From Deltaproteobacteria bacterium (lineage in GTDB: Bacteria > Desulfobacterota > Desulfobaccia > Desulfobaccales > 0-14-0-80-60-11): a stretch of 57,372 bases of DNA. How positions within the stretch are numbered: the first letter of the stretch is position 1; the number at the start of each line of letters is the position of its first letter. The stretch is taken from assembly GCA_021813445.1 (NCBI GenBank), contig JAKAKP010000163.1:1-57372 (forward strand), written 5' to 3'. Below, one piece after another: positions 1-57,372 of the stretch. Both the position numbers and the translations under genes were made by a program. Under the pieces are notes generated by a model. That model made no database searches and was not told the DNA's origin. It worked only from the letters and a program-made list of their open reading frames with translations.

Positions 1-268
1 CCTGGCCCTCAAATTGGGTTTACCAAGACAGACTTATCACGACCGCACCTGCATCGTCATCGCCGAACTAAACGGCAATCAGGGCCCCATCGGCCTGGTG
101 GCCGACTCCGTCTCCGACATCACCCATATCCCCGGCGAGGAAATAGATGACGTGGTGCAGCGCCGCCTTAACACCGATTATGTCTTCGGCATGGCCCGGA
201 CCGCCAAAGGCGTGACCATCCTGTTGGACTTGAGCCGGATGTTGAAACCCGAAGACCTGGTCCTATAA
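1..268 (+). CDS. cheW: CheW-like chemotaxis coupling protein, C-terminal part
   Basis: The gene enters from outside the window, because the frame is open to the left edge, and ends at 268. The visible 89 residues match the second half of a CheW domain: a beta strand with RTCIVIAEL, then GLVADSVSDI, the VFGMARTAKG turn and a closing LLDLSRML. CheW links chemoreceptors to the CheA kinase in the cytoplasm. A CheV N-terminal domain would end similarly, so CheW versus CheV-type cannot be settled. It belongs to the chromosomal flank, on the other side of the tRNA-Sec attachment remnant from the phage genes. Confidence 0.75.
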   Translation, partial: LALKLGLPRQTYHDRTCIVIAELNGNQGPIGLVADSVSDITHIPGEEIDDVVQRRLNTDYVFGMARTAKGVTILLDLSRMLKPEDLVL

Positions 269-952
269 TGCCGGGATTCCCTCCCCCTTCTTTGCGGCTG
301 TGCCGGGCCGCGCCCCCACCTGCCGCCTGGCCTGGAACCGGAGCCACATCCCGGCTCAGTCCGCCTCACCGGCTAATCCCTGCCGGCGGCGGATAGGCTG
401 CGGTTATCGTTAAGTCATCTACCGATCACGGGCTGCCCCGCCTTAAAGAAGGTGCGGGCCTGATCCGCCCATTATCTTTACAATTCCTGCTATAATATTT
501 AGTGTGTATTTATTACTATGATTAATCGCCGTGGGGGCGGCGGGGGCGACGCTGCCGGCAGTCCCCCGGAGCCGGGTCCCTGGGGTCACCAAGGGACCTG
601 ATATTTAAGGGGCGCTGCGGGCAACCGGCAATCTCGGAGACACCGCAGGCAGCGGGCCGCCTAGGCCCCAGGCGATCTGGCAATAATGGTTAGTCTTCCT
701 GGCCGCATTTAACGGGACGGACCTATGCCGGTGCTTCATCTGCATCTAAAAGATGGAGAACGCCACCTCCCCTTGGCACCCGGGCCTGCGGTTGCTGCCG
801 GGTCCACCCCGAGACTGGAACCGCGGGCAATCCCATCGCCGCCGCCCTGCTCCACCTCCCCCTTCAACCAGACGCCGCCAGGAAGCGGCCTGGCCTGGCA
901 GAGCAACCCCATCCAGGTAAAAAGACATGCAAAACGAAGATCTACCCAACCT
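269..952. other. Intergenic region without a recognised gene
   Basis: About 680 bases separate the CheW end from the preferred start of the sensor gene. The sensor frame is open back to an ATG at 725, but residues from there to 953 are proline-rich and unlike any sensor, so I treat them as non-coding. A TATAAT hexamer lies at 491-496 without a clear -35 box. A perfect 7-bp inverted repeat, GGTCCCT/AGGGACC (575-581 and 592-598), could form a leader hairpin of unknown role. Confidence 0.4.
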
Positions 953-2908
953 ATGCCTAAAGGCGTCTCCTTGACCCCCAGGACCTTTGCCGCCTTAATT
1001 ACGGGGCTCCTGGCAGCTGCGCTCCTCTTACTTATTAGCCTCGCGGCCGCGGCCGGTCAGGACCGGCCTGATCAGGAAGACCTGCTCACCCCCAAAGAGC
1101 GGCAGTGGCTGTCGGCCTCTAACCGGCCGATACGTATCGGCATCACCGTAATCCCGGTGCAAGTTTTGCTCGGCAAAAAGCCTGGAGACTACCGAGGTAT
1201 TTCCATTGATTACATTAAACTCATGGAGCGCCATCTCGGATGCAAATTTGCCTTGAGATATTACCAGACCTGGAATGAGGTCATGGACGCGGCCAAGAAG
1301 AAAGAGATCGATATGATTTTCGCCGCCCAGGAAACTCCTGAGCGCTCAGAGTATCTGCTGTTTTCCAAGCCTTATCTTGAACTGCCCAACATGATCATTG
1401 TCAGAAAAAATATGAAAGGTACTTTCACCCTGCCGATGATGCGCGGTTTGAAGGTTGCATGCTCAAAAGGCAGTGCGGTTCAAGAGTTCTTGAGAGAAAA
1501 GTATAGTTATTTGGATTTATATCCCGTTACCGATGAATTGAGTGGATTAGCAGAGGTATCCTTTGGAGAAGTAGATACAATGGTGGTGGAGTTATCGCGG
1601 GCATCTTATTATATAGAAAAGGCACAAATAACAAATCTGCGGGTTGCCGGCAATGCCGGACTTAATTATGAACTGCGCTTTGCTTCCAGAAAGGATTGGC
1701 CGATCCTCAATAGCATTTTAAACAAGGGATTATCATCAATAACCGACCAAGATCGGGAGAGAATCACCAAAAAATGGATTACTGTCGGCAAGGAGACACT
1801 ACTTGCCAGCAGGGCTTTTTGGATTTCTTTGGGTTTGGGCTTTGCAGTCATAATCTTAGTTTTTCTGGGGTTTATTGTCTGGAACCGGACCCTTAAACGA
1901 CAAGTCGCGCAACGCACCGGCCAGTTGCAAGAACAACTTGCGGAGCGCCAGCGCGCGGAGGAGGGCCTGCGCCAGGCGAACGAAACTTTGCGCGCCACCC
2001 TGGACGCGGCGCCCGTGGCTATCATCGATCTGGACACCGAAGGACGGGTAAAAAGTCTCTGGAATCCCGCAGCCGAAAAGATGCTGGGCTGGCGCCGGGA
2101 GGAGGTGCTGGGCCAATTCCTGCCCACCGTGCCGGAGGAAAGCAAGGAGGAATTCGCGGGCTTTCGCGCCTGGGTCCGCTCCGGGAAGTCCATCATCGGC
2201 AAAGACGCGGTGCGCCGGCGCAAAGATGGCTCTTTGATCGAATACAGCATTTACGCAGCCCCGGAGTATGATGCCGACGGCCGGGTAATCGGCAATATCG
2301 CGGTGCTGGTGGACATCACCGAGCGCAAACGGGCAGAACAGAGCCTCGCCCTCCTGAGCTTCGCTCTGAACCACGTCCATGAAGCAGCCTTTCTGGCAGA
2401 CGAAAACGCCTGCTTCCATTACGTCAATGACGAATCATGCCGCATCCTGGGATATACCCGGGACGAACTGCTGAGTCTCGGCGTTGCCGATATCGACCCC
2501 GACTTTCCCAGGGAACGCTGGCCTGAGCATTGGGATGATCTCAAGGCCCAACATTCACTTACCTTCGAGACCCGCCATCGGGCAAAGGATGGCAGCATTT
2601 TCCCTGTCGAAGTCAGCGCCAACTATTTCGAGTACGACGGCCAGGGCTATAATCTGGCCTTGGCTCGGGATATTACCGCGCGCAAGCAGATGGAACAGGC
2701 GCTGGTTTTAAGGGAGCAGGAGTACCGTACTCTGCTGGAGAATATCCCCGACCTGATCGTCCGTTACGACCTGGACCTGCGCCGGATTTACGTGAACCCC
2801 GCCTGGGAAAAAGCCAGCGGCCTGTCTGCGGGCGATGTCATCAATAAGCCTGCCGCGCCCATGATTTCAACAATATCTTGGGTGCCATCATCGGCTATGC
2901 GGAAATGA
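953..2908 (+). CDS. Periplasmic-binding/PAS sensor half of a broken hybrid histidine kinase
   Basis: From the ATG at 953 the protein is 651 residues. It has an N-terminal membrane segment (about 8-30), a periplasmic solute-binding type 3 domain (about 45-275), a second membrane helix (about 287-312), a short coiled coil, then PAS domains at about 350-465 and 470-590. A third PAS starts near 595 but breaks off after NPAWEKASGLSAGDVINKP, and the frame stops 19 codons later. The downstream kinase core continues in another frame, so this is the sensory half of a gene damaged by an internal deletion. The start at 953 is chosen because the membrane segment follows directly; the ATG at 725 adds a low-complexity extension. 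Confidence 0.75.
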   Translation: MPKGVSLTPRTFAALITGLLAAALLLLISLAAAAGQDRPDQEDLLTPKERQWLSASNRPIRIGITVIPVQVLLGKKPGDYRGISIDYIKLMERHLGCKFALRYYQTWNEVMDAAKKKEIDMIFAAQETPERSEYLLFSKPYLELPNMIIVRKNMKGTFTLPMMRGLKVACSKGSAVQEFLREKYSYLDLYPVTDELSGLAEVSFGEVDTMVVELSRASYYIEKAQITNLRVAGNAGLNYELRFASRKDWPILNSILNKGLSSITDQDRERITKKWITVGKETLLASRAFWISLGLGFAVIILVFLGFIVWNRTLKRQVAQRTGQLQEQLAERQRAEEGLRQANETLRATLDAAPVAIIDLDTEGRVKSLWNPAAEKMLGWRREEVLGQFLPTVPEESKEEFAGFRAWVRSGKSIIGKDAVRRRKDGSLIEYSIYAAPEYDADGRVIGNIAVLVDITERKRAEQSLALLSFALNHVHEAAFLADENACFHYVNDESCRILGYTRDELLSLGVADIDPDFPRERWPEHWDDLKAQHSLTFETRHRAKDGSIFPVEVSANYFEYDGQGYNLALARDITARKQMEQALVLREQEYRTLLENIPDLIVRYDLDLRRIYVNPAWEKASGLSAGDVINKPAAPMISTISWVPSSAMRK

Positions 2909-3942
2909 TTCAAATGTTTCATCCGTCCCTGGATCCGCAGATAAGCAGGGAGGTGGGGCAGATCCTCAAGGCCGCGCTCCGGGCCAAAGACCTGGTCCAG
3001 CAGATCCTGGCCTTTAGCCGCAGGGGCGAACAGGATCGCAAGGCGATCAAACTGCAGCTGATCATCAAGGAGAGTCTTAAATTCTTACGGGCCTCTCTTC
3101 CCAGCACCATTGAAATTCGCCAATTCCTGGAGCCTGAGGTGGGGCCGGTTCTGGCTGATCCCACGCAGATGCAGCAAGTGGTGATGAACCTCTGCACCAA
3201 TGCTGCCCACGCCATGCGGGAGAAGGGGGGATTGCTGGAGGTCCGGCTCTCCGAGAAGGTGGTGGGGGAGGAAGGCGCCGCCGAGCCCCCGAAACTGGGG
3301 CCCGGACTATACGCGCAGCTGACGGTTAAGGACAATGGGCACGGCATACCTCCTGACATTCTGGGGAGGATCTTTGATCCTTATTTCACCACCAAAGAAA
3401 TGGGGGAGGGAACCGGCTTAGGCTTGGCAGTGGTAGAGGGCATCATCCAAAGCCATGGCGGGGCCATCGCCGTGGAGAGCGAGCCGGGTGTGGGCACGGT
3501 TTTTCACGTCTTTATCCCCACGGTGGAGAAAAGTGAAACAGCGCTGCCCTCCGAGACCCCCATGCCCCTGATCAAAGGCGAGGGACGCATTCTCTTTGTG
3601 GATGATGAGCCGGATTTGACCGATCTGGGCCAGACGATCCTGAAAAAGATGGGATTCGAAGTCGAAGCCCTGACCGACAGTGCGGCCGCCCTGGAAAAAT
3701 TTCTCCAGAATCCCCAGCACTATGACCTGGCCATCGTGGATTTGACTATGCCCCAAATGACCGGCAGAGAACTGGCCCGGAAGCTTCTGGAAATCAGGCC
3801 GGACCTCCCTATCATTCTCTCCAGCGGGTTTGCGGAGAAAATTCACCCTGAAGAAGTAAAGCAGATGGGTATCCGGGAGGTTATCATGAAACCCTGGAGC
3901 GTCAGCGCCCTGGCGGGCGCCATTAACAAGGTGCTGCACTGA
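2848..3942 (+). CDS. Histidine kinase core with receiver domain, severed from its sensor half
   Basis: The frame opens after a stop at 2845-2847 and at once reads AHDFNNILGAIIGYAEM, the HisKA H-box, with the phosphoacceptor His in codon 2860-2862. The first possible start is a TTG at 2878, which would omit that His. An HATPase domain follows (N-box NLCTNAAHAM, DNGHGIP, TGLGLAVV), then a receiver domain (FVDDEPDL, phospho-Asp in AIVDLTMP, conserved Lys in IMKPW). In an intact gene about 80 residues of PAS and linker would precede the H-box. Their loss with a frame change indicates a deletion junction at about 2848-2857. The gene is probably inactive unless this is an assembly error. Confidence 0.8.
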   Translation, partial: ACRAHDFNNILGAIIGYAEMIQMFHPSLDPQISREVGQILKAALRAKDLVQQILAFSRRGEQDRKAIKLQLIIKESLKFLRASLPSTIEIRQFLEPEVGPVLADPTQMQQVVMNLCTNAAHAMREKGGLLEVRLSEKVVGEEGAAEPPKLGPGLYAQLTVKDNGHGIPPDILGRIFDPYFTTKEMGEGTGLGLAVVEGIIQSHGGAIAVESEPGVGTVFHVFIPTVEKSETALPSETPMPLIKGEGRILFVDDEPDLTDLGQTILKKMGFEVEALTDSAAALEKFLQNPQHYDLAIVDLTMPQMTGRELARKLLEIRPDLPIILSSGFAEKIHPEEVKQMGIREVIMKPWSVSALAGAINKVLH

Positions 3943-4007
3943 ACTGAGGCCGAAGCTCTGACGGCTCGCGTTCCGGTGTAGATTTCCGTCAAATTCGCGC
4001 AAATAAT

Positions 4008-4072
4008 TGGCGGAAGTGCATGGGAATCGAACCCACCTACCGCCTTATTCAGACGGCACACCGGATTTGAAG
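4008..4072 (-). tRNA. selC: tRNA-Sec 3' half, attachment-site remnant
   Basis: Read on the minus strand, the segment begins with the anticodon loop CTTCAAA (UCA anticodon, complement of 4068-4070). It continues with the 3' anticodon strand TCCGGTG, a long variable arm with a 5-bp stem CCGTC/GGCGG, a T arm GTGGG-TTCGATT-CCCAT, the acceptor strand GCACTTCC, G and CCA. The UCA anticodon and long variable arm identify tRNA-Sec. On its 5' side the sequence does not pair with the anticodon stem, and no D arm or 5' acceptor strand is found. This is the pattern left when an element integrates within the anticodon loop: chromosomal 3' half, foreign DNA upstream. The intact tRNA should lie at the far end of the element, outside the window. 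Confidence 0.8.
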
Positions 4073-4131
4073 CACTCATGGCAGGGCCGGAGGCCCTTCA
4101 AACCCGCATGGTTGACACACTGACTTTGCAC

Positions 4132-4162
4132 CGAGTGGCAGGATTTATCCCCCTGCCACTCG
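4132..4162. repeat. 11-bp perfect inverted repeat near the attachment remnant
   Basis: CGAGTGGCAGG (4132-4142) and CCTGCCACTCG (4152-4162) form a perfect inverted repeat with a 9-base spacer. It lies 60 bases inside the element from the tRNA-Sec remnant. It could be a recombination-protein site or a transcript hairpin; there is no T tract on either side. Confidence 0.6.
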
Positions 4163-4186
4163 CAACCTACTCACCAACCTACTCAC
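4163..4186. repeat. Tandem 12-bp direct repeat, candidate integrase arm sites
   Basis: CAACCTACTCAC occurs twice back to back (4163-4174 and 4175-4186), right after the inverted repeat and about 90 bases from the selC junction. Tyrosine integrases often bind short direct repeats (arm sites) at this distance from the core. No integrase gene is adjacent, so this role is inference. Alternatively, on the minus strand the repeat reads VSRLVSRL and could be the tail of a lost gene. Confidence 0.45.
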
Positions 4187-4288
4187 AATTATATGCGGTT
4201 CAAGAAATTTTCGCCAAGTATAAATTCTTGGCCCTTTACCCCACGGAAGGCTGAAGAAGTTTCCCAAATGTCCCCCATGGTGATGAGA

Positions 4289-4317
4289 GAAGGGCCTGAA
4301 AACGGCCTTTCTTTTTC
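4289..4317 (+). terminator. Rho-independent terminator
   Basis: AAGGGCC (4290-4296) pairs with GGCCTTT (4304-4310) around a 7-base loop and is followed by CTTTTT. It is oriented for plus-strand transcripts and would shield the downstream toxin-antitoxin genes from upstream transcription. Confidence 0.75.
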
Positions 4318-4369
4318 CTAATGATTCATGGCATAATGCGATTAAGAATTATTCATCAGGCTGTGAAAA

Positions 4370-4783
4370 ATGACCCCTCCACGGGAAAGGTATAGTCAAC
4401 CCGGAGTGGCGTCTCCTCAAACCCCTCATCTGGTGGTGACCGTGAAGCAGCTATCGACGACTCGGGAAGCAGTGCTCCAGCGACTGCGGCTGGCCCTGCC
4501 GCACCTGCGGCGGCGATACGGGGTGGTGCGTCTGGCCCTGTACGGATCCTTTGCTCAAGGCTTGGCCGATGAGGACAGCGATGTGGACCTGCTGGTGGAG
4601 CTCTCCCGCCCTCTGGGGTTGGAGTTCGTGGCCCTATCCCACTATCTGGAACGGAAGCTGGGCCGCAAGGTGGATTTAGCTACTTTTGAAACCTTCCGGC
4701 GAAGTTTGACCTCGCCGCGCTATCGTGAGGTCGCGGCGCACATCCAGGAGTCCATGGCCGATGTCCAGGAAGAGGCGCGATAA
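4370..4783 (+). CDS. MntA-type nucleotidyltransferase antitoxin, first copy
   Basis: A 137-residue protein with the minimal nucleotidyltransferase signature LYGSFAQG...SDVDLLVEL (GSx10DxD), which gives the metal-binding Asp pair. MntA proteins add AMP groups to a tyrosine of the partner HEPN toxin and so neutralise it (known for the family). The first 25 residues are not typical, and GTG codons at 4433-4442 are alternative starts. The stop overlaps the start of the HEPN partner by 23 bases, so the pair is translationally coupled. It is the first gene of a four-gene block just inside the selC junction. Confidence 0.85.
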   Translation: MTPPRERYSQPGVASPQTPHLVVTVKQLSTTREAVLQRLRLALPHLRRRYGVVRLALYGSFAQGLADEDSDVDLLVELSRPLGLEFVALSHYLERKLGRKVDLATFETFRRSLTSPRYREVAAHIQESMADVQEEAR

Positions 4784-5108
4784 GGAATACCTGGCTGATG
4801 TGGTGGAGGCGGTGCAGCGCATCGTCAGCTATACCGCGGAGCTTTCTTACGAGGAGTTCCTGGCCGACAGAAAGACGCAGGATGCGGTCCTCCGCAATCT
4901 GCAAGTAATGGGGGAAGCGGTGAAGAAACTCTCGGCCCCGGTAAAACAGGCGCACCCGCACCTCCCCTGGAAGCAGGTGGCCGGGATGCGGGACAAGGTC
5001 GTACATGACTATTTCGGCATCAACTATGATATTGTCTGGGCCTTGGCCAAGCAGGAACTCCCGGCAATGTTGCCGTCTTTAGCCGCCATACTCCCAGGGG
5101 TAAGATGA
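4761..5108 (+). CDS. HepT-like HEPN toxin (DUF86), first copy
   Basis: A 115-residue all-helical HEPN/DUF86 protein. It carries the RNase motif R-x4-H-x-Y as RDKVVHDY near residue 82. The Tyr is the residue AMPylated by MntA in the characterised HepT/MntA systems. The start at 4761 follows an AGGAG and overlaps the antitoxin end; an earlier in-frame start at 4725 would add an arginine-rich stretch. It is probably an RNase toxin acting in element maintenance or phage defence (inference). Confidence 0.85.
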   Translation: MSRKRRDKEYLADVVEAVQRIVSYTAELSYEEFLADRKTQDAVLRNLQVMGEAVKKLSAPVKQAHPHLPWKQVAGMRDKVVHDYFGINYDIVWALAKQELPAMLPSLAAILPGVR

Positions 5109-5132
5109 AAACCTGTATAAGGCAGGGGGGCA

Positions 5133-5459
5133 ATGAGGATCGCGCGGCGTAAGGTTGTTTTGCCTGCTCTGGGTTTGGAGGAAATCAAAGAGCTGGTGCG
5201 AGCTCATGCCCGGACCTTGGTGGATAAGTATGGCATCAGAGTGGTGGGCGTCTTCGGCTCCTATACCCGGGGGACCCAAAAGAGAAAGAGCGATATCGAC
5301 CTGCTGGCGGAGGTTGAGAGGCCCATCAGCCTCTTGGAGTTGGTGGGGGCGGAGATTTATCTCAGTGAAGTCCTGGCCCGGAAAGTAGACTTGGTGGCCA
5401 AGGATGACTTGCGGGAAGAATTGAAAGAAAGGATTCTCAGCGAGGCGGTCTATCTTTGA
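5133..5459 (+). CDS. MntA-type nucleotidyltransferase antitoxin, second copy
   Basis: A 108-residue nucleotidyltransferase with VFGSYTRG...SDIDLLAEV, the GSx10DxD signature. It is shorter than and clearly diverged from the upstream copy, so the two pairs are not a recent duplication. It starts 24 bases after the first HEPN gene, and its stop overlaps the start of the second HEPN gene. Expected role: AMPylation of the neighbouring HEPN toxin. Confidence 0.87.
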   Translation: MRIARRKVVLPALGLEEIKELVRAHARTLVDKYGIRVVGVFGSYTRGTQKRKSDIDLLAEVERPISLLELVGAEIYLSEVLARKVDLVAKDDLREELKERILSEAVYL

Positions 5460-5800
5460 AGCGTAACTATACTATCTACCTTCAGGATATCCTGGACAAC
5501 CTCGCCCTGGCGGAGTCGTTTACCGCGGGCCTGTCCTATGAGGATTTTCGCCGGGACACCAGGACGGTGTACGCCGTGATTCGTTGTCTGGAGGTGATGG
5601 GAGAAGCCGCTAAAAATATTCCGACGGCTACCCGCCGCAAGTATCCGGACATACCCTGGAAAGAGATGGCGGGTATGCGGGATAAGCTCATCCATGGATA
5701 TTCCGGGGTGGATTCACATAAAGTCTGGCTGGTGGTCCAGGACTATTTGCCGCACCTCAAAAAGTTCATCTTCGGGATGCTCCAGGATTTCAAGGGTTAG
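5456..5800 (+). CDS. HepT-like HEPN toxin (DUF86), second copy
   Basis: A 114-residue DUF86/HEPN protein with RDKLIHGY (R-x4-H-x-Y). It starts at a TTG (5456) that overlaps the antitoxin stop, an arrangement typical of tight translational coupling. The helical body (LEVMGEAAKNIP, PDIPWKEMAGMRDKLIHGY) matches the family closely. Its end lies 14 bases from the convergent phage spanin gene. Confidence 0.87.
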   Translation: MKRNYTIYLQDILDNLALAESFTAGLSYEDFRRDTRTVYAVIRCLEVMGEAAKNIPTATRRKYPDIPWKEMAGMRDKLIHGYSGVDSHKVWLVVQDYLPHLKKFIFGMLQDFKG

Positions 5801-5813
5801 CATCTTAAGTGGG

Positions 5814-6134
5814 TTAGTGCTTCTTTAGGTACTCATTCCCCTTGTCGATCACCACGTCGTCTTCCAGGCACTTTCCTTTGAGCTTGTCCAGATAGATTTT
5901 TAGGGCCCCGGCGTCGGCCAGGGGGAACCAAACTCCTTTCTCGCCGGCCGGGGGAGGTGGCGGGGTAGGCTGGGAATGGAGTTTCGGCGCTACCGGCATG
6001 GGCGGCTTAGCTAAGGTCAGATAGGCCCCATGTGGAGCGCAGCTACTTGAGAGAATTAAAATCGTCAGACAGGCCAGCAGCGTCGCCAGCCTCGACTTTC
6101 TGGTGAGTTTCTTCCACAATCTTGTCCACCTCAT
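5814..6134 (-). CDS. Outer-membrane spanin subunit (Rz1-like lipoprotein)
   Basis: A 106-residue protein with a lipoprotein signal: a Lys/Arg-rich start, a hydrophobic core LATLLACLTILIL, then SSSC with the lipidated Cys near residue 32. A proline-rich stretch (PTPPPPPAGE) follows, as in Rz1 proteins. The start at 6134 has a strong site, AGGAGGTG, four bases upstream. Ninety-two bases overlap the i-spanin gene in a different frame, the classic nested Rz/Rz1 layout. Spanins fuse inner and outer membranes at the last step of lysis in Gram-negative hosts. It is the last gene of the late region. Confidence 0.75.
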   Translation of the reverse strand: MRWTRLWKKLTRKSRLATLLACLTILILSSSCAPHGAYLTLAKPPMPVAPKLHSQPTPPPPPAGEKGVWFPLADAGALKIYLDKLKGKCLEDDVVIDKGNEYLKKH

Positions 6135-6315
6135 GCTGCACCTCCTGGCGCCCTTGGGCGATTTCAACTTGGGCCTGGTAGCCATCGGCCCGGGCCTGGG
6201 CCTTCTCAGCCTTGGCCTTGTAATATTTGCCATAGAGGATCGCCCCACCCACGGCGACCATGATCCCCAGGATTTTCCCCAGGGGTCCAAAAATCAAAGA
6301 TAAAAGCATTTCCAT
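6043..6315 (-). CDS. Inner-membrane spanin subunit (Rz-like)
   Basis: A 90-residue protein with one N-terminal membrane segment (LGIMVAVGGAILYGKYY) followed by a charged, coiled-coil periplasmic part (KAKAEKAQARADGYQAQVE and QHEVDKIVEETHQKVE). Size, topology and overlap with the lipoprotein gene fit an i-spanin. It lies between the holin candidate and the o-spanin in the lysis cassette. Confidence 0.72.
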   Translation of the reverse strand: MEMLLSLIFGPLGKILGIMVAVGGAILYGKYYKAKAEKAQARADGYQAQVEIAQGRQEVQHEVDKIVEETHQKVEAGDAAGLSDDFNSLK

Positions 6316-6324
6316 GTCAGGCTC

Positions 6325-6588
6325 CTATGCCGCCTTTTGGAAGACCGTTTTGATTCTCTCAACTATCCCGCCGCCCGTCTTTACCGTTGAAAGGCCATAG
6401 ACCCCGCAGATTCCCCCCGTAATTACCCCCAGCATGGATGATATTGGATTCAAGGCCTCTTTTGGGGGCCAGCCCATAACCGCGGATACTACCCACCCGA
6501 GGTCGATGGCCACCACCACGGGAAGACAAAGACGGCTCATGGAAAGTTGCTGAGAGCTGGGGTCGGTGATAAGTTCGACGATCTTCAT
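6325..6588 (-). CDS. Small membrane protein, holin candidate
   Basis: An 87-residue protein with two or three hydrophobic segments (CLPVVVAIDLGWVVSAVMGW and SSMLGVITGGICGVYGL). Its start overlaps the endolysin stop (ATGA), so it is coupled to the lysis enzyme. Small hydrophobic proteins at this position usually act as holins, forming lesions in the inner membrane. No specific holin family was recognised. Confidence 0.6.
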   Translation of the reverse strand: MKIVELITDPSSQQLSMSRLCLPVVVAIDLGWVVSAVMGWPPKEALNPISSMLGVITGGICGVYGLSTVKTGGGIVERIKTVFQKAA

Positions 6589-7718
6589 GACAGTGCCCCA
6601 TAAAGAGCTTTGGCTCGGGCCAGCACGTCCCTGGCATAGTCCCGTCCAGTTGTGAGGGAGTCCACATCTGTCCCCGCTTCCAGGGCCTTACGAACGTTTC
6701 CGGGCCCGCAATTGTAGGTGGCTACGGTAGCCATAAACAGGGCTTCGTAGTCTTCTTTAACCAGTTCGAAACAGTTCTCACCCAGGTAATTGAACGACGG
6801 GACAATGACGCTATGGTGGACGTACTCAAGGGAGCTCCGGAGGTCCTGCCAGCCCTCCCCATCACAGAAAGCTGCGTGGCTCCGGTCGTCAACCTGCATG
6901 ATTCCGTGGCCATGGCCACCGTCCCCCCGGCCATCCTCGTCCAGGAGCAACCCGAACCGACTCTCCCGGCTGGCAATCCCCATCAATACCCAGGCCATCC
7001 ACCGGGGGCCGAGGGCCTGCCGCATTACTGCCTCAAGTTCTGCCGGCCACTGGTAGGCGTCGGCCGCAGCCTGGAAGACCGGCAGGTACTCTTTAGCCCG
7101 GCCAAACTCTTCGGACTTGAATTGGGTTTGCGTCAAGTCTGCTTGACTCGCTGAGAGTTGCGTAAAGCCAGGGGCAGGTTCACTTGTCACGTAATCCTTG
7201 ACAGCTTGGATGATGGTGGCCTTATCCACGTGGCGGCCCGGGCAGGTCTTGGTGGTATTCGGCTCATCCCGGTGGAACATCAGGCTGTCCGGGTCGATGT
7301 CCAGGGCAGCGCTCAGCATCGCAATCGCGGCTACGGCGTTCTCCCGAACCATTTCCCCCCGGCCGCTCGTGAAGGCCTCCACGTCATAGTTTCCCAGCAT
7401 CTCCAGACCGATGGACCGGGCGTTGAAGCTCTTGGCATGGACCCCTGGGACCGTCAACGGAGTAAAGACCCAGATCATATAGTCGTCAACGAACAGATGG
7501 GGCCCGGCGCTCCACCCCATTTCATCACGGTAATACTTTTCCAGTCCAAGCAGGTGTTCACGGGTAAACCCCGAGGGGCGCTGCACCAAAGATGGGACGG
7601 CGGTATGGTGCAAGACGATGAACTCCGCCAGCCAATCATCCCAACTCAGACCGGCGACGTACTCCCTGAATTGTTTTGGCGTGAAACCCTGACCTATAAT
7701 CCCTTTCCATTTATCCAT
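6585..7718 (-). CDS. Bifunctional endolysin: amidase plus lytic transglycosylase-like domain
   Basis: 377 residues. The N-terminal half is an Amidase_2 (N-acetylmuramoyl-L-alanine amidase) domain, with zinc ligands in VLHHTAVP (about 37-38) and FHRDEPNT...CPGRH (about 145-160). The C-terminal half resembles goose-lysozyme or SLT folds, with catalytic Glu in IASRESRFG, then GHGIMQVDDRSH and ATYNCGPGNV. The enzyme would thus cut both the peptide link and the glycan of peptidoglycan. The start at 7718 is preferred because GGAGGGGGG lies a few bases upstream; an ATG at 7736 is also in frame. No signal peptide is seen, so export would depend on the holin. Confidence 0.85.
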   Translation of the reverse strand: MDKWKGIIGQGFTPKQFREYVAGLSWDDWLAEFIVLHHTAVPSLVQRPSGFTREHLLGLEKYYRDEMGWSAGPHLFVDDYMIWVFTPLTVPGVHAKSFNARSIGLEMLGNYDVEAFTSGRGEMVRENAVAAIAMLSAALDIDPDSLMFHRDEPNTTKTCPGRHVDKATIIQAVKDYVTSEPAPGFTQLSASQADLTQTQFKSEEFGRAKEYLPVFQAAADAYQWPAELEAVMRQALGPRWMAWVLMGIASRESRFGLLLDEDGRGDGGHGHGIMQVDDRSHAAFCDGEGWQDLRSSLEYVHHSVIVPSFNYLGENCFELVKEDYEALFMATVATYNCGPGNVRKALEAGTDVDSLTTGRDYARDVLARAKALYGALS

Positions 7719-7795
7719 GACTTGACCCCCCTCCAATCCGATGCAGACTTGACGCGGCCCCGCCTATCCTTAAATTATCCCTGCTCATGGGCGCC

Positions 7796-8098
7796 TCACG
7801 ACTGTTTCCTGGCTATCACAACCCCACTGGCGGGGTCGTGGGCATGGCGGTCATATTCGTTCCACCGCTCTTTCCGGTTGTCCTTTAACTCGTCGAACAC
7901 CTTGTTAAAAATCTCCCACTGCACGTATTTCTCCGGCAAATGTTTTTGGCATTCCATCTGGATCTGCAGATAGGATTCCAGTTTTTGCTCGATTTTCAGC
8001 ACGGTGCGCCAGGCCAGCGAGGCCACGGCCAGGATGAGAACGCCGATGACCGTCAGCACAGGTCCGATGAAATGCGCCCACCAGGAATCGTTCAACAT
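7796..8098 (-). CDS. Small N-anchored membrane protein in the lysis region
   Basis: 100 residues: one long hydrophobic segment near the N terminus (FIGPVLTVIGVLILAVASLAW) and then a charged helical tail with KIEQKLESYLQIQMECQKH. It lies between the LamG adhesin and the endolysin. It could be an antiholin or second holin, or a structural accessory; nothing more specific can be said. Confidence 0.6.
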   Translation of the reverse strand: MLNDSWWAHFIGPVLTVIGVLILAVASLAWRTVLKIEQKLESYLQIQMECQKHLPEKYVQWEIFNKVFDELKDNRKERWNEYDRHAHDPASGVVIARKQS

Positions 8099-8191
8099 TC
8101 AGGTCTCCCCCTTCACAGTTATGACCACTGGCGCCTTGAAATAGCTTTCCAGAAATGCCCGGGCGGCATCCCGGCTAAAAGCCTTTTGACG

Positions 8192-9193
8192 TCAGACCAC
8201 CACCGGAAACGTCCTCTTTTCCACTTGGGACTGCCAGAGAGTTCGAGAATCGGGCACCGGAAAGATGCGGCGCGGTAAAGGTATGTCGCTATACTCCACC
8301 TGGCCGACCACTTGGAGGGCCTTCAGACCGCTAAATTCGTCGTATTCCACCTGGCCGATAATCTGGCTCACGTTAATTCCCGGCTGAGCGTCCTGGTATT
8401 CCACCTGGCCGATGACCTGGAAAATCTTGAGTAAGGGAGGGTCGCTATACTCCACCTGAGCGACTTCCTGGAACACCTTTATCAGTGGGTCCGGAGGAAA
8501 AAACCCGCTCCTGATTGCATCAATTTCCGTATCTGACAGGAGGTCATTGAAAATCACCATCTCGTCCAATTTACCGTCCAGGTAATTGCCTGGATTGGCC
8601 AGGGCGCCGATAGTAGTGTTTGCCGCTCCCACCCGAAGCTGGTTAGAGGGAGTGCTCGAATAATTTGCCACGGTTCCAGCCGTCGCATCATAGCGCCTGA
8701 CCTTGCGAACCCTATTGACCCCGTCAATAACCACTGCCAGGTGGTACCAGCGTCCAGCCTGGACCGAGAAAGCATCCCAAAACTCGGCACCGGAGGCGCT
8801 GTAGCCCCAGTTGACTCGCAGATTCCCGCCAGTCAAGCCGATCTCGATAGTCAGGTCCGTCTGCCACAGCCACTTGCTGTAAATGTTGGCATATTGGGAT
8901 GACCCCGGTACGGTCTCCAACTTAAACCAGCAGCATAAAGTAAACTTTTTGGTCGCATCGCCGGACTTGAGGGGGTAGCCCGCATCAAGCGCACCATCGG
9001 CGATGGAGAAATATTGCGAGGAATCTGTCTCTAAATCTACGCAGCACGCCCCTTCCCGGTAATCCACGATGTCTTCGGCCGGAGCATTGTGAGCGGTGAG
9101 GGTGTTGGCCCCCCGGGAATCCGCGGTTAAAGCGCCGCTCTCGAAGCGCCAGAGGGCCTTGCACCGAGGATCGCTGGAAAAGTCGTTGGGCAT
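8192..9193 (-). CDS. LamG/concanavalin-type phage adhesin with C-terminal QVEY repeats
   Basis: 333 residues. Residues about 10-225 form a LamG-like jelly roll (ALWRFESGALTADSRG, FTLCCWFKLE, RWYHLAVVIDGV, YLDGKLDEMVIFN, ending LSDTEIDAIRSG). It is a carbohydrate or ligand-binding fold common in phage tail proteins. The remainder contains four copies of a strand ending in QVEY, about 17-20 residues apart (VFQEVAQVEY, IFQVIGQVEY, VSQIIGQVEY, ALQVVGQVEY). It is the last structural gene before lysis and is likely a host-recognition protein. Confidence 0.75.
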   Translation of the reverse strand: MPNDFSSDPRCKALWRFESGALTADSRGANTLTAHNAPAEDIVDYREGACCVDLETDSSQYFSIADGALDAGYPLKSGDATKKFTLCCWFKLETVPGSSQYANIYSKWLWQTDLTIEIGLTGGNLRVNWGYSASGAEFWDAFSVQAGRWYHLAVVIDGVNRVRKVRRYDATAGTVANYSSTPSNQLRVGAANTTIGALANPGNYLDGKLDEMVIFNDLLSDTEIDAIRSGFFPPDPLIKVFQEVAQVEYSDPPLLKIFQVIGQVEYQDAQPGINVSQIIGQVEYDEFSGLKALQVVGQVEYSDIPLPRRIFPVPDSRTLWQSQVEKRTFPVVV

Positions 9194-9196
9194 GAT

Positions 9197-10180
9197 TTAC
9201 GCTACCGCCTTCACGCCGATCTCCATGGCGTTGACCTCCGCCTCCTGCCAGGGGGCCGCAGTGGCGGGGTTTGCTTCCCATAAGTTGGATAGTTGCGCTG
9301 AAGACGACGGCACGGCTTTAGAGCCACTAAAATAATCGGCGCCGTTGGCGCGCACCGCCAGTTGCAGGTTATGAGGAGTGGGAGACCCTTCAGCTTTAGC
9401 CAAGGCCTGCAACTGGACGCATTTAACCGAGCCGATCGTACCTGCCAGGTCCCCGGCGGCGTAGAGGTCCAGATGGTCAAGGGTGTTTGAGGCAATGAAA
9501 TCACTTTCACTTGGGGGAACCTCATCGACACACGCATTGTTTTCACCCGCAGACGGGGTCCATTGCGTGGAATTCCCGGCCCCGGCGGGTTTGATGGCCT
9601 GGATCTTGGTGTTGCCCGGCCAGGCGGCATCGTCGATCACGACGTTGTCGAACCAGCAGGAGGAGTAATAGGTACCGTCCCCGCCCACCCTGATACCGTC
9701 AATAACGGTTGCGCCGTCGGTGGTGTCGCCGGTAAAGTCGATGTCCAGGATGCCCCCAACCTTGACCTGAAAAACCCCTTCGGTGTTGTGGGGCTTGTAA
9801 TGCACCTCGATGAGGAGGGGAGTCCCCACGTTGACGGCGATGGCGCCGGTGGCCAGCAGCGTCCCGGAACCGGTCCCCCGCCGGATTTCCAGGAGGCCGG
9901 AAGAGGGATTCCTACGGAGACGGGCCAGTTGGTTTGTACCATTAAAGAAGTAGCACATGCTGCTGGCGTATTGGGCCGAGGAACCCCGGTAGCGAAATGC
10001 CAGGTAGTACTCCGGGGCGGCCGGCAGGTACTTGTGGGCATAGTAATTCCCGAAGGCGTCGCAATTCAGGCAATACGTACCGTCCATGCCGGCGACGCCG
10101 CTGGAAAGGTAGGCGCCCACCACCAGGTCCCATAACTTCAAATCACCGGCTTCAAAGCCATCAATGAATACTCTGGCCAT
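9197..10180 (-). CDS. Phage tail-associated beta-sandwich protein
   Basis: 327 residues, not assigned to a named family. The N-terminal half is a jelly-roll-like module (VFIDGFEAGDLKLWDL, YYLAFRYRGSS, PLLIEVHYKP, GSCWFDNVVIDD-type pattern). The C-terminal part reads like the structural or minor tail proteins placed next to LamG adhesins (HNLQLAVRANGADYFSGSKA). It lies four bases upstream of the LamG gene and 15 bases after the preceding fibre gene, all in one operon. Confidence 0.6.
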   Translation of the reverse strand: MARVFIDGFEAGDLKLWDLVVGAYLSSGVAGMDGTYCLNCDAFGNYYAHKYLPAAPEYYLAFRYRGSSAQYASSMCYFFNGTNQLARLRRNPSSGLLEIRRGTGSGTLLATGAIAVNVGTPLLIEVHYKPHNTEGVFQVKVGGILDIDFTGDTTDGATVIDGIRVGGDGTYYSSCWFDNVVIDDAAWPGNTKIQAIKPAGAGNSTQWTPSAGENNACVDEVPPSESDFIASNTLDHLDLYAAGDLAGTIGSVKCVQLQALAKAEGSPTPHNLQLAVRANGADYFSGSKAVPSSSAQLSNLWEANPATAAPWQEAEVNAMEIGVKAVA

Positions 10181-10194
10181 AGTTATTCTCCTAA

Positions 10195-12042
10195 TCAGGC
10201 AAACTGCTCGGCCCTGATGGTAATCTCGTAAGTGCCTGGGTTCGCACCATCGTGGTTAGTGATCCTGACGTGCAGCTCACCGGTCTCATCAGCGTCGCGG
10301 GAAAACCACGGCAACCAGTCCTCAAAATCAAGATCCGGGCGGATGCCGACAGCCTTGTACAAAAGGTCCTCGCCCTGGAAGGTATCCCTGGCGAAGATCT
10401 CGATGGCATAGGTCCCGAAGACAAGCCCCCCGGTTTCGGCCACCTTCAAGTAATGCACCAGGCCCCGATTCATGAAGCTGGCCTGGTTGACTTCTGCATT
10501 GCCGCTGGCCGCAACAGTTATTGGGAGCGGAGTAAAAGTCCGGTCTTGGGTCCCCACCCCGATCACTTTCTCGAAGTAACCAAGCAAAAACACCCGCAGG
10601 TTGGCGGTATCCACCCCGGAAGCATTGACAAAAAACTGGCAGACCAGATCAGCATCAACCGGCACGATGAGCGTCCGCGGGTCATGTTCGTCCTTCCAGG
10701 CGGAATAGGCCCAGGTAGGCAAGGCCGGGGCGTCCTTCTTGCGGAACTGCACGTTGACCCCTGGTCCCGGGGCGCTGTCCCAAAAGAACACCCTCAGGAC
10801 CACCGCAGAGCATCCTTGCATGGCGCTGATAAAGCTGCTCAGGTCCAGGTCTTCCCAATCGATTGACGCCCCGCGATTGGTTTCAGTCCACACTTCTTGC
10901 GGGTCGTCCACCGGGACGTATTTCGTCAGTTCCTGGGCGCCAAGAGCAACGGTGATGTCGCCCAGGTCATACCAGTTGGCGCCGTCGTTGGTGTATTGCC
11001 ACTTGTTTTCAGTTTCGTTCCACTTGATGGCGACATTGGTTTCATCGCCACGCTCCACCTCTAGTTTGCAGTCCTGGGTCGGGGCTCCAGCCGCGTCACG
11101 ATTCAAGGTGAACGCCGGACTTGTGGTGCCCAGATCCGTGTTCTGGGTATGGCCGCCGCCACCGCCTCCTCCGGTCCCGGCCAGGGCCCAGGTGCGCACG
11201 TCGGCAACAATGGTGATCGCCCCGGCGGCGGTAGTCACCTGAAAAAGGGCAATCCGACCGGAGGTAAACCCCGTAGGGTTGGCCGATACCGTGCCGTCAG
11301 CCGGGTCCACCTCCACATAATTGGTGTCGTCATCCGCCAGGGTGACATGCCCGGCCAGGGTTTCATAGATTAACGAATCATTCCTGACCTTGCCGGCCAG
11401 GTAGTAAAAATCCAACCCGGCGTGGTTGTCCGGGTCCTCAGCGTAGAACCCGGACATCTCAGCCAGGAGCTGCTCGATCTCTTCCAGCCGGTCGGCCACT
11501 TTGGAGAAACTCTTGCTCCGGGCGGCGCTGGTCAACTGGTCGGCGTAGTCGTCGCCGTCCAACAGGATGCTCACCCCGGCATAGAGGACTTTGGCCGACA
11601 CCACGTGAGTGACGCTGTCCCAGGCGAACTGCCTGACAGTGTCGTCTTTGACTGAACTGCTCAGGGCCGGAGCGCCGGAAGAATCCAGATAGACGTACCA
11701 GGTCCCGGTGGCCTTGCCCGCCATGGGCAAACTGGTTGAACCGGGTTTGGAGCGAAAATTGCCGGTGGCCCCGGACCAGTAAGCCCCGGCCGCTACGGTT
11801 AAATTGTAGTTGGGACCGGTCAGGGTCCCTGCGTTGAAATCATAGGAACCCGAGCCTATGATTCCCTTACGATCAAAAATCTCCTTGAGGCCGGGCGGGA
11901 CCGCATAGTCTCCGCCGGCCTGCCCCGTGACCATCCCGAGCAGGTAATTCAGATTGGTCTCGATGAGGGCATAGTTGGCATTGTGCTTGACGATGTAATC
12001 CGTCATCCCCTGAACAAAGGCTTTAAAAAGCGAGACGCTCAT
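10195..12042 (-). CDS. Phage tail fibre-like structural protein
   Basis: 615 residues from the ATG at 12042, which overlaps the previous stop (TGATGA). The N terminus (SLFKAFVQGMTDYIVKHNAN) is helical. A fibre-like middle follows (LTVAAGAYWSGATGNF, RIALFQVTTAAGAITIVAD), then a seven-glycine linker and C-terminal beta domains. No enzymatic motif is seen. Position downstream of the tail-tip genes suggests a baseplate or fibre component. Confidence 0.65.
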   Translation of the reverse strand: MSVSLFKAFVQGMTDYIVKHNANYALIETNLNYLLGMVTGQAGGDYAVPPGLKEIFDRKGIIGSGSYDFNAGTLTGPNYNLTVAAGAYWSGATGNFRSKPGSTSLPMAGKATGTWYVYLDSSGAPALSSSVKDDTVRQFAWDSVTHVVSAKVLYAGVSILLDGDDYADQLTSAARSKSFSKVADRLEEIEQLLAEMSGFYAEDPDNHAGLDFYYLAGKVRNDSLIYETLAGHVTLADDDTNYVEVDPADGTVSANPTGFTSGRIALFQVTTAAGAITIVADVRTWALAGTGGGGGGGHTQNTDLGTTSPAFTLNRDAAGAPTQDCKLEVERGDETNVAIKWNETENKWQYTNDGANWYDLGDITVALGAQELTKYVPVDDPQEVWTETNRGASIDWEDLDLSSFISAMQGCSAVVLRVFFWDSAPGPGVNVQFRKKDAPALPTWAYSAWKDEHDPRTLIVPVDADLVCQFFVNASGVDTANLRVFLLGYFEKVIGVGTQDRTFTPLPITVAASGNAEVNQASFMNRGLVHYLKVAETGGLVFGTYAIEIFARDTFQGEDLLYKAVGIRPDLDFEDWLPWFSRDADETGELHVRITNHDGANPGTYEITIRAEQFA

Positions 12043-12527
12043 CAGTGCCACTCCACGATTTCCATAAAGTTCCCTTGGGCGTCAAACTTCCCCTGCAGCC
12101 CATAAGGCAACACGCCATAACCGAAAGGGGGGATCAACTCCCCCATCTCCCCGTAAGACAGGGGCCGGATGATATTGCCGGCTAACCGTCGGCCGGATAT
12201 TTGAAAGACGTCGTCCACAAAGGAGACAAAGATCATGTGCACCGTGGAATTTAAGGTTTTGGAAAGGCCGGTGATGGCCCACTTTCCACTTCCCATGCGG
12301 GACAAAGAAACGCCTTTGCCCTGCTCGGCATAGATGACCTCCCGATTATTGGCGGCCACCGGCACCGACCGCAGGACGTTATCTTCGCCGCCGCCCAGGT
12401 CTACATCGCAGGCCCAGACCCAACTGCCGGCATAATCCTGATATTGATAGAAGGGGCTGGCGATATTCCCCTTCATCTCCGACTTCTGGTCTTGAATAGC
12501 CCAATCGATAATCTTCCTAATGCTCAT
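12042..12527 (-). CDS. Conserved-looking phage tail protein of unknown function
   Basis: 161 residues from the ATG at 12527 (MSIRKIIDWAIQDQ), which overlaps the tail-tip stop; an ATG six codons earlier is also in frame. The protein has a beta-rich middle (SWVWACDVDLGGGEDNVLRSVPV) and a C-terminal part with Gly/Pro turns. It is coupled by ATGA overlaps on both sides to the tail-tip and fibre genes, so it is probably a tail-tip accessory. Confidence 0.65.
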   Translation of the reverse strand: MSIRKIIDWAIQDQKSEMKGNIASPFYQYQDYAGSWVWACDVDLGGGEDNVLRSVPVAANNREVIYAEQGKGVSLSRMGSGKWAITGLSKTLNSTVHMIFVSFVDDVFQISGRRLAGNIIRPLSYGEMGELIPPFGYGVLPYGLQGKFDAQGNFMEIVEWH

Positions 12528-14221
12528 GGGGTCATCACCTTGCAACCGTCAATAACCAGGCTCGCAACTTCCCCCCGCTTGATCTTCTTGGAAAGCCCGG
12601 TGATCAGAATTTTTCTCCCGTCCGGGATCACGATAATGTCCCCCACCTCCAAGGACGGATCATCCTCGATGACGACTCGCCGCGGTCTGGTCAGGCTCTT
12701 TTCCCAAATGAGCTCGGTCACCGCAATGGTGTCGGCTTGGTCGTGAGAGCCGACAAAGTCGTTTTTGATCTCCTTTTCGTTCTCCAGCCAGTAGTCCAGG
12801 CCGTCTTCCATGGCAATGGACATCTTTTCCAGATAGGCGTAGTCATAGGGGGTGCCCCAGACCTCATATTGGGCGCTGCCGATGGACATCTGGATCAACA
12901 TGATCCCGAGCATGGCCTGCGCCTGCAGGACCCTGCCCCAGGGGATAGTGAAACCCGTACCGGGAACCTCTTCGGCCACCACCTGGATGGGCGCCATGGT
13001 AATCACTCCGGTTACCGGCCCGCCGGTCGGTGGGGCCACCAACGCGACCGCTCCCGGGGCGGACAGGACCGTGGGCAGAGTAAAACCTTTGGACGTGGAA
13101 GTGGTTTCGTCCGGGATCAGGGCTGCGGCCACATATTCCAACGCCATCACCGTGGCCAGGATGGGCACCCAGACCAAGATTTCCACCTCGATCTCGCCGT
13201 GAAAGTCATCTTTTTGTTCGTAGCTTTCATTTCCTACCGGGAGGAGGCCGGAGTTCACCGACTTGATCACCTTCATGGAGGTGCCGTCGGCCCGCTGCTT
13301 GTGATCCTCGGACCACCAGCAGGGCAGATTCTCGTGCATGGAGAAAAACCCGGTGGTGACCTGGGCCTCCCCCAACTTCTGGTAGGGGCCGTCCACCCGT
13401 TCCAACTGGGCGTCCAGGAAGACGACTTTTACCTTGTTGATACCATCCTGACTGTTTTCCGGCACCTCCAGCTCTACACACCTGACGTAATCCGCCAGCA
13501 CTTTGGCCGGGGGACGCTGAAAACTCTTATTGACGTAGGTGAGTTTGCCTTCCCCATCGAAGTAAGGTTGATAGCAGACCACCTCCAGAAGCGAAGTAAT
13601 AGCCTCCCAGGGCGACACCTGGGCCAACTGGTTCACCTTGTGCTTGAACTGGCGGCCCAGGGTGAAGGGGATGCGAACTTCAGCCCTGGTCAGCCCCATG
13701 AAGGTCTCGCAGATGTCATAGAGGGCGATTCCCAGGTCAGTGCCCACCGAATACTCCCGGGTGGTGATCTTGCGGCGCTTGAAAGCCTGGGTTTCGGCCC
13801 GCCCGAAGACCGACACCTTGGCCGTGACACTCCCACTGTGCCGGGCCTTCTTCCATCCCACCTGGCCGTGAATCTGGCCGGTGAAAGACGTCACCCAATC
13901 AGTCTCGGATAAGACCTCGTCTCCCTCCACCAGGCGGAGGATGGCCCCATCACCCAGGTAATTTCGATAGGCGCCGGTATCCGGGTGAAAGAAGTTTTTC
14001 GGGTCCACCATGGTGAAGCTGAGCTGTTTGTCGGACCAGGCGATCTCCGAGGCGTAAGGGGTGATGTCCAGCGGGGTCGGGAGACCGGCGTGAAGATTGC
14101 CCGGCGCTGCGGCTACTTGAGAGATAGTGGTCCCGCTGGGGTCCCAGGCATAAATCTTGTAAGCCGGGCGCCGCCGCCGGTTATCCAGCACCCCTTGAAA
14201 CGCCGCCGAGATGTAGCGCAC
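12524..14221 (-). CDS. Tail tip/baseplate hub-like protein
   Basis: 565 residues. The early part (LDITPYASEIAWSDKQLSF, DWVTSFTGQIHGQVG) and the middle (TLGRQFKHKVNQLAQVSPWE, YFDGEGKLTYVNKSF) resemble phage tail-associated hub proteins that assemble at the tail tip. The C terminus (SLEVGDIIVIPDGRKILITGL) resembles the closing beta domain of such proteins. No lysozyme or protease motif was found. Assignment rests on order and sequence character. Confidence 0.6.
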   Translation of the reverse strand: MRYISAAFQGVLDNRRRRPAYKIYAWDPSGTTISQVAAAPGNLHAGLPTPLDITPYASEIAWSDKQLSFTMVDPKNFFHPDTGAYRNYLGDGAILRLVEGDEVLSETDWVTSFTGQIHGQVGWKKARHSGSVTAKVSVFGRAETQAFKRRKITTREYSVGTDLGIALYDICETFMGLTRAEVRIPFTLGRQFKHKVNQLAQVSPWEAITSLLEVVCYQPYFDGEGKLTYVNKSFQRPPAKVLADYVRCVELEVPENSQDGINKVKVVFLDAQLERVDGPYQKLGEAQVTTGFFSMHENLPCWWSEDHKQRADGTSMKVIKSVNSGLLPVGNESYEQKDDFHGEIEVEILVWVPILATVMALEYVAAALIPDETTSTSKGFTLPTVLSAPGAVALVAPPTGGPVTGVITMAPIQVVAEEVPGTGFTIPWGRVLQAQAMLGIMLIQMSIGSAQYEVWGTPYDYAYLEKMSIAMEDGLDYWLENEKEIKNDFVGSHDQADTIAVTELIWEKSLTRPRRVVIEDDPSLEVGDIIVIPDGRKILITGLSKKIKRGEVASLVIDGCKVMTP

Positions 14222-14223
14222 CG

Positions 14224-14778
14224 TTAAACCTCTCCGATAATGCGAAACTGGAAGACCACCTCAAAGGGAATAAGCTCACCGCCCAGCATGGCCACAAAGT
14301 CAAAACTGACGATGTCCTGCCCACCCACCTGGACGCTCTCGATCTGGATGTAGTACAACTGTTCCGTCCGGTCCTTGGGGCGCCAGGTGATATAGCCGCT
14401 CTCCGGCGGGTAGGCGAAGTATTCATAAAGCCGCCGCAGCATGTAGGCGGTCATCCGGGACCGGTTGTCCGAGCCCCGCCAGACCTCCTTGACCGGGCGG
14501 TCCGGGAGATACCCCTGCCACTGGACAATCTGGGCCGAGGCGATGGTGAGCTCCGCCTTCACCTGGGGCCGGTTGGTCATGGGCACCGAATCGAAATTCT
14601 CCCAGCGATCCGGATTCGACTCATAGATCAGCGGCGGCAGCACGTCACCGGGATAGCGCAACTCCCGGAGGGCCCCGGACCCGGCGTTCTCCGGGTAGAG
14701 ATAGAGGTCTTCAAACTCCTCGAAATACTCGGGGGCCGCGACAACAGAAAAGGTGGTTTCCGAGGTCAGTTCGGCCAT
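14224..14778 (-). CDS. Distal tail-like protein
   Basis: 184 residues, starting MAELTSETTFSVVAAPEYFEEF. The beta-rich body (AELTIASAQIVQWQGYLP, YYIQIESVQVGGQDIVSFDFVA) would suit a distal-tail or baseplate ring protein. It lies two bases upstream of the hub-like gene. Family not recognised. Confidence 0.55.
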   Translation of the reverse strand: MAELTSETTFSVVAAPEYFEEFEDLYLYPENAGSGALRELRYPGDVLPPLIYESNPDRWENFDSVPMTNRPQVKAELTIASAQIVQWQGYLPDRPVKEVWRGSDNRSRMTAYMLRRLYEYFAYPPESGYITWRPKDRTEQLYYIQIESVQVGGQDIVSFDFVAMLGGELIPFEVVFQFRIIGEV

Positions 14779-14779
14779 G

Positions 14780-15913
14780 TCACGACTCCTCCACCGTCAC
14801 TTTCAGCTTCAGGGTCTCGGTGCAGGCCTCCTCCGGGGCCTGGTACTGAAAACACACCCGGCCGTTCAACTCGGTGCCCGAGAAGGGGGTTACCAGTCTC
14901 CCATCCACCGGCTCCAGCATCTCCCCCTCCACGGTATAGGGCGTCACCCCCTCGCCGGCGTCGCCGACCAAATGTGCCGCCAGGAGGATGCGGTTTCCGG
15001 CCCTAAGCGAGGTCACCGGCACCGGCTGGGTGAGCTGGCCGGCCGAAACCATCGGGTAATAAAACTCCAACTGGTGCTGGCAGGCGCCATCCGCGGCGTC
15101 CGGGCGCTGCCGGAACACCACCACCCGTTTGCGTTTGGTGTCATAGGTGATGAAATATTTCAGCGCGTCCGCCTCGGGGTTTTGGACCGTGGACATCATC
15201 TCCCAGCGGGGTATCTGGTAATCAGCCTTACAGATCACCCCGTCCTGGGTGATCACCCAACAGTAGTTGCGCGACTCGTAAGCCAGATAATTGAGCACAT
15301 TCGGCAGCCTGAGTTGGGCAAAACGTTCCGGCGTGGCGCCGATATTGCGCCAGCAGTCCAACGTCCAGTTCGCCGCCGCCGCCAGCAGGTTGTCGATCCG
15401 GTTAACCACGGCGTAGCCATAGATGGACTTGGGATTCCAGGTGTAAGGATCAACCCACCATCCGTTAGTTGCCGGCTCGGCATATTCCCACATGACCTCC
15501 CGAATTTTCGTTTCGTTGTTGCGGCAGGCATAAATCTTGTTAAAACTCCCCATGGTGGCTTTTTGGGTATAGGCCGCCCCCCAGATGCCAATCCAGGCCT
15601 GCCTGGCCATGGCTTCTTCTCGATTAGACCAGGCGCCATCTTCGGCGTTGAACTCGTAGCGTTGTACGTCCCAACTCGGCCAATAGGTCGTATTCAACAC
15701 GATATGGGCAATGATCCGATCATTGCCAGGTTCATAAAAGAAATTGGCCACCGAATTTGTGGACTGCCGGTAATGCTTCGGACAGGTAATGAGCTGACCA
15801 TTGTAGGTCAAGCCAAGAGGTCCCCACAACGCGGGCCCAGGAGGCGGGACACACGACCCCTGGTCAATGTAGCTCATGCACGGCGCGACGGTGTTCAGGT
15901 GCCACAGGCCCAT
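14780..15913 (-). CDS. Phage tail-region protein of unknown function
   Basis: 377 residues rich in Trp and Tyr (TYWPSWDVQRYEF, NGWWVDPYTWNPKSIYGYAVV, YCWVITQDGVICKADY), with repeated strand-turn patterns suggesting a beta propeller. The C-terminal 80 residues resemble an immunoglobulin-like domain (GRVCFQYQAPEEACTETLKLKV). It overlaps the preceding gene by one base. Possibly a receptor-binding or chaperone component; unproven. Confidence 0.55.
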   Translation of the reverse strand: MGLWHLNTVAPCMSYIDQGSCVPPPGPALWGPLGLTYNGQLITCPKHYRQSTNSVANFFYEPGNDRIIAHIVLNTTYWPSWDVQRYEFNAEDGAWSNREEAMARQAWIGIWGAAYTQKATMGSFNKIYACRNNETKIREVMWEYAEPATNGWWVDPYTWNPKSIYGYAVVNRIDNLLAAAANWTLDCWRNIGATPERFAQLRLPNVLNYLAYESRNYCWVITQDGVICKADYQIPRWEMMSTVQNPEADALKYFITYDTKRKRVVVFRQRPDAADGACQHQLEFYYPMVSAGQLTQPVPVTSLRAGNRILLAAHLVGDAGEGVTPYTVEGEMLEPVDGRLVTPFSGTELNGRVCFQYQAPEEACTETLKLKVTVEES

Positions 15914-16860
15914 CAGGAAAGCACCACCCTTGCCTTGATTTTGCCCGATCCGGGTTGGTTATCATCGGGACCGAAATACCGGCTCTTCGCCCAGCCAGCC
16001 GTATCCGTTTTCGTCACATAGTTATCCAGGGAGCCTCTTAATCCCCCGCCGGCATCCGCCAGTTCCCAATGCACCCACCAGCCCGGACAGGGCTCCCCGT
16101 CCTGACCGGTGAGCCGGGTCTTCACCAGGTTCCCCTTGAGCCCGCGGACCGTTGGGGGGTCGAAGACCGGGGCGGAGAGCACGGCGGGCCAGGCCTCCCG
16201 GCAGTACACCCGGGCCTTGTAGTCCGTGCCGATGGCGAAGAACAGGTGGAAGGCGCTGTCATAGCCTGCCACCTTGAAGGGATCGAGGCGCCCGGTGGCC
16301 AGGACCCGGGGGCTGCTGAGGTAGTCCATGATCCTGACCTTGCCGCTGGTGCGGCACAGGCCCGCCACCTGGCCCGGTTGCACCCAGGCGATGGCAGCGA
16401 AGTATTCCCCGGCGTTGTGGACGATCTCCCCCACCTTTCGGCCATCCTCCAGGCTGTGGATGTCGATCCGGTTGGCGCTCGGTTGATGCAGATACACCTG
16501 GTTGACGTCGTCGATGAATTTGCCCGAAGAACTTGACGGCCCCAGGCTGTAACCGATGTTCCAGTTCGGGTTCAGCACCTCATTGGGATTGGGGAGGCCG
16601 TTGATCTCAAAGGCCGGGTGTACCTTGAAGGTCCACTGGCTCCAGTAAGCCGGGAACCCTTTCACCCGCCCCAGCATGGCGTAACTGCCGGAGGGCTTGC
16701 CGAACTTCACCCGGGCGCCGTCCCGGAATACCCGTGCCCATTCCCCGCCGGACTGAGATAGAAAGGCGTCCCAGGTGCTGACGTAGCACAGGTGCTGCCA
16801 GGAGTCCCCGGCCACAACCGGCTGCGCCAGTTTCGTGCTTTCAAAAATCTTCTCGTACAT
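15913..16860 (-). CDS. Phage tail-region protein with propeller-like body and C-terminal Ig-like domain
   Basis: 315 residues from the ATG at 16860, which overlaps the stop of the preceding gene; the frame is open further upstream but with an atypical Arg/Gly-rich sequence. The body contains repeated strands (YLHQPSANRIDIHSLEDGRKV, VAGLCRTSGKVRIMDYL). The last 90 residues resemble an invasin-type Ig domain (VRGLKGNLVKTRLTGQDGEP, TKTDTAGWAKSRYFGPD). It shares architecture with the next gene, so the two may be distant paralogs. Confidence 0.55.
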   Translation of the reverse strand: MYEKIFESTKLAQPVVAGDSWQHLCYVSTWDAFLSQSGGEWARVFRDGARVKFGKPSGSYAMLGRVKGFPAYWSQWTFKVHPAFEINGLPNPNEVLNPNWNIGYSLGPSSSSGKFIDDVNQVYLHQPSANRIDIHSLEDGRKVGEIVHNAGEYFAAIAWVQPGQVAGLCRTSGKVRIMDYLSSPRVLATGRLDPFKVAGYDSAFHLFFAIGTDYKARVYCREAWPAVLSAPVFDPPTVRGLKGNLVKTRLTGQDGEPCPGWWVHWELADAGGGLRGSLDNYVTKTDTAGWAKSRYFGPDDNQPGSGKIKARVVLS

Positions 16861-17294
16861 CAGTCCAGCACCGCCTTGACCGTCACCCGGTCGTAGAGTC
16901 CGGATTCCTCGCTGTATCTGACCTCGCCGCACTTGTAGTGCATGCCGTAACGGATCAGGGGTGGCTTCTTGGGCGCCAGGTAAATATTCACCGCATGCTT
17001 GCTGGCATCCGTAATCGTGAGCCCCGAGTTTACTTCACTGGCCGGGTGCCAACGGACGATCCCGCCATACGGTATCCTGATGCCATACTGGAACCCCGTG
17101 CCGAACCGTATGGGGCTCACTCGATAGCGGGGACGCTGGAGTCTGCCGACCGGGGGCCAGGGCCCCAGGCCGGGCCGGGGGTCGATGGCCTCCAGGAACC
17201 AGTAGACCGCCTGGTTGATGCCAGTGCCGACAAATGTCATGACCCCTCCACCCTGTATTCCGGCCAGGAAGGGAACTTTTAAGCGGTTACCCAT
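16860..17294 (-). CDS. Phage structural protein of unknown function
   Basis: 144 residues (MGNRLKVPFLAGIQGGG, PYGGIVRWHPASEVNSGLTI, ending RVTVKAVLD). Beta-rich with no recognised domain. It begins one base after the stop of the upstream small gene and overlaps the next start, so it is in the tail operon. Confidence 0.5.
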   Translation of the reverse strand: MGNRLKVPFLAGIQGGGVMTFVGTGINQAVYWFLEAIDPRPGLGPWPPVGRLQRPRYRVSPIRFGTGFQYGIRIPYGGIVRWHPASEVNSGLTITDASKHAVNIYLAPKKPPLIRYGMHYKCGEVRYSEESGLYDRVTVKAVLD

Positions 17295-17295
17295 G

Positions 17296-17517
17296 TCAGT
17301 CCACTGCGGTTATTTCAATGCGCCCGGAGATATTGCCATTGGCCAACACCATCACCGGGTTCATGACGCAGCGCTCTTCTTCCAGGACTTGTTTGATCCG
17401 CGCCGCGGCCCGCTGTTCCCGGGCCAGCCGGTCGGCCTGGAGCATGGACTTCATTTCTGCCGGGGTGGGAGCAGACTTCCCCTCACCCTCCACGGCTCTC
17501 AGTTTGTGATCAGGCAT
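17296..17517 (-). CDS. Small phage protein
   Basis: 73 residues. A charged helical stretch (MLQADRLAREQRAAARIKQVLEE without breaks) precedes a short hydrophobic beta end (PVMVLANGNISGRIEITAV). Tight spacing on both sides supports it as a real gene. Function unknown. Confidence 0.55.
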   Translation of the reverse strand: MPDHKLRAVEGEGKSAPTPAEMKSMLQADRLAREQRAAARIKQVLEEERCVMNPVMVLANGNISGRIEITAVD

Positions 17518-17531
17518 GATTTAAATTCCTC

Positions 17532-18827
17532 TTACGTTGAGGCCATGAGGCCCAGGTTTTCCAAGTAAAGGTTGATATTCGCAGCCCACGCAGCCAGGGC
17601 GGTAACATCCGCGGCAGGATCGGCCAGATGCGCCTGCTGATACAGTTTGATGGTCTTGCCCAGTTCCGTCAGGAAATGGAAACAAGCATTGCCCGCCGCC
17701 TGGTCCTGCACCCACATCTGTGCCATGTCTGCCGGGGCGGTGGTGGGTGCGGTGCCGGCACCCATCCCCAAAGCCTTGGCGGCCGAGGCGCCGAAACTTG
17801 TGGTCCCGATGCCGACGTTGCCATTAAGAATCGTGGCGCCGGTCCCGCTCGGAGTCAGGGTGACATTCTGATTGGCTCCACCCGCTGCCAAGACTAATGC
17901 CCCGGTCCCGGTAATGGACCCGGTAGCGGTCCCGGTCCCCCCATTGGCTACCGGCAGCACCCCGTCAACGTGGCTGGTCAGACCCACCTTGCCCCAAGAC
18001 GGAGCCACTCCAACCCCGCCCGAGATGAGGACGTTACCTACGGCCACATCCGCCAATTTGCTCAAGGCGTTGGCAGCAGAGGCATAGAGCAGGTCACCCA
18101 CCGCGTAAGCAGCCAGCCCCGTCCCCCCGTTTCCGGCCCCCAGAGTTCCGGAGACATGGGTAGTCAGCCCCACCTTGCCCCAGCCGGGGGAATCCCCGGA
18201 TAACAAGACGTTCCCCGCGACAGCCTTGGTAAGTGCCGCCAGGGTGTTTCCAGCCGAGGCATAAAGCATGTCCCCGGCCGCGACCGCCGCCAAGCCGGTG
18301 CCGCCGTAAATAACCGCCAGGGGATTGGTTAACTGCGCGGTGGCCGCCGCCAGCGAACCGACGCCGGTGATGTGGTTGCCTCCCATGGCCAGGTTGCCGG
18401 ACATGGTATCCCCGGCCTTGGCCACTTTGAGGGCCACCTGGGCATCTACGTAGGTCTTGCGGGTCGCCTCGTTGGCAGCTATGGGATCAGAGGCCGGGAG
18501 TATCGGAATGCTCGAGAAGGTCTTGACCCCGGCGATGGTCTGGGCTCCGGTTTTGGCCACCAGGTTTGCACTATCCGGGCCCACGGGTTTCCAGAGGTGA
18601 TCGGCGGGGTCCCGGAAAAATACGTCCCCGTCAAAACCTCCGGTAAAAGCCCCGGCGGTGTGCTTATGACCCGGATCAGAGCTTGAGGGGTTCCTCAACT
18701 TATAATCCAGGCTGTTGGGGTCTATGGAGTTATCCACCCCCACCTTGGCTTCCAGGTTGTTCAGGTGGGCCGCTTCAATTTCGGTCACCCCGTCTATGGC
18801 GCCGGTCAACGTGCTGGGAAACGACAT
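17532..18827 (-). CDS. Repetitive tail fibre protein
   Basis: 431 residues, very rich in Ala, Gly, Thr and Val. It begins with a helical base (EIEAAHLNNLEAKVGV) and a collar-like HKHTAGAF segment. Two long repeats of about 55-60 residues follow, each running GGTGLAA...VGDLLYASA.N.L..L....GNVL.SG....WGKVGLT.HV.G.L. The pattern is typical of trimeric, collagen- or adhesin-like phage fibres. Likely a side or tail fibre for host attachment. Confidence 0.75.
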   Translation of the reverse strand: MSFPSTLTGAIDGVTEIEAAHLNNLEAKVGVDNSIDPNSLDYKLRNPSSSDPGHKHTAGAFTGGFDGDVFFRDPADHLWKPVGPDSANLVAKTGAQTIAGVKTFSSIPILPASDPIAANEATRKTYVDAQVALKVAKAGDTMSGNLAMGGNHITGVGSLAAATAQLTNPLAVIYGGTGLAAVAAGDMLYASAGNTLAALTKAVAGNVLLSGDSPGWGKVGLTTHVSGTLGAGNGGTGLAAYAVGDLLYASAANALSKLADVAVGNVLISGGVGVAPSWGKVGLTSHVDGVLPVANGGTGTATGSITGTGALVLAAGGANQNVTLTPSGTGATILNGNVGIGTTSFGASAAKALGMGAGTAPTTAPADMAQMWVQDQAAGNACFHFLTELGKTIKLYQQAHLADPAADVTALAAWAANINLYLENLGLMAST

Positions 18828-18830
18828 AAG

Positions 18831-19283
18831 CTACTCCCTTACCACCTCGAGGTTCGGTCCGTATTTTTCCGCCAGGGACTGAATTAAACCCTCCAACTCA
18901 GAACCTTCCGCGGCTTCCATGAGATGACCGCTGCTCTGATCCACCACCATGGCCTGGAAAACTTTTCCCCGCCTGAAGATCTTCACCGTGTAGCTCCAGA
19001 CCGACAGGTCGTGCAGTCGCTCCAGGAGCATATCCACCACTTCTCCCGGCCGGTACATCCAGGACTGCCAGGCCACAGGAATATCGGCCATAGGTAACGG
19101 CAGGGGGCGAGTCCTCGGGTTGCCGGCATTTGCCAGCACATCGGCAATCCCGGTCAGCCATGCGTCCAGTTGAGCCGGGCCGCCAAAAAGCGAGAAGAAG
19201 ATGGAACGAATACCTACCGCCGTCTCGGGGGGCAGCAGTATTTTCGTCCTGCTTTTACAAAACTGGTCGGAAACCGCGTTCAT
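18831..19283 (-). CDS. Phage protein downstream of the tape measure
   Basis: 150 residues, start overlapping the tape-measure stop (ATGA). It contains a hydrophobic SIFFSLFGGPAQLDAWLTGI and a C-terminal mixed domain (YTVKIFRRGKVFQAMVVDQ). Genes at this position often encode tail-tip initiator or distal-tail components. No family recognised. Confidence 0.55.
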   Translation of the reverse strand: MNAVSDQFCKSRTKILLPPETAVGIRSIFFSLFGGPAQLDAWLTGIADVLANAGNPRTRPLPLPMADIPVAWQSWMYRPGEVVDMLLERLHDLSVWSYTVKIFRRGKVFQAMVVDQSSGHLMEAAEGSELEGLIQSLAEKYGPNLEVVRE

Positions 19284-21997
19284 CTGGCCCCCATGAGCAG
19301 GTATTCCCGGAAGTAGGCTTCCATGGCCTCCCGGATGGTCGCCTGGATACCCTGGATATTGATGTTGACTTGACCAGCACCCCCGCCCCCGGAGTTGCGG
19401 GTATTGGCCTCAATCTGGCGGAGAATGCTGAGGTGCGGCGCCACGGCCTCGGACAGGGACTCAGACACCTGGGCAATGGGGATGCTGGTCTCCCCGGCGA
19501 TGATGCCCCGCACCGCCTCGTGGCCGGTGACGTTGCTCTGCACTCCAGAAGACGTGAAAGAGCTTTTGCGGTCACTGGACAGAAACATGCCGACCAGACC
19601 GATAACCCCCATCAGGGCATTGGCAATACCTGCTCCCAGGGTGCCGAACATATTCTTGAAGGCCTCGGTAAGCCACTGCGTCAGTTGCTTGATGGCCGGC
19701 TCTATGGACTGCTTGAACAGGGACTTGAAAAAATTTTGAAAGGTCTGGCGAAAGTGCGTCTCGCCGGCCATCAGGGCGTCCGTCAGGTCCCCAAAGAACC
19801 CGGTGACGAGGTTGGCGTAGCCCTTCATCTGGTCGCCGAAGCGCTTGTTGATCTCCAATTCTTTGGTGGTCTGGTCGAACCCGGCTACCTGCCCCTCGGT
19901 GGCCCCCTTGCTGATAAGTTCTTCCCGGAGCTTGAGCCGCTCCCGGAGCAGCCGGTTGATCTCCGCTTCCTTTTCGGCAATGGGACCCAGGGCGGCATCT
20001 TCCCGGCCGGCGGCCAAGGTGTCCTCGATCTGCTTGCGGTTCTCGTACTCCTTCTTCAGGAGGTCGACGAGTTCCTTTTGCAGTTTGATCTTGTCTCTGC
20101 CGGCCTCCCCCTCCAGTTCCTTGAGCCGGGTGGCGTGTTCCGCCTGGAGTTTCTTCGAAGACAGATCCAAAGCCTCAGGACTGATCTCTCCAGCCTCGGC
20201 CCGGGTCTTCAGTTCTTTCTGGGCCCAGTCGTAAGCCTCCTTCTCCTTGGCGATCTTGGCGTCGATGAGTTTCCCGGCTGCACTGGTCTCCGCCTCAGCC
20301 ATCTTTACCAGGGCCTGCTGATACTCCTGGCCGGTAATCTTGCCTTCCGCCAGATCCCGGTCCAGCTCCGCCTTTTTCTTGTCTTGCTCGGCCTTAAAGG
20401 TGGCGTAGGATTCTTCAGCATCCTTGAGAGAAAGCTTCCGCTTGGCCTCCAGGTATTCGGTCAGGTAGCGCAGCAGGTCCTCGTTCAGTTCCTTGGCGCC
20501 GCCACCCTTCTTATCCTTGGGCGCCCCCGTATATTGTTCGGCCTCGGCGCGCTCCCTGGCAGCCTTGGCTTCCCTGGCCAGTCTTTCCTCCGGGGTTTCA
20601 TGCTCGGGCAGTACCGCCGGCAGGACGGAAGGGGCCGTATATTTCTTGTACCGGCCTTCTATGGCCCGTTTTTGCTCTTCCTTGGCGAGCTCAAGATATT
20701 TCTCAGTACTGATCCCCCGGCGCTGGGCCTCCCCGGCAGCTTCGGCCCCGGCAATATCCAATTCTTTGCCTTCCCGGGCCCGATCCCGGGCCCGGCCTTC
20801 CTGGATTGCCCCGGATACCACACCAGGCTGAGGGGTGAAGCCTGCCTGCTGTCTCAACTGCTGGATCTTGTTCCAGGCTTCATAAAGGCCGAAAAGGGCC
20901 ACGGTAATTAATATCCGCCAGGGGCCGCCCACCAGGACCTTCAGTTTGCCCAAAAGGGCCGCCAGGATGCCCACCTCCACAGCCGTCGTTTTCAGAGATG
21001 CCCCCAGGCCGGCAATCCAGCCCGCCGCCTTGCTGGCAACGTAGATTTCCATGAGGGTCTTGATCAGGTTCTGATTTTCGGCAATAAAAGCCCCGATATC
21101 CCGGATTCCGGTGGCCAGCCATTTTACCCATTCGGCGAAGTTCTTGCCCCATTCCTCCAGACGAACGGTGTTGGCCCTGGCCCATTTCTCCAAATCCTTC
21201 CAACCCGCGGTCATTTCCTGGACAAAGGCCAGGAACGCCGGCTGAAAGATCGGCCATAAGGCGTTCTTCGCTTCCTCGGCATAGCGGGCCATTGACTGGA
21301 GCTGCTTGCCCACGGTTGCATCCGCCGCCGATGCCGCCCCGGCGAACCGGGCGGTCTTCTCCAAAACCTCGCCCAACATCAAGTTGGCTTTGGTGACCGT
21401 CCCGATCTCTTCCTTGGTCACCCCCAGGGTCGCGGACCATTTCTTCATCAACTCGTCGAGGTTGCCGACATTGATCATGAGCCGCTTGAGGGTTTCCGAT
21501 TCGCCGCTGATTACTCCCTGGATGATCCGGCTAAAGGCTTCAGAAGTATTGACGTTGGCGACGACGGCAATGTCCCGGGCCCGGGTGGCCAATTCTTCAA
21601 GCTTTGATAAATCCAGGCCCGCCGCCATGAATTTGGTGGCCCCCAGCATGGCCTCTTGTCTGGTGATGCCTAACTGCTGAAGTTTGGTTATCAAGGTATC
21701 GAGGGATTGGGCCGACACCCCGGCATTCTTGCCCACCTGATACATGGACACGGCTAACGTCTCGGTGCGGGCCCCGACCATAGCCGCGTCTTGACTGAAG
21801 GACTTCAGAGCCCCGGCGATCTCCCATAGCCCCACCGCCACCCCGGCGAAAGCCAGGGTCTTTTTGAGAGACGCTGCGAAGGAGCTGGCGTAATTTTGAA
21901 ACCCCGCGAGCTCCCCCTTGGCCGTCTTCAACCCGGAGTCCAGGTTCTTCAAGTCCGCCGAGAGCTTGACCAGCAGTTCGCCGATATCAGTGGCCAT
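19280..21997 (-). CDS. Tail tape measure protein
   Basis: 905 residues. The N-terminal 250 residues match phage tail tape measures (DIGELLVKLSADLKNLDSGL, then SMYQVGKNAGVSAQSLDTLI and GVISGESETLKRLM). A hydrophobic segment near 50-70 follows, and a long central coiled coil is dominated by Lys, Glu, Ala and Arg (about 420-720). A membrane-like C-terminal segment (ANALMGVIGLVGMFL) precedes the end. The length sets tail length, and long hydrophobic segments fit a role in DNA passage through the inner membrane. It lies next to the chaperone pair as in most siphoviruses. Confidence 0.92.
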   Translation of the reverse strand: MATDIGELLVKLSADLKNLDSGLKTAKGELAGFQNYASSFAASLKKTLAFAGVAVGLWEIAGALKSFSQDAAMVGARTETLAVSMYQVGKNAGVSAQSLDTLITKLQQLGITRQEAMLGATKFMAAGLDLSKLEELATRARDIAVVANVNTSEAFSRIIQGVISGESETLKRLMINVGNLDELMKKWSATLGVTKEEIGTVTKANLMLGEVLEKTARFAGAASAADATVGKQLQSMARYAEEAKNALWPIFQPAFLAFVQEMTAGWKDLEKWARANTVRLEEWGKNFAEWVKWLATGIRDIGAFIAENQNLIKTLMEIYVASKAAGWIAGLGASLKTTAVEVGILAALLGKLKVLVGGPWRILITVALFGLYEAWNKIQQLRQQAGFTPQPGVVSGAIQEGRARDRAREGKELDIAGAEAAGEAQRRGISTEKYLELAKEEQKRAIEGRYKKYTAPSVLPAVLPEHETPEERLAREAKAARERAEAEQYTGAPKDKKGGGAKELNEDLLRYLTEYLEAKRKLSLKDAEESYATFKAEQDKKKAELDRDLAEGKITGQEYQQALVKMAEAETSAAGKLIDAKIAKEKEAYDWAQKELKTRAEAGEISPEALDLSSKKLQAEHATRLKELEGEAGRDKIKLQKELVDLLKKEYENRKQIEDTLAAGREDAALGPIAEKEAEINRLLRERLKLREELISKGATEGQVAGFDQTTKELEINKRFGDQMKGYANLVTGFFGDLTDALMAGETHFRQTFQNFFKSLFKQSIEPAIKQLTQWLTEAFKNMFGTLGAGIANALMGVIGLVGMFLSSDRKSSFTSSGVQSNVTGHEAVRGIIAGETSIPIAQVSESLSEAVAPHLSILRQIEANTRNSGGGGAGQVNINIQGIQATIREAMEAYFREYLLMGAR

Positions 21998-22384
21998 GTC
22001 CTCTGTCCTCGGGTCTCACCGTGAGCGGGCGCAGTATGCAACCAGTGTGCCGAAGCAACTCCTGGGGCGTTTTGGTCCCCGAAAAGCAGCCGTCAGATAC
22101 GCAACCCGTAGGGGGAAAATACGGGCGTTTCGGAAGGCAAGGTAATTGGGAAGGTGGATTCGTGTTCGTTGAAATACCGGAACCTACGCACCCCGGAAAA
22201 CGTTGGTGGTATAAGGGTTTGCCGGTTTTGGAGTGTGCAGGCCAAAAAAGTAGGGCAAAAGTGGGACCTATATGGGGGACGCCATCCCTATGCCCACTTT
22301 TTTGAGGGGCAAGTGGTGAACCGACAATTTTGTATAAATTGGTTTCCATTTTAGTAAAGTTGCCTGTCTCATTAAAAAAGCTGA
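21998..22384. other. AT-richer gap inside the tail operon
   Basis: About 390 bases separate the chaperone genes from the tape measure, unusual in an otherwise gapless operon. Short open frames occur on both strands (for example 22021-22305 plus and 21987-22349 minus), but none resembles a known protein or has a convincing ribosome site. Base composition is lower in GC than the surroundings, especially at 22320-22400. It may be a small insertion or decayed moron gene. Confidence 0.35.
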
Positions 22385-22792
22385 TTATTTTTTTCTTTCT
22401 GGTCTGTCTGACCCCTGGCGGGGCATGCCGGTGAAAAATGAAAAGGCCCGGTCGCTCATCTTGGGTCTTTTTTTTGATGGTTCACCTTGGTTCTCACCCG
22501 ACACCTCTTCAAGCCAGCGCTCCAGCACCTTCCCCTTGCCCCGGTTAAAGGCCAGGTCCAGGGCCCCAGTCACCGCCACGGCCATGGATACCCCCTGCTC
22601 CATCAACCGGTGGCGGCTACGGACCTGGGACGCGGCCATAAGCCCCTGCACCATCAAAGCGGGATAACCGTCGATCAGGCTGTAAAGGTCATGTCCCTGG
22701 CTCGCCAACTCCGAGAGGCCGACGGTTATCGCTAACTGGTGGCCTCCGGCCCGATCAGAACTCCCACCTGGCTCATGATCAGGCCGAAGGCG
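22385..22792 (-). CDS. Tail assembly chaperone frameshift extension (T-like part)
   Basis: This frame has no good start of its own (TTG at 22708 is the best), but it is open upstream to the slippery site. It joins the upstream chaperone after a -1 slip at 22792-22798, adding 135 residues to the first 120 for a product of about 255. The C-terminal part is helical and charged (GALDLAFNRGKGKVLERWLEEV). In lambda-like phages the frameshift product binds the tape measure and the unshifted product coats it. The layout and position before the tape measure fit that pair. Confidence 0.75.
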   Translation of the reverse strand, partial: RLRPDHEPGGSSDRAGGHQLAITVGLSELASQGHDLYSLIDGYPALMVQGLMAASQVRSRHRLMEQGVSMAVAVTGALDLAFNRGKGKVLERWLEEVSGENQGEPSKKRPKMSDRAFSFFTGMPRQGSDRPERKK

Positions 22793-23151
22793 TTTTTTAG
22801 GTGGTCGACGTTCATCCTCAGGACCTTGACCGCCAGTTGCAACCCCAGACCCAGGTCGATCTCCTCGGCCTGCTCCAGCTCAATCCTCAGGGTGACGGAC
22901 AGGAACTCGGGGAGCCGGGGCAAGATTGTCTGGATGATATCCTTGGCAGCCGCCAGTCCCTGACCTTCAAAAACCTCACCCAGGTTGTCCAGGGTGACGC
23001 CCTGGGTTTTAAACTCCTGCACCAGGGCGTCCAGGATGGGCATCACCAGGAGAAGCTGCTTGATAGTCCAGGGCTTGACAGTGAAGCCGTTTATCTGCTC
23101 TTCAGCCAGATAGCTCGATAGAACCTGACTGTCGGTAATCGGCTCGGGCAT
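22732..23151 (-). CDS. Tail assembly chaperone (G-like)
   Basis: 139 residues from the ATG at 23151, chosen because GAGGAGGG lies four bases upstream; a start at 23178 is in frame but has no such site. The protein is helical (FTVKPWTIKQLLLVMPILDALV, FLSVTLRIELEQAEEIDLGLG) and similar in size to phage tail chaperones. It sits between tail tube and tape measure. Codons for NVDHLKNAF contain the slippery run that allows the -1 product. Confidence 0.75.
   Translation of the reverse strand: MPEPITDSQVLSSYLAEEQINGFTVKPWTIKQLLLVMPILDALVQEFKTQGVTLDNLGEVFEGQGLAAAKDIIQTILPRLPEFLSVTLRIELEQAEEIDLGLGLQLAVKVLRMNVDHLKNAFGLIMSQVGVLIGPEATS
22792..22798 (-). other. Programmed -1 frameshift slippery heptamer A AAA AAC
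   Basis: In the chaperone frame the codons are CTA AAA AAC GCC, so the heptamer A-AAA-AAC is in the canonical phase (X XXY YYZ). A -1 slip leads into CGC CTT CGG and the downstream open frame without a stop until 22385. This is direct sequence evidence for the frameshift used by many tailed phages to make two chaperone forms. Confidence 0.85.
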
Positions 23152-23161
23152 CTGTCCCTCC

Positions 23162-24328
23162 TCAGGCGACGTTTTCATAGCTCACGTAATGACCCAAAGG
23201 CGCTTCGGGGTTGTTGGCGGTATCGTCCAGGGCCTCCAGAGTCATGGGGACCTCCAGCCACTTCTTGTCGTCCAGGCCGATACCCCCGTTGGGCTTGAGG
23301 ATGCACTTGGGGATGTTCACGTCAAAGCGCAGCCCCCGGCCGGTGTCCGGATGTACCTCCAGGCGGGCCGCCCCTTCGATAAAACTCGATCCGGCGATGG
23401 CAAACCGTGCGGACGCCCAGGTGGCGTAGGTAAAACTCACCTTCACCTCTTCCCCGTCCACCAGTTTGCCCCCGGAGAGACGGCCGATCCGGCCCGGGAG
23501 TCTGCCGTCCTCAGCCGCAAGGCCTGCGTCCAGCATATAGTCGATGTTCTGGACCAGGTTCTGCCGGAAACAGTTCACCGTGGCGGGGGTGGCCACAGCG
23601 GTGGCTTTCGCCCTGATCCAGTAGAGACTGTGGCTGTTCACCGTAGTCTTGGCCCAGTCTACCGGGGGCGTGAAGGTGATGGCGCCGTCGGAGTCCAGGC
23701 CGTCCCCGGCGCCGGAGGTGACCAGTGCCTTCCACTCGTCTCCGTCCCAGTATTCCCAGGCCAGGCCGGTGTAGGAACCGTTCACCGCCAGGTTGGCATA
23801 GACCTCCTTGAACCGGGTGGCCTTCCCCAGATAGAGGAAGTCATTGGCGTCGATCATGGCATCGAAGGGGGTCCCCGCTTCGGTGTCCGCTTCCGACGAG
23901 TGGTCCAGGAAGGCTACGCCGTTGTAGAGGAAGACCTTGTCCAGGAACTGCCGCGCCGTGACATTGGTGAGGCCGTAATACTGGCCTACCGATTGCAAAA
24001 CAGTTCCAGCGAGGGCCAGTTTCAGGTCGGTCACGGTGCCCATGCCGGGGTTCAAGTTCTCGATGTCCCCGCCCTTGAAGTAATATTTGAGGTTCTCGAT
24101 CACCGGCTCGTCGAACTTGAATTTGAGCGTCAGCTTCTCCTCCAGGACGATGACCTTGTCCTTCAGGCGCTTGCCGGAGCGGTTGCTGAAGTGCTCCAAC
24201 TCCTCGGTGCCGGTTTCCAGATCCAGTTCCGTAATATTGCCCAGGTCCCGCTCCCCGGTCCCGTCATCGAAATAGAGCTTGACGCCCCCTGGAACGGTGT
24301 AATTTTCCACGTTGGCAGGTACAGGCAT
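23162..24328 (-). CDS. Major tail tube protein with inserted domain
   Basis: 388 residues. The N-terminal part (VKLYFDDGTGERDLGNITEL, LEHFSNRSGKRLKDKVIV) and C-terminal part (FIEGAARLEVHPDTGRGLRF, KKWLEVPMTLEALDD) are typical of siphovirus tail tube subunits. Between about 130 and 252 lies an extra domain with WEYWDGDEWKAL, ITFTPPVDW and LYWIRAKAT, a beta module also seen in phage baseplate and fibre proteins. It would project from the tube surface, perhaps for host or surface binding (inference). Confidence 0.75.
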   Translation of the reverse strand: MPVPANVENYTVPGGVKLYFDDGTGERDLGNITELDLETGTEELEHFSNRSGKRLKDKVIVLEEKLTLKFKFDEPVIENLKYYFKGGDIENLNPGMGTVTDLKLALAGTVLQSVGQYYGLTNVTARQFLDKVFLYNGVAFLDHSSEADTEAGTPFDAMIDANDFLYLGKATRFKEVYANLAVNGSYTGLAWEYWDGDEWKALVTSGAGDGLDSDGAITFTPPVDWAKTTVNSHSLYWIRAKATAVATPATVNCFRQNLVQNIDYMLDAGLAAEDGRLPGRIGRLSGGKLVDGEEVKVSFTYATWASARFAIAGSSFIEGAARLEVHPDTGRGLRFDVNIPKCILKPNGGIGLDDKKWLEVPMTLEALDDTANNPEAPLGHYVSYENVA

Positions 24329-24341
24329 GGGTTACCCCTCC

Positions 24342-24785
24342 TCAATAGGTGGTGCTGAAGGCATCGCCCCAGGCGTGCCCGTAAGTTAAGGTGAAGCTCA
24401 TGAAGAGCACTCCATATTGGTCATTGGGAAACTCTTTCCAGACCCGCTCCTCCTGGAGGTTTTCCACCAGCCCCTTGAGGCCGGCAGTCCCGATCAGGGC
24501 ATTATGGAGTTTGCCCTGCAGGTTATCGGCCGCATCGTTGAAGGATGCCGCTCCCGAGGGGCTCAGGCGGATGAACACGGCAACGTAGAGCTTGAGCGTT
24601 CCCATCGCCAGGCGGTTGCGCTTATCCCGGGTCTCCTCCTCATCCCAGAAGAACACGGCCGGGAGTTTTACCCGGTCCAGGTCTGTGGGGCTGCCCTGCC
24701 AGCGATGCACCGAGCCTATCTCCGGAATGGCTCCCAAAACCACGGCCAGCTTTTGCATCACCTGCACCTTGATGCTGTCAGCCAT
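24342..24785 (-). CDS. Tail terminator-like protein
   Basis: 147 residues from the ATG at 24785 (MADSIKVQVMQKLAVVLGAI), which overlaps the preceding stop; a longer in-frame extension is unlikely. The fold pattern (LPAVFFWDEEETRDKRN, TLKLYVAVFIRL, YGVLFMSFTLTYGH) matches neck or tail-terminator proteins located between the gp10-like gene and the tail tube in HK97-type modules. Confidence 0.65.
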   Translation of the reverse strand: MADSIKVQVMQKLAVVLGAIPEIGSVHRWQGSPTDLDRVKLPAVFFWDEEETRDKRNRLAMGTLKLYVAVFIRLSPSGAASFNDAADNLQGKLHNALIGTAGLKGLVENLQEERVWKEFPNDQYGVLFMSFTLTYGHAWGDAFSTTY

Positions 24786-25366
24786 CAATCCACCTTGACG
24801 ATCTTGGACAGGTCCGCCATGAATTGAGGTTTGGCCCAATCCAGCAAGTGCTCTTTCGGGTGAACCCGTCGGGGCACCACCACCGACCGCTTTAAAACGA
24901 AAAGGGGGATAGGGGTCTTGCTCTGCGTCCCCTTGGTGCCCCCGGAGAACCCGAAGATGATCCCTTTGGCGATAAATGTGGGGCCCCAGATGCCGTCCAG
25001 GGGCCCTCCCCGAGCCACCCCCGCCGCGGTCTTAGCCGCCGCCAGGGGAATAGCCAGAAACTTCTTGTTCTTGGGCCGGATGGTCACCTGGCTGCCCGCC
25101 GGGCCGATATGCACTCCGGCGTATTCGGCTCCGAAGGCCAGGCCTCCTGTCACCTTGTTCCCATCCAACCGCACCTGCAGAGGCCGGGTGGACCGGGCCA
25201 GGGCGCCGGTGCGCCGGCCCAGGCGGTCGGCGGCCGTTCCCCCGGTCAGGTGCCGGCTCACCGTGTGGTCCCACAGCCGTTTGCTGTGCTCCTGGACCAC
25301 CTTCATCACCTTGGGGACCAGCCCTTTGATGATCTGATCCAGGCTCGTGACCGGGTCTTTAGCCAT
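24785..25366 (-). CDS. HK97 gp10-like/neck protein
   Basis: 193 residues. The helical N terminus (LVPKVMKVVQEHSKRLWDH), the RTGALARSTR segment and YAGVHIGPAG are typical of head-tail joining proteins of the gp10/minor tail Z type. The C terminus is basic (LKRSVVVPRRVHPKEHLLDW). Position between connector and tail terminator is as expected. Confidence 0.65.
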   Translation of the reverse strand: MAKDPVTSLDQIIKGLVPKVMKVVQEHSKRLWDHTVSRHLTGGTAADRLGRRTGALARSTRPLQVRLDGNKVTGGLAFGAEYAGVHIGPAGSQVTIRPKNKKFLAIPLAAAKTAAGVARGGPLDGIWGPTFIAKGIIFGFSGGTKGTQSKTPIPLFVLKRSVVVPRRVHPKEHLLDWAKPQFMADLSKIVKVD

Positions 25367-25952
25367 AAGGTCTGATCCGGTAGCGGTCCAACACCGCCTT
25401 GACCGAGGGGAGGAACTCCCCGGAGTTCACCTTCTGGATGGAGCCGTCCGGGAAACTCACCGACTCTAGACCGATGTCCTTACGCCGCCGGAAGTCATAA
25501 GCCGCTTGCGTCCTGGCCGCCATCTCCAGGTCGTCGGGGGGTGGGTTATAGCCCTCCGGAGGCGAGCCGTCTCCCTCGAAGAAAGCGTCATAGCCCCCGG
25601 TGTAAGTCACCTTCAGGGCCTGGAGGCCATAGGGCCAGGCCCCGTAGCGGTAAGCCACCATGCCGGCCGAGAGCAATTGGTAGTCGCTGGCGGGTATCAG
25701 GTTCCCCGCGTCCCACTCCCAGGTATCCGAGCCGTAAATCGAATCAATGGAGGCCACCGGCAGGCCCTTGAGATAGAGATACTGCCCGCCGCCGTCGTGG
25801 TACTCTGTCCGAGATTTGTTCTCAAAATCCCGGTTGCAGTAGGAGGCGCAGCGCTGGGACACGGCCCCGATCAACTCGGTGATGAGGCCGTCCCAATCGT
25901 CTTCCGGCTGTTCCAGCAGCGCCTTCACCCTGGTCAGCGTGGTCAGGTCCAT
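25359..25952 (-). CDS. Head-tail connector (gp6-like)
   Basis: 197 residues. It begins DLTTLTRVKALLEQPEDDWD and continues LITELIGAVSQRCASYCNR, the helical signature of HK97 gp6-like adaptor proteins. A beta part follows (YLYLKGLPVASIDSIYGS, LKVTYTGGYDAF). It overlaps the next gene by 8 bases. The adaptor ring would bind the portal after packaging. Confidence 0.8.
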   Translation of the reverse strand: MDLTTLTRVKALLEQPEDDWDGLITELIGAVSQRCASYCNRDFENKSRTEYHDGGGQYLYLKGLPVASIDSIYGSDTWEWDAGNLIPASDYQLLSAGMVAYRYGAWPYGLQALKVTYTGGYDAFFEGDGSPPEGYNPPPDDLEMAARTQAAYDFRRRKDIGLESVSFPDGSIQKVNSGEFLPSVKAVLDRYRIRPYG

Positions 25953-26204
25953 TTACCTGGTGTCCACCTTGGCCTTTTTGATGGCCCGGTCTTTGGGCGG
26001 CTTATCCACTTCTTGCGCTTCCAGCCCCGAGACTTTTGGCAGGTCCTGGTCCGGTTCACCCGGGGCCGGATATACCTTCCAGCTTTGATTCCCCAGGACC
26101 TCTTGCTCCAGGTCGCCGCTGAGGTCCACCTCTTCGCCGGAATGGACGAAGGCATTATTGGGCAGGTGGAGGCAGTAGCCTGGCCTGATTCGGTATTTTG
26201 ACAT
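25953..26204 (-). CDS. Small head-region protein
   Basis: 83 residues (MSKYRIRPGYCLHLPNNAFV, EEVDLSGDLEQEVLGNQS, then a Lys/Asp-rich tail). Short proteins of this type, with a beta N terminus and a charged tail, are frequent between capsid and connector genes. It abuts the connector start. Function unknown. Confidence 0.6.
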   Translation of the reverse strand: MSKYRIRPGYCLHLPNNAFVHSGEEVDLSGDLEQEVLGNQSWKVYPAPGEPDQDLPKVSGLEAQEVDKPPKDRAIKKAKVDTR

Positions 26205-26218
26205 CGCTCACCTCGCCA

Positions 26219-26635
26219 TTAGAGAGAGAAAGCCGCGGGGTTCACCTGGGACACCGGCGCATCTTTGGCTGCCCCCAGGACCACTTCTACCCCGAAGTCG
26301 CAGGCCGCGGTTCCCACCACAGCCACCACCCGGAGATAGCGCTTCCTCCCCACCAGGTTAAGGCGCCCCACGTAGACGTTGTTGTCGTTGGCCTCGGTGA
26401 TCTGGGTGAAGGCCGCGCCGGCAACGTCGGCAAAATCGCTATCCGTGGTGGTGTCCGATTCCTGGACCTTAATGTCCACCGTGCCGCCGGCGGCATTGGC
26501 CCCGGAGTTCACCACCACCAGGGCCTCCTCGAAACCCAGGCGATCGATGGCCGAACCTTTGTGCGTGGCGGCACTGTGGTTGTCGGCCACCAGACCCGCC
26601 ACCGCCTTGAGGAACTGATGCAGACTGAATTTCAT
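26219..26635 (-). CDS. Putative head decoration or capsid-accessory protein
   Basis: 138 residues rich in Ala and Val, beta-like (ALVVVNSGANAAGGTVDIKV, YVGRLNLVGRKRYLRVVAVV). It lies directly downstream of the major capsid gene. Proteins with this character and position are often decoration or stabilising proteins. A hairpin between the two genes could set its relative expression. Confidence 0.6.
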   Translation of the reverse strand: MKFSLHQFLKAVAGLVADNHSAATHKGSAIDRLGFEEALVVVNSGANAAGGTVDIKVQESDTTTDSDFADVAGAAFTQITEANDNNVYVGRLNLVGRKRYLRVVAVVGTAACDFGVEVVLGAAKDAPVSQVNPAAFSL

Positions 26636-26654
26636 GTCGGGGTCTCCTTATGGG

Positions 26655-26677
26655 AAAGGGGCCGGAGGCCCGGCCCC
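26655..26677 (-). terminator. Hairpin after the capsid gene, weak terminator or attenuator
   Basis: On the minus strand GGGGCCGG (26677-26670) pairs with CCGGCCCC (26665-26658) across a 4-base loop and is followed by TTTCCC. The T run is short, so partial termination or mRNA end protection of the capsid transcript is more likely than full termination. Confidence 0.55.
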
Positions 26678-26683
26678 ATCCGG

Positions 26684-27898
26684 TTAGCTGTTCTTCACCC
26701 CAGAGCCCAGACAGAAGCTCTCGGCGTGCCGGAGTCCGATGTCCACGTCGGTGATGATCCGGATCCAGGTCTGGTTTTTGGCGAAGGCGTCCCCCGCCTC
26801 TTTGGAGGGCAGGATGGAGATACCGGCCCACTGGCCCACGATCAGCTCCTGCCAGTTGCCCAGGTAGATCTCGGTTTCGTTGGCCCCGACCCCCAGGTTG
26901 ATGGGGATCTGAGTGGTCATGGCGAAGGGGTAACCGATGTAGGCCTGGAGCTGGGCCGCATCCATGGGCCGGATGATGTATTCGCCCCCGGTGTCTCCCG
27001 AGAACTGGGCCACCTTGAGTTTGGACAGGGAACGCTTGACGCAGTGATGGAACACGAAACCCAGCTTGCCCCGCAGGGCGTTGTCCACCGCCAGCTCGTA
27101 CTCCATGTCGAAGAAGTAATCGAAGTTGGGGCTGTTGACGCTGAAAGCCTTGGTGTTGATGCCGGGGGTGTTGGCGATGCCGGTGGGCTGGCCGCTGGCG
27201 CCACTGCCCCGGAGGGCCGCCAGGTCGATGGCCAGGGCCACCACCCGGGCGATGTCGGCCCGCACCATCTGCTCCGCCGAGGGGCTGGACATGCGCAGCA
27301 GCCGGTTGGAGAGCTTCACCAGGGCGCCCACCGACTTGGGGGTGAGCTGCAACTGGCCCAGGGTCTGGTCGCTGCCGGTGAGGGGCTCATTCTCCCCTAC
27401 CCAGTAGGCCGTAGCCCCGCCGGTCTGCTTGGGGATCTCCACCGGGGAGCCCACCAGGTTGTCCAGGAGGGTGGCCCCCATCTGGAACACCACCGCTTCG
27501 GCCCGGAGCATCTCGATGAGTTCCGGGATGGCCTGGATCGGGACCAGATAGCCCCCGGAGCTGTCCGGGGTGGTGGCCAGGTCCCGGGTCTGCCGGAACA
27601 CGTCCGCCTCGAACTGGGCCTGGGACCAGTCGCCGGTGCCGATGGCATAGATGGCCTTGAACAGGGAGAACTTTTCTTTTTCATACTCCAGGCCGGAGAC
27701 GCCGGCATGTTTGCGCTCCCGGTTCTTTTTCTCCATCTCCTCGAACCGGGCCGCCAGGTCGGCATACTTGGCCGACAACTCCGGCAGGGTCTTGAAAGCC
27801 TCGGAGATATGGATAACCTTGCCGTCCTCCCCGGTGTAGGAGAGGGACTTATTGATATCTTCCAGGAGTTCCTGGATGCGGTTGACGTCTTCAGGCAT
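26684..27898 (-). CDS. HK97-family major capsid protein
   Basis: 404 residues. The N-terminal 110 residues form a charged coiled coil (delta domain: LSAKYADLAARFEEMEKKNR) normally removed by the prohead protease. The capsid fold then follows: TTPDSSGGYLVPIQAIPELI, GGATAYWVGENEPLTGSD, LTPKSVGALVKLSNRLL, DLAALRGSGASGQPTGIAN and a C terminus with MTTQIPINLG. These are the standard landmarks of phage_capsid proteins. The upstream protease and portal confirm the head module. Confidence 0.93.
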   Translation of the reverse strand: MPEDVNRIQELLEDINKSLSYTGEDGKVIHISEAFKTLPELSAKYADLAARFEEMEKKNRERKHAGVSGLEYEKEKFSLFKAIYAIGTGDWSQAQFEADVFRQTRDLATTPDSSGGYLVPIQAIPELIEMLRAEAVVFQMGATLLDNLVGSPVEIPKQTGGATAYWVGENEPLTGSDQTLGQLQLTPKSVGALVKLSNRLLRMSSPSAEQMVRADIARVVALAIDLAALRGSGASGQPTGIANTPGINTKAFSVNSPNFDYFFDMEYELAVDNALRGKLGFVFHHCVKRSLSKLKVAQFSGDTGGEYIIRPMDAAQLQAYIGYPFAMTTQIPINLGVGANETEIYLGNWQELIVGQWAGISILPSKEAGDAFAKNQTWIRIITDVDIGLRHAESFCLGSGVKNS

Positions 27899-27900
27899 GA

Positions 27901-28803
27901 CTATTCTCCTCTCGTGATCCTGTGATGCAGTTTTTTGGTGGCGTTGAGAATCTCCTTCAGGTCCGGCTCCCCCGCCGGTCTCCCCCCTTCAGGCCCGGGG
28001 CCGGGGTTCAACGCCAGGGAGTAATAGTCTGGTGTAGCAGCGCGAAATTTGACGAACTCCTCCAGGGCCTCCATGATCACTGTCTTCAGTTGAGCGCGGT
28101 CATCATGGGGAGACCCGAGTTCGGCAATCCGGGCCGCCAGTGCGTCGATTTTGACCTTGAGATCCTCCAGCAGGCCCGCCAGGGCCAGGAGGGTCGATTG
28201 CAGGTCGTTTTCGGTGGGTTTGATAGACTCTTCCGGCTCACCTTTCCCATCCCTTTCTGCCTGGTTCAGGTCCGCCTCAAATGGTACGCCGGTGAGATCC
28301 TCCACTTCCCCGGGGCTAACCACCCCTTTCTGCACCGCCATGATCAGGGCGTTGGGGTTGGCCGGCACGGGCACTGCCGAGAGTTCATAAAGCTCGTGCT
28401 TCATAAAACGCCAGCCGGTCTGTTTCCCCTCCTTGTCGGTGATGGGCTCCCGCTCCAGGTCCTGAAAGCCCACGGAGGTGGCTCGGAGATAACCGCCCTG
28501 GTAGAGCTTGTAAACGGTGTCGGCGAAGGGGTATTCCTCCGCCGTGGCGAACTTGACGTGGAACAGCAGGCCCTGGTCGGTCTTGGCTACTTTCAGGGCT
28601 TTTCCCACCGGCGGCTGCCGGTAGTCGTGGGCCCAGAGAAAAACCGGGTTTTTCTTGTAGTTTTTGAGGTCCCAGCCTTCCACCTCGATGACGTCGCCGT
28701 AGCGGTCCACCTGGGCGGTGGAGCCCACGAACTCCAGAACCCGGTCCTGGGGGTCTCCCACTGCCTTGATCTCAAAGTCCAGGTCCTTACGAATCAGTTC
28801 CAT
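27901..28803 (-). CDS. Prohead serine protease (HK97 U35/S78 family)
   Basis: 300 residues from the ATG at 28803, preferred over 28809 because AAGGAG lies seven bases upstream. Protease landmarks: EFVGSTAQVDRYGDVIEVEGW, His59 in FLWAHDYRQPPVG, and Ser110 in YLRATSVGFQ. The last 120 residues are charged and helical (LLALAGLLEDLKVKIDALAA) and may act as a scaffold. It cleaves the delta domain of the capsid protein during head maturation. Confidence 0.88.
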   Translation of the reverse strand: MELIRKDLDFEIKAVGDPQDRVLEFVGSTAQVDRYGDVIEVEGWDLKNYKKNPVFLWAHDYRQPPVGKALKVAKTDQGLLFHVKFATAEEYPFADTVYKLYQGGYLRATSVGFQDLEREPITDKEGKQTGWRFMKHELYELSAVPVPANPNALIMAVQKGVVSPGEVEDLTGVPFEADLNQAERDGKGEPEESIKPTENDLQSTLLALAGLLEDLKVKIDALAARIAELGSPHDDRAQLKTVIMEALEEFVKFRAATPDYYSLALNPGPGPEGGRPAGEPDLKEILNATKKLHHRITRGE

Positions 28804-29059
28804 GGCCATGCTCCTTCTCGTAAACCGGCGCCTGCCAGACCACGGGCCCGGGCTCCCGGTCCTGCTGGGGGGCGAAGATGAAATAGAACTGCCCCTCTTG
28901 GCGGTTATAGCCACAGTCCACCAACTCATGGCCCTGGGGGACGGCGTTTTCCGCCAGCCGAGCCGTAAATCCATGTTCCCCGGTGACCACCGCTCCGATC
29001 CGAAAAAGCATCCCCAGGACGTCAGGGGGGATCATGATGCCGATTCTTTCCGCCATCAC
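28787..29059 (-). CDS. Small protein between portal and protease
   Basis: 90 residues (MMAERIGIMIPPDVLGMLFR, YNRQEGQFYFIFAPQQDREP). It overlaps the portal stop by four bases and the protease start by about 20, so it is translationally coupled on both sides. Function unknown. Confidence 0.6.
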   Translation of the reverse strand: MMAERIGIMIPPDVLGMLFRIGAVVTGEHGFTARLAENAVPQGHELVDCGYNRQEGQFYFIFAPQQDREPGPVVWQAPVYEKEHGHGTDS

Positions 29060-31131
29060 TCCACCACGGGCGCCGAAACACAGCGGCAGTTGATCACCTC
29101 ACCTGCCAGCCCGTTGGGATCGCAAGGGAAGCGGCAGCCGTTGGGGAAAGCCTGGCCCCGTTCCACCACCATGCCGCCCTGGTTCTGATGGCTGACCCGG
29201 ACATGCTCGTCCCCGGCGGTGACCCAACGAACCTTTGCCACCCCCATCTGGCCCATGGCCGCGTCCCGGGCCAGACCCGCCGCCTGGCCGGTCTCGGTGC
29301 GGGCGATGGTCAGGTCCCGGGACTGGGCGAAGTTGTATACCTGCCGCACCCGGTGCATGAGCTCGGCGGAGGTTTCCATATGGCTGATCCCCTCCACCAG
29401 GGAGTCCCGCAACTGCTCCCGGATGGTCTCGTTGATCCCCACCACCTTGATGAGCTTGGTCGAAAGAGCCGCCATGGCCGGGGTGTCCACCAGGGTGAAA
29501 AGCTCCGGGTCCGCCCCCAGTTCCACCAGCAGGCCCTGGCCGGCCTTTTCCCCGATATCCAGGTAGAGCGGCCAGATCAGCTTCTTGAGAGAACCGTTTT
29601 CCGTATCCAGGTCCAGGAGCAGGGATTCCACCGCCAACTCCCGCACCACCGCCTTGTCTAACCTCTCCTCCAACCGCCGGAGCTGGCGTTTGCGTTGCTC
29701 GTAAAAATACCGGCTGATCTTGCGCCGGAACATTTCCTCCAGGGGGGTGTGAAGCCCCAGGTAAGCCTGCCAATAGGCATCCCCATCGAAACCTCTGAAG
29801 GGAAGGGCCGGAACGGCCGGCGGCAAGGGCAAGGCAAAACCGGCCGTCTCGGCGTGGGAGGAAATGAGAGGATAGGGGACTGATTTTCCGGGGGCAGGCG
29901 CATCCGAGCCTACCGGCGCCAGGTTGAAGGGAAGGTAGCCCACGTCGCCCCCATCCACCGCCGGGAGGCCCAGGCCCAGATATTCGTTGGCAGTGTTCAA
30001 AGGCACCCCCATGGACCAGAGCTTTTGGGCGCACGCCACCAACTCCTGGCGGTCTTCCTGCAGTGCGGAGATGTTGCTATAGTCGAACTCGGCCCAGATG
30101 CGTCCCCCGTCAATATGCCGGCACAGCTGGTTCCACAGGACAAACTCAAAGAGAGCCATCTTGGGGAGCAGGGTGTTCTCCCAGAAGAGCTTGCGCTGTG
30201 TCTTGGAGGTGGCGAAATTTACGTCATCATAGAGGCCCAGCTCCGGCTTGGGCACCTTGAAGGCCGCCATGATCTCTTCCCGGTTCCACTTGCGCTGCTC
30301 CAGAAAATCCATGTCCTTCTGGGAAAGTCCCGTCTGCTTGTAACTGAGGCCGCCTTCCAGGAGGGCGATGGCGTGGGCCTTGGAGGCTCCACCGTGACGG
30401 TCCTGCCACTGAGCCCGGACGCGCTGGTATTCCTCGTCGCTGAGGTTCCCAGAGGTCTCCAGCACCCCACCCGGCTGGGCGGAGTTTTTGAAAAACGCGG
30501 CGTTGTATTTGCCGGCCCACCAGTCCTGCTCGACTCCCGACTTGGCCGCCTGCAGCGGGGCCAAGCCGCGGTAATCGTGGTAGGGGTTGAAGTAGCGGAA
30601 GAAGACCACTTCGTGGGGCTGAAGCGGGATCTTCTTAACGCCCTTCCCGTAGACCCAGCCTGAGATCAAACCGGTTTCGGCGTCCACCACTTCCTTAAAC
30701 CTCCCTGGATGGCAAACCCAAATCTCTCTGGGGACCTGCCGCTCGCTGTCTCGTTCCACGATAAAAAAAGCCTCGCCGGTCAATCCCAAATAGATGAAAG
30801 TGGCCTCCAGGAGTTGGCTCCCGGACATCATGGGGTTGGGCGCCTCGAACAGGTTCACCATAAGGTGCGATTCCACGATCTTAGGGTCTTTCCGAGTCCC
30901 GGTCTTGAAGAGCAGGGGGACGCCGCTGATGCTCTGGGCGATGGCGTTGATGCAGGCATAGACCCAAACGTGCTCCCGGTAAGGCTGTCTCAGTTCCCCG
31001 CCTGACAGCTGGGTGAGCAGGTGGGGGGAAAGGAAAAATAGCCGGGTAGCCTCTGGGAAATAGGGAACTTCACGCTTTACAGCGCCACCACCCCACAACG
31101 CCGCCAACCCCCTTCTGATCAGCCCCAGCAA
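29056..31131 (-). CDS. Portal protein fused to a Mu F-like head morphogenesis domain
   Basis: 691 residues. The first 400 match HK97-type portals (REHVWVYACINAIAQSISGV, FKEVVDAETGLISGWVYG, KSGVEQDWWAGKYNAAFFKN, EQRKWNREEIMAAFKVPKPE). The C-terminal 130 form a Mu F-like domain (LTIARTETGQAAGLARDAA, VRWVTAGDEHVRVSHQNQGG, ending EVINCRCVSAPV). Portal-MuF fusions occur in several phage groups. The start is poor: a TTG at 31131 without a strong ribosome site, and the frame is open only to 31155. This suggests that the upstream side was rearranged. No terminase gene precedes it. Confidence 0.88.
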   Translation of the reverse strand: MLGLIRRGLAALWGGGAVKREVPYFPEATRLFFLSPHLLTQLSGGELRQPYREHVWVYACINAIAQSISGVPLLFKTGTRKDPKIVESHLMVNLFEAPNPMMSGSQLLEATFIYLGLTGEAFFIVERDSERQVPREIWVCHPGRFKEVVDAETGLISGWVYGKGVKKIPLQPHEVVFFRYFNPYHDYRGLAPLQAAKSGVEQDWWAGKYNAAFFKNSAQPGGVLETSGNLSDEEYQRVRAQWQDRHGGASKAHAIALLEGGLSYKQTGLSQKDMDFLEQRKWNREEIMAAFKVPKPELGLYDDVNFATSKTQRKLFWENTLLPKMALFEFVLWNQLCRHIDGGRIWAEFDYSNISALQEDRQELVACAQKLWSMGVPLNTANEYLGLGLPAVDGGDVGYLPFNLAPVGSDAPAPGKSVPYPLISSHAETAGFALPLPPAVPALPFRGFDGDAYWQAYLGLHTPLEEMFRRKISRYFYEQRKRQLRRLEERLDKAVVRELAVESLLLDLDTENGSLKKLIWPLYLDIGEKAGQGLLVELGADPELFTLVDTPAMAALSTKLIKVVGINETIREQLRDSLVEGISHMETSAELMHRVRQVYNFAQSRDLTIARTETGQAAGLARDAAMGQMGVAKVRWVTAGDEHVRVSHQNQGGMVVERGQAFPNGCRFPCDPNGLAGEVINCRCVSAPVVE

Positions 31132-31233
31132 ACCCCATCCCTTGCGCCGCCAAATTTATTGACCTCATTATCTTGTGTCTTTGGGGAGTTACGCAATTCC
31201 GCTAATTGACAACCAATGGGGAGTATTTGGGGA

Positions 31234-31259
31234 TTGTTTGGTGCAACTAGTCCAAACAA
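31234..31259. repeat. 8-bp inverted repeat with 10-base spacer
   Basis: TTGTTTGG (31234-31241) and CCAAACAA (31252-31259) flank a 10-base spacer in the junction between the portal and the metal genes. The size is that of a tyrosine-recombinase core site, but a transcript hairpin is equally possible. Confidence 0.4.
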
Positions 31260-31263
31260 CATA

Positions 31264-31285
31264 AGCCGGGGCTAAAGTCCCGGCT
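31264..31285. terminator. Hairpin, possible terminator at the cargo/phage junction
   Basis: AGCCGGG (31264-31270) pairs with CCCGGCT (31279-31285) around an 8-base loop. On the minus strand it is followed by TTATGTTGTTTGG, a moderately T-rich tract, so it could end transcripts from the metal operon. Confidence 0.4.
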
Positions 31286-31317
31286 CGAAAGGTCACATCG
31301 TTGTCTCGGGTTTGATT

Positions 31318-31509
31318 TTAGTGAGGGGGTTCGTCGTTCATCACGATGGCGTTGACGTAGGAGTAGACTCAGACATGATCCTTGTAAGGATGGGTCAAAA
31401 AAAGGCGTCTGTTTCGGAAAAAGTAGGCAGGGGCAGGAGTTTCTCTTTTTACCAGGTTGCTTCCGGTTCTGATGAGACGGGTGATTCCCCGGTCGATAAG
31501 CGTTTGCAC
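31318..31509 (-). pseudogene. Remnant of a second portal gene (5' part)
   Basis: From a GTG at 31509, with GGAAGGG just upstream, the minus strand reads LIDRGITRLIRTGSNLVKRE, then HPYKDHV-stop-VYSYVNAI. This aligns with the intact portal's GLIRRGLAALWGGGAVKRE and QPYREHVWVYACINAI. The Trp codon has become TGA (31371-31369), and the frame ends about 60 codons in (stop 31318-31320). The match is at protein level and clearly diverged, so it is not a recent duplication of the intact gene. It marks a second phage module or a recombination scar upstream of the portal. Confidence 0.75.
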
Positions 31510-31639
31510 TACCCTTCCTACATTATTTGTGAGTCTTGCTCATCATATAGGGGGGAAGGATATCGTCAATTCTACATCGAGTGCTTTTTCTATGTCTTTG
31601 GATATATCGCAGAGACAGCCTTATCACCTCCGTATTATC

Positions 31640-32122
31640 TCATTGTTTTCGCCAGGCCTCCCAATAGGGAGTGCCTTGGGGATTCCGTAATACTAAAGTG
31701 TGGTCCTTATGCTTGACCTCGCCGGCAAGAAGTCTTTCCTGGCCCGCCAGTTTATAGCAGAACCCCTGGATGGTCACTTCGTCCCCCGGCTTTAGGTCGG
31801 CCTCCTGGCGCTCCAGGAACCAAAGCGGGCCCAAATGGACGTGCACCAGGCCTTTATCAGGAGTTTGCACCTCCGCTGCCAATCCTGGCTCCATATCTAG
31901 CGAAAAAGTTTCCGCCCGGAGGCGGGTGATGCGACCGTTGATCTTTCCCGTTGCGCAGGTATGGACCTCCTGGGCGACCCGGTAGGGTTGCATACGGTAT
32001 CCCTGGCCTCTGCCGCCCTGAGAGCCGTATTGTTGCAGGTAACTTTGTTCCTTAAGGGAACCGTTACAAGCCATCAGAAAGCACCCCAGAAGTACAATTC
32101 TGAAAAGCCGCCAGTGTGTCAT
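31640..32122 (-). CDS. Lipoprotein with OB-fold-like domain
   Basis: 160 residues with a lipoprotein signal (IVLLGCFLMAC, Cys near residue 19), a Gln/Gly-rich linker, and a beta-barrel-like domain (GKINGRITRLRAETFSLDM, VHVHLGPLWFLERQEADL, GDEVTIQGFCYKLAGQ). Small secreted OB-fold proteins of this type accompany metal efflux genes; a direct metal role is unproven. It is the last gene of the RND/P-ATPase cluster. Confidence 0.65.
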   Translation of the reverse strand: MTHWRLFRIVLLGCFLMACNGSLKEQSYLQQYGSQGGRGQGYRMQPYRVAQEVHTCATGKINGRITRLRAETFSLDMEPGLAAEVQTPDKGLVHVHLGPLWFLERQEADLKPGDEVTIQGFCYKLAGQERLLAGEVKHKDHTLVLRNPQGTPYWEAWRKQ

Positions 32123-32203
32123 ATTTACCTCCCGATTAAATATTAGTGGATTGTAAGGTTCATGAAACCCCGAAATGTTCGCCGGTAATTGAAATGCATC
32201 CGA

Positions 32204-34564
32204 TTATCGTGCGGCTCGATAAAGCCGCAGGCCGTTTAAAATGACGATGAGGGAGACTCCCATATCTGCAAAAACCGCCATCCAGAGGGTAGCCAGTCCC
32301 ACTGCACCAAGGGCCAGGAAGATAGCTTTGGCGGCTATCGCCAAGACAATATTGGTCTTGATGATGCGTCGCGCCTGGCGACTAAGCCTTATGGCCACGG
32401 GTAACTTGTTCAGGTCGTCGGACATGAGGGCGATGTCCGCGGCCTCGATGGCGGCGTCCGAACCGGCGGCCCCCATGGCGATGCCCAGGGTGGCGGTAGC
32501 CAGCGCCGGAGCATCGTTGACGCCGTCTCCCACCATGGCCACGCGGTTTCCCTCTTCCAGCAGCCCTCTTATCACCCCTACCTTGTCCGCCGGCATCAAC
32601 CCGGCAAAGTAAGAGTCCAGGCCCAGTCGGTCGGCCACGGCACGGGCCGCACCGGGGTTGTCGCCGGTCAACATCACCAGCTTCTTAATCCCCGCCCGGC
32701 GCAGTCGGTTCACGGCCTCTGGAGCTTCGGGGCGCAACGCGTCCTCGATGACGATTAAACCCATCGGTCCCTGGCTTGACCCCACCACCACTACGGTCTG
32801 CGATTCATTCTCCAGGGCCTCGGCCCGAACGCAGAGATCCTCGCGGCACAGTTCCAAATCGGCAAACAGTTGATGGCTGCCGACATAGAAGGTTTCTCCA
32901 TTGAGCCTGGCCCTCACCCCCTTGCCGGGGATTGCTTCAAATTCTTCCACCTGTTTGGCAAAACCGACCCCTTCCTGCTCCGCCCGGTTCAGGATCGCCT
33001 GGGCCAGGTGATGCTCAGACCTGCTTTCCACGGCGGCGGCTATGCCGAGAACCTCTCCGGCAGTCCGGCCGCTTAGGGGAACCACCTGGGTTACCACAGG
33101 TTCTCCCCGGGTTAAGGTGCCAGTCTTATCAAAGGCGATCACCCGAATGGCCCCGGCATTTTCGAGGTGCACGCCACCCTTGATGATGATGCCGCTCCGG
33201 GCCGCACCGGCCAGCCCCGAGACAATGGCCACTGGCGTGGAAATGACCAGAGCACAGGGACACGATATTACCAGGAGAACCAGCGACCGATAAAACCAGG
33301 GATTGAAGGGCTGGCCCAGCAGGAGCGGCGGTATAGCCATAACCAGGGCCGCCGCGGCAATCACCGCCGGGGTATAATAGCGAGCGAATCGCTCCACGAA
33401 GCCCTGTGATGGGGCTTTCTGTGCCTGGGCTTCTTCCACCATGTGGATGATCCGGGCCAGCGTGGTGTCGCCGGCCAGGTGAGTCACCCGGACCGCCAAT
33501 GAGCCTCGTTGATTGATCGATCCGGCGAAGACCGTATCCTTCGGGCCCTTCTTGACCGGCATCGACTCGCCCGTTATGGGAGCCTGGTTTACCGTGGAGC
33601 TCCCTTCGAGAACCTCGCCGTCTAAGGGTATCTTGGCACTCGGGTAAATGACGATCATCTCCCCCAGCCGCACTTCTTCCACCGGCACTATTGTTTCGAT
33701 CTCCTCTCTCTTCACCGTCGCTTCCTGTGGCGAGAGTTCCAGGAGGGAGCGGATGGCCCGCCGGGTCCGCTCCAGGCTGTAACTTTCCAAGATATTCGCC
33801 AGCGAGAAGAGGAACACTACCGCCACGGCTTCCGTCCACTGATCGATGGCCGCGGCGCCGATCACCGCCACGGTCATAAGGAGATTCATGTCGGGAGTCA
33901 GATTCCTGGCCGCGGCCAGCGCCTTTCTGGCCGTAGAGAAGCCGCCGATAATAATGGCCAGCACGTATATGGAGTCAACTATGTAGTGTCCGAACCCTGC
34001 CTCCGAGAGTCCGAACCCTAAGCCGGCCAGGAGCCCGCACAGGCCCAGGAGAATGATTTGCCTTCTCCCCTTCCAGGAGGGCACCGCAAGCTCCAGCCTC
34101 TGGACCTTGGCCGTGAACCCTGCTCTTCCTATAGCCCGGATGATGGCCCCGGTATCGACCAGGGCCGGCTTATACCTGACCCGGAGTGTCCCTGAGACCA
34201 CGAAGAAGTCCATCTCTTCAATCCCGGCCAGGTCTCCCAAACCTTTTCTGATTAGCTTCTCCTCATCGGCGCAGTCCATGCCCTCGACCACGAAAGTCAT
34301 AGTGCTTGCCTCGGCAAGGACACCGTAGCCGGCGCCCTCGATGGCCTGGATAATCTCGCCCGGCTGCACCTGTTCAGGGGCGTATTCAACCCGCAGGCTT
34401 GACTTGATAAAATCGGCTTGCGCCCCGGCCACGCCTTTAATTTTACAGACGGCCTTCTCCAGCAACTGGGCGCAGTCCGCACAGTCCAGGCCCTGGACCG
34501 GAAATTCCCTCACCGCAAGTCCTGCCCCCTCCGTACCCATCTCAGTTGTTGTCCTTTTTCTCAT
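32204..34564 (-). CDS. Heavy-metal P1B-type ATPase, Zn/Cd/Pb class
   Basis: 786 residues. Two N-terminal HMA domains (LDCADC and GMDCADEE) precede eight predicted membrane helices. Catalytic landmarks: ITGESMPV (actuator), ISCPCALVISTP (metal site), FDKTGTLT (phosphorylated Asp), SEHHLAQAI (variant of the HP motif) and GDGVNDAPALA. The last helix has FADMGVSLIVILNGLRL, whose Asp is characteristic of ZntA/CadA-type divalent-metal pumps rather than CopA. It exports metal from the cytoplasm. An alternative start at 34540 lies just after the PII stop. Confidence 0.88.
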   Translation of the reverse strand: MRKRTTTEMGTEGAGLAVREFPVQGLDCADCAQLLEKAVCKIKGVAGAQADFIKSSLRVEYAPEQVQPGEIIQAIEGAGYGVLAEASTMTFVVEGMDCADEEKLIRKGLGDLAGIEEMDFFVVSGTLRVRYKPALVDTGAIIRAIGRAGFTAKVQRLELAVPSWKGRRQIILLGLCGLLAGLGFGLSEAGFGHYIVDSIYVLAIIIGGFSTARKALAAARNLTPDMNLLMTVAVIGAAAIDQWTEAVAVVFLFSLANILESYSLERTRRAIRSLLELSPQEATVKREEIETIVPVEEVRLGEMIVIYPSAKIPLDGEVLEGSSTVNQAPITGESMPVKKGPKDTVFAGSINQRGSLAVRVTHLAGDTTLARIIHMVEEAQAQKAPSQGFVERFARYYTPAVIAAAALVMAIPPLLLGQPFNPWFYRSLVLLVISCPCALVISTPVAIVSGLAGAARSGIIIKGGVHLENAGAIRVIAFDKTGTLTRGEPVVTQVVPLSGRTAGEVLGIAAAVESRSEHHLAQAILNRAEQEGVGFAKQVEEFEAIPGKGVRARLNGETFYVGSHQLFADLELCREDLCVRAEALENESQTVVVVGSSQGPMGLIVIEDALRPEAPEAVNRLRRAGIKKLVMLTGDNPGAARAVADRLGLDSYFAGLMPADKVGVIRGLLEEGNRVAMVGDGVNDAPALATATLGIAMGAAGSDAAIEAADIALMSDDLNKLPVAIRLSRQARRIIKTNIVLAIAAKAIFLALGAVGLATLWMAVFADMGVSLIVILNGLRLYRAAR

Positions 34565-34907
34565 TTCTTATTGACCTGATAGCTTCTCTATCCCTTTCGG
34601 CCGTGCGGATGCGCACCGCCTGCTCCACCGGCAAGACGAAGATAACACCGTCTCCGGGGTTCCCGGTATGGGCGGCTTTTTCAATGGTGCGCACCACTTC
34701 TTCTACCAACTCGTCCTTCACCACCGCCTCCAGGCGCATCTTAGGGACAAATTCCCGAATGACTTTGTCGCCGGGCACTTTTACCTTGCCCCGGCCAAAG
34801 CCTTGGATTTCGATAACGCTCATTCCAGGGAAACCGGCGATTTGCTGCAAGGCGCGGGTCACCTTTGAGAGCATGAAGGGCTGGATATACGCTTGTATCT
34901 CTTTCAT
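34542..34907 (-). CDS. PII-like protein linked to metal efflux
   Basis: 121 residues from MKEIQAYIQPFMLSKVTRAL. This is the PII fold: IQGFGRG precedes the T-loop, which lacks the uridylylated Tyr, then RLEAVVKDELVEEVVRTI and NPGDGVIFVLPVEQAVRIRT. Such PII-like proteins are found next to CzcA/CusA-type transporters and probably tune their activity rather than nitrogen metabolism (family knowledge; ligand here unknown). It is placed between the RND pump and the P-ATPase with overlapping or near-abutting ends. Confidence 0.8.
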   Translation of the reverse strand: MKEIQAYIQPFMLSKVTRALQQIAGFPGMSVIEIQGFGRGKVKVPGDKVIREFVPKMRLEAVVKDELVEEVVRTIEKAAHTGNPGDGVIFVLPVEQAVRIRTAERDREAIRSIRNEKKDNN

Positions 34908-34917
34908 GAGCCACCTC

Positions 34918-37900
34918 CTAAATCTCCGGCAAGCGTTCGGCAAAAGTGCGATAGAGCACGGGCAGGATTACCAACGTCAGCAAGGTCGAAGTAAACAAGC
35001 CGCTCACCACCACCACCGCCAGGGGCCGCTGCACTTCCGAACCAGGTCCGGTGGCGAAAAGCAGAGGTACCAGCCCCAGGATGGCCACCAGGGCGGTCAT
35101 TAAGACCGGACGGAGGCGTCGGTTGCAACCCTCCTGCACCGCCTCCTCCAAGGGTAGGCCCTCCTGCCGAAGTTGGTTGATCTGGGAGACCAGGACCACG
35201 CCGTTCAGCACCGCCACTCCGAAGAGGGCGATGAAACCCACCGAGGCCGGGACGCTCAAGTAAAGCCCGGTGATGAGCAGGCCCAGGATGCCGCCGATGA
35301 TCGCCAAAGGGAGATTCAGGATGATGAGCGCGGCATAACGCACTGAATCGAAGGTCAGAAACAGGAGCAGGAAGATGATGGCGATGGTCACCGGAACAAT
35401 GACCATGAGGCGCCGCATAGCCCGCTGCTGGTTCTCGAAGGCCCCGCCCCAGGAGAGGTAATAGCCGGGAGGCAGCCCCAGGCGAGCTTCTATCAGGGTC
35501 TGGGCCTCGGCCACCAGGCCGCCGATGCCCCGGCCTTCCACGTTGAATTCCACCACGATCCGGCGCCGGGCGTCGTCCCGGCTGATCTGGACCGGGCCCT
35601 CCTCCTTCGTAATCGTCGCCAGATCCGCCAGGGGAATGCGGCGGCCGCCGGAGGCCTCCACCAGGATATTGCCGATGGTCTGGATGCTCTTGCGCCGGTC
35701 TTCCGGGAAGCGCACCTGGACGCCCACCCGCAGTTGCCCCTCACGGATCTCGGTGGCCACCTTGCCTCCCACCGCCGTTTCAATGACTTCCTGGATGTCG
35801 GCCACGTTGATGCCGTAGCGGGCGATTTTCCGCCGGTCGATCGTGACATTCAGGTAAGGCTGCCCCGCCACCTGCTCAACTCGCAGATCGGTGACCCCCT
35901 TAATCCCCTTAAGCAGGCGGCCCGCCTCCTCGGCCTTGCGCAGCAAGATTTCCATGTCGTCACCGAAGATTTTGACCGCTACCTGGGACTTGACCCCGGA
36001 AATGAGTTCGTCTACCCGGAGCGCAATGGGCTGGGTGAGGTTGATGCCCACCCCCGGAATCTTGGCCAGTTCTATCCGCATCTTCTCCACCAACTCGTCG
36101 GTAGTGCGGATCGTGCTCCACTCCGAACGGGGTTTGAGCACCACGATGGGATCGCTGATGTTCGGCCCCATGGGATCGGTGGCAATTTCCGCGGCTCCGA
36201 TCTTGGAAACCACCGCGGCCACCTCGGGAAACTGCATCATTACCTGTTGGGCCTGGCGCTCAATTTCTACGGACTGGCTCAGGGACACGGAGGGGAGGCG
36301 GATGACCTGGGGTGTGAGATAGCCCTCATCCATCCGGGGAATGAACTCGGTCCCTAGAAACGGCACCATGGCCAGGGAGATTGCTAAAATGCCCGCGGCT
36401 CCCAACACTACGATGCGACGGTGGCCCAGGGCCCAGGTCAGGGAAGGCCGGTAGAGGCGCCGGGCATACTTAAGGAGCAGGCTTTCCCGCTCGACTCCGG
36501 GCTTGAGCAGGTAAGAGCAGAGCACCGGAACGGCAACTATGGACAGGACCAGGGAGGCCAGGAGGGCAATAACTACAGTAAAGGCCAGAGGCGCAAACAT
36601 CTTTCCCTCCATGCCCTGAAGGGTCATAATGGGCAGGAAAGTGATGGCGATGATCAACTCCCCGAAAAGACTAGGCTTTCGCACCTCCAAGACTGCCTCC
36701 AGCACGGCGCGCATAAAGCCCCGGCCGGTATCGGGTTCCCCCAGGTGGTGCATGACGTTTTCCACCTGGATGACTGCCGCGTCCACGACCATGCCGATGG
36801 AAATGGCCAGGCCGCCAAAGGTCATGAGATTGGCGGTGAGCCCCGTCAATCGCATGACAATGAAAGTCATCAGGGTGGCCAGAGGGAGCGTCAGGGCAAT
36901 GACCGCAGACCCCTTGAGGCTTCGGAGGAACAGGTAGACCACCAGAATGACCAGGACCACCCCCTCGGCGATGGCCTTGCTTACCGTGGCCAGGCAGTCC
37001 CGCACCAGGCCGGTGCGGTCGTAGAAGGCTTCCAACTTGATGCCGTTGGGGAGGATGCCGCCCTTGTTGATCTCCTTCACCTTTTCTTTGACCGCGGCCA
37101 CCACTTCCCGGCCGCTGCCGCCCCGGATCATGAGGACGATGCCCACTACGGCCTCGCGCTTGCCGTCCTTCACCGTCGCGCCCCATCTAGTGGCCGGGCC
37201 TTCTTCGACTGCGGCCACGTCCCGGACCAACACCGGCGCGCCGTCCACTTCTTTGAGGACCACCTCCTCGATATCTTCCTTGCTCTGCATCAGGCCTAAA
37301 CTCCGCACCATCGCCTGTTCGCTCCCCTGCTCCAGGAGGTTGCCCCCGGCGTTGGCGTTGTTAGCAGACAGAGCGTTAAAAACCTGGCGCAAGGAAAGGT
37401 CATACTTGGCCAGCCGGTCGGGATCGACGTTCACATGGTACTGGCGCACCTGGCCCCCGAAGGAATTAACCTCTGTCACCCCAGGTACGGTTTTGAGCAA
37501 AGGCCGGACGATGCCGTCCTGCACGGTGCGCAGACGCATCAGGCGTAACTCTTCTTCCCGGGGCGAGGCCAGGGGCGGGGCATCGGGCTCTTCCAGGGTG
37601 TACTGGTATATTTCCCCTAGGCCGGTGGAGATGGGCCCCAATACCGGCTCGGCTCCCTTGGGAAGCTTTTCCTTGGCCTCAATGAGACGTTCCAGCACCA
37701 GCTGCCGGGCGAAATAGATGTCCACTTGATCCTTAAAAACTATGGTTACCAACGACAGGCCGAATTTGGACAGTGACCGCAACTCCACCATGTCCGGCAG
37801 ACCTGCCATCTGCACTTCAATGGGAAAGGTGACCTGCTGCTCCACTTCTACCGGCGACATGCCGGGCCAGGTGGTGATCACCTGCACCTGGACGTTGGTT

Positions 37901-38028
37901 ACATCAGGAAAGGCATCCACCGGCAACTTGAGGGCGGCGTAGGAACCATAGCCCACCAGGCCGGCCAGGAAGACGAGGATCAGAAAGCGGTGACGGAGAC
38001 AGGTTTGAACGATTTTTTCAATGCCCAT
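34918..38028 (-). CDS. Heavy-metal RND efflux pump inner-membrane subunit (CusA/CzcA family)
   Basis: 1036 residues, full length for HME-RND pumps. It shows the LPVDAFPDVTNVQVQV start, two large periplasmic loops and twelve membrane helices in two sets. The TM4 motif GMVVDAAVIQVENV carries the proton-relay Asp and Glu. The DAA spacing resembles monovalent (Cu/Ag) pumps, while other stretches (GVAVLNGVVLVSQINQLRQEG) are CzcA-like, so the metal cannot be decided. The gene overlaps the membrane fusion gene by 11 bases. Confidence 0.9.
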   Translation of the reverse strand: MGIEKIVQTCLRHRFLILVFLAGLVGYGSYAALKLPVDAFPDVTNVQVQVITTWPGMSPVEVEQQVTFPIEVQMAGLPDMVELRSLSKFGLSLVTIVFKDQVDIYFARQLVLERLIEAKEKLPKGAEPVLGPISTGLGEIYQYTLEEPDAPPLASPREEELRLMRLRTVQDGIVRPLLKTVPGVTEVNSFGGQVRQYHVNVDPDRLAKYDLSLRQVFNALSANNANAGGNLLEQGSEQAMVRSLGLMQSKEDIEEVVLKEVDGAPVLVRDVAAVEEGPATRWGATVKDGKREAVVGIVLMIRGGSGREVVAAVKEKVKEINKGGILPNGIKLEAFYDRTGLVRDCLATVSKAIAEGVVLVILVVYLFLRSLKGSAVIALTLPLATLMTFIVMRLTGLTANLMTFGGLAISIGMVVDAAVIQVENVMHHLGEPDTGRGFMRAVLEAVLEVRKPSLFGELIIAITFLPIMTLQGMEGKMFAPLAFTVVIALLASLVLSIVAVPVLCSYLLKPGVERESLLLKYARRLYRPSLTWALGHRRIVVLGAAGILAISLAMVPFLGTEFIPRMDEGYLTPQVIRLPSVSLSQSVEIERQAQQVMMQFPEVAAVVSKIGAAEIATDPMGPNISDPIVVLKPRSEWSTIRTTDELVEKMRIELAKIPGVGINLTQPIALRVDELISGVKSQVAVKIFGDDMEILLRKAEEAGRLLKGIKGVTDLRVEQVAGQPYLNVTIDRRKIARYGINVADIQEVIETAVGGKVATEIREGQLRVGVQVRFPEDRRKSIQTIGNILVEASGGRRIPLADLATITKEEGPVQISRDDARRRIVVEFNVEGRGIGGLVAEAQTLIEARLGLPPGYYLSWGGAFENQQRAMRRLMVIVPVTIAIIFLLLFLTFDSVRYAALIILNLPLAIIGGILGLLITGLYLSVPASVGFIALFGVAVLNGVVLVSQINQLRQEGLPLEEAVQEGCNRRLRPVLMTALVAILGLVPLLFATGPGSEVQRPLAVVVVSGLFTSTLLTLVILPVLYRTFAERLPEI

Positions 38029-39349
38029 GCTCCGCCTCCAGGCTTTCTTTCTCCAGTTCGGACTTAAGAGTGAAGGCCCCCTGGATCACCACCCGCTCTC
38101 CTTCCTTCAGGCCCTCCAGCACCTCCACCCGGCCGCCCGCCTGCAGGCCGGGTTTGATGACGCGCTTGAGATACAGCCCGGGTTCCTGTTCGATAAAGAC
38201 ATACTGCTCGCCGCCGGTGGCCACCAGCGCGGCTTCTGGCACGTTGAGGACCGTCCGGGTATCGGAAGCTACCATGATGGTAGCGAACATCCCGGCTTTT
38301 AGCTCGCCATGGGAGTTATCCACCCTAACCCGGGCCCGGGTCATGCGGGTGGCCTTTTCCACCATAGCGGCAATGTAGTCGATGGCGCCGGGAAACTTTT
38401 CCTGGGGCAGGGCACTGACCCTGATAATTACGGCGGCGCCGGTTTTTACCAGGGACAAATCCTTCTCCGGAATCTGGACGTAGCACCACAAGGTGGCGGG
38501 GTCCGAGACTGTGAAGAGTTCTTCGTCCGCCTTGACCACCAGGCCGGGAGTCACCTTGCGATCCACCACCTGCCCGGAGATAGGAGAACGCAAGGTAAAG
38601 GTGGAATCCACTTCCGCGTGAAAACTTGGTCCCTTCCGCGATTTGCTTCCCCGGAAGAGGCGGGCGATATCGGCGTCGTTCAGACCCAGGAGATGAAGAC
38701 GGTTCTCGGCATAATCACGCTCCGATGTGGCCAGTTCAAACTTGGCCTGGCGCTCCTGGAACTCGGCTTGGCTGATGGCCTTCTCCTGCCATAAGAGGCG
38801 GGCCCGCTCGTAAGTTTTCTGGGCCACCCGGTAGCTGGCCGCGGCCTGGAGAAAGGAGTTTTGAGCCTGACCCAACTCCACGCTGTCGATGACGGCCAGG
38901 GCGTCTCCCTTTTTCACCTCTGCCCCATAGTCGGCAGTAATTTTGACCACCCGGCCGGCCAGGCGGGAATTCACCCGTGCCGTTTTCTCCTCGTTAAAGA
39001 CCAGTTCGCCGGTAAGCTGCACCTTGCTGGCTAATGCTCCGGCTGCTACCGTTTCCACCTTGAGATTGGCCCGCTTCACCGCTTCGGGGCTCAACTTCAC
39101 CTGGCCCGGCGAGTGGGCTCCTTCTTTGTGATCATCATGCTTATCACCTTCGGGCTTATGGACTTCGGGTTTGTCGCCTTTGGGTTTTTGAGCTTCATGG
39201 TCGTGAGCTTCATGTTGTTGGGACTTTTGCCCCCGGTCTTTATCCGGGTCTTTTTTCTGGGCACTCCCGGGAAGGGAAAACCAAACCGCCGCCGCCAGGA
39301 CCAGGACCACGATGATAATTCTCTTGAGCGTGAAAAAATTACGTACCAT
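38018..39349 (-). CDS. Heavy-metal RND membrane fusion protein (CusB/CzcB family)
   Basis: 443 residues. A signal anchor (IIIVVLVLAAAVWFSL) precedes a His/Asp/Lys-rich segment (residues about 30-80, with HEAHDHEAQK and KHDDHKEGAH), a likely metal-binding tail as in CzcB. Then come the lipoyl and hairpin domains (RLAGRVVKITADYGAEVKKG, SYRVAQKTYERARLLW) and a barrel (FTLRSPISGQVVDRKVTPG). It bridges pump and outer-membrane channel, and starts four bases after TolC. Confidence 0.9.
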   Translation of the reverse strand: MVRNFFTLKRIIIVVLVLAAAVWFSLPGSAQKKDPDKDRGQKSQQHEAHDHEAQKPKGDKPEVHKPEGDKHDDHKEGAHSPGQVKLSPEAVKRANLKVETVAAGALASKVQLTGELVFNEEKTARVNSRLAGRVVKITADYGAEVKKGDALAVIDSVELGQAQNSFLQAAASYRVAQKTYERARLLWQEKAISQAEFQERQAKFELATSERDYAENRLHLLGLNDADIARLFRGSKSRKGPSFHAEVDSTFTLRSPISGQVVDRKVTPGLVVKADEELFTVSDPATLWCYVQIPEKDLSLVKTGAAVIIRVSALPQEKFPGAIDYIAAMVEKATRMTRARVRVDNSHGELKAGMFATIMVASDTRTVLNVPEAALVATGGEQYVFIEQEPGLYLKRVIKPGLQAGGRVEVLEGLKEGERVVIQGAFTLKSELEKESLEAEHGH

Positions 39350-39352
39350 GGT

Positions 39353-40582
39353 TTAGATACCCCCCCCGGCGATACGCCAGAGTTCCGCCTGGGCCAGCCA
39401 GTATTCCAACAGGGCTTTGTAATAATCCTGCTCCGAGGCCCGGTAGACGCGGCGGGAATCCAGCAGTTCCAGCAGCCCCGTTTCTCCCTGCCGGTAGGTG
39501 AATTCGGCCAGACGCAAAGATTCCGCCGCCTGGGGCAGGATATTCTTTTGGAATGACTCCACCTGGCGCCGGGCTACCGTGTAGAGGCTGTACTGGGCCG
39601 CCAGCTTGGTCTCCAACTCCTGGCGGGTGAGGCCGAGGTCGGCTTCGGCCTGGCGCCTGGCGGCCGCGGCCTTATCCACCTCGCCGCCCTTGCGATTCCA
39701 CAAGGGCAGGGGGATGGAAAGGCCTCCGCCCGTGGCCTTCAGGTCGATGTCCCGGTTATGGAAGACTTTCACGGTCACATCCGGCATCCAGGCCTGCCGC
39801 TCGGCGCTCAAGGTGCTCTCAGCCTGGCGAAAAGCGGCGTTTTGGGCCGCCAGCAGAGGATGGGCCACCAGCGCCGCCTCGCGCCAGCGCGCCAGCGGAA
39901 TAGCCTCATCCATGGCGGTGAACTTGCCGGTTACGGCAAAATCGGCCGGTAGGTTCTCCAGCAAGAATCGGTTTAACACCTGGCGATCCCCTGTGAGCGT
40001 CGTCCTGGCCTTTTCGTGTTCCCGCTCCTGGGAGTAGAATTCCACCTGCGCCTTAATCAGTTCTATCTGGCGGCTCTCTCCCAGGCGGACGCGTTTTTCC
40101 ACCAGGTCGAGAAGTTGCTTGGCGGAATCAAGGTTCTCCCGGGCCACCTTGACGAATTGCTCGTCGGCCAGCACCCGGTAGAAGAGTTCCCGCAACCTGG
40201 CAATGACGCTAAGTTCTTCGTTGGTCACCAACTTTTGGGCGCTCTCTATCCCGAAGCGGGCGGCCTCCTGTTTCCTGGCCCGGCGGCCGGGCCATTCGAG
40301 GGTCTGGGAGAGCGCCACCGTGTAACCTACGCCGGTTTCAGGTCCCGGAATCTCCTTTTCCCTGGACACGGTGCCTTCCACCTGCGGGTTGGGGTATTGC
40401 TTGGTGATGCGCAATTCGGCTTCGTTCTTCCGCACCTCCTCCCTGGCCTTACGGAGGCCGGGATGGACCTTCAGGGTGAGTTCCTCCAACTCCTTCAGGG
40501 AATAGGCACGGGTTTCAGCCGCCATCGAGTTCTGCACCCAGAACAGCAACAACAATAATATAGCCAGGGCATACCTTCTCAT
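39353..40582 (-). CDS. Outer-membrane efflux channel, TolC/CusC/CzcC family
   Basis: 409 residues from the ATG at 40582; a TTG two codons earlier is better spaced from the AGGAGG at about 40600. A signal peptide (YALAILLLLLFWVQNSMAAE) precedes two OEP repeats with long helices (GLRKAREEVRKNEAELRITK, AQKLVTNEELSVIARLREL, LGLTRQELETKLAAQYSLY). It completes the tripartite RND system and is the first large gene of that operon. Confidence 0.88.
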   Translation of the reverse strand: MRRYALAILLLLLFWVQNSMAAETRAYSLKELEELTLKVHPGLRKAREEVRKNEAELRITKQYPNPQVEGTVSREKEIPGPETGVGYTVALSQTLEWPGRRARKQEAARFGIESAQKLVTNEELSVIARLRELFYRVLADEQFVKVARENLDSAKQLLDLVEKRVRLGESRQIELIKAQVEFYSQEREHEKARTTLTGDRQVLNRFLLENLPADFAVTGKFTAMDEAIPLARWREAALVAHPLLAAQNAAFRQAESTLSAERQAWMPDVTVKVFHNRDIDLKATGGGLSIPLPLWNRKGGEVDKAAAARRQAEADLGLTRQELETKLAAQYSLYTVARRQVESFQKNILPQAAESLRLAEFTYRQGETGLLELLDSRRVYRASEQDYYKALLEYWLAQAELWRIAGGGI

Positions 40583-40645
40583 ATGCAAGGCATCCTCCTT
40601 ATTCACAAGATTTCCAGGAAAAATATTTCTAAGGAATTTTAAGGA

Positions 40646-40933
40646 CTAAAGGGCGCAGATTAAAGATTGAGGCGGGCGAAAAATGAGGGCTACCAAGAGG
40701 TTTACCGGCATGGGCAGTGAAGTCGGTGAGAAAAGTGCGTCAGGAGAGGATAGTGACCAGCGGTCAGAGGCTTCGGTCAGGGAAGGCAGGTGGCACGCGC
40801 AGAAGCATGGTGAGCCATGCCCCTGGCTGGCGCCAAAGTGGCAAGAGACCTCGCTGGCTGCCGCCAGCGACGTAAGGAGAACGGCCCAAATGAGCAGCAG
40901 GCAGCAGAATCTGCGAAGATACCGAGATCGCAT
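40646..40933 (-). CDS. Small secreted Cys/His motif protein (DUF2946-like)
   Basis: 95 residues: signal peptide (FCCLLLIWAVLLTSLAAAS), then PCFCACHLPSL, and a C-terminal hydrophobic end with LIFRPP. Short proteins with a CxCxCH cluster often lead metal-efflux operons. A similar protein, with PCICCHV and FHPP, occurs at 48422-48700. Probably a periplasmic metal-binding or sensing peptide (inference). Confidence 0.65.
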   Translation of the reverse strand: MRSRYLRRFCCLLLIWAVLLTSLAAASEVSCHFGASQGHGSPCFCACHLPSLTEASDRWSLSSPDALFSPTSLPMPVNLLVALIFRPPQSLICAL

Positions 40934-40939
40934 ATTTAT

Positions 40940-40968
40940 TATTTATCACTCACTTGTCATCAGGTCAA
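40940..40968 (-). promoter_or_regulatory. Candidate promoter of the RND operon
   Basis: On the minus strand TTGACC (40968-40963) and TAAATA (40945-40940) are 17 bases apart, and the ATG of the small secreted protein follows the -10 box closely. No obvious palindrome was seen. Confidence 0.45.
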
Positions 40969-41011
40969 CGTTTCTGCGCCGAGTTCCCGGTTTTGACAGG
41001 GAATAATCCCA

Positions 41012-42196
41012 TCAATGGCGCCGGCCCAGACGGTTGCGGATGGCCAGGAGAAAAAGAGCGGCTTGCCCCAAAATAAGAAAATGGCTGAGAGCGGCCAATA
41101 AATGTCCCCCTTCGGTGACCGGTTTGGGCCATTCCGGCCTAATTAAGCTGGTATGTTCGAGGACGAATATCAGTGATTCCATGAAACCTGCCCAATGTCC
41201 TTCAATGGTTTTTAATCCCAGCCATTGGAGCGAGAGCGCCAGTCCCGCCACTATACCCACGAGCCCGCCCAGGGCCCGCACGGGACGCTCGCCATAGCCG
41301 CTCAGAGCGCAATAAAGGTTGTACCAGGACAATGGAAACCATCGCCGCCAGAGGTTGGCCCGGCGGTGCATCTCCATCTCGCCGTAGTGGAAGTCCCCCG
41401 CCTGCTTGTGATCCCCCTCATGTTCGTAATTGAGCTTCAGATAGCGGTAAAGCTCTCCTATCTTGGCGCAGAGTCTCCCATAATCCGGCGCATGTTCTCC
41501 GGACGCCAGGCTGATGAGATGAGGCTCTTTTTTTTTGTTCAACAAAATTTCATCATAGACTGCCTGTCGGCCATGAAATGGATACCAACTGACATTATGG
41601 AACTGTATCCTTCGCAAATCAGCACCCAGGAAGCTCACCCGGGCCAAAGACAGGTCTTGAAAGCCCAGATGACCCTGGGGACCGAATTCGAGATATTGAA
41701 AAGAAGCAGTAAAAGGCAACGCCCCGGAAACGGCGCGGGATTCGTTGATCTGTTGAAAAATGGCCGGGCCGGCGAAGAAGACTCCGCGAAAATCCGCCTC
41801 GCCGGCTATTTCCGTCCCCTTGAACTGGACCGGGCCGCCAAATTTGGCTTTTTCGAAGAGGGCTTCCTTGGCGAAGTTAGCCCAGGAAAAATCAGCCCCT
41901 TCAATGAATTCAGCCTCCCGGAAGTCGGCCCAGCCGGCGAACCTGACCCGGTGGAACTTAACTGTTTTTTTGAATGTTTGTTTGGTAAATGATATCGGGC
42001 CGGGAAAAAAGACCTCTCGAAAGTCGTAGTCCTCCTGGGCCAGTTTATCTTGCAAGGCCTGGTCAAAAGCGCTCTTATCTTTTTCCGGCTTCAGGGAATG
42101 GAGGATGCACAAACCCTCGGGATCTGGTTCCCAGGGGGGATTCTCACAATGCACCCCGTCCCAGGAATATTTCATCCAACTCTTGCAGCCGCTCAT
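41012..42196 (-). CDS. Pentapeptide-repeat protein with C-terminal membrane domain
   Basis: 394 residues. The N-terminal 35 residues contain Cys (MSGCKSWMKYSWDGVHCENP, LCILHSL). Pentapeptide repeats follow at about 55-145 (ADFREAEFIEGADFSWANF, ALFEKAKFGG, ADFRGVFFAGPAIF). After a helical segment, two or three membrane helices end the protein (VGIVAGLALSLQWLGL, LSHFLILGQAALFLLAI). The layout resembles pentapeptide proteins fused to an ion-channel-like domain. Role in metal resistance is unknown. Confidence 0.7.
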   Translation of the reverse strand: MSGCKSWMKYSWDGVHCENPPWEPDPEGLCILHSLKPEKDKSAFDQALQDKLAQEDYDFREVFFPGPISFTKQTFKKTVKFHRVRFAGWADFREAEFIEGADFSWANFAKEALFEKAKFGGPVQFKGTEIAGEADFRGVFFAGPAIFQQINESRAVSGALPFTASFQYLEFGPQGHLGFQDLSLARVSFLGADLRRIQFHNVSWYPFHGRQAVYDEILLNKKKEPHLISLASGEHAPDYGRLCAKIGELYRYLKLNYEHEGDHKQAGDFHYGEMEMHRRANLWRRWFPLSWYNLYCALSGYGERPVRALGGLVGIVAGLALSLQWLGLKTIEGHWAGFMESLIFVLEHTSLIRPEWPKPVTEGGHLLAALSHFLILGQAALFLLAIRNRLGRRH

Positions 42197-42214
42197 AACG
42201 ATCTTGTCCGGTTT

Positions 42215-43242
42215 TTACTTGGGAAATTCCAGGATAAAGGTGGCCCCGGCTCCGGGTTCACTCCATGCCGAAAGGCGTCCAGCCGTTTTTGCCAGCAGGT
42301 GCATGGTTACTTCCAGCCCCAGGTGAGTGCTGTCCGCCCCTTTTTCTTTAGGCGTCAAAACACGCTGTTGGAGTTTCTCCACCTCCAGGCCAGGGCCGTT
42401 GTCATTAATCTCCATCCGCACCCAACTCCGCGCCGAGGCAACGTTAACTCTGATGAAGTCGCCGTACTTCATGGCATTGCTCAGGAGGTTCTGCAAAATA
42501 ACTTCCATGGTGTAAGGCTCGAAGGGGAAAACCAGGGGTGGCTGCTCGGCTTCCAGGGGTAGGCCATTGATCTCTACCTTTACTTCCTTTTCGCTGAACC
42601 GCAGCCCCAGGAGGTCCGTTATGGCATGTTTCAGGAAAGGATAGATGTCTTGCGGCACCGGTGTCAAGGTGTCGCTGGTCAGGGCCCGCAGGAAGAGCAG
42701 CTCCTCGCCCAGGGTGTGAGAGAGGCGTTGGGCAGCCTCATCAGGATATTTATATCGCGTTCCAATGCCTCGCAGTCCGGATAAAACCTTTCAAATATAA
42801 CGGTGTCCTGGCCAAGCTGTTCTTTTATCGTAGCCAGTTTCCGCTTGATCCGACCGGAAAAACCCTTGATGCCGATGGCCAGGTTCTTGTAATGATGTCT
42901 TAAAGTGGCGACCTGGAGTTCAAATTCCTGGTGCAGGGTCTTCAAGCGCTGACGATTTTCCTTGAGCTTATAAAATACGAAGCCTAGCGCCGCTCCGTAA
43001 ATGATGCCGGTCAAAGTGACTCCGGACCATTGGTACGTAAAGAAATCCAAAGTCTGAGCCAGTCGGAAGGGCGCTCCATGCTGAACATATTGAATGCATT
43101 GGTAAAACAGGATATTCAGAGGCTCGCATATTAATATTTCAAACCCCGCACCCGCCACCGCGCCGATTAAGAGAGCTCCCCACGGTCTGCCCGGTGATAT
43201 CCTCATTTCCAGGCGCACCGGTTCTCTTGGCTTAAAATTCAT
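42215..43242 (-). pseudogene. Frameshifted membrane sensor with HATPase domain, second paralog
   Basis: Two pieces (43242-42679 and 42667-42215) together match the intact paralog at 45324-46382: N-terminal two-helix membrane module (WGALLIGAVAGAGFEILICEPL), TLHQEFELQVATLRHHYKNL, then ILQNLLSNAMKYGD, INDNGPGLE and EPGAGATFILEFPK. The frame breaks near 42738-42745, where CTG ATG AG replaces CTG GAT GAG GCT GCC CAA CGC of the sister gene, a one-base loss. It is either a real frameshift or a sequencing error. A Met-rich protein gene lies upstream. Confidence 0.8.
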
Positions 43243-43337
43243 AAGTTATCCTTTGAAACAGACCCATGAACAAAGTCTTTTCGATGTTAAGAGATTCTTT
43301 CAAAGGTTAAGTCCCAATCCTCAATCCCCAAGAGCCA

Positions 43338-43706
43338 TCATTGTTTATTCTTTAATTGTCCCTTCAAGGCCTCCAGGCGTTTTTCCATATCCTGGAGTTG
43401 TCCCTCAAACAGCGGCTGCATCCGATAGGCCCGGGGGCCGCACATCTGGTGCATCATGGTGCCCATTTGGTTCATCATATCCGTCAGTTCCGTTTGTTGT
43501 TTCGGGGTCAGGGGTTGGCTAATCATCTGCTGCATATCGTTCATCATGGCGGACATCCGGCCCATATAATCCGGCATCCAGGGGCAATAAGCCATCGGTC
43601 CCCGCATTTGCGGCCATCCTCCCGGGCCGGGATGCTCTTGGGCGGCTGAGACTCCGGCAGACACGACCAGGGCCGCTGCCAACAGGAATACGAGTCCCTG
43701 TTTCAT
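43338..43706 (-). CDS. Met-rich secreted protein, probable periplasmic metal binder
   Basis: 122 residues with a signal peptide (LVFLLAAALVVSAGVSAAQ). It shares YCPWMPDYMGRM and MNQMGTMMHQMCGP with the protein at 44843-45199 and ends in a Lys-rich helix (DMEKRLEALKGQLKNK). Dense Met, one Cys per block and His suggest Cu(I)/Ag(I) binding (inference). It lies about 95 bases upstream of the frameshifted sensor. Confidence 0.75.
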   Translation of the reverse strand: MKQGLVFLLAAALVVSAGVSAAQEHPGPGGWPQMRGPMAYCPWMPDYMGRMSAMMNDMQQMISQPLTPKQQTELTDMMNQMGTMMHQMCGPRAYRMQPLFEGQLQDMEKRLEALKGQLKNKQ

Positions 43707-43774
43707 GACACTTCTCCTTCGATTGCTGCTATCATAGAAATTGATATATTTCTAATGAATTATAATTAGTGGTC

Positions 43775-44698
43775 CTAAAGACTTGTTTCGAGATATTTAA
43801 CACAAGGGGTCCAGGACCGCAGGGGCCGCTTGCAGCCCTTGCAAGACATCTCCCCCTGGCGTTGCTTACAGTAAGTATTGACGACGTATTCGAAGATTTT
43901 GGCATTCCGAATGGCAAAGGCGATTTCTTCGGCGATGGAGTCCAACAGCAGGCGCTCTTCGTCCATAAAGGGCTCCCCCCCGGCTTTATTGAGGACTGCC
44001 ATCACGCCAATCTTTTCCTCACCGGCGGTGAGGGGAATGGCGATCAGGTTTCGGGTGGCAAGGCCATATTTGGAGGCGAAGCTCTTAGAGAATCGCGGGT
44101 CGCGTTGGACATCGTTGACGACCTCCGACCTCTGGGTTTGCAGGACGGACCCCGCGATTCCCTGGTCGGCGGGGATGGTCACGGCCAGGAGGCACTGCTT
44201 GGCAGGACCCTCGATGCCATAGAACTGGAAGTTCGCTTGATCCTCATCGAGGAGAAGAACCGCGGCTCCTTCCGCAGACACGGTTTCCATGACGACGTTC
44301 AAAACAGCGTCCAGGAGTTCGTGGGGGTCCAGGCATTGGGCGACCATGGAGCTAACCGTCATGTAGGTATTGAGGTACCTGTTCTGTTTCTGGAGCTCCT
44401 GATTTAAGGCCTCCAAGTGCAAACGATATACTTTGATGCGCCAGTAGAGCAATCCCAAGGGCAATCCGTATAAGATGCCGACAAAAAGGTCCCCGGGGAA
44501 CCATTCACGGTGCAAATAAACCTCGATCAGGCTATGCGGTTCGAAGAGACGACCGTAAATTAAATATTCCCAAAGATGCTGCACCACTACATCGAGCGGG
44601 ACGCATATAGTTAATTCGAAGGTAAAACCCACGAGCGCACCGAGCAAAATATATAACCAGGGGTTGCTCCTGCGCGGTTCAACCTGTTTATAATTCAT
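43775..44698 (-). CDS. Membrane sensor with GAF domain, third paralog
   Basis: 307 residues. The N-terminal membrane module (WLYILLGALVGFTFELTICV, GILYGLPLGLLYWRIK) is homologous to those of the two kinase-like paralogs, but the output is a GAF domain (about 115-270: LLDAVLNVVMETVSAEGAAV, IPADQGIAGSVLQTQRSEVV). A Cys-rich tail follows (YCKQRQGEMSCKGCKRPL, then WTPCVKYLE). The tail could bind a metal. No kinase or cyclase domain is present. Confidence 0.75.
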   Translation of the reverse strand: MNYKQVEPRRSNPWLYILLGALVGFTFELTICVPLDVVVQHLWEYLIYGRLFEPHSLIEVYLHREWFPGDLFVGILYGLPLGLLYWRIKVYRLHLEALNQELQKQNRYLNTYMTVSSMVAQCLDPHELLDAVLNVVMETVSAEGAAVLLLDEDQANFQFYGIEGPAKQCLLAVTIPADQGIAGSVLQTQRSEVVNDVQRDPRFSKSFASKYGLATRNLIAIPLTAGEEKIGVMAVLNKAGGEPFMDEERLLLDSIAEEIAFAIRNAKIFEYVVNTYCKQRQGEMSCKGCKRPLRSWTPCVKYLETSL

Positions 44699-44842
44699 TT
44701 ATTTTCCCGTTCAGCTTGGTGAAAGACATGAAGAACCATGCCGGTCTCCAAGTGTTATGATCATCGAAATGGGCAATCAGAGAAACTATCCCCCTACGTG
44801 GAACGGGACAAGGCAAAAGCCTCGCCCCGGCCTGAGGTTTTA

Positions 44843-45199
44843 CTACTTCTTTTGCAACTGCTGCTTCATGGCGTCCAGGCGCTTTTGCATGTCTTGCAGC
44901 TGTTGATCGTGCTGCGGCTTCATCTGGGCGGCCTGGGGGCCACACATCTGGTGCATCATGGTGCCCATCTGGTCCATCATGCCCATCATTTGCTTTTGCT
45001 GCTCGGGGGTCATAGGCATGTTCATCATCCCGCGCATGTCACCCATCATGCCTTGCATCCGGCCCATGTAATCCGGCATCCAGGGGCAGCCACTCATAGG
45101 CCCGCCCATCATCGGATGATCCCCGCGCATCTGGGCGGCGGAAATTCCTGCGCCCATGACTAGAAACGTCAAGCTGAGAAAAATCGCCATTTTTTTCAT
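44843..45199 (-). CDS. Met-rich secreted protein, probable periplasmic metal binder
   Basis: 118 residues from the ATG at 45199 (MKKMAIFLSLTFLVMGAGIS signal). Met makes up a large share of the mature part (GMMGDMRGMMNMPMTPEQQK, MMGMMDQMGTMMHQMCGP), with CPWMPDYMGRM shared with the paralog downstream. Likely Cu/Ag sequestration or delivery in the periplasm. It is placed between two membrane sensors. Confidence 0.78.
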   Translation of the reverse strand: MKKMAIFLSLTFLVMGAGISAAQMRGDHPMMGGPMSGCPWMPDYMGRMQGMMGDMRGMMNMPMTPEQQKQMMGMMDQMGTMMHQMCGPQAAQMKPQHDQQLQDMQKRLDAMKQQLQKK

Positions 45200-45323
45200 A
45201 GTCCGCCTCCTTTGGTCGTTGATAGTTAATTTTAATCTAAGTCCTTTAAATTCATGAGCAAGCACTCATCAGGCCCAACTTACCGCTATCCGGGGATTAA
45301 TACGGCTGTAGGTGGGCAGTTGC

Positions 45324-46382
45324 CTACCTGGGAAACTCCAGGATAAAGGTGGCCCCGGCACCGGGCTCGCTCCTTACCCCTAAGCGGCCGCCGCACTTGA
45401 CCAGAAGGTGGAGGCTCACTTTCAAACCCAGGTGCGTGCTTTCTTCCTTCCGGTCTGTGGGGGTTAGGAGATGGCGTTGAAGCTTTTCCACCTCCACCCC
45501 GGGGCCGTTATCCTGGACCTCTACCCGCACGCGATCATGCGCTTCGGCCACCCTTATACGAATGTTGTCACCGTGCTTCATGGCGTTTGTCAGAACATTC
45601 TGCAGGATGACCTCCATTGAATAGGGCTCGAAGGGGAAAACCAGGCCCGCGGGGCAGCACTCTTCCAAGGGTTGGCCGTTTATGTTGAACCTGATCTCTT
45701 TGTCCCGGAAGCGCAAACCCCTGAGATGCTGAATGCAATGAGTCAACAGGCGGTAGAAATCCTGGGGCGTCGGCGCCAAGGTGTCGCTGGTGAGGGCCTT
45801 CAGAAACAACAGTTCCTGGCCCAGGGTGTGAGTCAGACGCTGGGCGGCTTCTTCCAGGACATTGACGTTTTGTTCCAGAGCCTCCATCCCTTGGCGCGAA
45901 TGAGTAAAAGCAGGGCAATCCGGCATCTCACAACTTTTTAAGGCGAGATCCAGTTCCTTCAATTTATTCTTGACCCGGTGAGAAAACCCCTGGATACCGA
46001 TGGCCAGGTTTTTGTATTGATGACGCAGCGTGGCCACTTGCAGTTCGAATTCCTGGTGCAGGGTGTCCAGGCGCAGGCGATTTTTCCGGAGGTGCATAAA
46101 AATCCAGCCGATGACGGCCCAGACGATGCCGCCGAACAGGGCGAAGAGCAGGGTCATGGGCCACATGTGGACATGGAAGCTGTGGATAATGGCTCGGCCA
46201 AGGTCCAGGGGCGTGCCTTCCATTAGATGAGCATGGACATTCTGAACCACCATGGCAAGGGGGTGCCCCACCAGGGTTCCCAAGCCCAATCCCACCAGAA
46301 GGCCCAACCAGGGATAGACCCAGGTCCTTTCCTTCCGAAGAGGGGCCTCCAGGAATAGCGGTTCTTTTCTCTTAACACCCAT
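45324..46382 (-). CDS. Membrane sensor kinase-like protein with HATPase domain
   Basis: 352 residues: two membrane helices with a His-rich periplasmic loop (VQNVHAHLMEG, IIHSFHVHMWP), a helical region (LRLDTLHQEFELQVATLRHQ and YKNLAIGIQGFSHRVKNKL) and an HATPase domain (ILQNVLTNAMKHGD N-box, VQDNGPGVE, GAGATFILEFP). No canonical H-box (HExxxPL) is present; the conserved RHQYKNLAIG may replace it. No response regulator is encoded nearby. Probably a metal-responsive signalling protein (inference). Confidence 0.75.
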   Translation of the reverse strand: MGVKRKEPLFLEAPLRKERTWVYPWLGLLVGLGLGTLVGHPLAMVVQNVHAHLMEGTPLDLGRAIIHSFHVHMWPMTLLFALFGGIVWAVIGWIFMHLRKNRLRLDTLHQEFELQVATLRHQYKNLAIGIQGFSHRVKNKLKELDLALKSCEMPDCPAFTHSRQGMEALEQNVNVLEEAAQRLTHTLGQELLFLKALTSDTLAPTPQDFYRLLTHCIQHLRGLRFRDKEIRFNINGQPLEECCPAGLVFPFEPYSMEVILQNVLTNAMKHGDNIRIRVAEAHDRVRVEVQDNGPGVEVEKLQRHLLTPTDRKEESTHLGLKVSLHLLVKCGGRLGVRSEPGAGATFILEFPR

Positions 46383-46467
46383 ACCGCAATCTCAAGTTCG
46401 CCCATGGCTAATTATTTGGCCAGGCGCGCGTTTAAATTAGGAAGGGATGTTGCCTTAAGCTTTGTAT

Positions 46468-46872
46468 TTAAGCCTTGGACTCGGTCCCTTGTTGGTACCA
46501 AAATGACGCTACAATGCCCCAGACAAAGTTCAGAAGGACAACCAGGGCAGGGGTTAACGTACCGAACTCCAGGCCGAGGATGCCCTTACCCATGGAGGGA
46601 AACATCATGAACAGTACCATGGCGGAGGGGGCGAGGCTGAAAACCATTCCTCTTAAGTACAGGCGACTCCGTAACACAGGGAGCAGAAACATAAGACCCC
46701 AGATACCGCCCCACACCATCCGGGGATAAAGCCAGGGGGCAGTGAACTCCGGCTGCAAGCCGACGCCCAAAAGAGAAGTTATGCCGGCCTTCCCTAAAAT
46801 CCAGATGTTGAAGCTGTCAGCCAACGCCCCTATGGCCCCGCCGGTGTAAGCAGCACTCAACTTTCTCACCAT
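46468..46872 (-). CDS. Four-helix membrane protein of unknown function
   Basis: 134 residues with four hydrophobic segments (AAYTGGAIGALADSFNIWIL, MVWGGIWGLMFLLPVL, MVFSLAPSAMVLFMMF, LTPALVVLLNFVWGIVASFW). No motif recognised. It lies between DUF302 and the sensor gene, within the metal cluster and in the same orientation. Confidence 0.6.
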   Translation of the reverse strand: MVRKLSAAYTGGAIGALADSFNIWILGKAGITSLLGVGLQPEFTAPWLYPRMVWGGIWGLMFLLPVLRSRLYLRGMVFSLAPSAMVLFMMFPSMGKGILGLEFGTLTPALVVLLNFVWGIVASFWYQQGTESKA

Positions 46873-46922
46873 GATAGTATTTTCCCTTTAGGGGGTTGCC
46901 GGCCATCCCCATTAAAGCTTAT

Positions 46923-47303
46923 CTAAGCCAAATCATTCATTATCTGGGAAATTATCGCCTCTACCTCCTCAGCCACCGGCTTGAGTTCCGGGTTGGGAAA
47001 CAGACCCAGAAGAGCGGTGGGTTTGATGGCCGCGATTTTGGCCTTTCCACCTTCCTGGAAAACCGCAATGCGGCAGGGCAGAACTGTGGAAATAGCGATG
47101 TTCCCCTCCAGGATTTTATTAGCTTGCTGCGGGTTGCACACCTCGAAAATCAGGCATTCCCGATCGAAGGGGATGCCCTTTTCGTTCATTTTCTGTCGGA
47201 GGTTATAAAACCCCAGGACGCCGAATTTGTGCTTGGCGCAGACCTCCGGGAATGACTTTTCTATTTCCTGAACCGTTTTTGTACTTTCCACTTCCAAAAG
47301 CAT
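46923..47303 (-). CDS. DUF302 domain protein
   Basis: 126 residues from the ATG at 47303, which follows GGAGG eight bases upstream. DUF302 landmarks: VQEIEKSFPEVCAKHKFGVL, CLIFEVCNPQQANKILEGN, LPCRIAVFQEGGKAKIAAI. Family members are often adjacent to metal or redox genes; biochemical role unknown. Confidence 0.82.
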   Translation of the reverse strand: MLLEVESTKTVQEIEKSFPEVCAKHKFGVLGFYNLRQKMNEKGIPFDRECLIFEVCNPQQANKILEGNIAISTVLPCRIAVFQEGGKAKIAAIKPTALLGLFPNPELKPVAEEVEAIISQIMNDLA

Positions 47304-47333
47304 CCGGCTATCCTCCGAAGTGCGCTGGGGGAA

Positions 47334-47363
47334 GGAGGGGGCTAAATTTTTATAGCCCCCTCC
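47334..47363 (-). terminator. Strong hairpin, probable terminator
   Basis: GGAGGGGGCTA (47334-47344) pairs perfectly with TAGCCCCCTCC (47353-47363) around an 8-base loop, eight bases after the Met-rich gene stop. A long U tract is lacking (TTCCCCC), so partial termination is possible. Confidence 0.55.
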
Positions 47364-47370
47364 ACTCAAA

Positions 47371-47637
47371 TTACTTTTTGGGTGTGGGCTGTGCCGGCTG
47401 CTGTTGCTGCTGCTGCATCTTCATCATGGGACACGATTGCATCCACTGCGCCATTTGTTCCTGCATCTTCTTCATTTCCTCCGGGGTCATCTGCTTCTGG
47501 GACATCATCATCGCCATGCAGGGACACATCATCATAGTGGGCTGTTGCGGCTGCGGAGCCGGAGCCTGTTGGGCCAGGGCCATGCCAGAGCCGGCAGTCA
47601 ACGCCAGTGCCAATAGAATAACCACCATCTTTTTCAT
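47371..47637 (-). CDS. Small Met/Cys-rich secreted protein
   Basis: 88 residues. A signal peptide (MVVILLALALTAGSGMALAQ) is followed by a Gln/Pro linker and MMMCPCMAMMMSQKQMTPEE, then MAQWMQSCPMMKMQ and a poly-Gln stretch. The Met/Cys clusters are typical of periplasmic copper- or silver-binding proteins (inference). RBS GGAGG precedes the ATG. Confidence 0.75.
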   Translation of the reverse strand: MKKMVVILLALALTAGSGMALAQQAPAPQPQQPTMMMCPCMAMMMSQKQMTPEEMKKMQEQMAQWMQSCPMMKMQQQQQQPAQPTPKK

Positions 47638-47904
47638 GTTTGCCTCCTTTGGTGTGGCAGATTTTAAATCAGAGGATAGACCTCTCCTTCGGCAACCTAG
47701 GCGTAAGTCGAGATAACCTGCGGTTAAAGTTTAAAGTTAAGTCTTCCTTGATGCTTTTCAATTTACACATTCTTTCGCCCATATCCTGGTTAGCCTTAAA
47801 CGCCTTTGTAATCGGGCGATCGATATTTTGCCTAAGGCTTTGGCCCGACCCTGGATAAGGCCGGGCCATAAGGTCAGGTCATGATCCTTGCGTATGCCTT
47901 TGCC

Positions 47905-48243
47905 TCACCAGCAAGAGCCCCAGCCGCCGCGATAGGCACCGGCATAGCCGGAGTTCCAGGAGCACCGAGCGCCTTGGTAGCCGCGTCCCCATGTCCGGGA
48001 ACCGGAATTCCGGTAGTCCCGATTGACCGGAGCGGAATACCCGTAGGCAGGACCCATGGGGCAGTAAGCATAGCCGTTGCCGTCATAGCCATAGTAACCG
48101 CCGGCCTGGTCTTGCGCCGCAGGACCATAGGAAGCCGCAGGGTCGTTTTGCTGCTGGGCCTGGGAAGCGCCGGGGAGACCCACCGTCAGGGTAAAAGCCA
48201 GCACCAAGGCCAGGCCAAGAATCGACCAATTCCGTACGTTCAT
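47905..48243 (-). CDS. Secreted Gly/Tyr-rich protein
   Basis: 112 residues with a signal peptide (ILGLALVLAFTLTVGLPGAS). The mature part is rich in Gly, Tyr, Ser and Asn (GGYYGYDGNGYAYCPMGPAY, GAYRGGWGSCW) with three Cys. Low complexity; function unknown. It lies among the metal-binding small proteins. Confidence 0.6.
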   Translation of the reverse strand: MNVRNWSILGLALVLAFTLTVGLPGASQAQQQNDPAASYGPAAQDQAGGYYGYDGNGYAYCPMGPAYGYSAPVNRDYRNSGSRTWGRGYQGARCSWNSGYAGAYRGGWGSCW

Positions 48244-48421
48244 GACATAACTCTCCTATTTTGGATGGATTTATTCATTTAACCCAACATGCGCCATGTG
48301 CTCGCAGGGGTGGTGGAAGTCCATATCTTGAAAGTGTTGCCTAACTCTTACTCCTGAAAACCGTGGCGGTTTTCAACCGGAGCAAGGCAAGCAAATGTGG
48401 CTTAAGGAAACCTTTGGTGAG

Positions 48422-48700
48422 TTAGGCGCGGGGAGGATGGAAAAAAGTGGAAACCAGGAGCACCGGTGCTGTCGTAATCGGAGCCTGGAAATATGTGGTC
48501 ACGTGCTCAACGTGGATAATTGGACTAGCGTGAACCACTCCGGCGACGTGGCAGCAGATACAAGGGAGCAGACAGTTGCCGTTTTGATCAGTCTTTATCT
48601 GACAAACCGCCGCATCCGCCAAAGCTGCCATTGCGAAGAACGCCATCAAAATGAGCGCTCCCACTCGCAGGTAACGATGCTTTCGCCAGCCACTTAACAT
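48422..48700 (-). CDS. Small secreted Cys/His motif protein (DUF2946-like)
   Basis: 92 residues: basic start, membrane/signal segment (VGALILMAFFAMAALADAA), CLLPCICCHV cluster and C-terminal FFHPPRA. It shares its layout with the protein leading the RND operon (40646-40933), so the two are probably paralogs. The start follows a TATAAT box by only seven bases, so either the mRNA has almost no leader or translation starts later. Confidence 0.65.
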   Translation of the reverse strand: MLSGWRKHRYLRVGALILMAFFAMAALADAAVCQIKTDQNGNCLLPCICCHVAGVVHASPIIHVEHVTTYFQAPITTAPVLLVSTFFHPPRA

Positions 48701-48707
48701 ATTTTCA

Positions 48708-48734
48708 TTATAAACATTAAAATGGTTAAGTCAA
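48708..48734 (-). promoter_or_regulatory. Candidate promoter with perfect TATAAT
   Basis: TTGACT (48734-48729) and TATAAT (48713-48708) on the minus strand are 15 bases apart, two short of optimal. The A/T-rich spacer stands out in this GC-rich region. Confidence 0.4.
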
Positions 48735-48762
48735 TGCCACAACTAATGGCCGTGTGGTGAGC

Positions 48763-48864
48763 TCATTTTTCACAGGGCATGCCGCAGCAAGTGCAGAGCT
48801 TCTCCTTTTTCAGAGCTTCATAGCCCTCCCGGATCAGCACGGCCACAATGAAAAGACTGATGAT
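48763..48864 (-). CDS. Possible Cys-rich membrane micropeptide
   Basis: After AGGAGG and five bases, the minus strand reads ATC ATC AGT CTT TTC, then FIVAVLIREGYEALKKEKLC and TCCGMPCEK before a TGA. The CTCCGMPC cluster and the preceding hydrophobic stretch look protein-like, but no ATG, GTG or TTG sits at the right place; ATC/ATT starts are rare. Tentative. Confidence 0.35.
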   Translation of the reverse strand: MISLFIVAVLIREGYEALKKEKLCTCCGMPCEK

Positions 48865-48891
48865 GGATTCCTCCTGCCAGATGCCGTAAAG

Positions 48892-49005
48892 TTAATTCAG
48901 ATCAAGTCCAATGAAGAGAGCCAGGGGGCCCTTCTCTTCGGCTAAAGCCATGCTAAAGCCGATAATCAGCGCCATTGCCAATGCCAGTACGATTACTTTT
49001 TTCAT
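48892..49005 (-). CDS. 37-residue secreted peptide
   Basis: ATG at 49005 follows GGGAGG by five bases. The peptide is almost only a signal sequence (KKVIVLALAMALIIGFSMAL) and a short mature end EEKGPLALFIGLDLN. It lies 57 bases after the ArsM-DUF2284 gene in the arsenic operon. Function unknown. Confidence 0.5.
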   Translation of the reverse strand: MKKVIVLALAMALIIGFSMALAEEKGPLALFIGLDLN

Positions 49006-49061
49006 GACTACCTCCCTTACCTGAGGTGGTTTCACTTACGGGCCAAATCGGCCAATTCCCG

Positions 49062-50579
49062 CTATTCGATCAGGATCAGGGCGAAGTAGTTCCATCGGCC
49101 AAAGGTCTCTTTTCTGGTGTCGATGTCAAAGTCGTTGTGTCTGGCAGTTTTAAACACATCAATACCGCAGGCTTCCATCATGGGCCTGATCCTGAGTTTG
49201 GTTAGTTCGCTTCTCTGAGGCCCAGGCTGGGCCTCTGCTGCTGCTGTGGGGCAAGTACCGCCAGGGCTGGGAGATGGTTTAACCTCTTTGGTTTTCAAAG
49301 GCTCACCCGGAGCCTCCGCCTGCTTGGAGGGTCAGCCAGCGCCAGGGTTTGGTTTGACCTCCTCCACCCTTACAGGCTCCGCCGGAGCCTGGGTCTCACC
49401 GGATGGTCAGGTGGCCCCCGGAGCGGAGGCCGGCGCACACGCAGACAAACCACTGGGCACCAGGGCGACGAGAGCGAAGGCCTTATAGTAACCCCGATGG
49501 TAAGCTTCGCCTTCCAGCTTAACCGCCGCTTCGCTTAGCGTCTGCCCATTGGGACCATTGAGAAGGATGGCCTTGGTATATTCTCCGAGAACCCTTTTTG
49601 TGCTTGCCGCATCCGGGGCGAAGGGGGGGTGGAAGGGGGCTTTCTCGAAGAGAGGGCAACCATACTGGCACTTCCATCTCACCCATTCCTCCACCGCCAC
49701 CGTTTCCGCGTCGATGATTTTGGCTTTCTCGGCCCCCAACTCCAAGGCCCGTTTTAGCAGGTATTCCATCTTACCCTCCCGCATTCCCGCCTCTCCGGTT
49801 GGTTTTCGCTCCCAAACACCCGCCTCCACGGGCGGCTTGACGGCTCGAAACAACACTCCCTTGGTTACCGGAGAGCTGTTGAAGCCGGTTTCCATTGCCA
49901 GTTCGGACTCTTCAAACCCCGCCTGTTCTAACAGTGCCAGGAAAACCTTTCCCGGTATGGCTCCGCCTTCTCACCTGGCCCAGTTCTCCACGCGAGCTTT
50001 GGTTTCCTTGGGCAATTCCCCGGCCAGCACCTGGTCGGCCAACATGAACCGCCCTCCCGGCTTCAGAACCCGGTAGACTTCGCCCAGAGCTTTGACTTTA
50101 TCCACCACCAGGTTAAAGACGCCATTGGAGATCACCAAGTCAAAGCTGTTATCAGGGAAGGGCAACCGTTCCGCGGATGATTCCTGGAAAGTGACGTTAT
50201 CGACGCCTGCCAGGCGAGCATTCTCGCTCGCTTTGGCCAGCATCTCGGGAACCAGGTCAATTCCCGTCACTGCCCCCGAAGGCCCCACCAGCTTTGCGGC
50301 AATGATGGAATCGACCCCGGCGCCGCAACCGATGTCCAGGACCGTTTCACCTTCCCGAATCGGCCCTAAGGTAAAAGGGTTACCCACCCCACAATAGGCA
50401 GCGGCCACGGGCTCCGGCAGCCCACGGACCAGATCCGGAGCATAGTTCAGCGCCTCCAGCCCGGCCCGGCCGGTGGGGTACCGAAAGAGTCCTTCCGGGC
50501 TGGCGGCAACCTTGAGGTATTTCCCCCGGATGCTCGCCTCGATCCGTTGCTTGTCTTGGCGGGTTAACTCGTTTTCCAT
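49062..50579 (-). CDS. arsM: ArsM-DUF2284 fusion, predicted selenoprotein with three UGA codons
   Basis: One frame of 505 codons with three in-frame TGA (residues 203, 391, 416). Residues 1-232 are an arsenite S-adenosylmethionine methyltransferase: FRYPTG, Cys63 in AAYCGVGNPF, VLDIGCGAG, VISNGVFNLV and YRVLKPGGRF. The first TGA (49973-49971) falls in W-A-R-U-E-G-G-A, exactly where ArsM has its second catalytic Cys (W-x-x-C-x-x-G-A), and LALLEQAGF continues beyond. After a linker, residues 271-505 form a DUF2284 domain (KCQYGCPLF, PPFAPD, EYTKAILL, GYYKAFAL, MMEACGIDVF, closing TAG). Two more TGA (49409-49407, 49334-49332) lie in a repeat inside it; the third copy has TGC. An internal ATG at 49769 with GGGAGGG upstream could also start DUF2284 alone. 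Confidence 0.82.
49217..49235 (-). other. Hairpin after the Cys codon of the third repeat
   Basis: GAGGCCCAGCCTGGGCCTC is a near-perfect palindrome beginning 15 bases after the TGC at 49253-49251. It is in the same place as the SECIS-like hairpins of the two preceding repeat units, which suggests that this unit descended from a UGA-bearing copy. Confidence 0.55.
49299..49315 (-). other. SECIS-like hairpin after the second repeat UGA
   Basis: AGGCTC pairs with GAGCCT around the loop CGGGT, starting 16 bases after the TGA at 49334-49332. A loop with GG/GU at about 22-26 bases from the UGA fits bacterial SECIS spacing (established range roughly 16-37 bases). Confidence 0.6.
49373..49391 (-). 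other. SECIS-like hairpin after the first repeat UGA
   Basis: CAGGCTCCGGCGGAGCCTG forms a 7-bp stem with loop CGGCG, starting 15 bases after the TGA at 49409-49407. Spacing and G-containing loop fit a bacterial SECIS element read by SelB. Confidence 0.62.
49936..49961 (-). other. Possible SECIS-like hairpin after the ArsM UGA
   Basis: Nine bases after the TGA (49973-49971), GCCA pairs with TGGC, enclosing ACC/GGT around a GGGAAA loop with an internal bulge. It is weaker than the hairpins after the repeat UGA codons, but the loop lies at a plausible distance. Confidence 0.4.
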
Positions 50580-50590
50580 CCTTGTACCCC

Positions 50591-50851
50591 TTAACCCTGG
50601 ATATTCCTTCTCATCTGCTCGAATTCATCTTTGGTGATCTCACCCTTGGCATACCTGGTCTTCAGTATGTCTAAGGGGGATTCCAATTCTCTGCCTGGGC
50701 TGTAATGCCTGTCAGCATTGTGCCAGGGCGGCCTGAACCCGCCCCGGCCAAAGATAAAGTAGAGGCAGAGCAACAAGACGACCAGCATGATAATGGGCAT
50801 GAACATGGGGAAAAACCACATGGGGCTCCACCAAACATAATCCGGGTGCAT
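50591..50851 (-). CDS. SHOCT-domain membrane protein
   Basis: 86 residues: one long hydrophobic segment (FMPIIMLVVLLLCLYFIF), a short linker, and a C-terminal SHOCT motif (LDILKTRYAKGEITKDEFEQ). Common as a small membrane accessory beside metal genes. It is 12 bases upstream of the ArsM fusion in the operon. Confidence 0.82.
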   Translation of the reverse strand: MHPDYVWWSPMWFFPMFMPIIMLVVLLLCLYFIFGRGGFRPPWHNADRHYSPGRELESPLDILKTRYAKGEITKDEFEQMRRNIQG

Positions 50852-50878
50852 TTTATTCTCCTAATTCAAGTCTTGAGT

Positions 50879-51139
50879 TTACAACTTCACCCCGGTTATC
50901 TTGAGCTTGCCTTCTCTGACCAGCTTGCCGATTAGGAAGTGGACGCTCTCTTCGGAGAGCTTGAGTTGGGCAGCCAGGTCAGCAGGGGGGCAACTTCCCC
51001 TTTCCTTAAGAAATTCAATAACCTCACCTTCCAACGCTTTAACCCACTCCTCAAACAACCCTCTCAATTCCGGGGAGGCAAAACCCGCCAGCCTGCCGAC
51101 CTCGACGACCGTACCGGTCATCTGCTCGCACATCTGCAT
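50879..51139 (-). CDS. Small winged-helix-like protein
   Basis: 86 residues with Cys5 (MQMCEQMTG) and a C-terminal winged helix pattern (CPPADLAAQLKLSEESVHFL, IGKLVREGKLKITGVKL). It starts directly after the stop of the 32-residue gene. It may be a regulator of the operon or a DNA-binding accessory. Confidence 0.65.
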   Translation of the reverse strand: MQMCEQMTGTVVEVGRLAGFASPELRGLFEEWVKALEGEVIEFLKERGSCPPADLAAQLKLSEESVHFLIGKLVREGKLKITGVKL

Positions 51140-51238
51140 TCACCTCTCCACCATGGGCAGCATGGAACCGCCTTGACCCTCCAGCATCTTTTTCATCATC
51201 TCCATGCCCATGCCCGGGCCGCAACCTTTCTCTTCCAT
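51140..51238 (-). CDS. 32-residue Met-rich small protein
   Basis: ATG at 51238 has GAGGGAAGG five bases upstream, and the stop abuts the next ATG (TGAATG). The sequence starts MEEKGCGPGMGMEMMKKMLE and ends MLPMVER. Seven Met and one Cys suggest metalloid or copper binding (inference). The good ribosome site and tight coupling make it a real gene despite its size. Confidence 0.65.
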   Translation of the reverse strand: MEEKGCGPGMGMEMMKKMLEGQGGSMLPMVER

Positions 51239-51275
51239 GGTAACCTTCCCTCAGTTATATTGTTGATCTTAATTA

Positions 51276-51989
51276 TTAATCATCGAGGCTCAACATCTCT
51301 CTCTTGGCCCTGAGTTTCTTATAAAAAAAAGGTATTAGGCCGACCAAGGCCACCAGGATGATCCCCACCGCCACGCCCCAAGTGAGCTTTCCCCGGACCA
51401 GGTCCAGGAGGTTGGCGGAGAAATAGATAATGGCAATGGTCATGGGAAGCATGAAAATGAAGGTGCTCACTGCGTAGGCCAGCAGCGAAATCCTGGTGAG
51501 GCCGAAGGCATAGTTTAGCAAGTTATAAGGGAATAAGGGCACGAGCCGGGTTAAGGCCACGATCTTCCAGCCATGCTGCCCCACTTTCTCGTCCAGGGTG
51601 GATAGCTTGGTGCCCGAGAGTTTGGCGGCCACCCAGTCCCGGGCCAGGTAGCGGGCCACCAGGAAGGCTAAGGTGGCGCCGATGGTCGCTCCGAAGATGG
51701 TATAGACCACCCCCCAAAAGGGGCCGAACAAGATGCCGCCGGCCAACCCGATGGGCAATCCTGGCAGGAAAAGCGGAGGAGCGGCTACCCAGATAAGCGT
51801 GTAAATCACCGGCCCCCAGGTGCCGTAGCCTGCCACTGCCTGGCGCAGCCTCTCCTTTTCCAGGTATTGATCCAGCTGGAAATAGCGCACTGTAAGGATA
51901 ATTGCTCCCAGAAGCGCGAGAAAAACCAGGGGCCGGATAACGGAAGGCTTCGAAGGAGCGGACTCCTTATCTTGCATCATGTTCTCCAT
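51276..51989 (-). CDS. TVP38/TMEM64 (DedA-like) membrane protein
   Basis: 237 residues, five or six membrane helices. The SNARE-associated/VTT motif region is clear: LFLPGLPIGLAGGILFGPFW, GATIGATLAFLVARYLARDW, LTRLVPLFPYNLLNYAFGL. Family members act in membrane or lipid transport and occur near mercury and arsenic genes in several bacteria, where transport of the metalloid is suspected but unproven. It follows the ArsR gene by four bases. Confidence 0.85.
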   Translation of the reverse strand: MENMMQDKESAPSKPSVIRPLVFLALLGAIILTVRYFQLDQYLEKERLRQAVAGYGTWGPVIYTLIWVAAPPLFLPGLPIGLAGGILFGPFWGVVYTIFGATIGATLAFLVARYLARDWVAAKLSGTKLSTLDEKVGQHGWKIVALTRLVPLFPYNLLNYAFGLTRISLLAYAVSTFIFMLPMTIAIIYFSANLLDLVRGKLTWGVAVGIILVALVGLIPFFYKKLRAKREMLSLDD

Positions 51990-51993
51990 GGGT

Positions 51994-52350
51994 TTATTTC
52001 ATCCACCTCTGCATGAACCGCATCGGTGGGAACATAAAGGTTCCCTTGTCTTCGATCTCACCCTTGGGGGAAACCCCGGCAAGGGAAATCAAAAGATCGA
52101 TTAAACCCGGCTCCGAGACGCTATAATAGACAAAAGGCCCTTTTCGCTCCGTCGCCAGGAGGCCGCTTTCCCGCAGCGGCCTTAAGTGAAAAGACACCAG
52201 GGTCTGCGACAATGAGGTCTCATTTATTATTTCTGAGACTGATTTTTTCTCCTTGCCTATTGCAAAGATTATCCTCAACCTGTTGGCATCGCTTAAAAGC
52301 TTGAATAGCTTAGCGAGCGAATCCAGTATTTTCTCATCTAGCAGTTTCAT
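51994..52350 (-). CDS. ArsR-family repressor without Cys
   Basis: 118 residues with the ArsR/SmtB winged helix (LFKLLSDANRLRIIFAI, TSLSQTLVSFHLRPLRESGL, GPFVYYSVSEPGL). It has no Cys at all, so a classical thiolate As(III) site is missing; the Met-rich end (FMFPPMRFMQRWMK) might take part instead. It leads the arsenic operon and probably binds the palindrome in its own promoter. Confidence 0.85.
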   Translation of the reverse strand: MKLLDEKILDSLAKLFKLLSDANRLRIIFAIGKEKKSVSEIINETSLSQTLVSFHLRPLRESGLLATERKGPFVYYSVSEPGLIDLLISLAGVSPKGEIEDKGTFMFPPMRFMQRWMK

Positions 52351-52366
52351 AAATGAGCCATCTTTT

Positions 52367-52399
52367 ATATGAGTATAAGCTCATATAATTGCTTGTCAA
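52367..52399 (-). promoter_or_regulatory. Promoter and ArsR-type operator of the arsenic operon
   Basis: TTGACA (52399-52394) and TATACT (52377-52372) on the minus strand are 16 bases apart. A perfect palindrome, ATATGAG-6 bases-CTCATAT (52367-52386), covers the -10 box, the expected place for an ArsR repressor site. Confidence 0.75.
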
Positions 52400-52477
52400 C
52401 CCCTGTAGATGATTTGCCATAAAATTCTATGGGTCTCTAAAAAAGTGCTATTTGGGCCGCTGATTTCTAAGGAAAGA

Positions 52478-53023
52478 TCAAGGTGAATTGGAATCACACC
52501 GGCATCCATCTCCTTTGCAGGAGGGGCCTGCCGGGGCGGGATCAGGCGAGGGCTGGTGCCGGTTCATCCACCACCAGGCCCCGATAATGGAGAGTGTGGT
52601 GACCACGGCCACCAGGGGCTTGGCCAGGGGGAGAAACCCGGCACCGAACAGGCTCAGGTAAACCACCAGCATGGGGGAGCCGCAGCAGCCCACCAGGAAG
52701 CAGCCCGCCAGGGCCAGGAAGCCCGAGAGCACCCCGCCGAAAGCCAGGGTTTTGGCGGAACAGAAGCGCTCTTCCCGGTAACGCCGCAGGGCCGCGGCCG
52801 CAAACGCCAGGGACAGGGCGTAGGAATAACCCAGCCAGTAGCCCTGGGTCTCCAGGTAGTGATTCAGCCAGGAGGCATCCGAGGCCGAGGGGGAAGCCCA
52901 TCGGGCCTGAGCAGGGTCCACTTCCGGGAACAGGCCGGACCATACATAGTGCGCCGCCGCCACCCCCAGAAAAACCGCCAGGGGCAACAGAAAGCGCCAT
53001 AATTTCTGCCCCAAAGAGGTCAT
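52478..53023 (-). CDS. Membrane protein with GCCGSP motif
   Basis: 181 residues, four or five membrane helices. The central helices hold FLALAGCFLVGCCGSPMLVV, with a Cys cluster within the membrane, and the C terminus ends in KGDGCRCDSNSP. The layout (membrane Cys pair plus Cys-rich cytoplasmic tail) recalls metal or mercury transport proteins, but the family is not recognised. It overlaps the OB-fold gene by four bases. Confidence 0.6.
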   Translation of the reverse strand: MTSLGQKLWRFLLPLAVFLGVAAAHYVWSGLFPEVDPAQARWASPSASDASWLNHYLETQGYWLGYSYALSLAFAAAALRRYREERFCSAKTLAFGGVLSGFLALAGCFLVGCCGSPMLVVYLSLFGAGFLPLAKPLVAVVTTLSIIGAWWWMNRHQPSPDPAPAGPSCKGDGCRCDSNSP

Positions 53024-53433
53024 GGGCGAGTCACCTTCTCCAGCTTCTCAGCCACAAACATGAGCTTGCCTTGGACTTCCTGGGCCTGCCCTTCTACCCG
53101 CACCAAGTCGCGCACGGCGGGCATGGGGCCGCGCCATTGCACCGGCAAGGTCAGTTGGGCGCAGGTGGTAACGCCGCAGGCCTGTAATTCACCGCTATCG
53201 ATGAGGGAAATCGCCTGCTGCTCCGGGGTTACGGCGCTTACCACCCCTTCCAGACTCACTTTTCCTTTGTAGCGGTCCACATTTTTCATGAAATCATCGA
53301 CTCCCAAAACCTTTTTAGGGGACGCGGCCACCTCGCCGGCCTGGAGGCCTTGGCTCAGGCTAAAGACCACCAAAAAGGCGATCGTCATGGCGGTAATTAC
53401 ACTAAATGTATTAGGCTTGGCACATCGTTGCAT
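53020..53433 (-). CDS. Secreted OB-fold-like protein
   Basis: 137 residues: signal peptide (ITAMTIAFLVVFSLSQGLQA), then a beta-barrel pattern (GKVSLEGVVSAVTPEQQAIS, LIDSGELQACGVTTCAQLTL, VRVEGQAQEVQGKLMFVAEK). Two Cys in ACGVTTC may bind metal or form a disulfide. It sits between the corrinoid protein and the GCCGSP membrane protein in one operon. Confidence 0.65.
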   Translation of the reverse strand: MQRCAKPNTFSVITAMTIAFLVVFSLSQGLQAGEVAASPKKVLGVDDFMKNVDRYKGKVSLEGVVSAVTPEQQAISLIDSGELQACGVTTCAQLTLPVQWRGPMPAVRDLVRVEGQAQEVQGKLMFVAEKLEKVTRP

Positions 53434-53512
53434 TTATCAACTCCTATTAGGGGAGGGAATTGGTCTAAGGGGTTGACAATCCGTGCAGCCGACCGGCTGC
53501 TTCTCAGGTCCC

Positions 53513-54688
53513 TCAGGCTCCGGCCTCATTGCAGGCAGGGTCGCAGGCGACGCTTGCCAGGGTGAGAGGCGGGGCCAATTCCGGCGCGGCATCCTGCACG
53601 AACGGCTCCCCGACACGCAAACTCTCCTCGGCCCGGGCCAGTTCCCCGCCCAGATAAGCGGCGTGATCCAGGCGGGAGATAAGGCCCCGGTCAATGGCCG
53701 GAGTATAAAGCTCTGCGGCGGTGGCGCCCTCAATCACTACATCCAGCAACCCGTCATTGAGGTAATGCTCCAGAGACAGTATTCCCCGGCCCCGGTCCAC
53801 ATAAATGACGAAGTAACCGGCAGGGTCGCTCACCATACGGGTGGGCAGATAGCCGGGGATCGGCGACACGACGGGGCCGGCGGCAAATGGCTGGGCTGTC
53901 CCCGGATTCCGGGCGGCGCACCGTTGTGCCGCCGAGAGCACCTTGCAGGCCTCGACTTCTCCGATGAGGTCAATCACCTCCACCACCTCCCGGAAGTGGG
54001 CCACGGCCTCGGGGCTGAGGTTTTTTAGGAGGGGCCGCCGTCCCTGCGCCCCCACGATGCGCCTGCGGTCATCCATGCCATACTGCGCCAGGGCCACCAG
54101 CGATTGCCCCGGATAGTGCCCCACGGCTTGCTGGGAGTCGGGGCCGCAGACAATCACAAAACGCAGGTGGGGGTTGGCCAGGACATTCTGAATAAGTCGC
54201 TCGATCCCCAAATTTTCGGTATGCAGCGTCCCCACCAAAGCGATTTCCGGGCCGCCCTCCCGCACCACGGCAGCAGCCAGGTCCTCAGCCGTGATGCAGC
54301 ATACGGCCAACGGAGCCTGGTAGCGCAGCACCCGGTAGGTTCCGGGCAGAGGCGGCCACCCCCGGCGTTCTTCCACCTTTTCTGTAGGGCAAACCTCAAG
54401 GTCGGCCACGGCTTCGCCCAAAGCCTGGGTTAAAGCGTTCACTACCAGGGGCGGGATGCAGACTTCGCACCCCAGGCAGTCATATTGGCGCTCCACCAAA
54501 CATAGCTTCGCGGTTTCCACCGTTTCCCGGAGTTCCTGTGGGCCTGCCCCCGCCGGGAAAGCCTGTTCCAGCGCCACGACAAGTTGATGAAAGCAGCCGC
54601 AGGCCCGGCATTTCTCCGCGGCCATGGCCTCTTGCAAATACGTCAAGGCTTTCTTAAGGGCCTGCTCTTTTTCTTGGTTTAGGTTCAT
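53513..54688 (-). CDS. MtrA-like corrinoid protein fused to DUF4346
   Basis: 391 residues. The N terminus has Cys clusters (KCRACGC at 27-32; CLGCEVC at 71-77). Residues about 110-250 match subunit A of methyl-H4MPT:CoM methyltransferase: WPPLPGTYRV, LVGTLHTENLGIERLIQNVL and VIVCGPD..AVGHYPGQS, where His191 corresponds to the cobalt ligand of MtrA. The C-terminal 115 residues are DUF4346-like (AGYFVIYVDRGRGILSLEHY, AAYLGGELARAEESLRVG). It has no membrane anchor. The start overlaps the ArsR stop, so it is co-regulated. A role in methyl transfer to or from a metal(loid) is an inference. Confidence 0.75.
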   Translation of the reverse strand: MNLNQEKEQALKKALTYLQEAMAAEKCRACGCFHQLVVALEQAFPAGAGPQELRETVETAKLCLVERQYDCLGCEVCIPPLVVNALTQALGEAVADLEVCPTEKVEERRGWPPLPGTYRVLRYQAPLAVCCITAEDLAAAVVREGGPEIALVGTLHTENLGIERLIQNVLANPHLRFVIVCGPDSQQAVGHYPGQSLVALAQYGMDDRRRIVGAQGRRPLLKNLSPEAVAHFREVVEVIDLIGEVEACKVLSAAQRCAARNPGTAQPFAAGPVVSPIPGYLPTRMVSDPAGYFVIYVDRGRGILSLEHYLNDGLLDVVIEGATAAELYTPAIDRGLISRLDHAAYLGGELARAEESLRVGEPFVQDAAPELAPPLTLASVACDPACNEAGA

Positions 54689-55050
54689 CTGCTTCTCGCT
54701 TTAGCATCTTCGCTGAGGCAAAGACCATGATCCAGGATTTCGATGACGCACCGGTCTACAATCCGGTAATAGATATTGTTGCCGTTGCGCCTGTGTCCCA
54801 GGAAGCCGCGATCCACCAGTTTCTGGAGCTGGTTGGAGACTGCCTGGGGTTTCATGCCCAAGAGATCGGCCAGTTCGGTCATGCGCATCTCTTCCGCCCG
54901 TACCAGCGCATGGATGAGCCGCAAGCGCGTATCATTGGCCAGGACCTTGAACAATCCCACCATCTCGGCGGCTTGCTCCCCCGTCAGCAAGGGGCGATCC
55001 TCCAATCTGGGCTTGGGCAGGCAGGTTTTGGGAACACTTTCAGCTTTCAT
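54685..55050 (-). CDS. ArsR/SmtB-family metal-responsive repressor
   Basis: 121 residues with the winged helix (FKVLANDTRLRLIHALV, MTELADLLGMKPQAVSNQLQ, NNIYYRIVD). Cys occur at residue 10 (KTCLPKP) and in DRCVIEILDHGLCLSEDA. C-terminal Cys in this arrangement serve as metal ligands in CmtR/CadC-type sensors. The -10 box lies only eight bases before the ATG at 55050, so the mRNA is almost leaderless or the true start is the internal ATG at about residue 30. Confidence 0.87.
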   Translation of the reverse strand: MKAESVPKTCLPKPRLEDRPLLTGEQAAEMVGLFKVLANDTRLRLIHALVRAEEMRMTELADLLGMKPQAVSNQLQKLVDRGFLGHRRNGNNIYYRIVDRCVIEILDHGLCLSEDAKARSR

Positions 55051-55058
55051 TTGGTAAT

Positions 55059-55087
55059 ATAGTATTACATGTATTAATGTATGTCAA
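55059..55087 (-). promoter_or_regulatory. Promoter with operator-like palindrome of the corrinoid operon
   Basis: TTGACA (55087-55082) and TACTAT (55064-55059) are 17 bases apart on the minus strand, a near-consensus sigma-70 promoter. The spacer contains an imperfect A/T-rich palindrome centred on ACATGT (TTAAT-ACATGT-AATAC), suited to ArsR binding. Confidence 0.72.
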
Positions 55088-55113
55088 GGGGGTATCTGCA
55101 GCTCCTTTTGCTG

Positions 55114-56229
55114 TTATCCCTTAGCTTTCAGGAATTCGATCTTTTCCGAAACTCTTGGCGTTCCGGTCGAGAGAGCCAGCTCGATCAGATCCTTACGGCG
55201 CAGTTTTCGAAGACCTTTCTCCAGGTTGGTTTTATTGACGGAGAGGAGCGGCCAGACTTCCTCCCGGCCAAGCCCTGCTTCCAGCAAAGTCATGGCGACC
55301 AATTGGGGGTCCAGGTCGTAAGAAGTGGCCTGGGAAGAACTGAAAACCAGATCTCCTGCCTGGATTGGGCCATTTTCTCTTACCCAATCCTTCAGCCGAG
55401 CAGCAAGGTCCTTCTCCATTTTCTGCAGAGTCAAGAGTAGAGAGGCAGCTTTCTGGGCCTGTTCCCGGGTGACCGGGGCCATAACCTCCACCGGCGTCAG
55501 GGCCTGGGCCATTACCGGACAGTGTGCCGTAACCCCGCACCAGCCACAGAAAGACCCTGGGGTAGGAGTGAGGGTGTGGTCCGCCTCAATAACTTCGATA
55601 CGGGCCTTAAGCTCATCCGGAACCGCGGCCAGGTCCAGGTGGGTAAGCAGCACTTCCCGCTCTTTGCCGTAGCGCAGAAAATGCAGCCGCAGCAGCACCT
55701 CTTCAATGTCGGGATAGAGGGCCTGCTTCAGGTCCCAGCCATAAGTCCGAAGTTGGAGGTCTTTCTCCACTGTCTGTGGCATCGCCCGGTTAGTCTTCCA
55801 ATCGATGATTACCCCCAGGGCTTCCTGGCGAAAATGGAAATCGATAACCATGCGAAAGTAGGCCGCCTCAGAGAAAAACTCGCAGGGCTGCCAGTCAGCG
55901 TCAAATGCCAGCTTGTTTTCCACCCCGGGGCTGTCCATGACCGGAGGTAGGGTGAAGGTCTGGTAAAACCTTTCCCACATCTCCACCATTTCGGATACCT
56001 GGGTAACGGGTTTTTTCGGACTGGCGCCTTGGGCCCATTCCCAGTCGGTGAGCTGAGTTGAGGCAATGAGCCGTTCCAGGTAGTCGGCGACCAACTGGTG
56101 CATGACGGTACCGGTTTGCAGGGCCTCGCTTTTGGCCCGGGGGATTTTGTCAATGTGGACCGTCTTGTAGGCCCAAGGGCATCGCTCATAGAGGTCCAGG
56201 CGAGAAAACGAGTATTGCGGGTTTTTCAT
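55114..56229 (-). CDS. Cas4/RecB-like PD-(D/E)XK nuclease with Fe-S cysteines
   Basis: 371 residues. Landmarks: SFSRLDLYERCPWAYK (first Cys), GTVMHQLVADYL, RMVIDFHF, VIIDWKTNR (catalytic Asp and Lys) and a C-terminal CGWCGVTAHCP, which with the first Cys would hold a 4Fe-4S cluster as in Cas4 and AddB. No cas1/cas2 or repeats are nearby, so a phage recombination nuclease is more likely. After its stop, AAAAGGAG (55109-55102) stands as a ribosome site with no gene behind it, just before the metal-operon promoter. Confidence 0.85.
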   Translation of the reverse strand: MKNPQYSFSRLDLYERCPWAYKTVHIDKIPRAKSEALQTGTVMHQLVADYLERLIASTQLTDWEWAQGASPKKPVTQVSEMVEMWERFYQTFTLPPVMDSPGVENKLAFDADWQPCEFFSEAAYFRMVIDFHFRQEALGVIIDWKTNRAMPQTVEKDLQLRTYGWDLKQALYPDIEEVLLRLHFLRYGKEREVLLTHLDLAAVPDELKARIEVIEADHTLTPTPGSFCGWCGVTAHCPVMAQALTPVEVMAPVTREQAQKAASLLLTLQKMEKDLAARLKDWVRENGPIQAGDLVFSSSQATSYDLDPQLVAMTLLEAGLGREEVWPLLSVNKTNLEKGLRKLRRKDLIELALSTGTPRVSEKIEFLKAKG

Positions 56230-56330
56230 GGTGTCCTCCTGAATATTGAGGGACCCACCCCGAAATCAGTCGCATGAGAACCCAGCGAAGGGCTGATCTC
56301 GGGGTGTGTAAGGGGTTTTTATATAGAGGT

Positions 56331-57372
56331 TCAAAAGAGGGAGAGCTTGCCCTCGCCGTCGGCCTGAACAGGCTTGAGGTGCGTCTTTTTGCCATTGGGG
56401 GGAGATTGCGGCGGTTCCGGCTCCTCCGGCCCGATCTGCACCCGCATGACCCCATTACTTTCAGAGGGAATTTCGGTCGCCTGCAACCCTTCACCGCAGT
56501 CCGGCCAGTCATAGCCCGGGGAGATGGTTTCGCCGGCCTGGGGGTCCGCTATTTTAGCCCCACCGCTTTCCATTTCGGCCTCCTGGGGTTGGTCCTGGGA
56601 AGTTGACGGGGTCCCCGGGTTCGCCTCTCCGGTGGCTGAAGGTAGGGCTGTATCCGGTTCCGGGCTAAACATGATCCTCCCGGCCTGGACATTTGGGTCC
56701 TCTACCGCCCCTTCCGGGAAAAACTCCTGGGCTGTTTCCGCCTGCTCCAGGGGCGGTTCCTGGTGCGGGGCCACCAGCTGCTTCTGGGCCAGCTCTTCGA
56801 CGGTCTCCATCCTGACCCGGTGTTCCACCCGCCGCCGGGCCAGTTCATACCCCAGTTCAGCCAACTCATTTTCCGGACCCCGGTACTCCAGGGAAATGAT
56901 AAAGACCACCATGTTCTGTCCGCTCGTAGGCACAGTGACGGTCTTGGGAGATAGGACCATCCAAAGGGGGATGCCCGCAAGGGGGCCGCCGGTAATGGTC
57001 TTAATGAGGGCCAGACTTGAGAGGATGGCGTTCACCGTGTTCCAACTGGTGGTCCGGAACTTCCAAACCCCGCCGATGCGGTCCACCCCCTCGATGAGCA
57101 CTTGCAAGGTCCCTAAGGTCTTGCACTTGTCTTGCCCATGATAGAGTGGGTCCTGGCGCTCACAAGGACACTGGACTTCCTGGTATTTGCCGTTCTCTCC
57201 GGTGAGACGCTGAGCCACTTCCCCGTCGCCGGTACACCAACACCGGGTGCCCCGGTAGCAGGCATATCGAGTCTGGAAGTTCAAGTCGATGTCGTCATAG
57301 AGCAGCCGCACCGGGATCTCGGTGATCTTGCCGCCCTCAGGTTTGAGCCTGGCCAGAATAGGTGTATCCTGC
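56331..57372 (-). CDS. Gp3-like (phage recombination directionality factor family) protein, 5' end outside window
   Basis: The frame is open to the right edge, so the N terminus is missing; a GTG at 57311 is internal. It reads TPILARLKPEGGKITEIPVR, a Cys region (CWCTGDGEVAQRL, VQCPCERQDP, KCKTLGTLQVLIEGV) and GVWKFRTTSWNTVNAILSSL, then GGPLAGIPLWMVL. These match the gp3-like family named after the phiC31 recombination directionality factor, often annotated as metal-binding phage proteins. The C-terminal 150 residues are charged and low complexity. Its presence indicates that phage genes resume right of the metal cargo. Confidence 0.6.
   Translation of the reverse strand, partial: QDTPILARLKPEGGKITEIPVRLLYDDIDLNFQTRYACYRGTRCWCTGDGEVAQRLTGENGKYQEVQCPCERQDPLYHGQDKCKTLGTLQVLIEGVDRIGGVWKFRTTSWNTVNAILSSLALIKTITGGPLAGIPLWMVLSPKTVTVPTSGQNMVVFIISLEYRGPENELAELGYELARRRVEHRVRMETVEELAQKQLVAPHQEPPLEQAETAQEFFPEGAVEDPNVQAGRIMFSPEPDTALPSATGEANPGTPSTSQDQPQEAEMESGGAKIADPQAGETISPGYDWPDCGEGLQATEIPSESNGVMRVQIGPEEPEPPQSPPNGKKTHLKPVQADGEGKLSLF

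What the first reader, a model, noticed from the sequence alone, without database searches (positions are those of the whole stretch)
4008..4072. Element integrated into the anticodon loop of tRNA-Sec
Only the 3' half of tRNA-Sec is present. Identity to a tRNA starts at the anticodon loop, and the 5' side is unrelated DNA that leads into toxin-antitoxin and phage genes. This fits one junction of an element using selC as attachment site and gives independent evidence that the host decodes UGA as Sec, in line with the selenoprotein carried by the same element.
Basis: partly seen in the sequence, partly recalled or inferred. Interest (0 to 1): 0.75.

Follow-up and report, generated by a model that had tools for sequence, protein, structure and literature searches.

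The report
Prophage inserted in tRNA-Sec anticodon loop
A temperate phage has inserted itself into this bacterium's selenocysteine tRNA gene exactly at the anticodon loop, rebuilding the gene with its own 3' half and leaving the old half behind in the window; this is an ordinary way for phages to use tRNA genes, at a target and cut point that I did not find described.

Summary
Confirmed. Window 4008-4072 (-) is exactly the 65-nt 3' half of tRNA-Sec, from the first nucleotide of the anticodon loop to CCA. Intact selC lies on contig C76 (67-nt repeat, one mismatch). Directly 3' of it are integrase arm-type repeats (GTGAGTAGGT) and a tyrosine integrase gene; the same double repeat lies on the element side of the window fragment. 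In 4.18 Mb that double repeat occurs at four places: these two, and two ends sharing a tRNA-Leu repeat, a second element of the same family. A MAG of another genus (G014) repeats the pattern: selC plus a 74%-identical integrase at one end; at the other, the same element-side arm (83%) joined to a selC 3' half starting at the same loop. A related prophage whole on one contig (G007, tRNA-Ala) orders our contigs as C76-C148-C134, so the element is at least about 79 kb. Integration restores selC; the window piece is the displaced host half (attR). A cargo slot next to the portal gene carries metal/arsenic genes, including a known ArsM selenoprotein family; G007 carries BREX there. Caveats: contigs are not physically joined and no matching empty site was found. 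New member of a known kind.

The parts
4008..4072 (-). attR: displaced 3' half of the host tRNA-Sec gene, from first base of the anticodon loop to CCA
   Evidence: 67-nt match, one mismatch, to intact selC on C76; identity starts at the anticodon loop
4085..4245 (-). P arm of the element: conserved att arm including inverted repeat 4132-4142/4152-4162 and motif GTCAACCATGCGGGTTT
   Evidence: 83% identical beside the G014 selC fragment; 99% identical in G021 near selC; motif present in att ends of several other elements
4163..4186 (-). two arm-type repeats GTGAGTAGGTTG, same repeat as beside selC and the integrase gene on C76
   Evidence: paired repeat occurs at four places in the whole genome, all element ends
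725..3942 (+). host chromosome flank: histidine kinase genes (two ORFs, 725-2908 and 2878-3942)
   Evidence: homologues in same-genus genomes, not next to selC there
4370..5800 (+). two MNT/HepT toxin-antitoxin pairs at the element's right end
   Evidence: NTP_transf_2 and HepT-like matches; also found beside the P arm in G021
6585..31131 (-). phage late genes: endolysin, tail, tape measure, head-tail adaptor, major capsid, protease, portal
   Evidence: PHROGs; same order as in the G007 prophage
31640..55050 (-). cargo slot: P-type metal ATPase, CzcCBA-like efflux, sensor proteins, ArsR regulators, ArsM selenoprotein
   Evidence: slot holds BREX in G007 and other genes in other relatives
49395..50579 (-). 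arsenite methyltransferase/DUF2284 selenoprotein with in-frame UGA codons
   Evidence: NF041536 at 586.8 bits (cut-off 575); homologues in 18 other genomes also contain an in-frame TGA
55114..57371 (-). phage exonuclease and a phage-family protein running off the contig end
   Evidence: PHROG exonuclease; both 68-72% identical and adjacent in the G007 prophage

Best explanation
Window 4008-4072 is attR of a temperate phage with an HK97-type head, of at least about 79 kb, integrated in selC. A tyrosine integrase, encoded next to the intact selC on contig C76, recombined a copy of the selC 3' half in the phage attP with selC at the anticodon loop. The intact selC now has its 5' half from the host and its 3' half, plus a terminator-like hairpin, from the phage; the host's own 3' half was pushed to the far end, where it lies in the window. 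Shown: the repeat and its start at the loop, both arm sets, an integrase gene with conserved residues, the same architecture in another genus and at other tRNA genes, and joined host flanks that give a complete tRNA-Sec. Inferred: that C76, C148 and C134 are one prophage (by synteny), that the integrase is active, and that the rebuilt tRNA works.
For: Fragment and intact copy. Integrase (phrog_1 E 2.7e-45; PF00589) whose frame ends 22 nt past the selC 3' end, with R190, K215, H281, R284, H308 and Y317 invariant in a five-member alignment; assigning these to catalysis is from general knowledge of the family. Double arm repeat at four genome places, all element ends. Second element in the same genome at tRNA-Leu(CAA) with a 103-nt repeat (93%) starting in the anticodon stem. 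G014: integrase 74% next to selC, and attR with P arm 83% and the same break point. G007: contiguous prophage with tRNA-Ala at one end and a 49-nt tRNA-Ala 3' fragment at the other, colinear with C76, C148 and C134. Joining the host flanks gives a complete tRNA-Sec; the joined phage ends and the window end do not.
Against: The three contigs share no end overlaps, so the single prophage rests on synteny with G007. No relative shows an empty selC followed by the window's histidine kinase. The genome also holds a second phage region with a related portal (62%, C6), so C148 could in principle belong to that one, although its ATPase gene has only one match in the genome. G000 is a draft in 166 contigs.
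Confidence: 0.9

Rival explanations
1. The window fragment is the scar of an older, different selC element, and the integrase on C76 belongs to a separate element.
For: selC is hit repeatedly in this group: 28-29-nt T-arm fragments in G002 and G025, a fragment 1.7 kb from selC in G036, and a partial scar in G021. Contigs are not joined.
Against: The double arm repeat occurs at only four places and these pair off into a Sec pair and a Leu pair. The gene sets of C76 and the window are complementary and colinear with one G007 prophage.
Confidence: 0.08
2. The fragment is a chance resemblance or a decayed tRNA duplicate unrelated to integration.
For: ARAGORN and Rfam find no tRNA in the window.
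Against: 67-nt match at 99% (E 2.3e-27), a break exactly at the anticodon loop, arm repeats at the expected place, and the same junction in another genus.
Confidence: 0.01
3. The metal/arsenic/selenoprotein block is an assembly chimera or a chromosomal piece, so the selenoprotein is not on the element (the attR reading would still stand).
For: Much of the block is 74-86% identical to a locus in G001 with no phage genes seen around it. Reads were not available.
Against: It lies between phage genes on both sides of one contig, and related phages carry other foreign genes at the same place upstream of the portal.
Confidence: 0.1

Closest known systems
Genomic islands and prophages in tRNA genes, Islander class A (anticodon-centred att site; PMC4383910)
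   Same: Tyrosine integrase, regenerated tRNA at one end, displaced 3' fragment at the other in the same orientation, crossover at the anticodon loop. Islander lists 2083 of 3919 islands as class A.
   Different: Target is selC; I found no description of an anticodon-loop insertion in selC in the papers searched.
E. coli selC islands (LEE site, LEE-negative STEC islands; PMC6174562) and, from memory, phage phiR73
   Same: selC as attachment site, integrase beside the tRNA gene.
   Different: There the direct repeat is 24 bp at the selC end (PMC6174562); here it is 65-67 nt from the anticodon loop, and the hosts are uncultured Deltaproteobacteria.
The G007 prophage in tRNA-Ala(CGC), MAG JASEFS01, C59
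   Same: Same gene order, similar arm repeats, anticodon-loop attachment, foreign cargo upstream of the portal gene.
   Different: Integrase only 48% identical, tRNA-Ala target, BREX instead of metal resistance as cargo.
NF041536 ArsM_DUF2284_UU selenoprotein
   Same: Window 49395-50579 scores above the curated cut-off.
   Different: Here it rides on a prophage that occupies selC.

Membership tests
tRNA-gene (tDNA) integrated island/prophage, Islander criteria | intact tRNA gene plus cognate fragment in the same genome | tested here: met
tRNA-gene (tDNA) integrated island/prophage, Islander criteria | integrase gene inside the element | tested here: met
tRNA-gene (tDNA) integrated island/prophage, Islander criteria | 3' fragment downstream of the tRNA, same orientation, interval 2-200 kb | tested here: inconclusive
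   Orientation and order agree with the contiguous G007 prophage, but G000 contigs are not joined; size at least about 79 kb
anticodon-loop (class A) attachment site | repeat starts at the anticodon loop and runs to the tRNA 3' end | tested here: met
temperate tailed phage (HK97-type head) | portal, protease/capsid, tail, lysis and repressor genes | tested here: met
   (repressor on C76, the rest in the window)
temperate tailed phage (HK97-type head) | can excise and form particles | not testable with these tools
   needs cells or reads
E. coli-type selC islands (3'-end attachment) | short repeat confined to the selC 3' end | tested here: not met
   Repeat is 65-67 nt from the anticodon loop; E. 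coli islands 24 bp
ArsM/DUF2284 selenoprotein NF041536 | score above curated cut-off with in-frame UGA | tested here: met
ArsM/DUF2284 selenoprotein NF041536 | SECIS-like hairpin after the UGA | tested here: inconclusive
   one 70-nt stretch folds no better than shuffles, z = -0.1; bacterial SECIS elements are short and varied

The most novel reading that the evidence does not exclude
The selC target and the selenoprotein cargo are linked by selection: a phage that can settle only in a cell with selC is assured that its UGA-containing cargo can be read, and by supplying the 3' half and a terminator-like hairpin of tRNA-Sec it could influence selC expression. Against this, the G014 selC element shows restriction-modification-like genes and no obvious selenoprotein at its sequenced ends (by eye), and sister phages of this family use other tRNA genes.
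Probability: 0.05. Interest if true: 0.65.

Novelty: new member of a known kind. Interest (0 to 1): 0.42.

Why it matters
It shows that selC can be used at the anticodon loop, not only at the 3' end, and it belongs to a family whose integrases share one att arm design while sitting in anticodon loops of at least tRNA-Sec, Leu, Ala and Arg genes. That is a natural series for studying how integrases change tRNA target. The same phages have a slot upstream of the portal gene that holds metal resistance in one host and BREX defence in another, which makes them movers of ecologically useful genes among uncultured Deltaproteobacteria.

Tried and rejected
Empty-site comparison: the genes after selC differ among the same-genus genomes and none has the window's histidine kinase there, so this test said nothing either way. 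Contig-end overlaps: none. SECIS fold after the ArsM UGA: not better than shuffles. Chance resemblance rejected. ARAGORN's 'tRNA-Arg' on C76 (7920-8017) was treated as a false call because it lies inside the integrase frame.

Full report
What is there. Read on the minus strand, window 4072..4008 is CTTCAAATCCGGTGTGCCGTCTGAATAAGGCGGTAGGTGGGTTCGATTCCCATGCACTTCCGCCA: 65 nt from the first base of the anticodon loop (anticodon TCA) to the 3' CCA of a tRNA-Sec. ARAGORN and Rfam report no whole tRNA in the window.

The intact gene. The window is a whole contig (C134, 57372 b) of a 166-contig draft genome, G000. The only other copy is on C76, where ARAGORN finds an intact tRNA-Sec at 6889-6986, with tRNA-Gln upstream. 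The shared stretch is 67 nt with one mismatch, a G in the window against an A on C76 in the long variable arm; by eye this exchanges a G-U for an A-U pair. The genome also has SelA and SelB over their curated cut-offs, so it can be expected to decode UGA as selenocysteine.

The other end of the element. On C76 a tyrosine integrase ORF, 7008-8159(-), ends 22 nt past the selC 3' end (PHROG integrase E 2.7e-45, Pfam PF00589). R190, K215, H281, R284, H308 and Y317 are invariant in five family members; that these are the catalytic positions is general knowledge of the family. Three GTGAGTAGGT repeats (7036-7068) overlap the 3' end of that ORF, and two stand on the element side of the window fragment, 4163-4186. 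The paired pattern, allowing one mismatch, occurs at four places in the whole genome: C76, the window, C16 and C60; the reversed control pattern occurs nowhere. C16 and C60 share a 103-nt repeat (93%) of the tRNA-Leu(CAA) gene starting in its anticodon stem, with a 60%-identical integrase on C16. So the genome itself contains a second element of the same family, an internal control.

Independent replicates. In G014, a MAG of another genus, selC on C117 is followed by an integrase 74% identical, and C24 carries a selC 3' half that starts at the same loop, preceded by an element-side arm 83% identical to the window's, while the host side after CCA is unrelated. In other genomes the paired arm repeats stand about 100 nt before a tRNA 3' part that starts in the anticodon stem-loop: read by eye, tRNA-Arg in G008, G013, G004 and G006 and probably tRNA-Pro in G015; a conserved GTCAACCATGCGGGTTT-like motif lies between. 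G003 shows the arms without a recognisable tRNA part. In G021 the TA genes and P arm (88-99% identical) lie about 1 kb from an intact selC, but without the att core.

One prophage across three contigs. G007 holds a related prophage on one 126-kb contig: tRNA-Ala(CGC), integrase (48%), repressor, early genes, exonuclease, portal, capsid, tail, then arm repeats and a 49-nt 3' fragment of tRNA-Ala. Its gene order places C76 first, C148 (10.5 kb) next and the reversed window last, with a gap of a few kb before the window. No contig ends overlap, so this order is an inference. Together the pieces give at least about 79 kb (14.9 + 10.5 + 53.3).

How it works. Inferred mechanism: integrase-mediated recombination between attP, which carries the selC 3' half, and selC at the anticodon loop. 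The rebuilt selC has the host 5' half and the phage 3' half; just after it the phage end has a GGGGGTCAAAATTTTTGGCCCCCTTTTT hairpin, and similar hairpins follow selC in G001 and G006 and the selC fragment in G002, so the phage end seems to bring its own terminator. Joining the host flanks in a script gives a complete tRNA-Sec; the window end alone does not.

Cargo. Between the exonuclease and the portal gene the window carries a metal ATPase, CzcCBA-like efflux genes, ArsR regulators and an ArsM/DUF2284 protein with in-frame UGA that scores above the cut-off of NCBIfam NF041536, a named selenoprotein family; 18 other genomes have homologues with an in-frame TGA. No SECIS-like fold stood out. 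In G007 the same slot holds BREX genes (BrxC, PglX, BrxHI, PglZ); upstream of the portal other relatives have other foreign genes, named by eye only. Much of the window's block is 74-86% identical to a locus in G001 with no phage genes seen around it, so it is acquired cargo.

Limits. No relative shows selC followed by the window's histidine kinase; the gene after selC differs among the same-genus genomes. The genome has another phage region with a related portal. Activity of the integrase and of the rebuilt tRNA was not tested.

Known or new. Islander describes exactly this signature and lists 2083 of 3919 islands with anticodon-centred sites (PMC4383910). E. coli selC islands have a 24-bp repeat that is part of the tRNA gene (PMC6174562). 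My literature searches found no anticodon-loop case in selC, but the library is incomplete. Verdict: a well-supported new member of a known kind.

Noticed in passing
window 31640-55050 and G007:C59:38200-59600 (L124, L125): A cargo slot between phage exonuclease and portal genes: metal/arsenic resistance here, BREX in G007, other foreign genes upstream of the portal in G001, G003 and G015.
   Followed up: partly
window 31346-31598: Short matches to the upstream region and 5' end of the G003 portal gene lie at the cargo boundary, as if left by recombination between related phages.
   Followed up: no
window 725-3942: The two histidine kinase ORFs match separate parts of two neighbouring kinase genes in G001, suggesting a fusion or deletion.
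   Followed up: no
L041 (G002:C101) 72-99 and L081 (G025:C1) 4706-4734: 28-29-nt selC 3' fragments starting at the T arm: a second attachment sublocation in selC.
   Followed up: partly
L082 (G036:C17) 5471-5528: A selC 3' fragment 1.7 kb downstream of the intact selC on the same contig.
   Followed up: no
L087 (G021:C129) 1-1540: Intact selC, then a piece of the element's right end bounded by a repeat of about 40 nt; looks like a partial prophage scar or assembly join.
   Followed up: partly
window 4073-4245 and L079 (G014): The P arm holds TTTGAAG, the reverse complement of the tRNA-Sec anticodon loop CTTCAAA, about 30 nt from the core, in both G000 and G014.
   Followed up: no
L159/L160 (G014:C24) and L077 (G014:C117): The G014 selC element shares integrase and early genes with C76 (55-74%) but its late end is different (a 4603-aa protein) and G014 lacks the portal: the integration module is swapped between phage types.
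   Followed up: partly

Follow-up and report, generated by a model that had tools for sequence, protein, structure and literature searches.

Proteins that join an ArsM-like methyltransferase to a DUF2284 domain are already catalogued as the selenoprotein family NF041536 (ArsM_DUF2284_UU), for which a 2026 review, citing Haft and Tolstoy 2025, gives two selenocysteines (Sec, U) per protein (PMC13188914). ArsM enzymes themselves are recognized by the presence of at least three of four conserved cysteines, at positions 44, 72, 174 and 224 of CmArsM (PMC5552862); arsenite requires three cysteines, and the C174A and C224A variants of CmArsM are each inactive (PMC3877260). The criterion for a bacterial selenoprotein is a SECIS element inside the gene, 3' of each UGA, with G[G/U] at the apex and a spacing of 16–37 nt.

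The window analysed here is a stretch of 57,372 nucleotides from a draft deltaproteobacterial genome of 166 contigs. Translation of its minus strand from 50579 to 49062 with TGA read as Sec gives a 505-residue protein that contains U203, U391 and U416 and ends at a TAG, whereas under translation table 11 the same segment breaks up into several short open reading frames. The single frame with three TGA codons and a final TAG was described in the original prediction and was reproduced exactly on retranslation. The protein scores 700.1 bits against NF041536 (cut-off 575) and displays the family trait of an in-frame TGA at the methyltransferase site (U203) and in the DUF2284 module (U391 and U416). 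The view that an ArsM–DUF2284 fusion selenoprotein was not a known entity must therefore be given up, given this score and the existing catalogue entry. Compared with the two Sec listed for the family, there are three in the window protein and four in its paralogue and orthologue; the Sec count is not part of the NF041536 model and, since the model is satisfied, we treat the window protein as a variant within this family.

The first TGA (49971–49973, minus strand, as are all features of the gene) encodes the predicted Sec203 and aligns exactly with CmArsM Cys224, a member of the arsenic-binding pair, in agreement with its initial assignment to the second catalytic cysteine. The other two, for Sec391 (49407–49409; module 1, PGAT-U-PSG) and Sec416 (49332–49334; module 2, PGAG-U-PSK), fall within DUF2284 as had been proposed, in an insertion that splits the PF10050 match and is followed by the conserved MEACGIDVF. 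The linker that carries them proved to be a triple repeat, a feature absent from the original prediction; its third copy (PGGT-C-PTA) has Cys443, encoded by TGC at 49251–49253, where both the paralogue and the orthologue have TGA.

Recurrence of the TGAs in relatives, selection beyond the last of them, downstream hairpins and the Sec machinery of the genome all support their reading as Sec and, on this sequence evidence, the fusion gene almost certainly specifies a genuine three-Sec protein, as first suggested. A paralogue in the source genome (contig C106, 39470–40999; 79% identity) and the orthologue of a genus-mate (L017/G001; 77% identity) have four TGAs each, including all three window positions; in the Desulfobacterota homologues L018–L022, L028, L090 and L091, TGA occupies site 1 and occurs again in one module. 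Relatives thus carry TGA or Cys at these sites, as anticipated, with one exception: homologue L023 (5001–6389) has Gly (GGA) at site 1, with the hairpin stem retained, while L091, another copy from that genome, has TGA. Either site 1 has been lost in L023 or the Gly is a read error; given L023, site 1 is not always Sec. The dN/dS ratio is 0.08–0.18 before the modules, 0.26–0.31 in the linker and 0.03–0.04 over the 47 residues past the last module, and the value of about 0.03 there indicates continued purifying selection past the last TGA. The source genome contains selA, selB, selD and tRNA-Sec, each scoring above its curated cut-off, as the original prediction would have it; selD itself has one in-frame TGA.

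SECIS-like hairpins follow all three TGA codons of the window gene at a spacing of 22–23 nt and with GG in the loop: at 49937–49955 for Sec203 (7 bp stem, 5 nt loop AGGTT), at 49373–49391 for Sec391 (loop CGGCG) and at 49298–49316 for Sec416 (loop CGGGT). A hairpin with a G[G/U] loop at this spacing is found behind every TGA, with the exception of L025, in which it is offset by one codon, matching a one-codon difference in the module; in L023 the stem is weak. Across the module hairpins (n = 20), 94% of cells are paired and compensatory changes occur at seven of seven pairs, giving 24 compensatory cells against a shuffle mean of 5.5 (none of 500 shuffles reached 24); pairing drops below 50% after a slide of one column. 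The Sec203 hairpin is fully paired in 11 of 11 sequences, which differ so little that covariation is weak. Equally stable hairpins at 22–23 nt were found for 0.1–0.7% of window TGAs and for at most 0.6% of synonymous recodings, fractions that are partly circular because the spacing was set from the same sites, a problem that affects the covariation test far less. Hairpin energy at single sites with free spacing is not discriminating in this GC-rich DNA, in which 3–27% of TGAs are followed by an equally stable structure, and our argument therefore rests on a fixed spacing, on synonymous recoding and on covariation. An Rfam scan of the region gave no match.

The methyltransferase domain (PF13847) spans residues 75–204. 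Its closest counterpart in fold and sequence is ArsM/AS3MT (NF008823; PDB codes 4fr0, 5evj and 8xt7), with which it has the S-adenosylmethionine domain in common and in which C224 occupies the position of U203, but C72 and C174 of that enzyme correspond to V65 and G153. The NF008823 score (199.1 bits) lies below the cut-off of 263. Replacement of C72 by Val and of C174 by Gly was seen in 11 of 11 full-length family members examined, so that among the arsenic ligands C72, C174 and C224 only the last survives in the family, as Sec, and the window protein falls short of the three-of-four-cysteine definition of ArsM. C63 and C85 are its only cysteines within residues 1–300. Loss of C72 and C174 is evidence against classical arsenite methylation, and the As(III) chemistry originally envisaged is doubtful given these replacements and the inactivity of the CmArsM variants. 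The label 'arsenite METHYLTRANSFERASE' rests on homology and is, judging from these sequences, doubtful for this selenoprotein family as a whole. If the enzyme acts on arsenicals or on other soft metal(loid)s, ligands would have to come from elsewhere, for example from Cys63 or the C-terminal arm.

The DUF2284 region comprises residues 263–505 (49065–49793) and matches PF10050 with 82.7 bits (gathering threshold 25) in two stretches around the insertion. KCxYGCP and MEACGIDVF are kept, but the Sec arm has taken the place of the GPCxxCxxC...C loop canonical for ordinary DUF2284 proteins, a loop on which the Pfam cut-off does not depend; judged by profile, the domain is a divergent DUF2284 without the ordinary metal/cluster loop. 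The repeat arm itself, with its U/U/C modules (residues 373–470; 49170–49463), is predicted to be disordered (AF2 pLDDT under 50). A comparison of solved structures with the DUF2284 profile gave no match. The AF2 model of the domain shows a weak likeness to folds of the nitroreductase-like and cobalamin reductase (QueG, RdhA) types (Foldseek E of 0.05), with VIA giving a best Z of 8.4 and an r.m.s.d. of 2.9 over 107 residues; since the resemblance is weak, we draw no function for DUF2284 from the fold.

Three tandem modules (PGATUPSG, PGAGUPSK and PGGTCPTA in the window protein) are present in the window protein, the C106 paralogue and L017, and the relatives found beyond the genus carry just one, of the form G-[AGS]-T-U-P-[ST] or a close variant. 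The pattern is U-U-U in the C106 paralogue and in L017, making four Sec in all, and U-U-C in the window. Within a gene, modules 1 and 2 are 64–74% identical in bases, compared with 75–88% for corresponding modules of different copies, from which it follows that the triplication is older than the split of the copies. By parsimony over these sequences, Cys443 of the window protein is derived, a recent Sec-to-Cys change beside a SECIS relic. The hairpin behind it (49217–49235; loop AGCCT) has kept the spacing and the most stable stem of all (−15.5 kcal/mol), whereas its loop has GC in place of the GG or GT found behind the TGAs. Synonymous differences between the window and C106 copies are fewer in the linker (pS of 0.32) than in the rest of the gene (0.53–0.64); in the linker this pair is closer than L017 and C106 (0.42), while upstream the closer pair is C106 and L017 (0.36–0.40). 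These values hint at gene conversion between the window and C106 copies within the repeat (49170–49463 compared with L059, the C106 locus).

No more fusions with extra modules were found in about 395 sampled genomes of the phylum and 389 from the order that includes Desulfosarcina, and a search of viral contigs gave no relatives; a scan of 84,980 genomes used short patterns, which relatives can escape. Tandem amplification of Sec modules, up to four Sec in one such protein, and Sec-to-Cys decay with a SECIS relic are unreported in the literature searched, a search that did not include the primary family description. The copies form a natural series that runs from a single module, through three modules and four Sec, to three modules of which one has decayed to Cys, and thereby offer a system for studying Sec-module amplification and Sec-to-Cys reversion while the SECIS relic is still present.

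The fusion gene lies on one strand with four others in an order that is the same in three copies (window, L017 and L059): an ArsR/SmtB regulator (51994–52350), a membrane protein with a VTT domain of the DedA/TVP38 type (51276–51989; PF09335), a small gene (50879–51238), a small membrane protein with a SHOCT domain (50591–50851; PF09851) and the fusion. The regulator is TsoR-like, scoring 92.8 bits against NF045707 (cut-off 115) and above the cut-off for NF033788. Read through its TGA (51140–51142), the small gene gives MLPMVERUMQMCEQM, with a hairpin following the TGA; it scores 59 bits against NF045695, the model for TsoA (cut-off 170), agreeing only in the C-terminal half and the U-x-x-x-C motif (VERUMQMC), and it is called TsoA-like because the cut-off was missed. 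The motif recurs in L017, in L059 (the paralogous operon), in L023 and in L024, and the gene probably encodes a second selenoprotein. Upstream of the operon, 53513–54688 (minus strand) encodes a bacterial protein similar to MtrA (PF04208) that has a pterin-binding domain, DUF4346, and is adjoined by an ArsR regulator at 54685–55050. Downstream of the fusion gene, 44843–45265, 47371–47637 and 47905–48243 (minus strand) encode small, apparently secreted proteins rich in Met, Cys and Gln or in Gly and Tyr, such as MMMCPCMAMMMSQKQMTPEE; they have no Pfam match, and similar ones occur in L017 and L059. A P-type ATPase called from its sequence as metal-type is found near the C106 paralogue.

Taken as a whole, our explanation is that the window protein is an NF041536 selenoprotein with a triplicated C-terminal Sec module, in which the arm would aid a soft-metal(loid) methyltransferase; we put its probability at roughly 0.6. 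That the fusion handles a soft metal(loid) in some way appears likely from its sequence relationships, while the mechanism by which a selenol arm would contribute is a possibility that falls a little short of an even bet. According to this mechanism, the arm may be a flexible chain presenting selenols that would capture a soft metal(loid) (for example Hg(II), an organometal(loid) or a trivalent arsenical) and either hand it to the U203/Cys63 site beside S-adenosylmethionine or complete its coordination there; the species bound to U203 might then be methylated, or the arm might re-reduce U203 after turnover. Additional module copies could give a higher valency of capture or tolerance to the loss of one site, and the TsoR-like regulator of the ArsR family would probably make the operon inducible by metal(loid)s. 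Support for the proposal comes from the position of the Sec arm in place of the canonical DUF2284 Cys loop and its predicted disorder, from a sister methyltransferase with a PGGAUAPK tail and from an operon with an ArsR-family regulator and a TsoA-like selenoprotein. A bolder and distinctly tentative extension is that selenol modules strung in tandem along a disordered arm, each with its own SECIS, could together act as a multivalent chelator tethered to the methyltransferase and supply the lost ArsM ligands, their copy number evolving by duplication and by Sec-to-Cys reversion of single modules.

One alternative, a broken gene or assembly error that would make the TGAs real stop codons and the open reading frame a pseudogene, has a very small probability. 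In table 11 TGA ordinarily signals a stop, and it probably terminates the C106 paralogue (L059, 5471–7003), in which a fifth TGA, probably a true stop, stands where the homologues end and is followed by one codon and then TAG or TAA. Against a pseudogene stand the retention of the TGAs in three independent copies, purifying selection on both sides of them, the covarying hairpins and the full Sec machinery; three-copy conservation, dN/dS and covariation rule out a pseudogene or sequencing error. Alternatives that accept the selenoprotein concern the purpose of the arm. It might be a reductant tail akin to the Gly-Sec arm of thioredoxin reductase, its selenols reducing U203 or the substrate once each methylation is complete and any metal(loid) binding being incidental. 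The Gly-rich, flexible G-G-x-U-P sequence, the predicted disorder and the similar motif at the very C-terminus of the sister methyltransferase speak for this idea, but the modules lack a resolving cysteine in the form of CxxU or UxxC, the arm replaces a metal/cluster-binding Cys loop, and the number of copies would not be expected to matter to a reductant; we consider it rather unlikely.

The ArsM likeness could also reflect fold ancestry, with a non-metal selenol or thiol or a metabolite as the substrate and some other role for the Sec arm. Absence of two of the three arsenic-ligand cysteines across the whole family would be explained in this way, in line with the inactive CmArsM variants noted above, and DUF2284 also occurs without this methyltransferase, as in the MbdU-type L024. 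Retention of U exactly at the C224 position, the nearby ArsR-family regulators and the metal-type P-type ATPase by the paralogue count against it, and we give it a low probability. Soft-metal(loid) methylation aided by the arm remains our preferred reading; if the arm does bind a soft metal(loid), it would represent a bacterial case of a chelating arm with several Sec joined to the very enzyme that acts on its cargo.

Other NF041536 members resemble the window protein in having the same two domains, with Sec both at the methyltransferase site and, within DUF2284, in a G-x-T-U-P module, but were found with one module, two Sec being listed, where the window protein has three modules with three Sec and one Sec-to-Cys change. 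The methyltransferase domain type is shared with NF047649, the methyltransferase/UXPK-star double selenoprotein, which is without DUF2284 and has its second Sec at the extreme C-terminus; the window protein scores 339 bits against this model (cut-off 460). The sister methyltransferase of the source genome (contig C128; L060, 3825–4676, minus strand) likewise carries Sec at this methyltransferase site, has its module-like PGGAUAPK tail at the C-terminus, and looks by motif like a member of the UXPK-star family. These sequences suggest a recurring design in which a Sec methyltransferase is combined with a flexible G-G-x-U arm. The same methyltransferase type occurs in NF041537, the ArsM/AhpD domain selenoprotein, for which three Sec are listed (PMC13188914), but there the partner is AhpD with a CxxU Sec motif and no repeated linker is listed (397 bits for the window protein, below 510). 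A Sec-containing DUF2284 is shared with the metal-binding double selenoprotein MbdU (NF045648), which is matched by residues 263–403 of the window protein but has a different N-terminal half and no methyltransferase; L024 (4275–5537), an MbdU at 700 bits, carries the DUF2284 Sec module on a different, Cys-rich N-terminal part.

Follow-up and report, generated by a model that had tools for sequence, protein, structure and literature searches.

What is encoded by a gene that is broken by three TGA codons, two of which recur, together with a TGC, at the same place of a repeat, and what might such a repeat do? The gene lies at 49062..50579 on the reverse strand of the window (by which we mean the whole 57,372-nucleotide stretch of DNA analysed), and standard gene calling splits it into three ORFs (50579-49971, 49895-49407 and 49298-49062). 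Reading TGA as selenocysteine (Sec, U) gives an uninterrupted frame of 505 codons from 50579 to 49065, which has TGA at codons 203, 391 and 416, is closed by a TAG stop and would yield a 505-residue protein with three Sec.

The gene is a member of a known selenoprotein family

Profile searches place an ArsM-type methyltransferase in the N-terminal 250 residues and DUF2284 in the C-terminal 235. Against NCBIfam NF041536 (cut-off 575) the product scores 700.1 bits, and two related genes, a paralogue in the same genome (C106:39470-40999; locus L047) and a gene of the same genus (G236; locus L048), score 696.1 and 715.8 bits. Pfam PF10050 (DUF2284) matches in two stretches with 82.7 bits (gathering threshold 25). 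NF008823 (PRK11873, bacterial arsenite methyltransferase) reaches 199.1 bits, under its cut-off of 263; despite this, the solved structures closest to the methyltransferase core are those of ArsM/AS3MT. The hallmark of NF041536 is also in place, with Sec in the ArsM core (U203) and in the DUF2284 loop (U391, U416). By profile and hallmark, the gene is a member of this known family, in which a SAM-dependent ArsM-type methyltransferase is fused to a seleno-DUF2284. The paper behind NF041536 is reportedly that of Haft and Tolstoy in 2025. In a review table (PMC13188914), the family is listed with two Sec.

The TGA codons almost certainly encode Sec

That the TGAs encode Sec had been claimed in an earlier note on this DNA, and the claim is borne out by TGA-bearing relatives, purifying selection, SelB and tRNA-Sec, and SECIS covariation (below); we regard it as very nearly certain. 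In both the paralogue (U203, U393, U421, U448) and the same-genus gene (U203, U395, U427, U454), the ArsM site and each of the three units of the C-terminal repeat have TGA. Compared with one another, the three genes show a Nei-Gojobori dN/dS of 0.08-0.12 upstream of the first TGA, 0.14-0.32 between the TGAs of the repeat, and 0.08-0.10 over the 62 codons past the last TGA or unit 3; by these estimates, selection downstream of every TGA is purifying. SelB (364 bits) and tRNA-Sec (76 bits) are present in the same genome. The contrary reading, of true stops in a decaying pseudogene or in several short genes, agrees with the split made by standard gene calling, but dN/dS near 0.1 beyond the three TGAs, the same TGAs in two further genes, SECIS covariation, SelB and tRNA-Sec argue against it so consistently that we give it hardly any probability. 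The Cys in the third unit had been put forward as strong internal evidence for Sec; the Sec assignment stands, but Cys alone is weak evidence, and the support listed here is independent of it.

SECIS hairpins at a fixed distance from each TGA

Downstream of every TGA, positions +26 to +30 form the 5-nt apical loop of a hairpin with up to seven closing pairs, shifted by 3 nt in locus L070. In the window gene, these candidate bSECIS elements lie on the reverse strand at 49937..49955 for U203 (7 bp, loop AGGTT), 49373..49391 for unit 1 (7 bp, loop CGGCG) and 49298..49316 for unit 2 (7 bp, loop CGGGT). Over 34 DUF2284 TGA sites, the hairpin from +19 to +37 has a mean of 6.35 of 7 pairs, compared with at most 3.76 in 17 slid registers of the same hairpin. 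G27 is found at 33 of these sites, the exception being L070, whose hairpin is 3 nt nearer the TGA, and loop position 28 is G or T at all 34. A scan of genome contigs gave 69 loci, 26 of which (L050-L075) are seleno-DUF2284 loci outside the group of the window gene. Across 25 outside loci, two-sided changes occur at six of the seven stem pairs, and the stem covariation score is 0.404, against 0.197 for shuffled and at most 0.177 for slid stems.

A SECIS covariance model trained on 25 outside loci alone (L070 was left out because of its displaced hairpin) returned the nine units of the three genes as the nine best matches in 75 kb, at 25-35 bits, with units 1 and 2 of the window gene at 33.3 and 25.7 bits. 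Scanning the window's own genome recovered all six units and also C109:12227-12269 (26.4 bits); this match has no plausible Sec reading frame and was taken for chance, and the model is therefore not perfectly specific. Given the encoded protein, the stem and loop of units 1 and 2 have P values of 0.001-0.005 in the three genes. At the ArsM-site TGA, P is 0.083-0.086 in the three genes (0.086 for U203 of the window gene), and unit 3 of the paralogue, with five pairs in a row, has P 0.15; neither is significant alone. The published bacterial SECIS model (PMC13188914) has a loop of 3-9 nt, a stem of 4-16 bp, a distance of 16-37 nt from the UGA, an MFE of at most -7.5, and G within the loop's first two positions, with mostly G or U next. 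The hairpins of all three TGAs of the window gene agree with it (loop 5 nt, stem 7 bp, NG[GT], 22 nt); their folding energies, taken over 45 nt, range from -12.7 to -19.0 kcal/mol. A search of 49000-53500 against Rfam was negative.

The Sec-bearing loop of DUF2284 is very probably triplicated

The repeat forms a Pro-rich arm of residues 376-468 (49176..49454, reverse strand), which the alignment places at the Cys-rich loop of ordinary DUF2284. Unit 1 reads ...APGATU391PSGETQAPAEPVRVEEVKPN, unit 2 PGAGU416PSKQAEAPGEPLKTKEVKPSPS and unit 3 PGGTC443PTAAAEA..., the codons in question being TGA 391 (49407..49409), TGA 416 (49332..49334) and TGC 443 (49251..49253), all on the reverse strand. Both TGAs stand in an open frame and are TGA in relatives, and TGA is also found at the place of the TGC in the paralogue and the same-genus gene. 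Spacings of 25 and 27 codons, with U, U and C at the same place of the repeat, agree with the earlier note; its term "alternation" went too far, as the order is U-U-C in the window gene and U-U-U in the other two.

In-register 63-nt identity between the units is 0.57, 0.49 and 0.60, as against a maximum of 0.54 and a mean of 0.28 for in-frame 63-nt windows elsewhere in the gene (69,378 pairs), and none of 3000 codon shuffles of the arm matched the observed maximum. The unit 1/3 pair taken alone (0.49) is under the gene-wide maximum; as a set, the repeats exceed what chance would be expected to give. The NF041536 profile, with one Sec segment, hits the arm in three separate stretches, and the unit spacings in the three genes are 25/27, 28/27 and 32/27 codons. 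Units out of frame or loss of the DUF2284 C terminus had been named as findings that would speak against a modular arm; in all three repeat-bearing genes the units are in frame and the C terminus is kept. The related genes, the SECIS hairpins and purifying selection thus strongly support the modular, Pro-rich, Sec-bearing arm of the earlier note, and its supposed flexibility is consistent with low AlphaFold confidence, the one line of support for that part. Since each unit of about 25 codons has its own UGA and SECIS hairpin at a fixed distance, a single duplication copies a whole Sec-insertion cassette, and in all likelihood the Sec-bearing DUF2284 loop was tripled in tandem as such a cassette in the window's genus.

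Among the loci read, three-unit genes occur solely in that genus, where they make up three of three. All 26 outside loci have one TGA-bearing DUF2284 unit, so that the proposed comparison of repeat number and U/C content in relatives yields a single unit outside and U-U-U in the two related genes; L049 (same contig as G236) and L082, L085 and L095 (deleted, shifted or cut in the region) are left out of this count. The outside loci are from Nitrospirota (Nitrospirae, Nitrospira), Desulfobacteraceae, other Deltaproteobacteria and Firmicutes-type bacteria. The seleno-DUF2284 comes after an MbdU-type N terminus in Nitrospirota loci (profile-tested for L052 only) and after ArsM in seven Desulfobacterota-type loci, and stands alone in the Firmicutes-type loci. 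It is found in two of 29 genomes of the order, and the full ArsM/DUF2284 fusion in two of seven genomes of the genus. The phylum of G406 gave 13 matches in 12 of 395 genomes, each with one TGA, several of which look like places already among the 69 loci and carry little independent weight. A further search gave 34 matches in 32 of 395 genomes, with TGA only in three, of G000 and G236. No match was found in a PDB sequence search with the seleno-DUF2284 or in a plasmid tblastn.

DNA-pattern searches for the repeat in the window's own genome gave 73 and 170 matches, compared with 26 and 50 for the reversed patterns, and are mostly chance. Other proteins with the repeat, for which the earlier note had suggested a search, did not emerge: among the matches listed, only the sites of the window gene and the paralogue were recognised. 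In seven ArsM-fused single-unit relatives (L051, L053, L060, L063, L065, L066 and L074), there is a Cys 9-10 residues past the Sec (UPSGETEAQC); it is absent in the three-unit forms. Same-genus seleno-ArsM proteins (L120-L126, L132) end in CAPGGAUAPK or similar tails, by eye like the repeat unit, and this motif may be a portable Sec module.

Unit 3 looks like a recent Sec-to-Cys switch

Every unit of the paralogue and of the G236 gene combines TGA with the hairpin and a loop that has G27/[GT]28. In unit 3 of the window gene (49217..49235, reverse strand; 28.8 bits with the covariance model of the outside loci), the 7-bp stem is kept and G28 is lost, position 28 being C in a loop that reads AGCCT as against AGGCT in the paralogue. 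As RNA (AGCCU), this loop lacks the G followed by G/U and departs from the published rule. TGA is present in all other units and loci examined, which by parsimony makes Cys the derived state, and unit 3 looks like a recent switch from Sec to Cys with a SECIS relic.

From just past U391 to past unit 2 (49281..49397, reverse strand; alignment columns 400-445), 19 sites are shared with the paralogue only, 5 are found in the window gene only and 4 are shared with G236 only, compared with 84, 214 and 76 such sites outside the tract. This best tract was matched in none of 5000 permutations, and the likeness of the window gene to the paralogue past U391 and through unit 2 is probably due to gene conversion. 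The tract stops before unit 3, and the Cys codon thus lies outside it.

Slippage may instead have multiplied a Sec linker neutrally, so that one arm Sec or none matters and the extra units drift. Such an expansion would account for the one unit that is enough in all 26 outside loci, for the variable unit lengths and linkers, for the Sec lost from unit 3, and for an arm dN/dS (0.14-0.32) higher than that of the C terminus (0.08-0.10). It sits poorly, however, with all three genes keeping all units in frame with Sec or Cys, with TGA, hairpin and loop conserved in every unit of the paralogue and G236, and with a change in unit 3 that went to Cys and not to another residue. A useless in-frame UGA should, moreover, come at a cost, given the competition between recoding and termination (PMC4513850). 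We consider neutral expansion rather unlikely.

The gene ends an operon with a second candidate selenoprotein

The fusion gene is last in an operon, on the reverse strand, with the order ArsR - VTT - TsoA-like - SHOCT-type - ArsM/DUF2284. It begins with an ArsR-family regulator (51994..52350; PF01022, 42.6 bits), followed by a VTT-domain (TVP38-like) membrane protein (51276..51989; PF09335, 84.7 bits), a TsoA-like winged-helix selenoprotein gene with one in-frame TGA (VERUMQMC; 50879..51238; NF045695, 59.2 bits, under its cut-off of 170) and a small membrane SHOCT protein (50591..50851; PF09851, 39.4 bits). The ArsR, VTT and TsoA-like genes are upstream in the same order at all three loci (the window, L047 and L048), and the SHOCT-type gene adjoins the fusion gene in the window and L047. 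In the TsoA-like gene, the TGA and the downstream GACCGGUACGGUC hairpin are kept in all three operons; its product perhaps represents a sister family of NF045695.

Adjoining the arsenic operon, 53513-55050 (reverse strand) encodes an ArsR-like regulator and then an MtrA-like corrinoid methyltransferase (53513-54688) with a pterin-binding DUF4346, possibly tied to methyl-metalloid chemistry. A small secreted Met/Cys-rich protein (MMMCPCMAMMM..., MQSCPMMKM; 47371-47637, reverse strand) has the looks of a copper-binding one. By eye, the window also has apparent CzcA/CusA-type efflux genes and a metal P-type ATPase, and hence looks like a metal/metalloid resistance region.

The arm as a possible source of arsenic ligands

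AlphaFold2 models the ArsM and DUF2284 cores with confidence and residues 376-468, with U391, U416 and C443 inside, at a pLDDT of about 30; by this model the arm is likely to be disordered. The full-length pTM is 0.55, and domain placement is therefore not informative. Ordinary Cys DUF2284 proteins have, in the alignment, a CxxCxxC...C loop at the arm's place, whereas the window DUF2284 has the Sec arm instead of CxxCxxC and the further Cys, and HPP for CPP. Cys34, Cys38, one Sec and Cys201 (domain numbering) do not vary across the 29 rows of the seleno-DUF2284 branch. With DUF2284 alone, Foldseek gave QueG as its best match (E 0.067, weak), and VIA gave RdhA (Z 8.4, rmsd 3.0, 111 aligned), QueG (7.6) and MMACHC (about 5). 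The modelled domain thus weakly resembles the B12-binding nitroreductase-like fold of these proteins, a likeness that we treat as a lead only, albeit with the MtrA-like corrinoid methyltransferase gene (53513-54688) close by.

U203 (TGA at 49971..49973, reverse strand) aligns with the Cys of the ArsM motif GEC.GGA, which we take to be CmArsM Cys224 in an arsenic site made up of Cys72, Cys174 and Cys224. The SNC motif (Cys174) is SNG in the window gene, so that its three-Cys site has Gly at the Cys174 position and Sec at the Cys224 position. All 30 U-ArsM sequences that have Sec at 203 have Gly at 153, and all 24 Cys-ArsM sequences have Cys at both places; the 56 rows compared include one without data and one Gly/Gly (L201, from the genome and place of L065). 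In L065, the ArsM-core Sec is replaced by Gly (WFQGEGGAV) and the DUF2284 Sec is retained. The Cys72 ligand of Sec-ArsM cores is mostly two residues upstream (CGVGNP versus GCGNP), and in the window gene, too, it is displaced by two residues.

Because of the Gly at the Cys174 position, the seleno core would be short of one chalcogen ligand, and an arm selenolate could therefore complete the arsenic site. Three units would form a long, flexible, Pro-rich arm that bears selenolate and thiolate ligands and carries them between a metal-binding DUF2284 core and the ArsM active site, where an arm selenolate would act as the arsenic ligand that is missing, or accept methylarsenite from the site; more units would raise the local ligand concentration and the reach. 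NCBIfam has fusions of seleno-ArsM to DUF2284 (NF041536), AhpD (NF041537) and a UXPK-star tail (NF047649), each adding Sec, and in all of them the appended Sec might complete or relay the arsenic site, the three-unit arm being the most elaborate case. Cassette triplication giving a ligand or relay arm is, overall, the best explanation that we can offer, and we put its chances at about even. For the arm's part as metalloid ligand or relay, which extends the sequence comparison to binding, our confidence is lower, and we propose it tentatively. The 30 Gly/Sec sequences are probably one clade, and their pairing is perhaps one ancestral event and not 30 independent ones, which counts against the ligand argument. 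Two standalone seleno-ArsM proteins (L020 and L022) have no arm and stop soon after the core, which may thus do without one; and as single-unit relatives manage with one Sec, three may be in excess.

The selenols might alternatively pair as a diselenide or selenenylsulfide and, rather than hold the metalloid, reduce a substrate, for which pentavalent arsenicals or the disulfide that ArsM forms in each cycle would be examples. A reductant is required for ArsM turnover, and chalcogen pairs do exist, given the Cys 9-10 residues past Sec in single-unit ArsM-fused relatives and a conserved Cys (CAP motif) that precedes unit 1 in the three-unit forms. But x-U-P-[ST] is neither a UxxC nor a CxxU redox motif, and known redox pairs do not resemble Sec residues at least 25 positions apart in a disordered arm; we judge a redox arm unlikely. 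Returning to the ligand and relay arm, its fullest version would have tandem duplication of a 25-codon UGA-plus-SECIS unit spread Sec, a multi-selenol swinging arm act as the missing third ligand and relay trivalent arsenicals to DUF2284, and the units be edited singly, from Sec to Cys or back, with gene conversion evening them out across the paralogues. As a whole this remains doubtful, if arguable.

Comparison with known systems

Prokaryotic selenoprotein families mostly have one Sec and a few have two or three (PMC13188914). In bacteria the SECIS is part of the coding sequence, and a new Sec site therefore requires both the codon and its signal; in this case a short cassette with both has very probably been copied twice, giving three or four Sec in one protein. 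The gene trio is a natural experiment, with one unit Sec in two relatives and Cys in the window gene, and, as unit 3 has kept its stem but not one of its key loop bases, what Sec costs and gains relative to Cys becomes testable one residue at a time. It also suggests, in concrete terms, why additional selenols might be required by an enzyme acting on arsenic. In the literature covered, which did not take in Haft and Tolstoy 2025, we found no mention of a repeated Sec unit in the NF041536 family; as far as that literature shows, the family is known, and what is new is a tandem Sec-SECIS cassette whose units switch one by one between Sec and Cys.

NF041536 has the same fusion, with Sec in the ArsM core and the DUF2284 loop, but its profile, of 459 positions, has one Sec segment and is fitted end to end by the single-unit L063 (829.6 bits), whereas the window gene and its two relatives have two extra arm units and three or four Sec in total. 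MbdU (NF045648) ends in a seleno-DUF2284 that is homologous and includes one UPSGE unit (L052, 698 bits), and differs in its N-terminal domain and in having a single unit. The methyltransferase/UXPK-star double selenoprotein NF047649 shares the seleno-ArsM core and has a single terminal Sec in a tail (...CAPGGAUAPK) that resembles the repeat unit PGGxUxP by eye only, since the 34-residue UXPK-star model NF047647 has no match to arm residues 376-466 up to E 10. Vertebrate selenoprotein P, for which we claim no homology, likewise has several Sec in one protein, but its SECIS elements in the 3' UTR serve all UGAs, whereas the window gene has a coding-region SECIS of its own for every Sec. By analogy, the arm may be likened to pyruvate dehydrogenase E2, with its tandem lipoyl domains on Ala/Pro-rich linkers: both would have repeated carrier units on such linkers, those of E2 being folded and provided with a cofactor, and those of the window protein short, presumably disordered Sec peptides.

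Follow-up and report, generated by a model that had tools for sequence, protein, structure and literature searches.

The window is a 57,372-nucleotide stretch of DNA that makes up one entire contig of a Deltaproteobacteria bacterium genome (G000; 4.18 Mb, 166 contigs). A four-gene unit at 52,478-55,050 on the minus strand encodes an ArsR regulator, a soluble 391-residue protein, an exported small protein and a membrane protein. The first-pass annotation described the fusion gene as translationally coupled to arsR, and both open reading frames are as it stated, on the minus strand with an ATGA overlap; the two downstream genes also overlap each other, by four bases. From upstream to downstream, the features are:

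55,059-55,087, minus strand: sigma70-like promoter (TTGACA-17-TACTAT) with a putative operator at 55,064-55,083 (CATACATTAATACATGTAAT)
54,685-55,050, minus strand: ArsR/SmtB regulator, class A (NF033788, 77.1 bits, cut-off 55)
53,513-54,688, minus strand: MtrA-DUF4346 fusion protein, 391 residues, soluble (open reading frame, Pfam, NCBIfam, alignment, model)
54,374-54,688, minus strand: N-terminal helical domain of the fusion with C27xxCxC32 and C71xxCxxC77 (alignment, model)
53,894-54,373, minus strand: predicted MtrA cobalamin-binding domain, residues 106-265 (PF04208), with H191 as predicted Co ligand
53,591-53,827, minus strand: DUF4346 domain, residues 288-366 (PF14251, 72 bits, cut-off 29.6)
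53,020-53,433, minus strand: small protein, exported or membrane-anchored, with CX4C, first labelled a putative OB-fold
52,478-53,023, minus strand: membrane protein with GCCGSP within a membrane segment and a Cys-rich tail

Hydropathy places a single, N-terminal hydrophobic segment in the small protein, and the intramembrane cysteines first noticed in the membrane protein are the Cys-Cys pair of GCCGSP. Searches of both downstream proteins against Pfam and NCBIfam returned zero matches, and no Rfam element was found in the window. The same genome encodes a second full-length fusion on contig C58, 83% identical and also accompanied by ArsR, as well as a short MtrA without DUF4346. Genes for a P-type ATPase of the Zn/Cd/Pb type and for RND efflux of the CusA/CzcA type occupy 32,204-40,606 on the minus strand and mark the window's right part as a metal-resistance island. 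On the left side, at 6,585-31,131, lie prophage-type genes (portal protein, Mu F-like); directly past arsR, at 55,114-57,371, a PD-(D/E)XK nuclease is accompanied by a protein resembling a recombination directionality factor. A phage link of the fusion family was rejected on zero matches in 50,697 phage records.

The 391-residue protein matches PF04208 (MtrA) at 122.1 bits against a cut-off of 25, and with both Pfam domains above their cut-offs the MtrA-DUF4346 fusion proposed at first pass holds, as do its TENLGIE motif and GH histidine (H191). The MtrA crystal-structure paper lists Tyr18, Thr53, Glu54, Asn55, Gly57, Asn64 and His84 around cobalamin (PMC4915002). HMMER alignment equates these with Y118, T157, E158, N159, G161, N168 and H191 of the fusion protein, respectively. 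Relatives were recruited from 84,980 species genomes with the peptide patterns Y[DEA]CLGC[EK][VH]C and [VA]G[TK][LMT][HE]TEN[LI], yielding 165, of which the best 80 loci were analysed; conservation of C71/C74/C77 and TEN is therefore partly selected, and that of C27/C30/C32, Y118, N168, H191 and N223 is unselected. Among 86 family members, T157, N159 and G161 are kept in 86, E158 and N168 in 85 and Y118 in 82, with the TEN values partly selected by the pattern; H191 is present in 85 of the 85 with a letter there. The first-pass annotation took loss of the His or TENLGIE residues in homologues as evidence against its reading, and His and TEN are kept in essentially all of the 86.

An AlphaFold2 model of the fusion protein built from 73 sequences has a mean pLDDT of 88. 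Fold searches covered about residues 106-263, the MtrA part, and model residues 106-273 superimpose on solved MtrA (5l8x/5laa) with Z 24.7 and rmsd 2.0 over 162 residues. This score and the 165 relatives make the fusion more than a chance observation. Alignment and model together support well a corrinoid-type domain with an intact cofactor site, which would bind a cobamide. The fusion protein contains no hydrophobic segment of 19 residues over 1.6. Membership of the Mtr complex was rejected on the score to TIGR01111, the Mtr-complex MtrA (119.1 bits, below the equivalog cut-off of 249), and on the absent C-terminal membrane anchor; no other Mtr subunit was recognised within the window. NF002128 (PRK00964.1-6) matches residues 4-386 at 445.7 bits, below its cut-off of 568, so the whole architecture is close to an annotated family, for which a search brought up no tested function. 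Each domain is known, and the name that NF002128 gives to such proteins refers to methanogenesis.

The two N-terminal Cys clusters recorded at first pass correspond to C27xxCxC32 and C71xxCxxC77. Both are invariant among members with residues there, C27xxCxC in 83 of 83 and C71xxCxxC (CLGCxxC), part of a recruiting pattern, in 85 of 85. The domain is modelled with good confidence by AlphaFold2 in the full protein, and a single-sequence model of the N-terminus alone is poor (pLDDT 69). Pfam gives no confident match to it, only weak Fe-S-type ones, among them LdpA_Fe-S-bd (E 0.011) in the Planococcus protein, which carries additional Cys-rich repeats. One homologue (L140 5,178, genome G194) has TGA precisely at the first Cys of CLGCxxC (Cys71) in an otherwise intact gene, and its genome encodes SelB, which suggests Sec at this position and a candidate selenoprotein version.

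The DUF4346 domain of the MtrA fusions carries DPxGYF...EH...HAxYLGRxLAxAE...VQD, which recurs in cyanobacterial solo proteins and at the C-terminal end of DHPS-like TIGR00284 proteins; six of the nine non-MtrA rows in this alignment are informative, and the other three (L020, L022, L025), being wrong reading frames, are uncounted. Two cyanobacteria (L135, L136) encode solo DUF4346 proteins of 130-142 residues besides an MtrA fusion. An obligatory partnership with the DHPS-like protein was rejected, its DUF4346 tail being absent from the 26 other genomes searched.

The window ArsR has Cys at positions 10, 101 and 111. Class A ArsRs combine an N-terminal Cys with DPCV...GLCL near the C-terminus, of which the window carries the variant DRCV...GLCL. 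Class B ArsRs carry CxxxCF and ELCVCD, the site known from CadC of the Staphylococcus plasmid pI258. Both sensor classes are Cys-based, one of them of CadC type. Upstream of class A loci, the motif ATTACAY-N6-RTGTAAT keeps at least 10 of its 12 fixed bases in 18 of 21 loci, a count whose scanned stretch excludes the exact operator of locus L061. The mean score is 10.9 of 12 for class A, compared with 7.5 for shuffled sequence, and 7.4 for the 14 class B loci, compared with 7.4. Twelve exact copies occur in the best 80 loci, all 387-476 bp before mtrA. The putative window operator at 55,064-55,083 sits between and over the promoter hexamers, with two mismatches to ATTACAYN6RTGTAAT and, by itself, a chance-level score in the window; the operator of the second copy (C58:65,314) has the same placement. 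Allowing up to two mismatches, the genome holds 15 sites compared with 8 in the reversed control. The predicted Cys sensors and putative promoter-placed operators support the metal-responsive ArsR control first proposed: ArsR regulation of the cassette is well supported by these sequences, and sensor class and operator point to metal sensing.

By title, the best 80 of the 165 loci come from Acidobacteria, Planctomycetes, Chloroflexi, Nitrospirae, Myxococcota, Beta- and Gammaproteobacteria, Hyphomicrobium, Cyanobacteria, Bacteroidetes, Verrucomicrobia, Armatimonadetes and one Thermoplasmata archaeon. The tree of the fusion family, built without five rows (four shorter than 300 residues, plus L133), requires 23 phylum changes compared with a minimum of 14, some of its 'Myxococcota' labels deriving from old 'Deltaproteobacteria' titles. 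Within the phylum of the window, 38 of 297 genomes match NF002128, many through DUF4346 or a short MtrA only. Bins labelled SKS are among the loci and may come from SKS, described in one source as a high-mercury mine (PMC9948709).

Same-strand ArsR occupies position -1 in 29 of 78 loci and position -2 in 8 of 74 (best 80 of 165), counts that are lower bounds because the ORF script missed five ArsRs; none lies on the same strand at +1 to +5 among the best 80. In the main clade, counted with loci absent from the tree, ArsR lies just upstream in 38 of 58 loci by automatic ORF choice and in 43 of 58 after hand reading. The divergent clades (Bacteroidetes, Cyanobacteria, Nitrospirae and others), with ArsR in 2 of 22 loci, may have a different function.

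Neighbour clusters were counted within 7 kb of the best 80 of 165 loci. ArsR is near 49 loci on either strand, and the two downstream genes of the window recur at 18 loci each, as the GCCGSP membrane protein (cluster C2, GCCGSPM kept) and the small exported protein (cluster C3). They are followed by CcdA-like (16), thioredoxin-like (16), CzcA (13), ABC ATPase (11), P-type ATPase (9), MacB/FtsX permease (8), MerR (7), TlpA/ResA-like (7), CDF (6), MerC (5) and DsbD (3) clusters, with CzcA, CDF and some others named by eye and the rest from profile matches. At least one metal-type gene is present at 58 of the 80 loci, and neither metal nor membrane-module genes at 9. MerC, where present, directly precedes mtrA; against models of organomercurial MerC these MerC-like proteins reach a weak 26 bits (cut-off 170). 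MerR, MerA and MerC-like genes adjoin the operon at L081, in Dechloromonas hortensis, which like P. kocurii carries the fusion gene naturally. At G161 a CadC-like ArsR stands behind the fusion gene, with RND-type and HMA-bearing genes, read by eye, on the flanks.

The fusion gene is carried by 4 of 72,556 PLSDB plasmids, three of them small Planococcus plasmids. Plasmids pA30H1 and pA26H3 share the order ArsR, HMA protein, heavy-metal P-type ATPase, MtrA-DUF4346 and ISL3 transposase, and the plasmid ATPase belongs to the cadmium family (TIGR01512, 510 bits, cut-off 313.5). A Planococcus plasmid P-type ATPase (L131 5,350-7,266, plus strand) carries an SCSCSL motif. Cadmium-type pumps usually have CPC at this position, and the ion specificity of this ATPase may be unusual. 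The plasmid cassettes with cadmium-type pumps and the CzcA, CDF, MerC and Acr3 neighbours place the family in thiophilic-metal resistance, and since its cassettes stand under toxic-metal sensors the fusion protein probably aids survival of cadmium, lead, mercury or arsenic. The gene neighbourhoods of DUF4346-MtrA with ArsR thus tie the family to metal resistance, and consistent association with an unrelated pathway, held at first pass to speak against its reading, is not seen: none recurs in the ArsR-linked clade.

Mercury was rejected as a general substrate, because MerA exceeds its cut-off in 4 of 27 genomes and MerB in 1 of 27; the genome of the window yields no MerA at 1e-60. CobS is missing in 14 of 26 host genomes. 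Two closely related genomes (G069, G072) have no CobS, no cobalamin riboswitch and no NrdJ over cut-off, with one weak PF02310 match or none, and their fusion proteins keep all cofactor residues. Gaps in the metagenome-assembled genomes or import could explain the absence of B12 traces; if the absence of B12 use is real, that branch may use a different cofactor.

The window also contains a tso-like selenoprotein cluster adjoining the corrinoid operon. It comprises a TsoR-like ArsR at 51,994-52,350, a TsoA-like selenoprotein at 50,879-51,271 (minus strand; TGA before MQMCEQ) and a VTT protein between them. An ArsM with DUF2284 at 49,407-50,579 on the minus strand has an in-frame TGA at residue 203 and another at 391; its match to NF041536 (ArsM_DUF2284_UU) makes it probably a selenoprotein. 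The suggestion that the fusion protein feeds this ArsM fares poorly, as the ArsM belongs to another unit, together with selenoprotein genes. As a family role, ArsM feeding was rejected: ArsM-like SAM methyltransferases (BLASTP E 1e-5 or better) lie within 7 kb of only 7 of the best 80 loci, mostly as weak matches. These neighbours include an ArsM over cut-off 6 kb off on the other strand (L077) and an ArsM-like fragment immediately behind mtrA (L109). At L047 (8,716-10,214, minus strand), a short MtrA without DUF4346 adjoins an ArsM-like SAM methyltransferase, which matches the arsenite methyltransferase model PRK11873 at 222 bits (cut-off 263). MduS-like SAM methyltransferases (251-277 bits, cut-off 380) occur near L063, L073, L077 and L082.

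By descent, the closest known proteins are the cytoplasmic MtrA homologues; by logic, the closest systems are HgcAB and mer. The fusion shares with methanogen MtrA and its cytoplasmic homologues the cobamide-binding Rossmann domain, the Co-ligand His, the TEN loop and the equivalents of Asn64 and Tyr18; it differs from methanogen MtrA in lacking a membrane helix, in its extra Cys domain and DUF4346, and in its bacterial metal-resistance setting and ArsR control. With HgcAB it would share a chemistry in which a corrinoid and Fe-S/Cys act on a thiophilic metal, but it has another cobamide domain, a His rather than Cys ligand, a single soluble protein and linkage to efflux genes. Unlike HgcAB hosts, its hosts include aerobic organisms. 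The cap-helix motif of HgcA is N(V/I)WCA; it is absent from the fusion protein, and membership of the HgcA family was rejected on this absence and the lack of a membrane segment. ArsR-like regulators near hgcAB are mentioned in one study (PMC7438021), and another gives SAM as the HgcAB donor and certain homologues as perhaps selenoproteins (PMC11588087). The mer operon likewise pairs a metal regulator with a Cys-pair membrane protein or MerC, an exported partner and a cytoplasmic enzyme, and merA is adjacent at L081; however, most fusion hosts are without MerA or MerB over cut-off, and the cassette enzyme is a corrinoid-type protein. The cadC-cadA cassettes have counterparts in the CadC-like sensor of one lineage and the cadmium-family P-type ATPase on plasmids; the fusion cassettes have the gene of the corrinoid-type protein in addition. 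In agreement with the first-pass annotation, which knew of no such system, no description was found in literature that mostly excluded subscription journals; searches for DUF4346 by name found none, and for MtrA with ArsR nothing relevant.

Our preferred reading, held with somewhat less than even confidence, is that the fusion protein is a cytoplasmic corrinoid methyl carrier that moves methyl groups to or from a metal or metalloid within a mer-like cassette. ArsR with Cys ligands would repress its own promoter until released by metals of the Cd/Pb/Hg/As type. Membrane partners with vicinal Cys (the GCCGSP protein, CcdA-like protein or MerC, by lineage) and exported thiol proteins would relay metal or reducing power. 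The MtrA domain would hold a cobamide through H191, E158, T157, N159, N168 and Y118, the six-Cys domain would carry an Fe-S cluster or the metal, and DUF4346 would close or serve the active site. Methyl groups would then pass between corrinoid and metal(loid), so that an organometal is demethylated for ion export or an ion is methylated. We lean slightly to demethylation because the partners in the cassettes are of the uptake type (MerC) or serve efflux; an importer-like partner (MerC or the vicinal-Cys membrane proteins) is sensible only if the metal is altered inside, which corrinoid methyl transfer can do. As SAM is the HgcAB methyl donor, the MduS-like or ArsM-related methyltransferases near some fusion genes could act as donor enzyme. 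Several points count against this reading: most of the best 80 loci encode no methyl donor or acceptor enzyme beside the fusion gene, and a His ligand, in contrast to the Cys ligand of HgcA, does not favour carbanion transfer. The hosts without CobS or other B12 traces, the few genomes with MerA or MerB, the weak MerC matches and the scarcity of ArsR in the divergent clades also weigh against it.

Electron transfer is an unlikely alternative, in which the cobamide and Cys domain draw on or feed a membrane thiol relay (CcdA/DsbD, thioredoxin-like), repairing thiols or reducing metal, and no methyl is moved. The CcdA-like, thioredoxin-like, TlpA/ResA-like and DsbD neighbours (16, 16, 7 and 3 of the best 80 loci) favour it, and the UGA at Cys71 in the SelB-encoding genome G194 would suit a redox Cys or Sec; but the relay proteins are predicted to be exported or membrane-bound and the cobamide protein neither, and we know the MtrA fold and ligand set only from methyl carriers.

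Rather improbably, the fusion is a metal-induced reserve for one-carbon metabolism: with the Zn of methionine synthase displaced by soft metals, it would keep methyl flowing from a pterin to homocysteine or another acceptor. DUF4346 is common to DHPS-like (TIGR00284) proteins, one of which, with a DUF4346 tail, is encoded in the genome of the window, and according to one source core methionine synthases are thought to accept methyl from corrinoid proteins, MtrA included (PMC7857596). Against this, the neighbour clusters that could be named include no recurring methionine synthase or pterin methyltransferase, and DUF4346 over cut-off is confined to the MtrA fusion in 24 of 26 other host genomes.

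We give still less credence to a metal sponge, chaperone or sensor, whose Cys domain binds metal and whose MtrA domain merely senses or stores cobamide or cobalt. Six invariant Cys, the extra Cys-rich repeats of the Planococcus protein and hosts without other signs of B12 use (G069, G072) fit such a role, yet the full cobamide site and the DUF4346 motifs are conserved beyond storage needs. An arsenic-specific unit sharing methyl groups or substrate with ArsM is very improbable: the ArsM selenoprotein 3 kb off in the window, the cases at L109, L077 and L047 and Acr3 near the fusion gene at L059, L085 and L116 speak for it, but ArsM-like genes are as rare as counted above and absent at the locus of the second copy, divalent metals are indicated by half of the sensor types and by most of the efflux partners, and ArsM uses SAM.

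There is a real chance of new chemistry in the MtrA-DUF4346 cassettes. It is conceivable, at odds we would put below even, that they represent a third corrinoid metal chemistry besides HgcAB and free methylcobalamin: a widespread, mobile, metal-induced enzyme that would use an MtrA-type cobamide with a His ligand and its own Fe-S site, in some cases with Sec, to demethylate organometals as an analogue of MerB or to methylate Cd, Pb, Hg or As. MtrA is treated and annotated as a mark of methanogenesis, yet this fusion branch is found across many phyla within metal-resistance cassettes, and also on plasmids of Firmicutes. DUF4346 gains its first testable setting. Methyl transfer on metals by the fusion, if it takes place, would mean that mines, sediments and soils harbour a source or sink of toxic organometals that has gone unseen.
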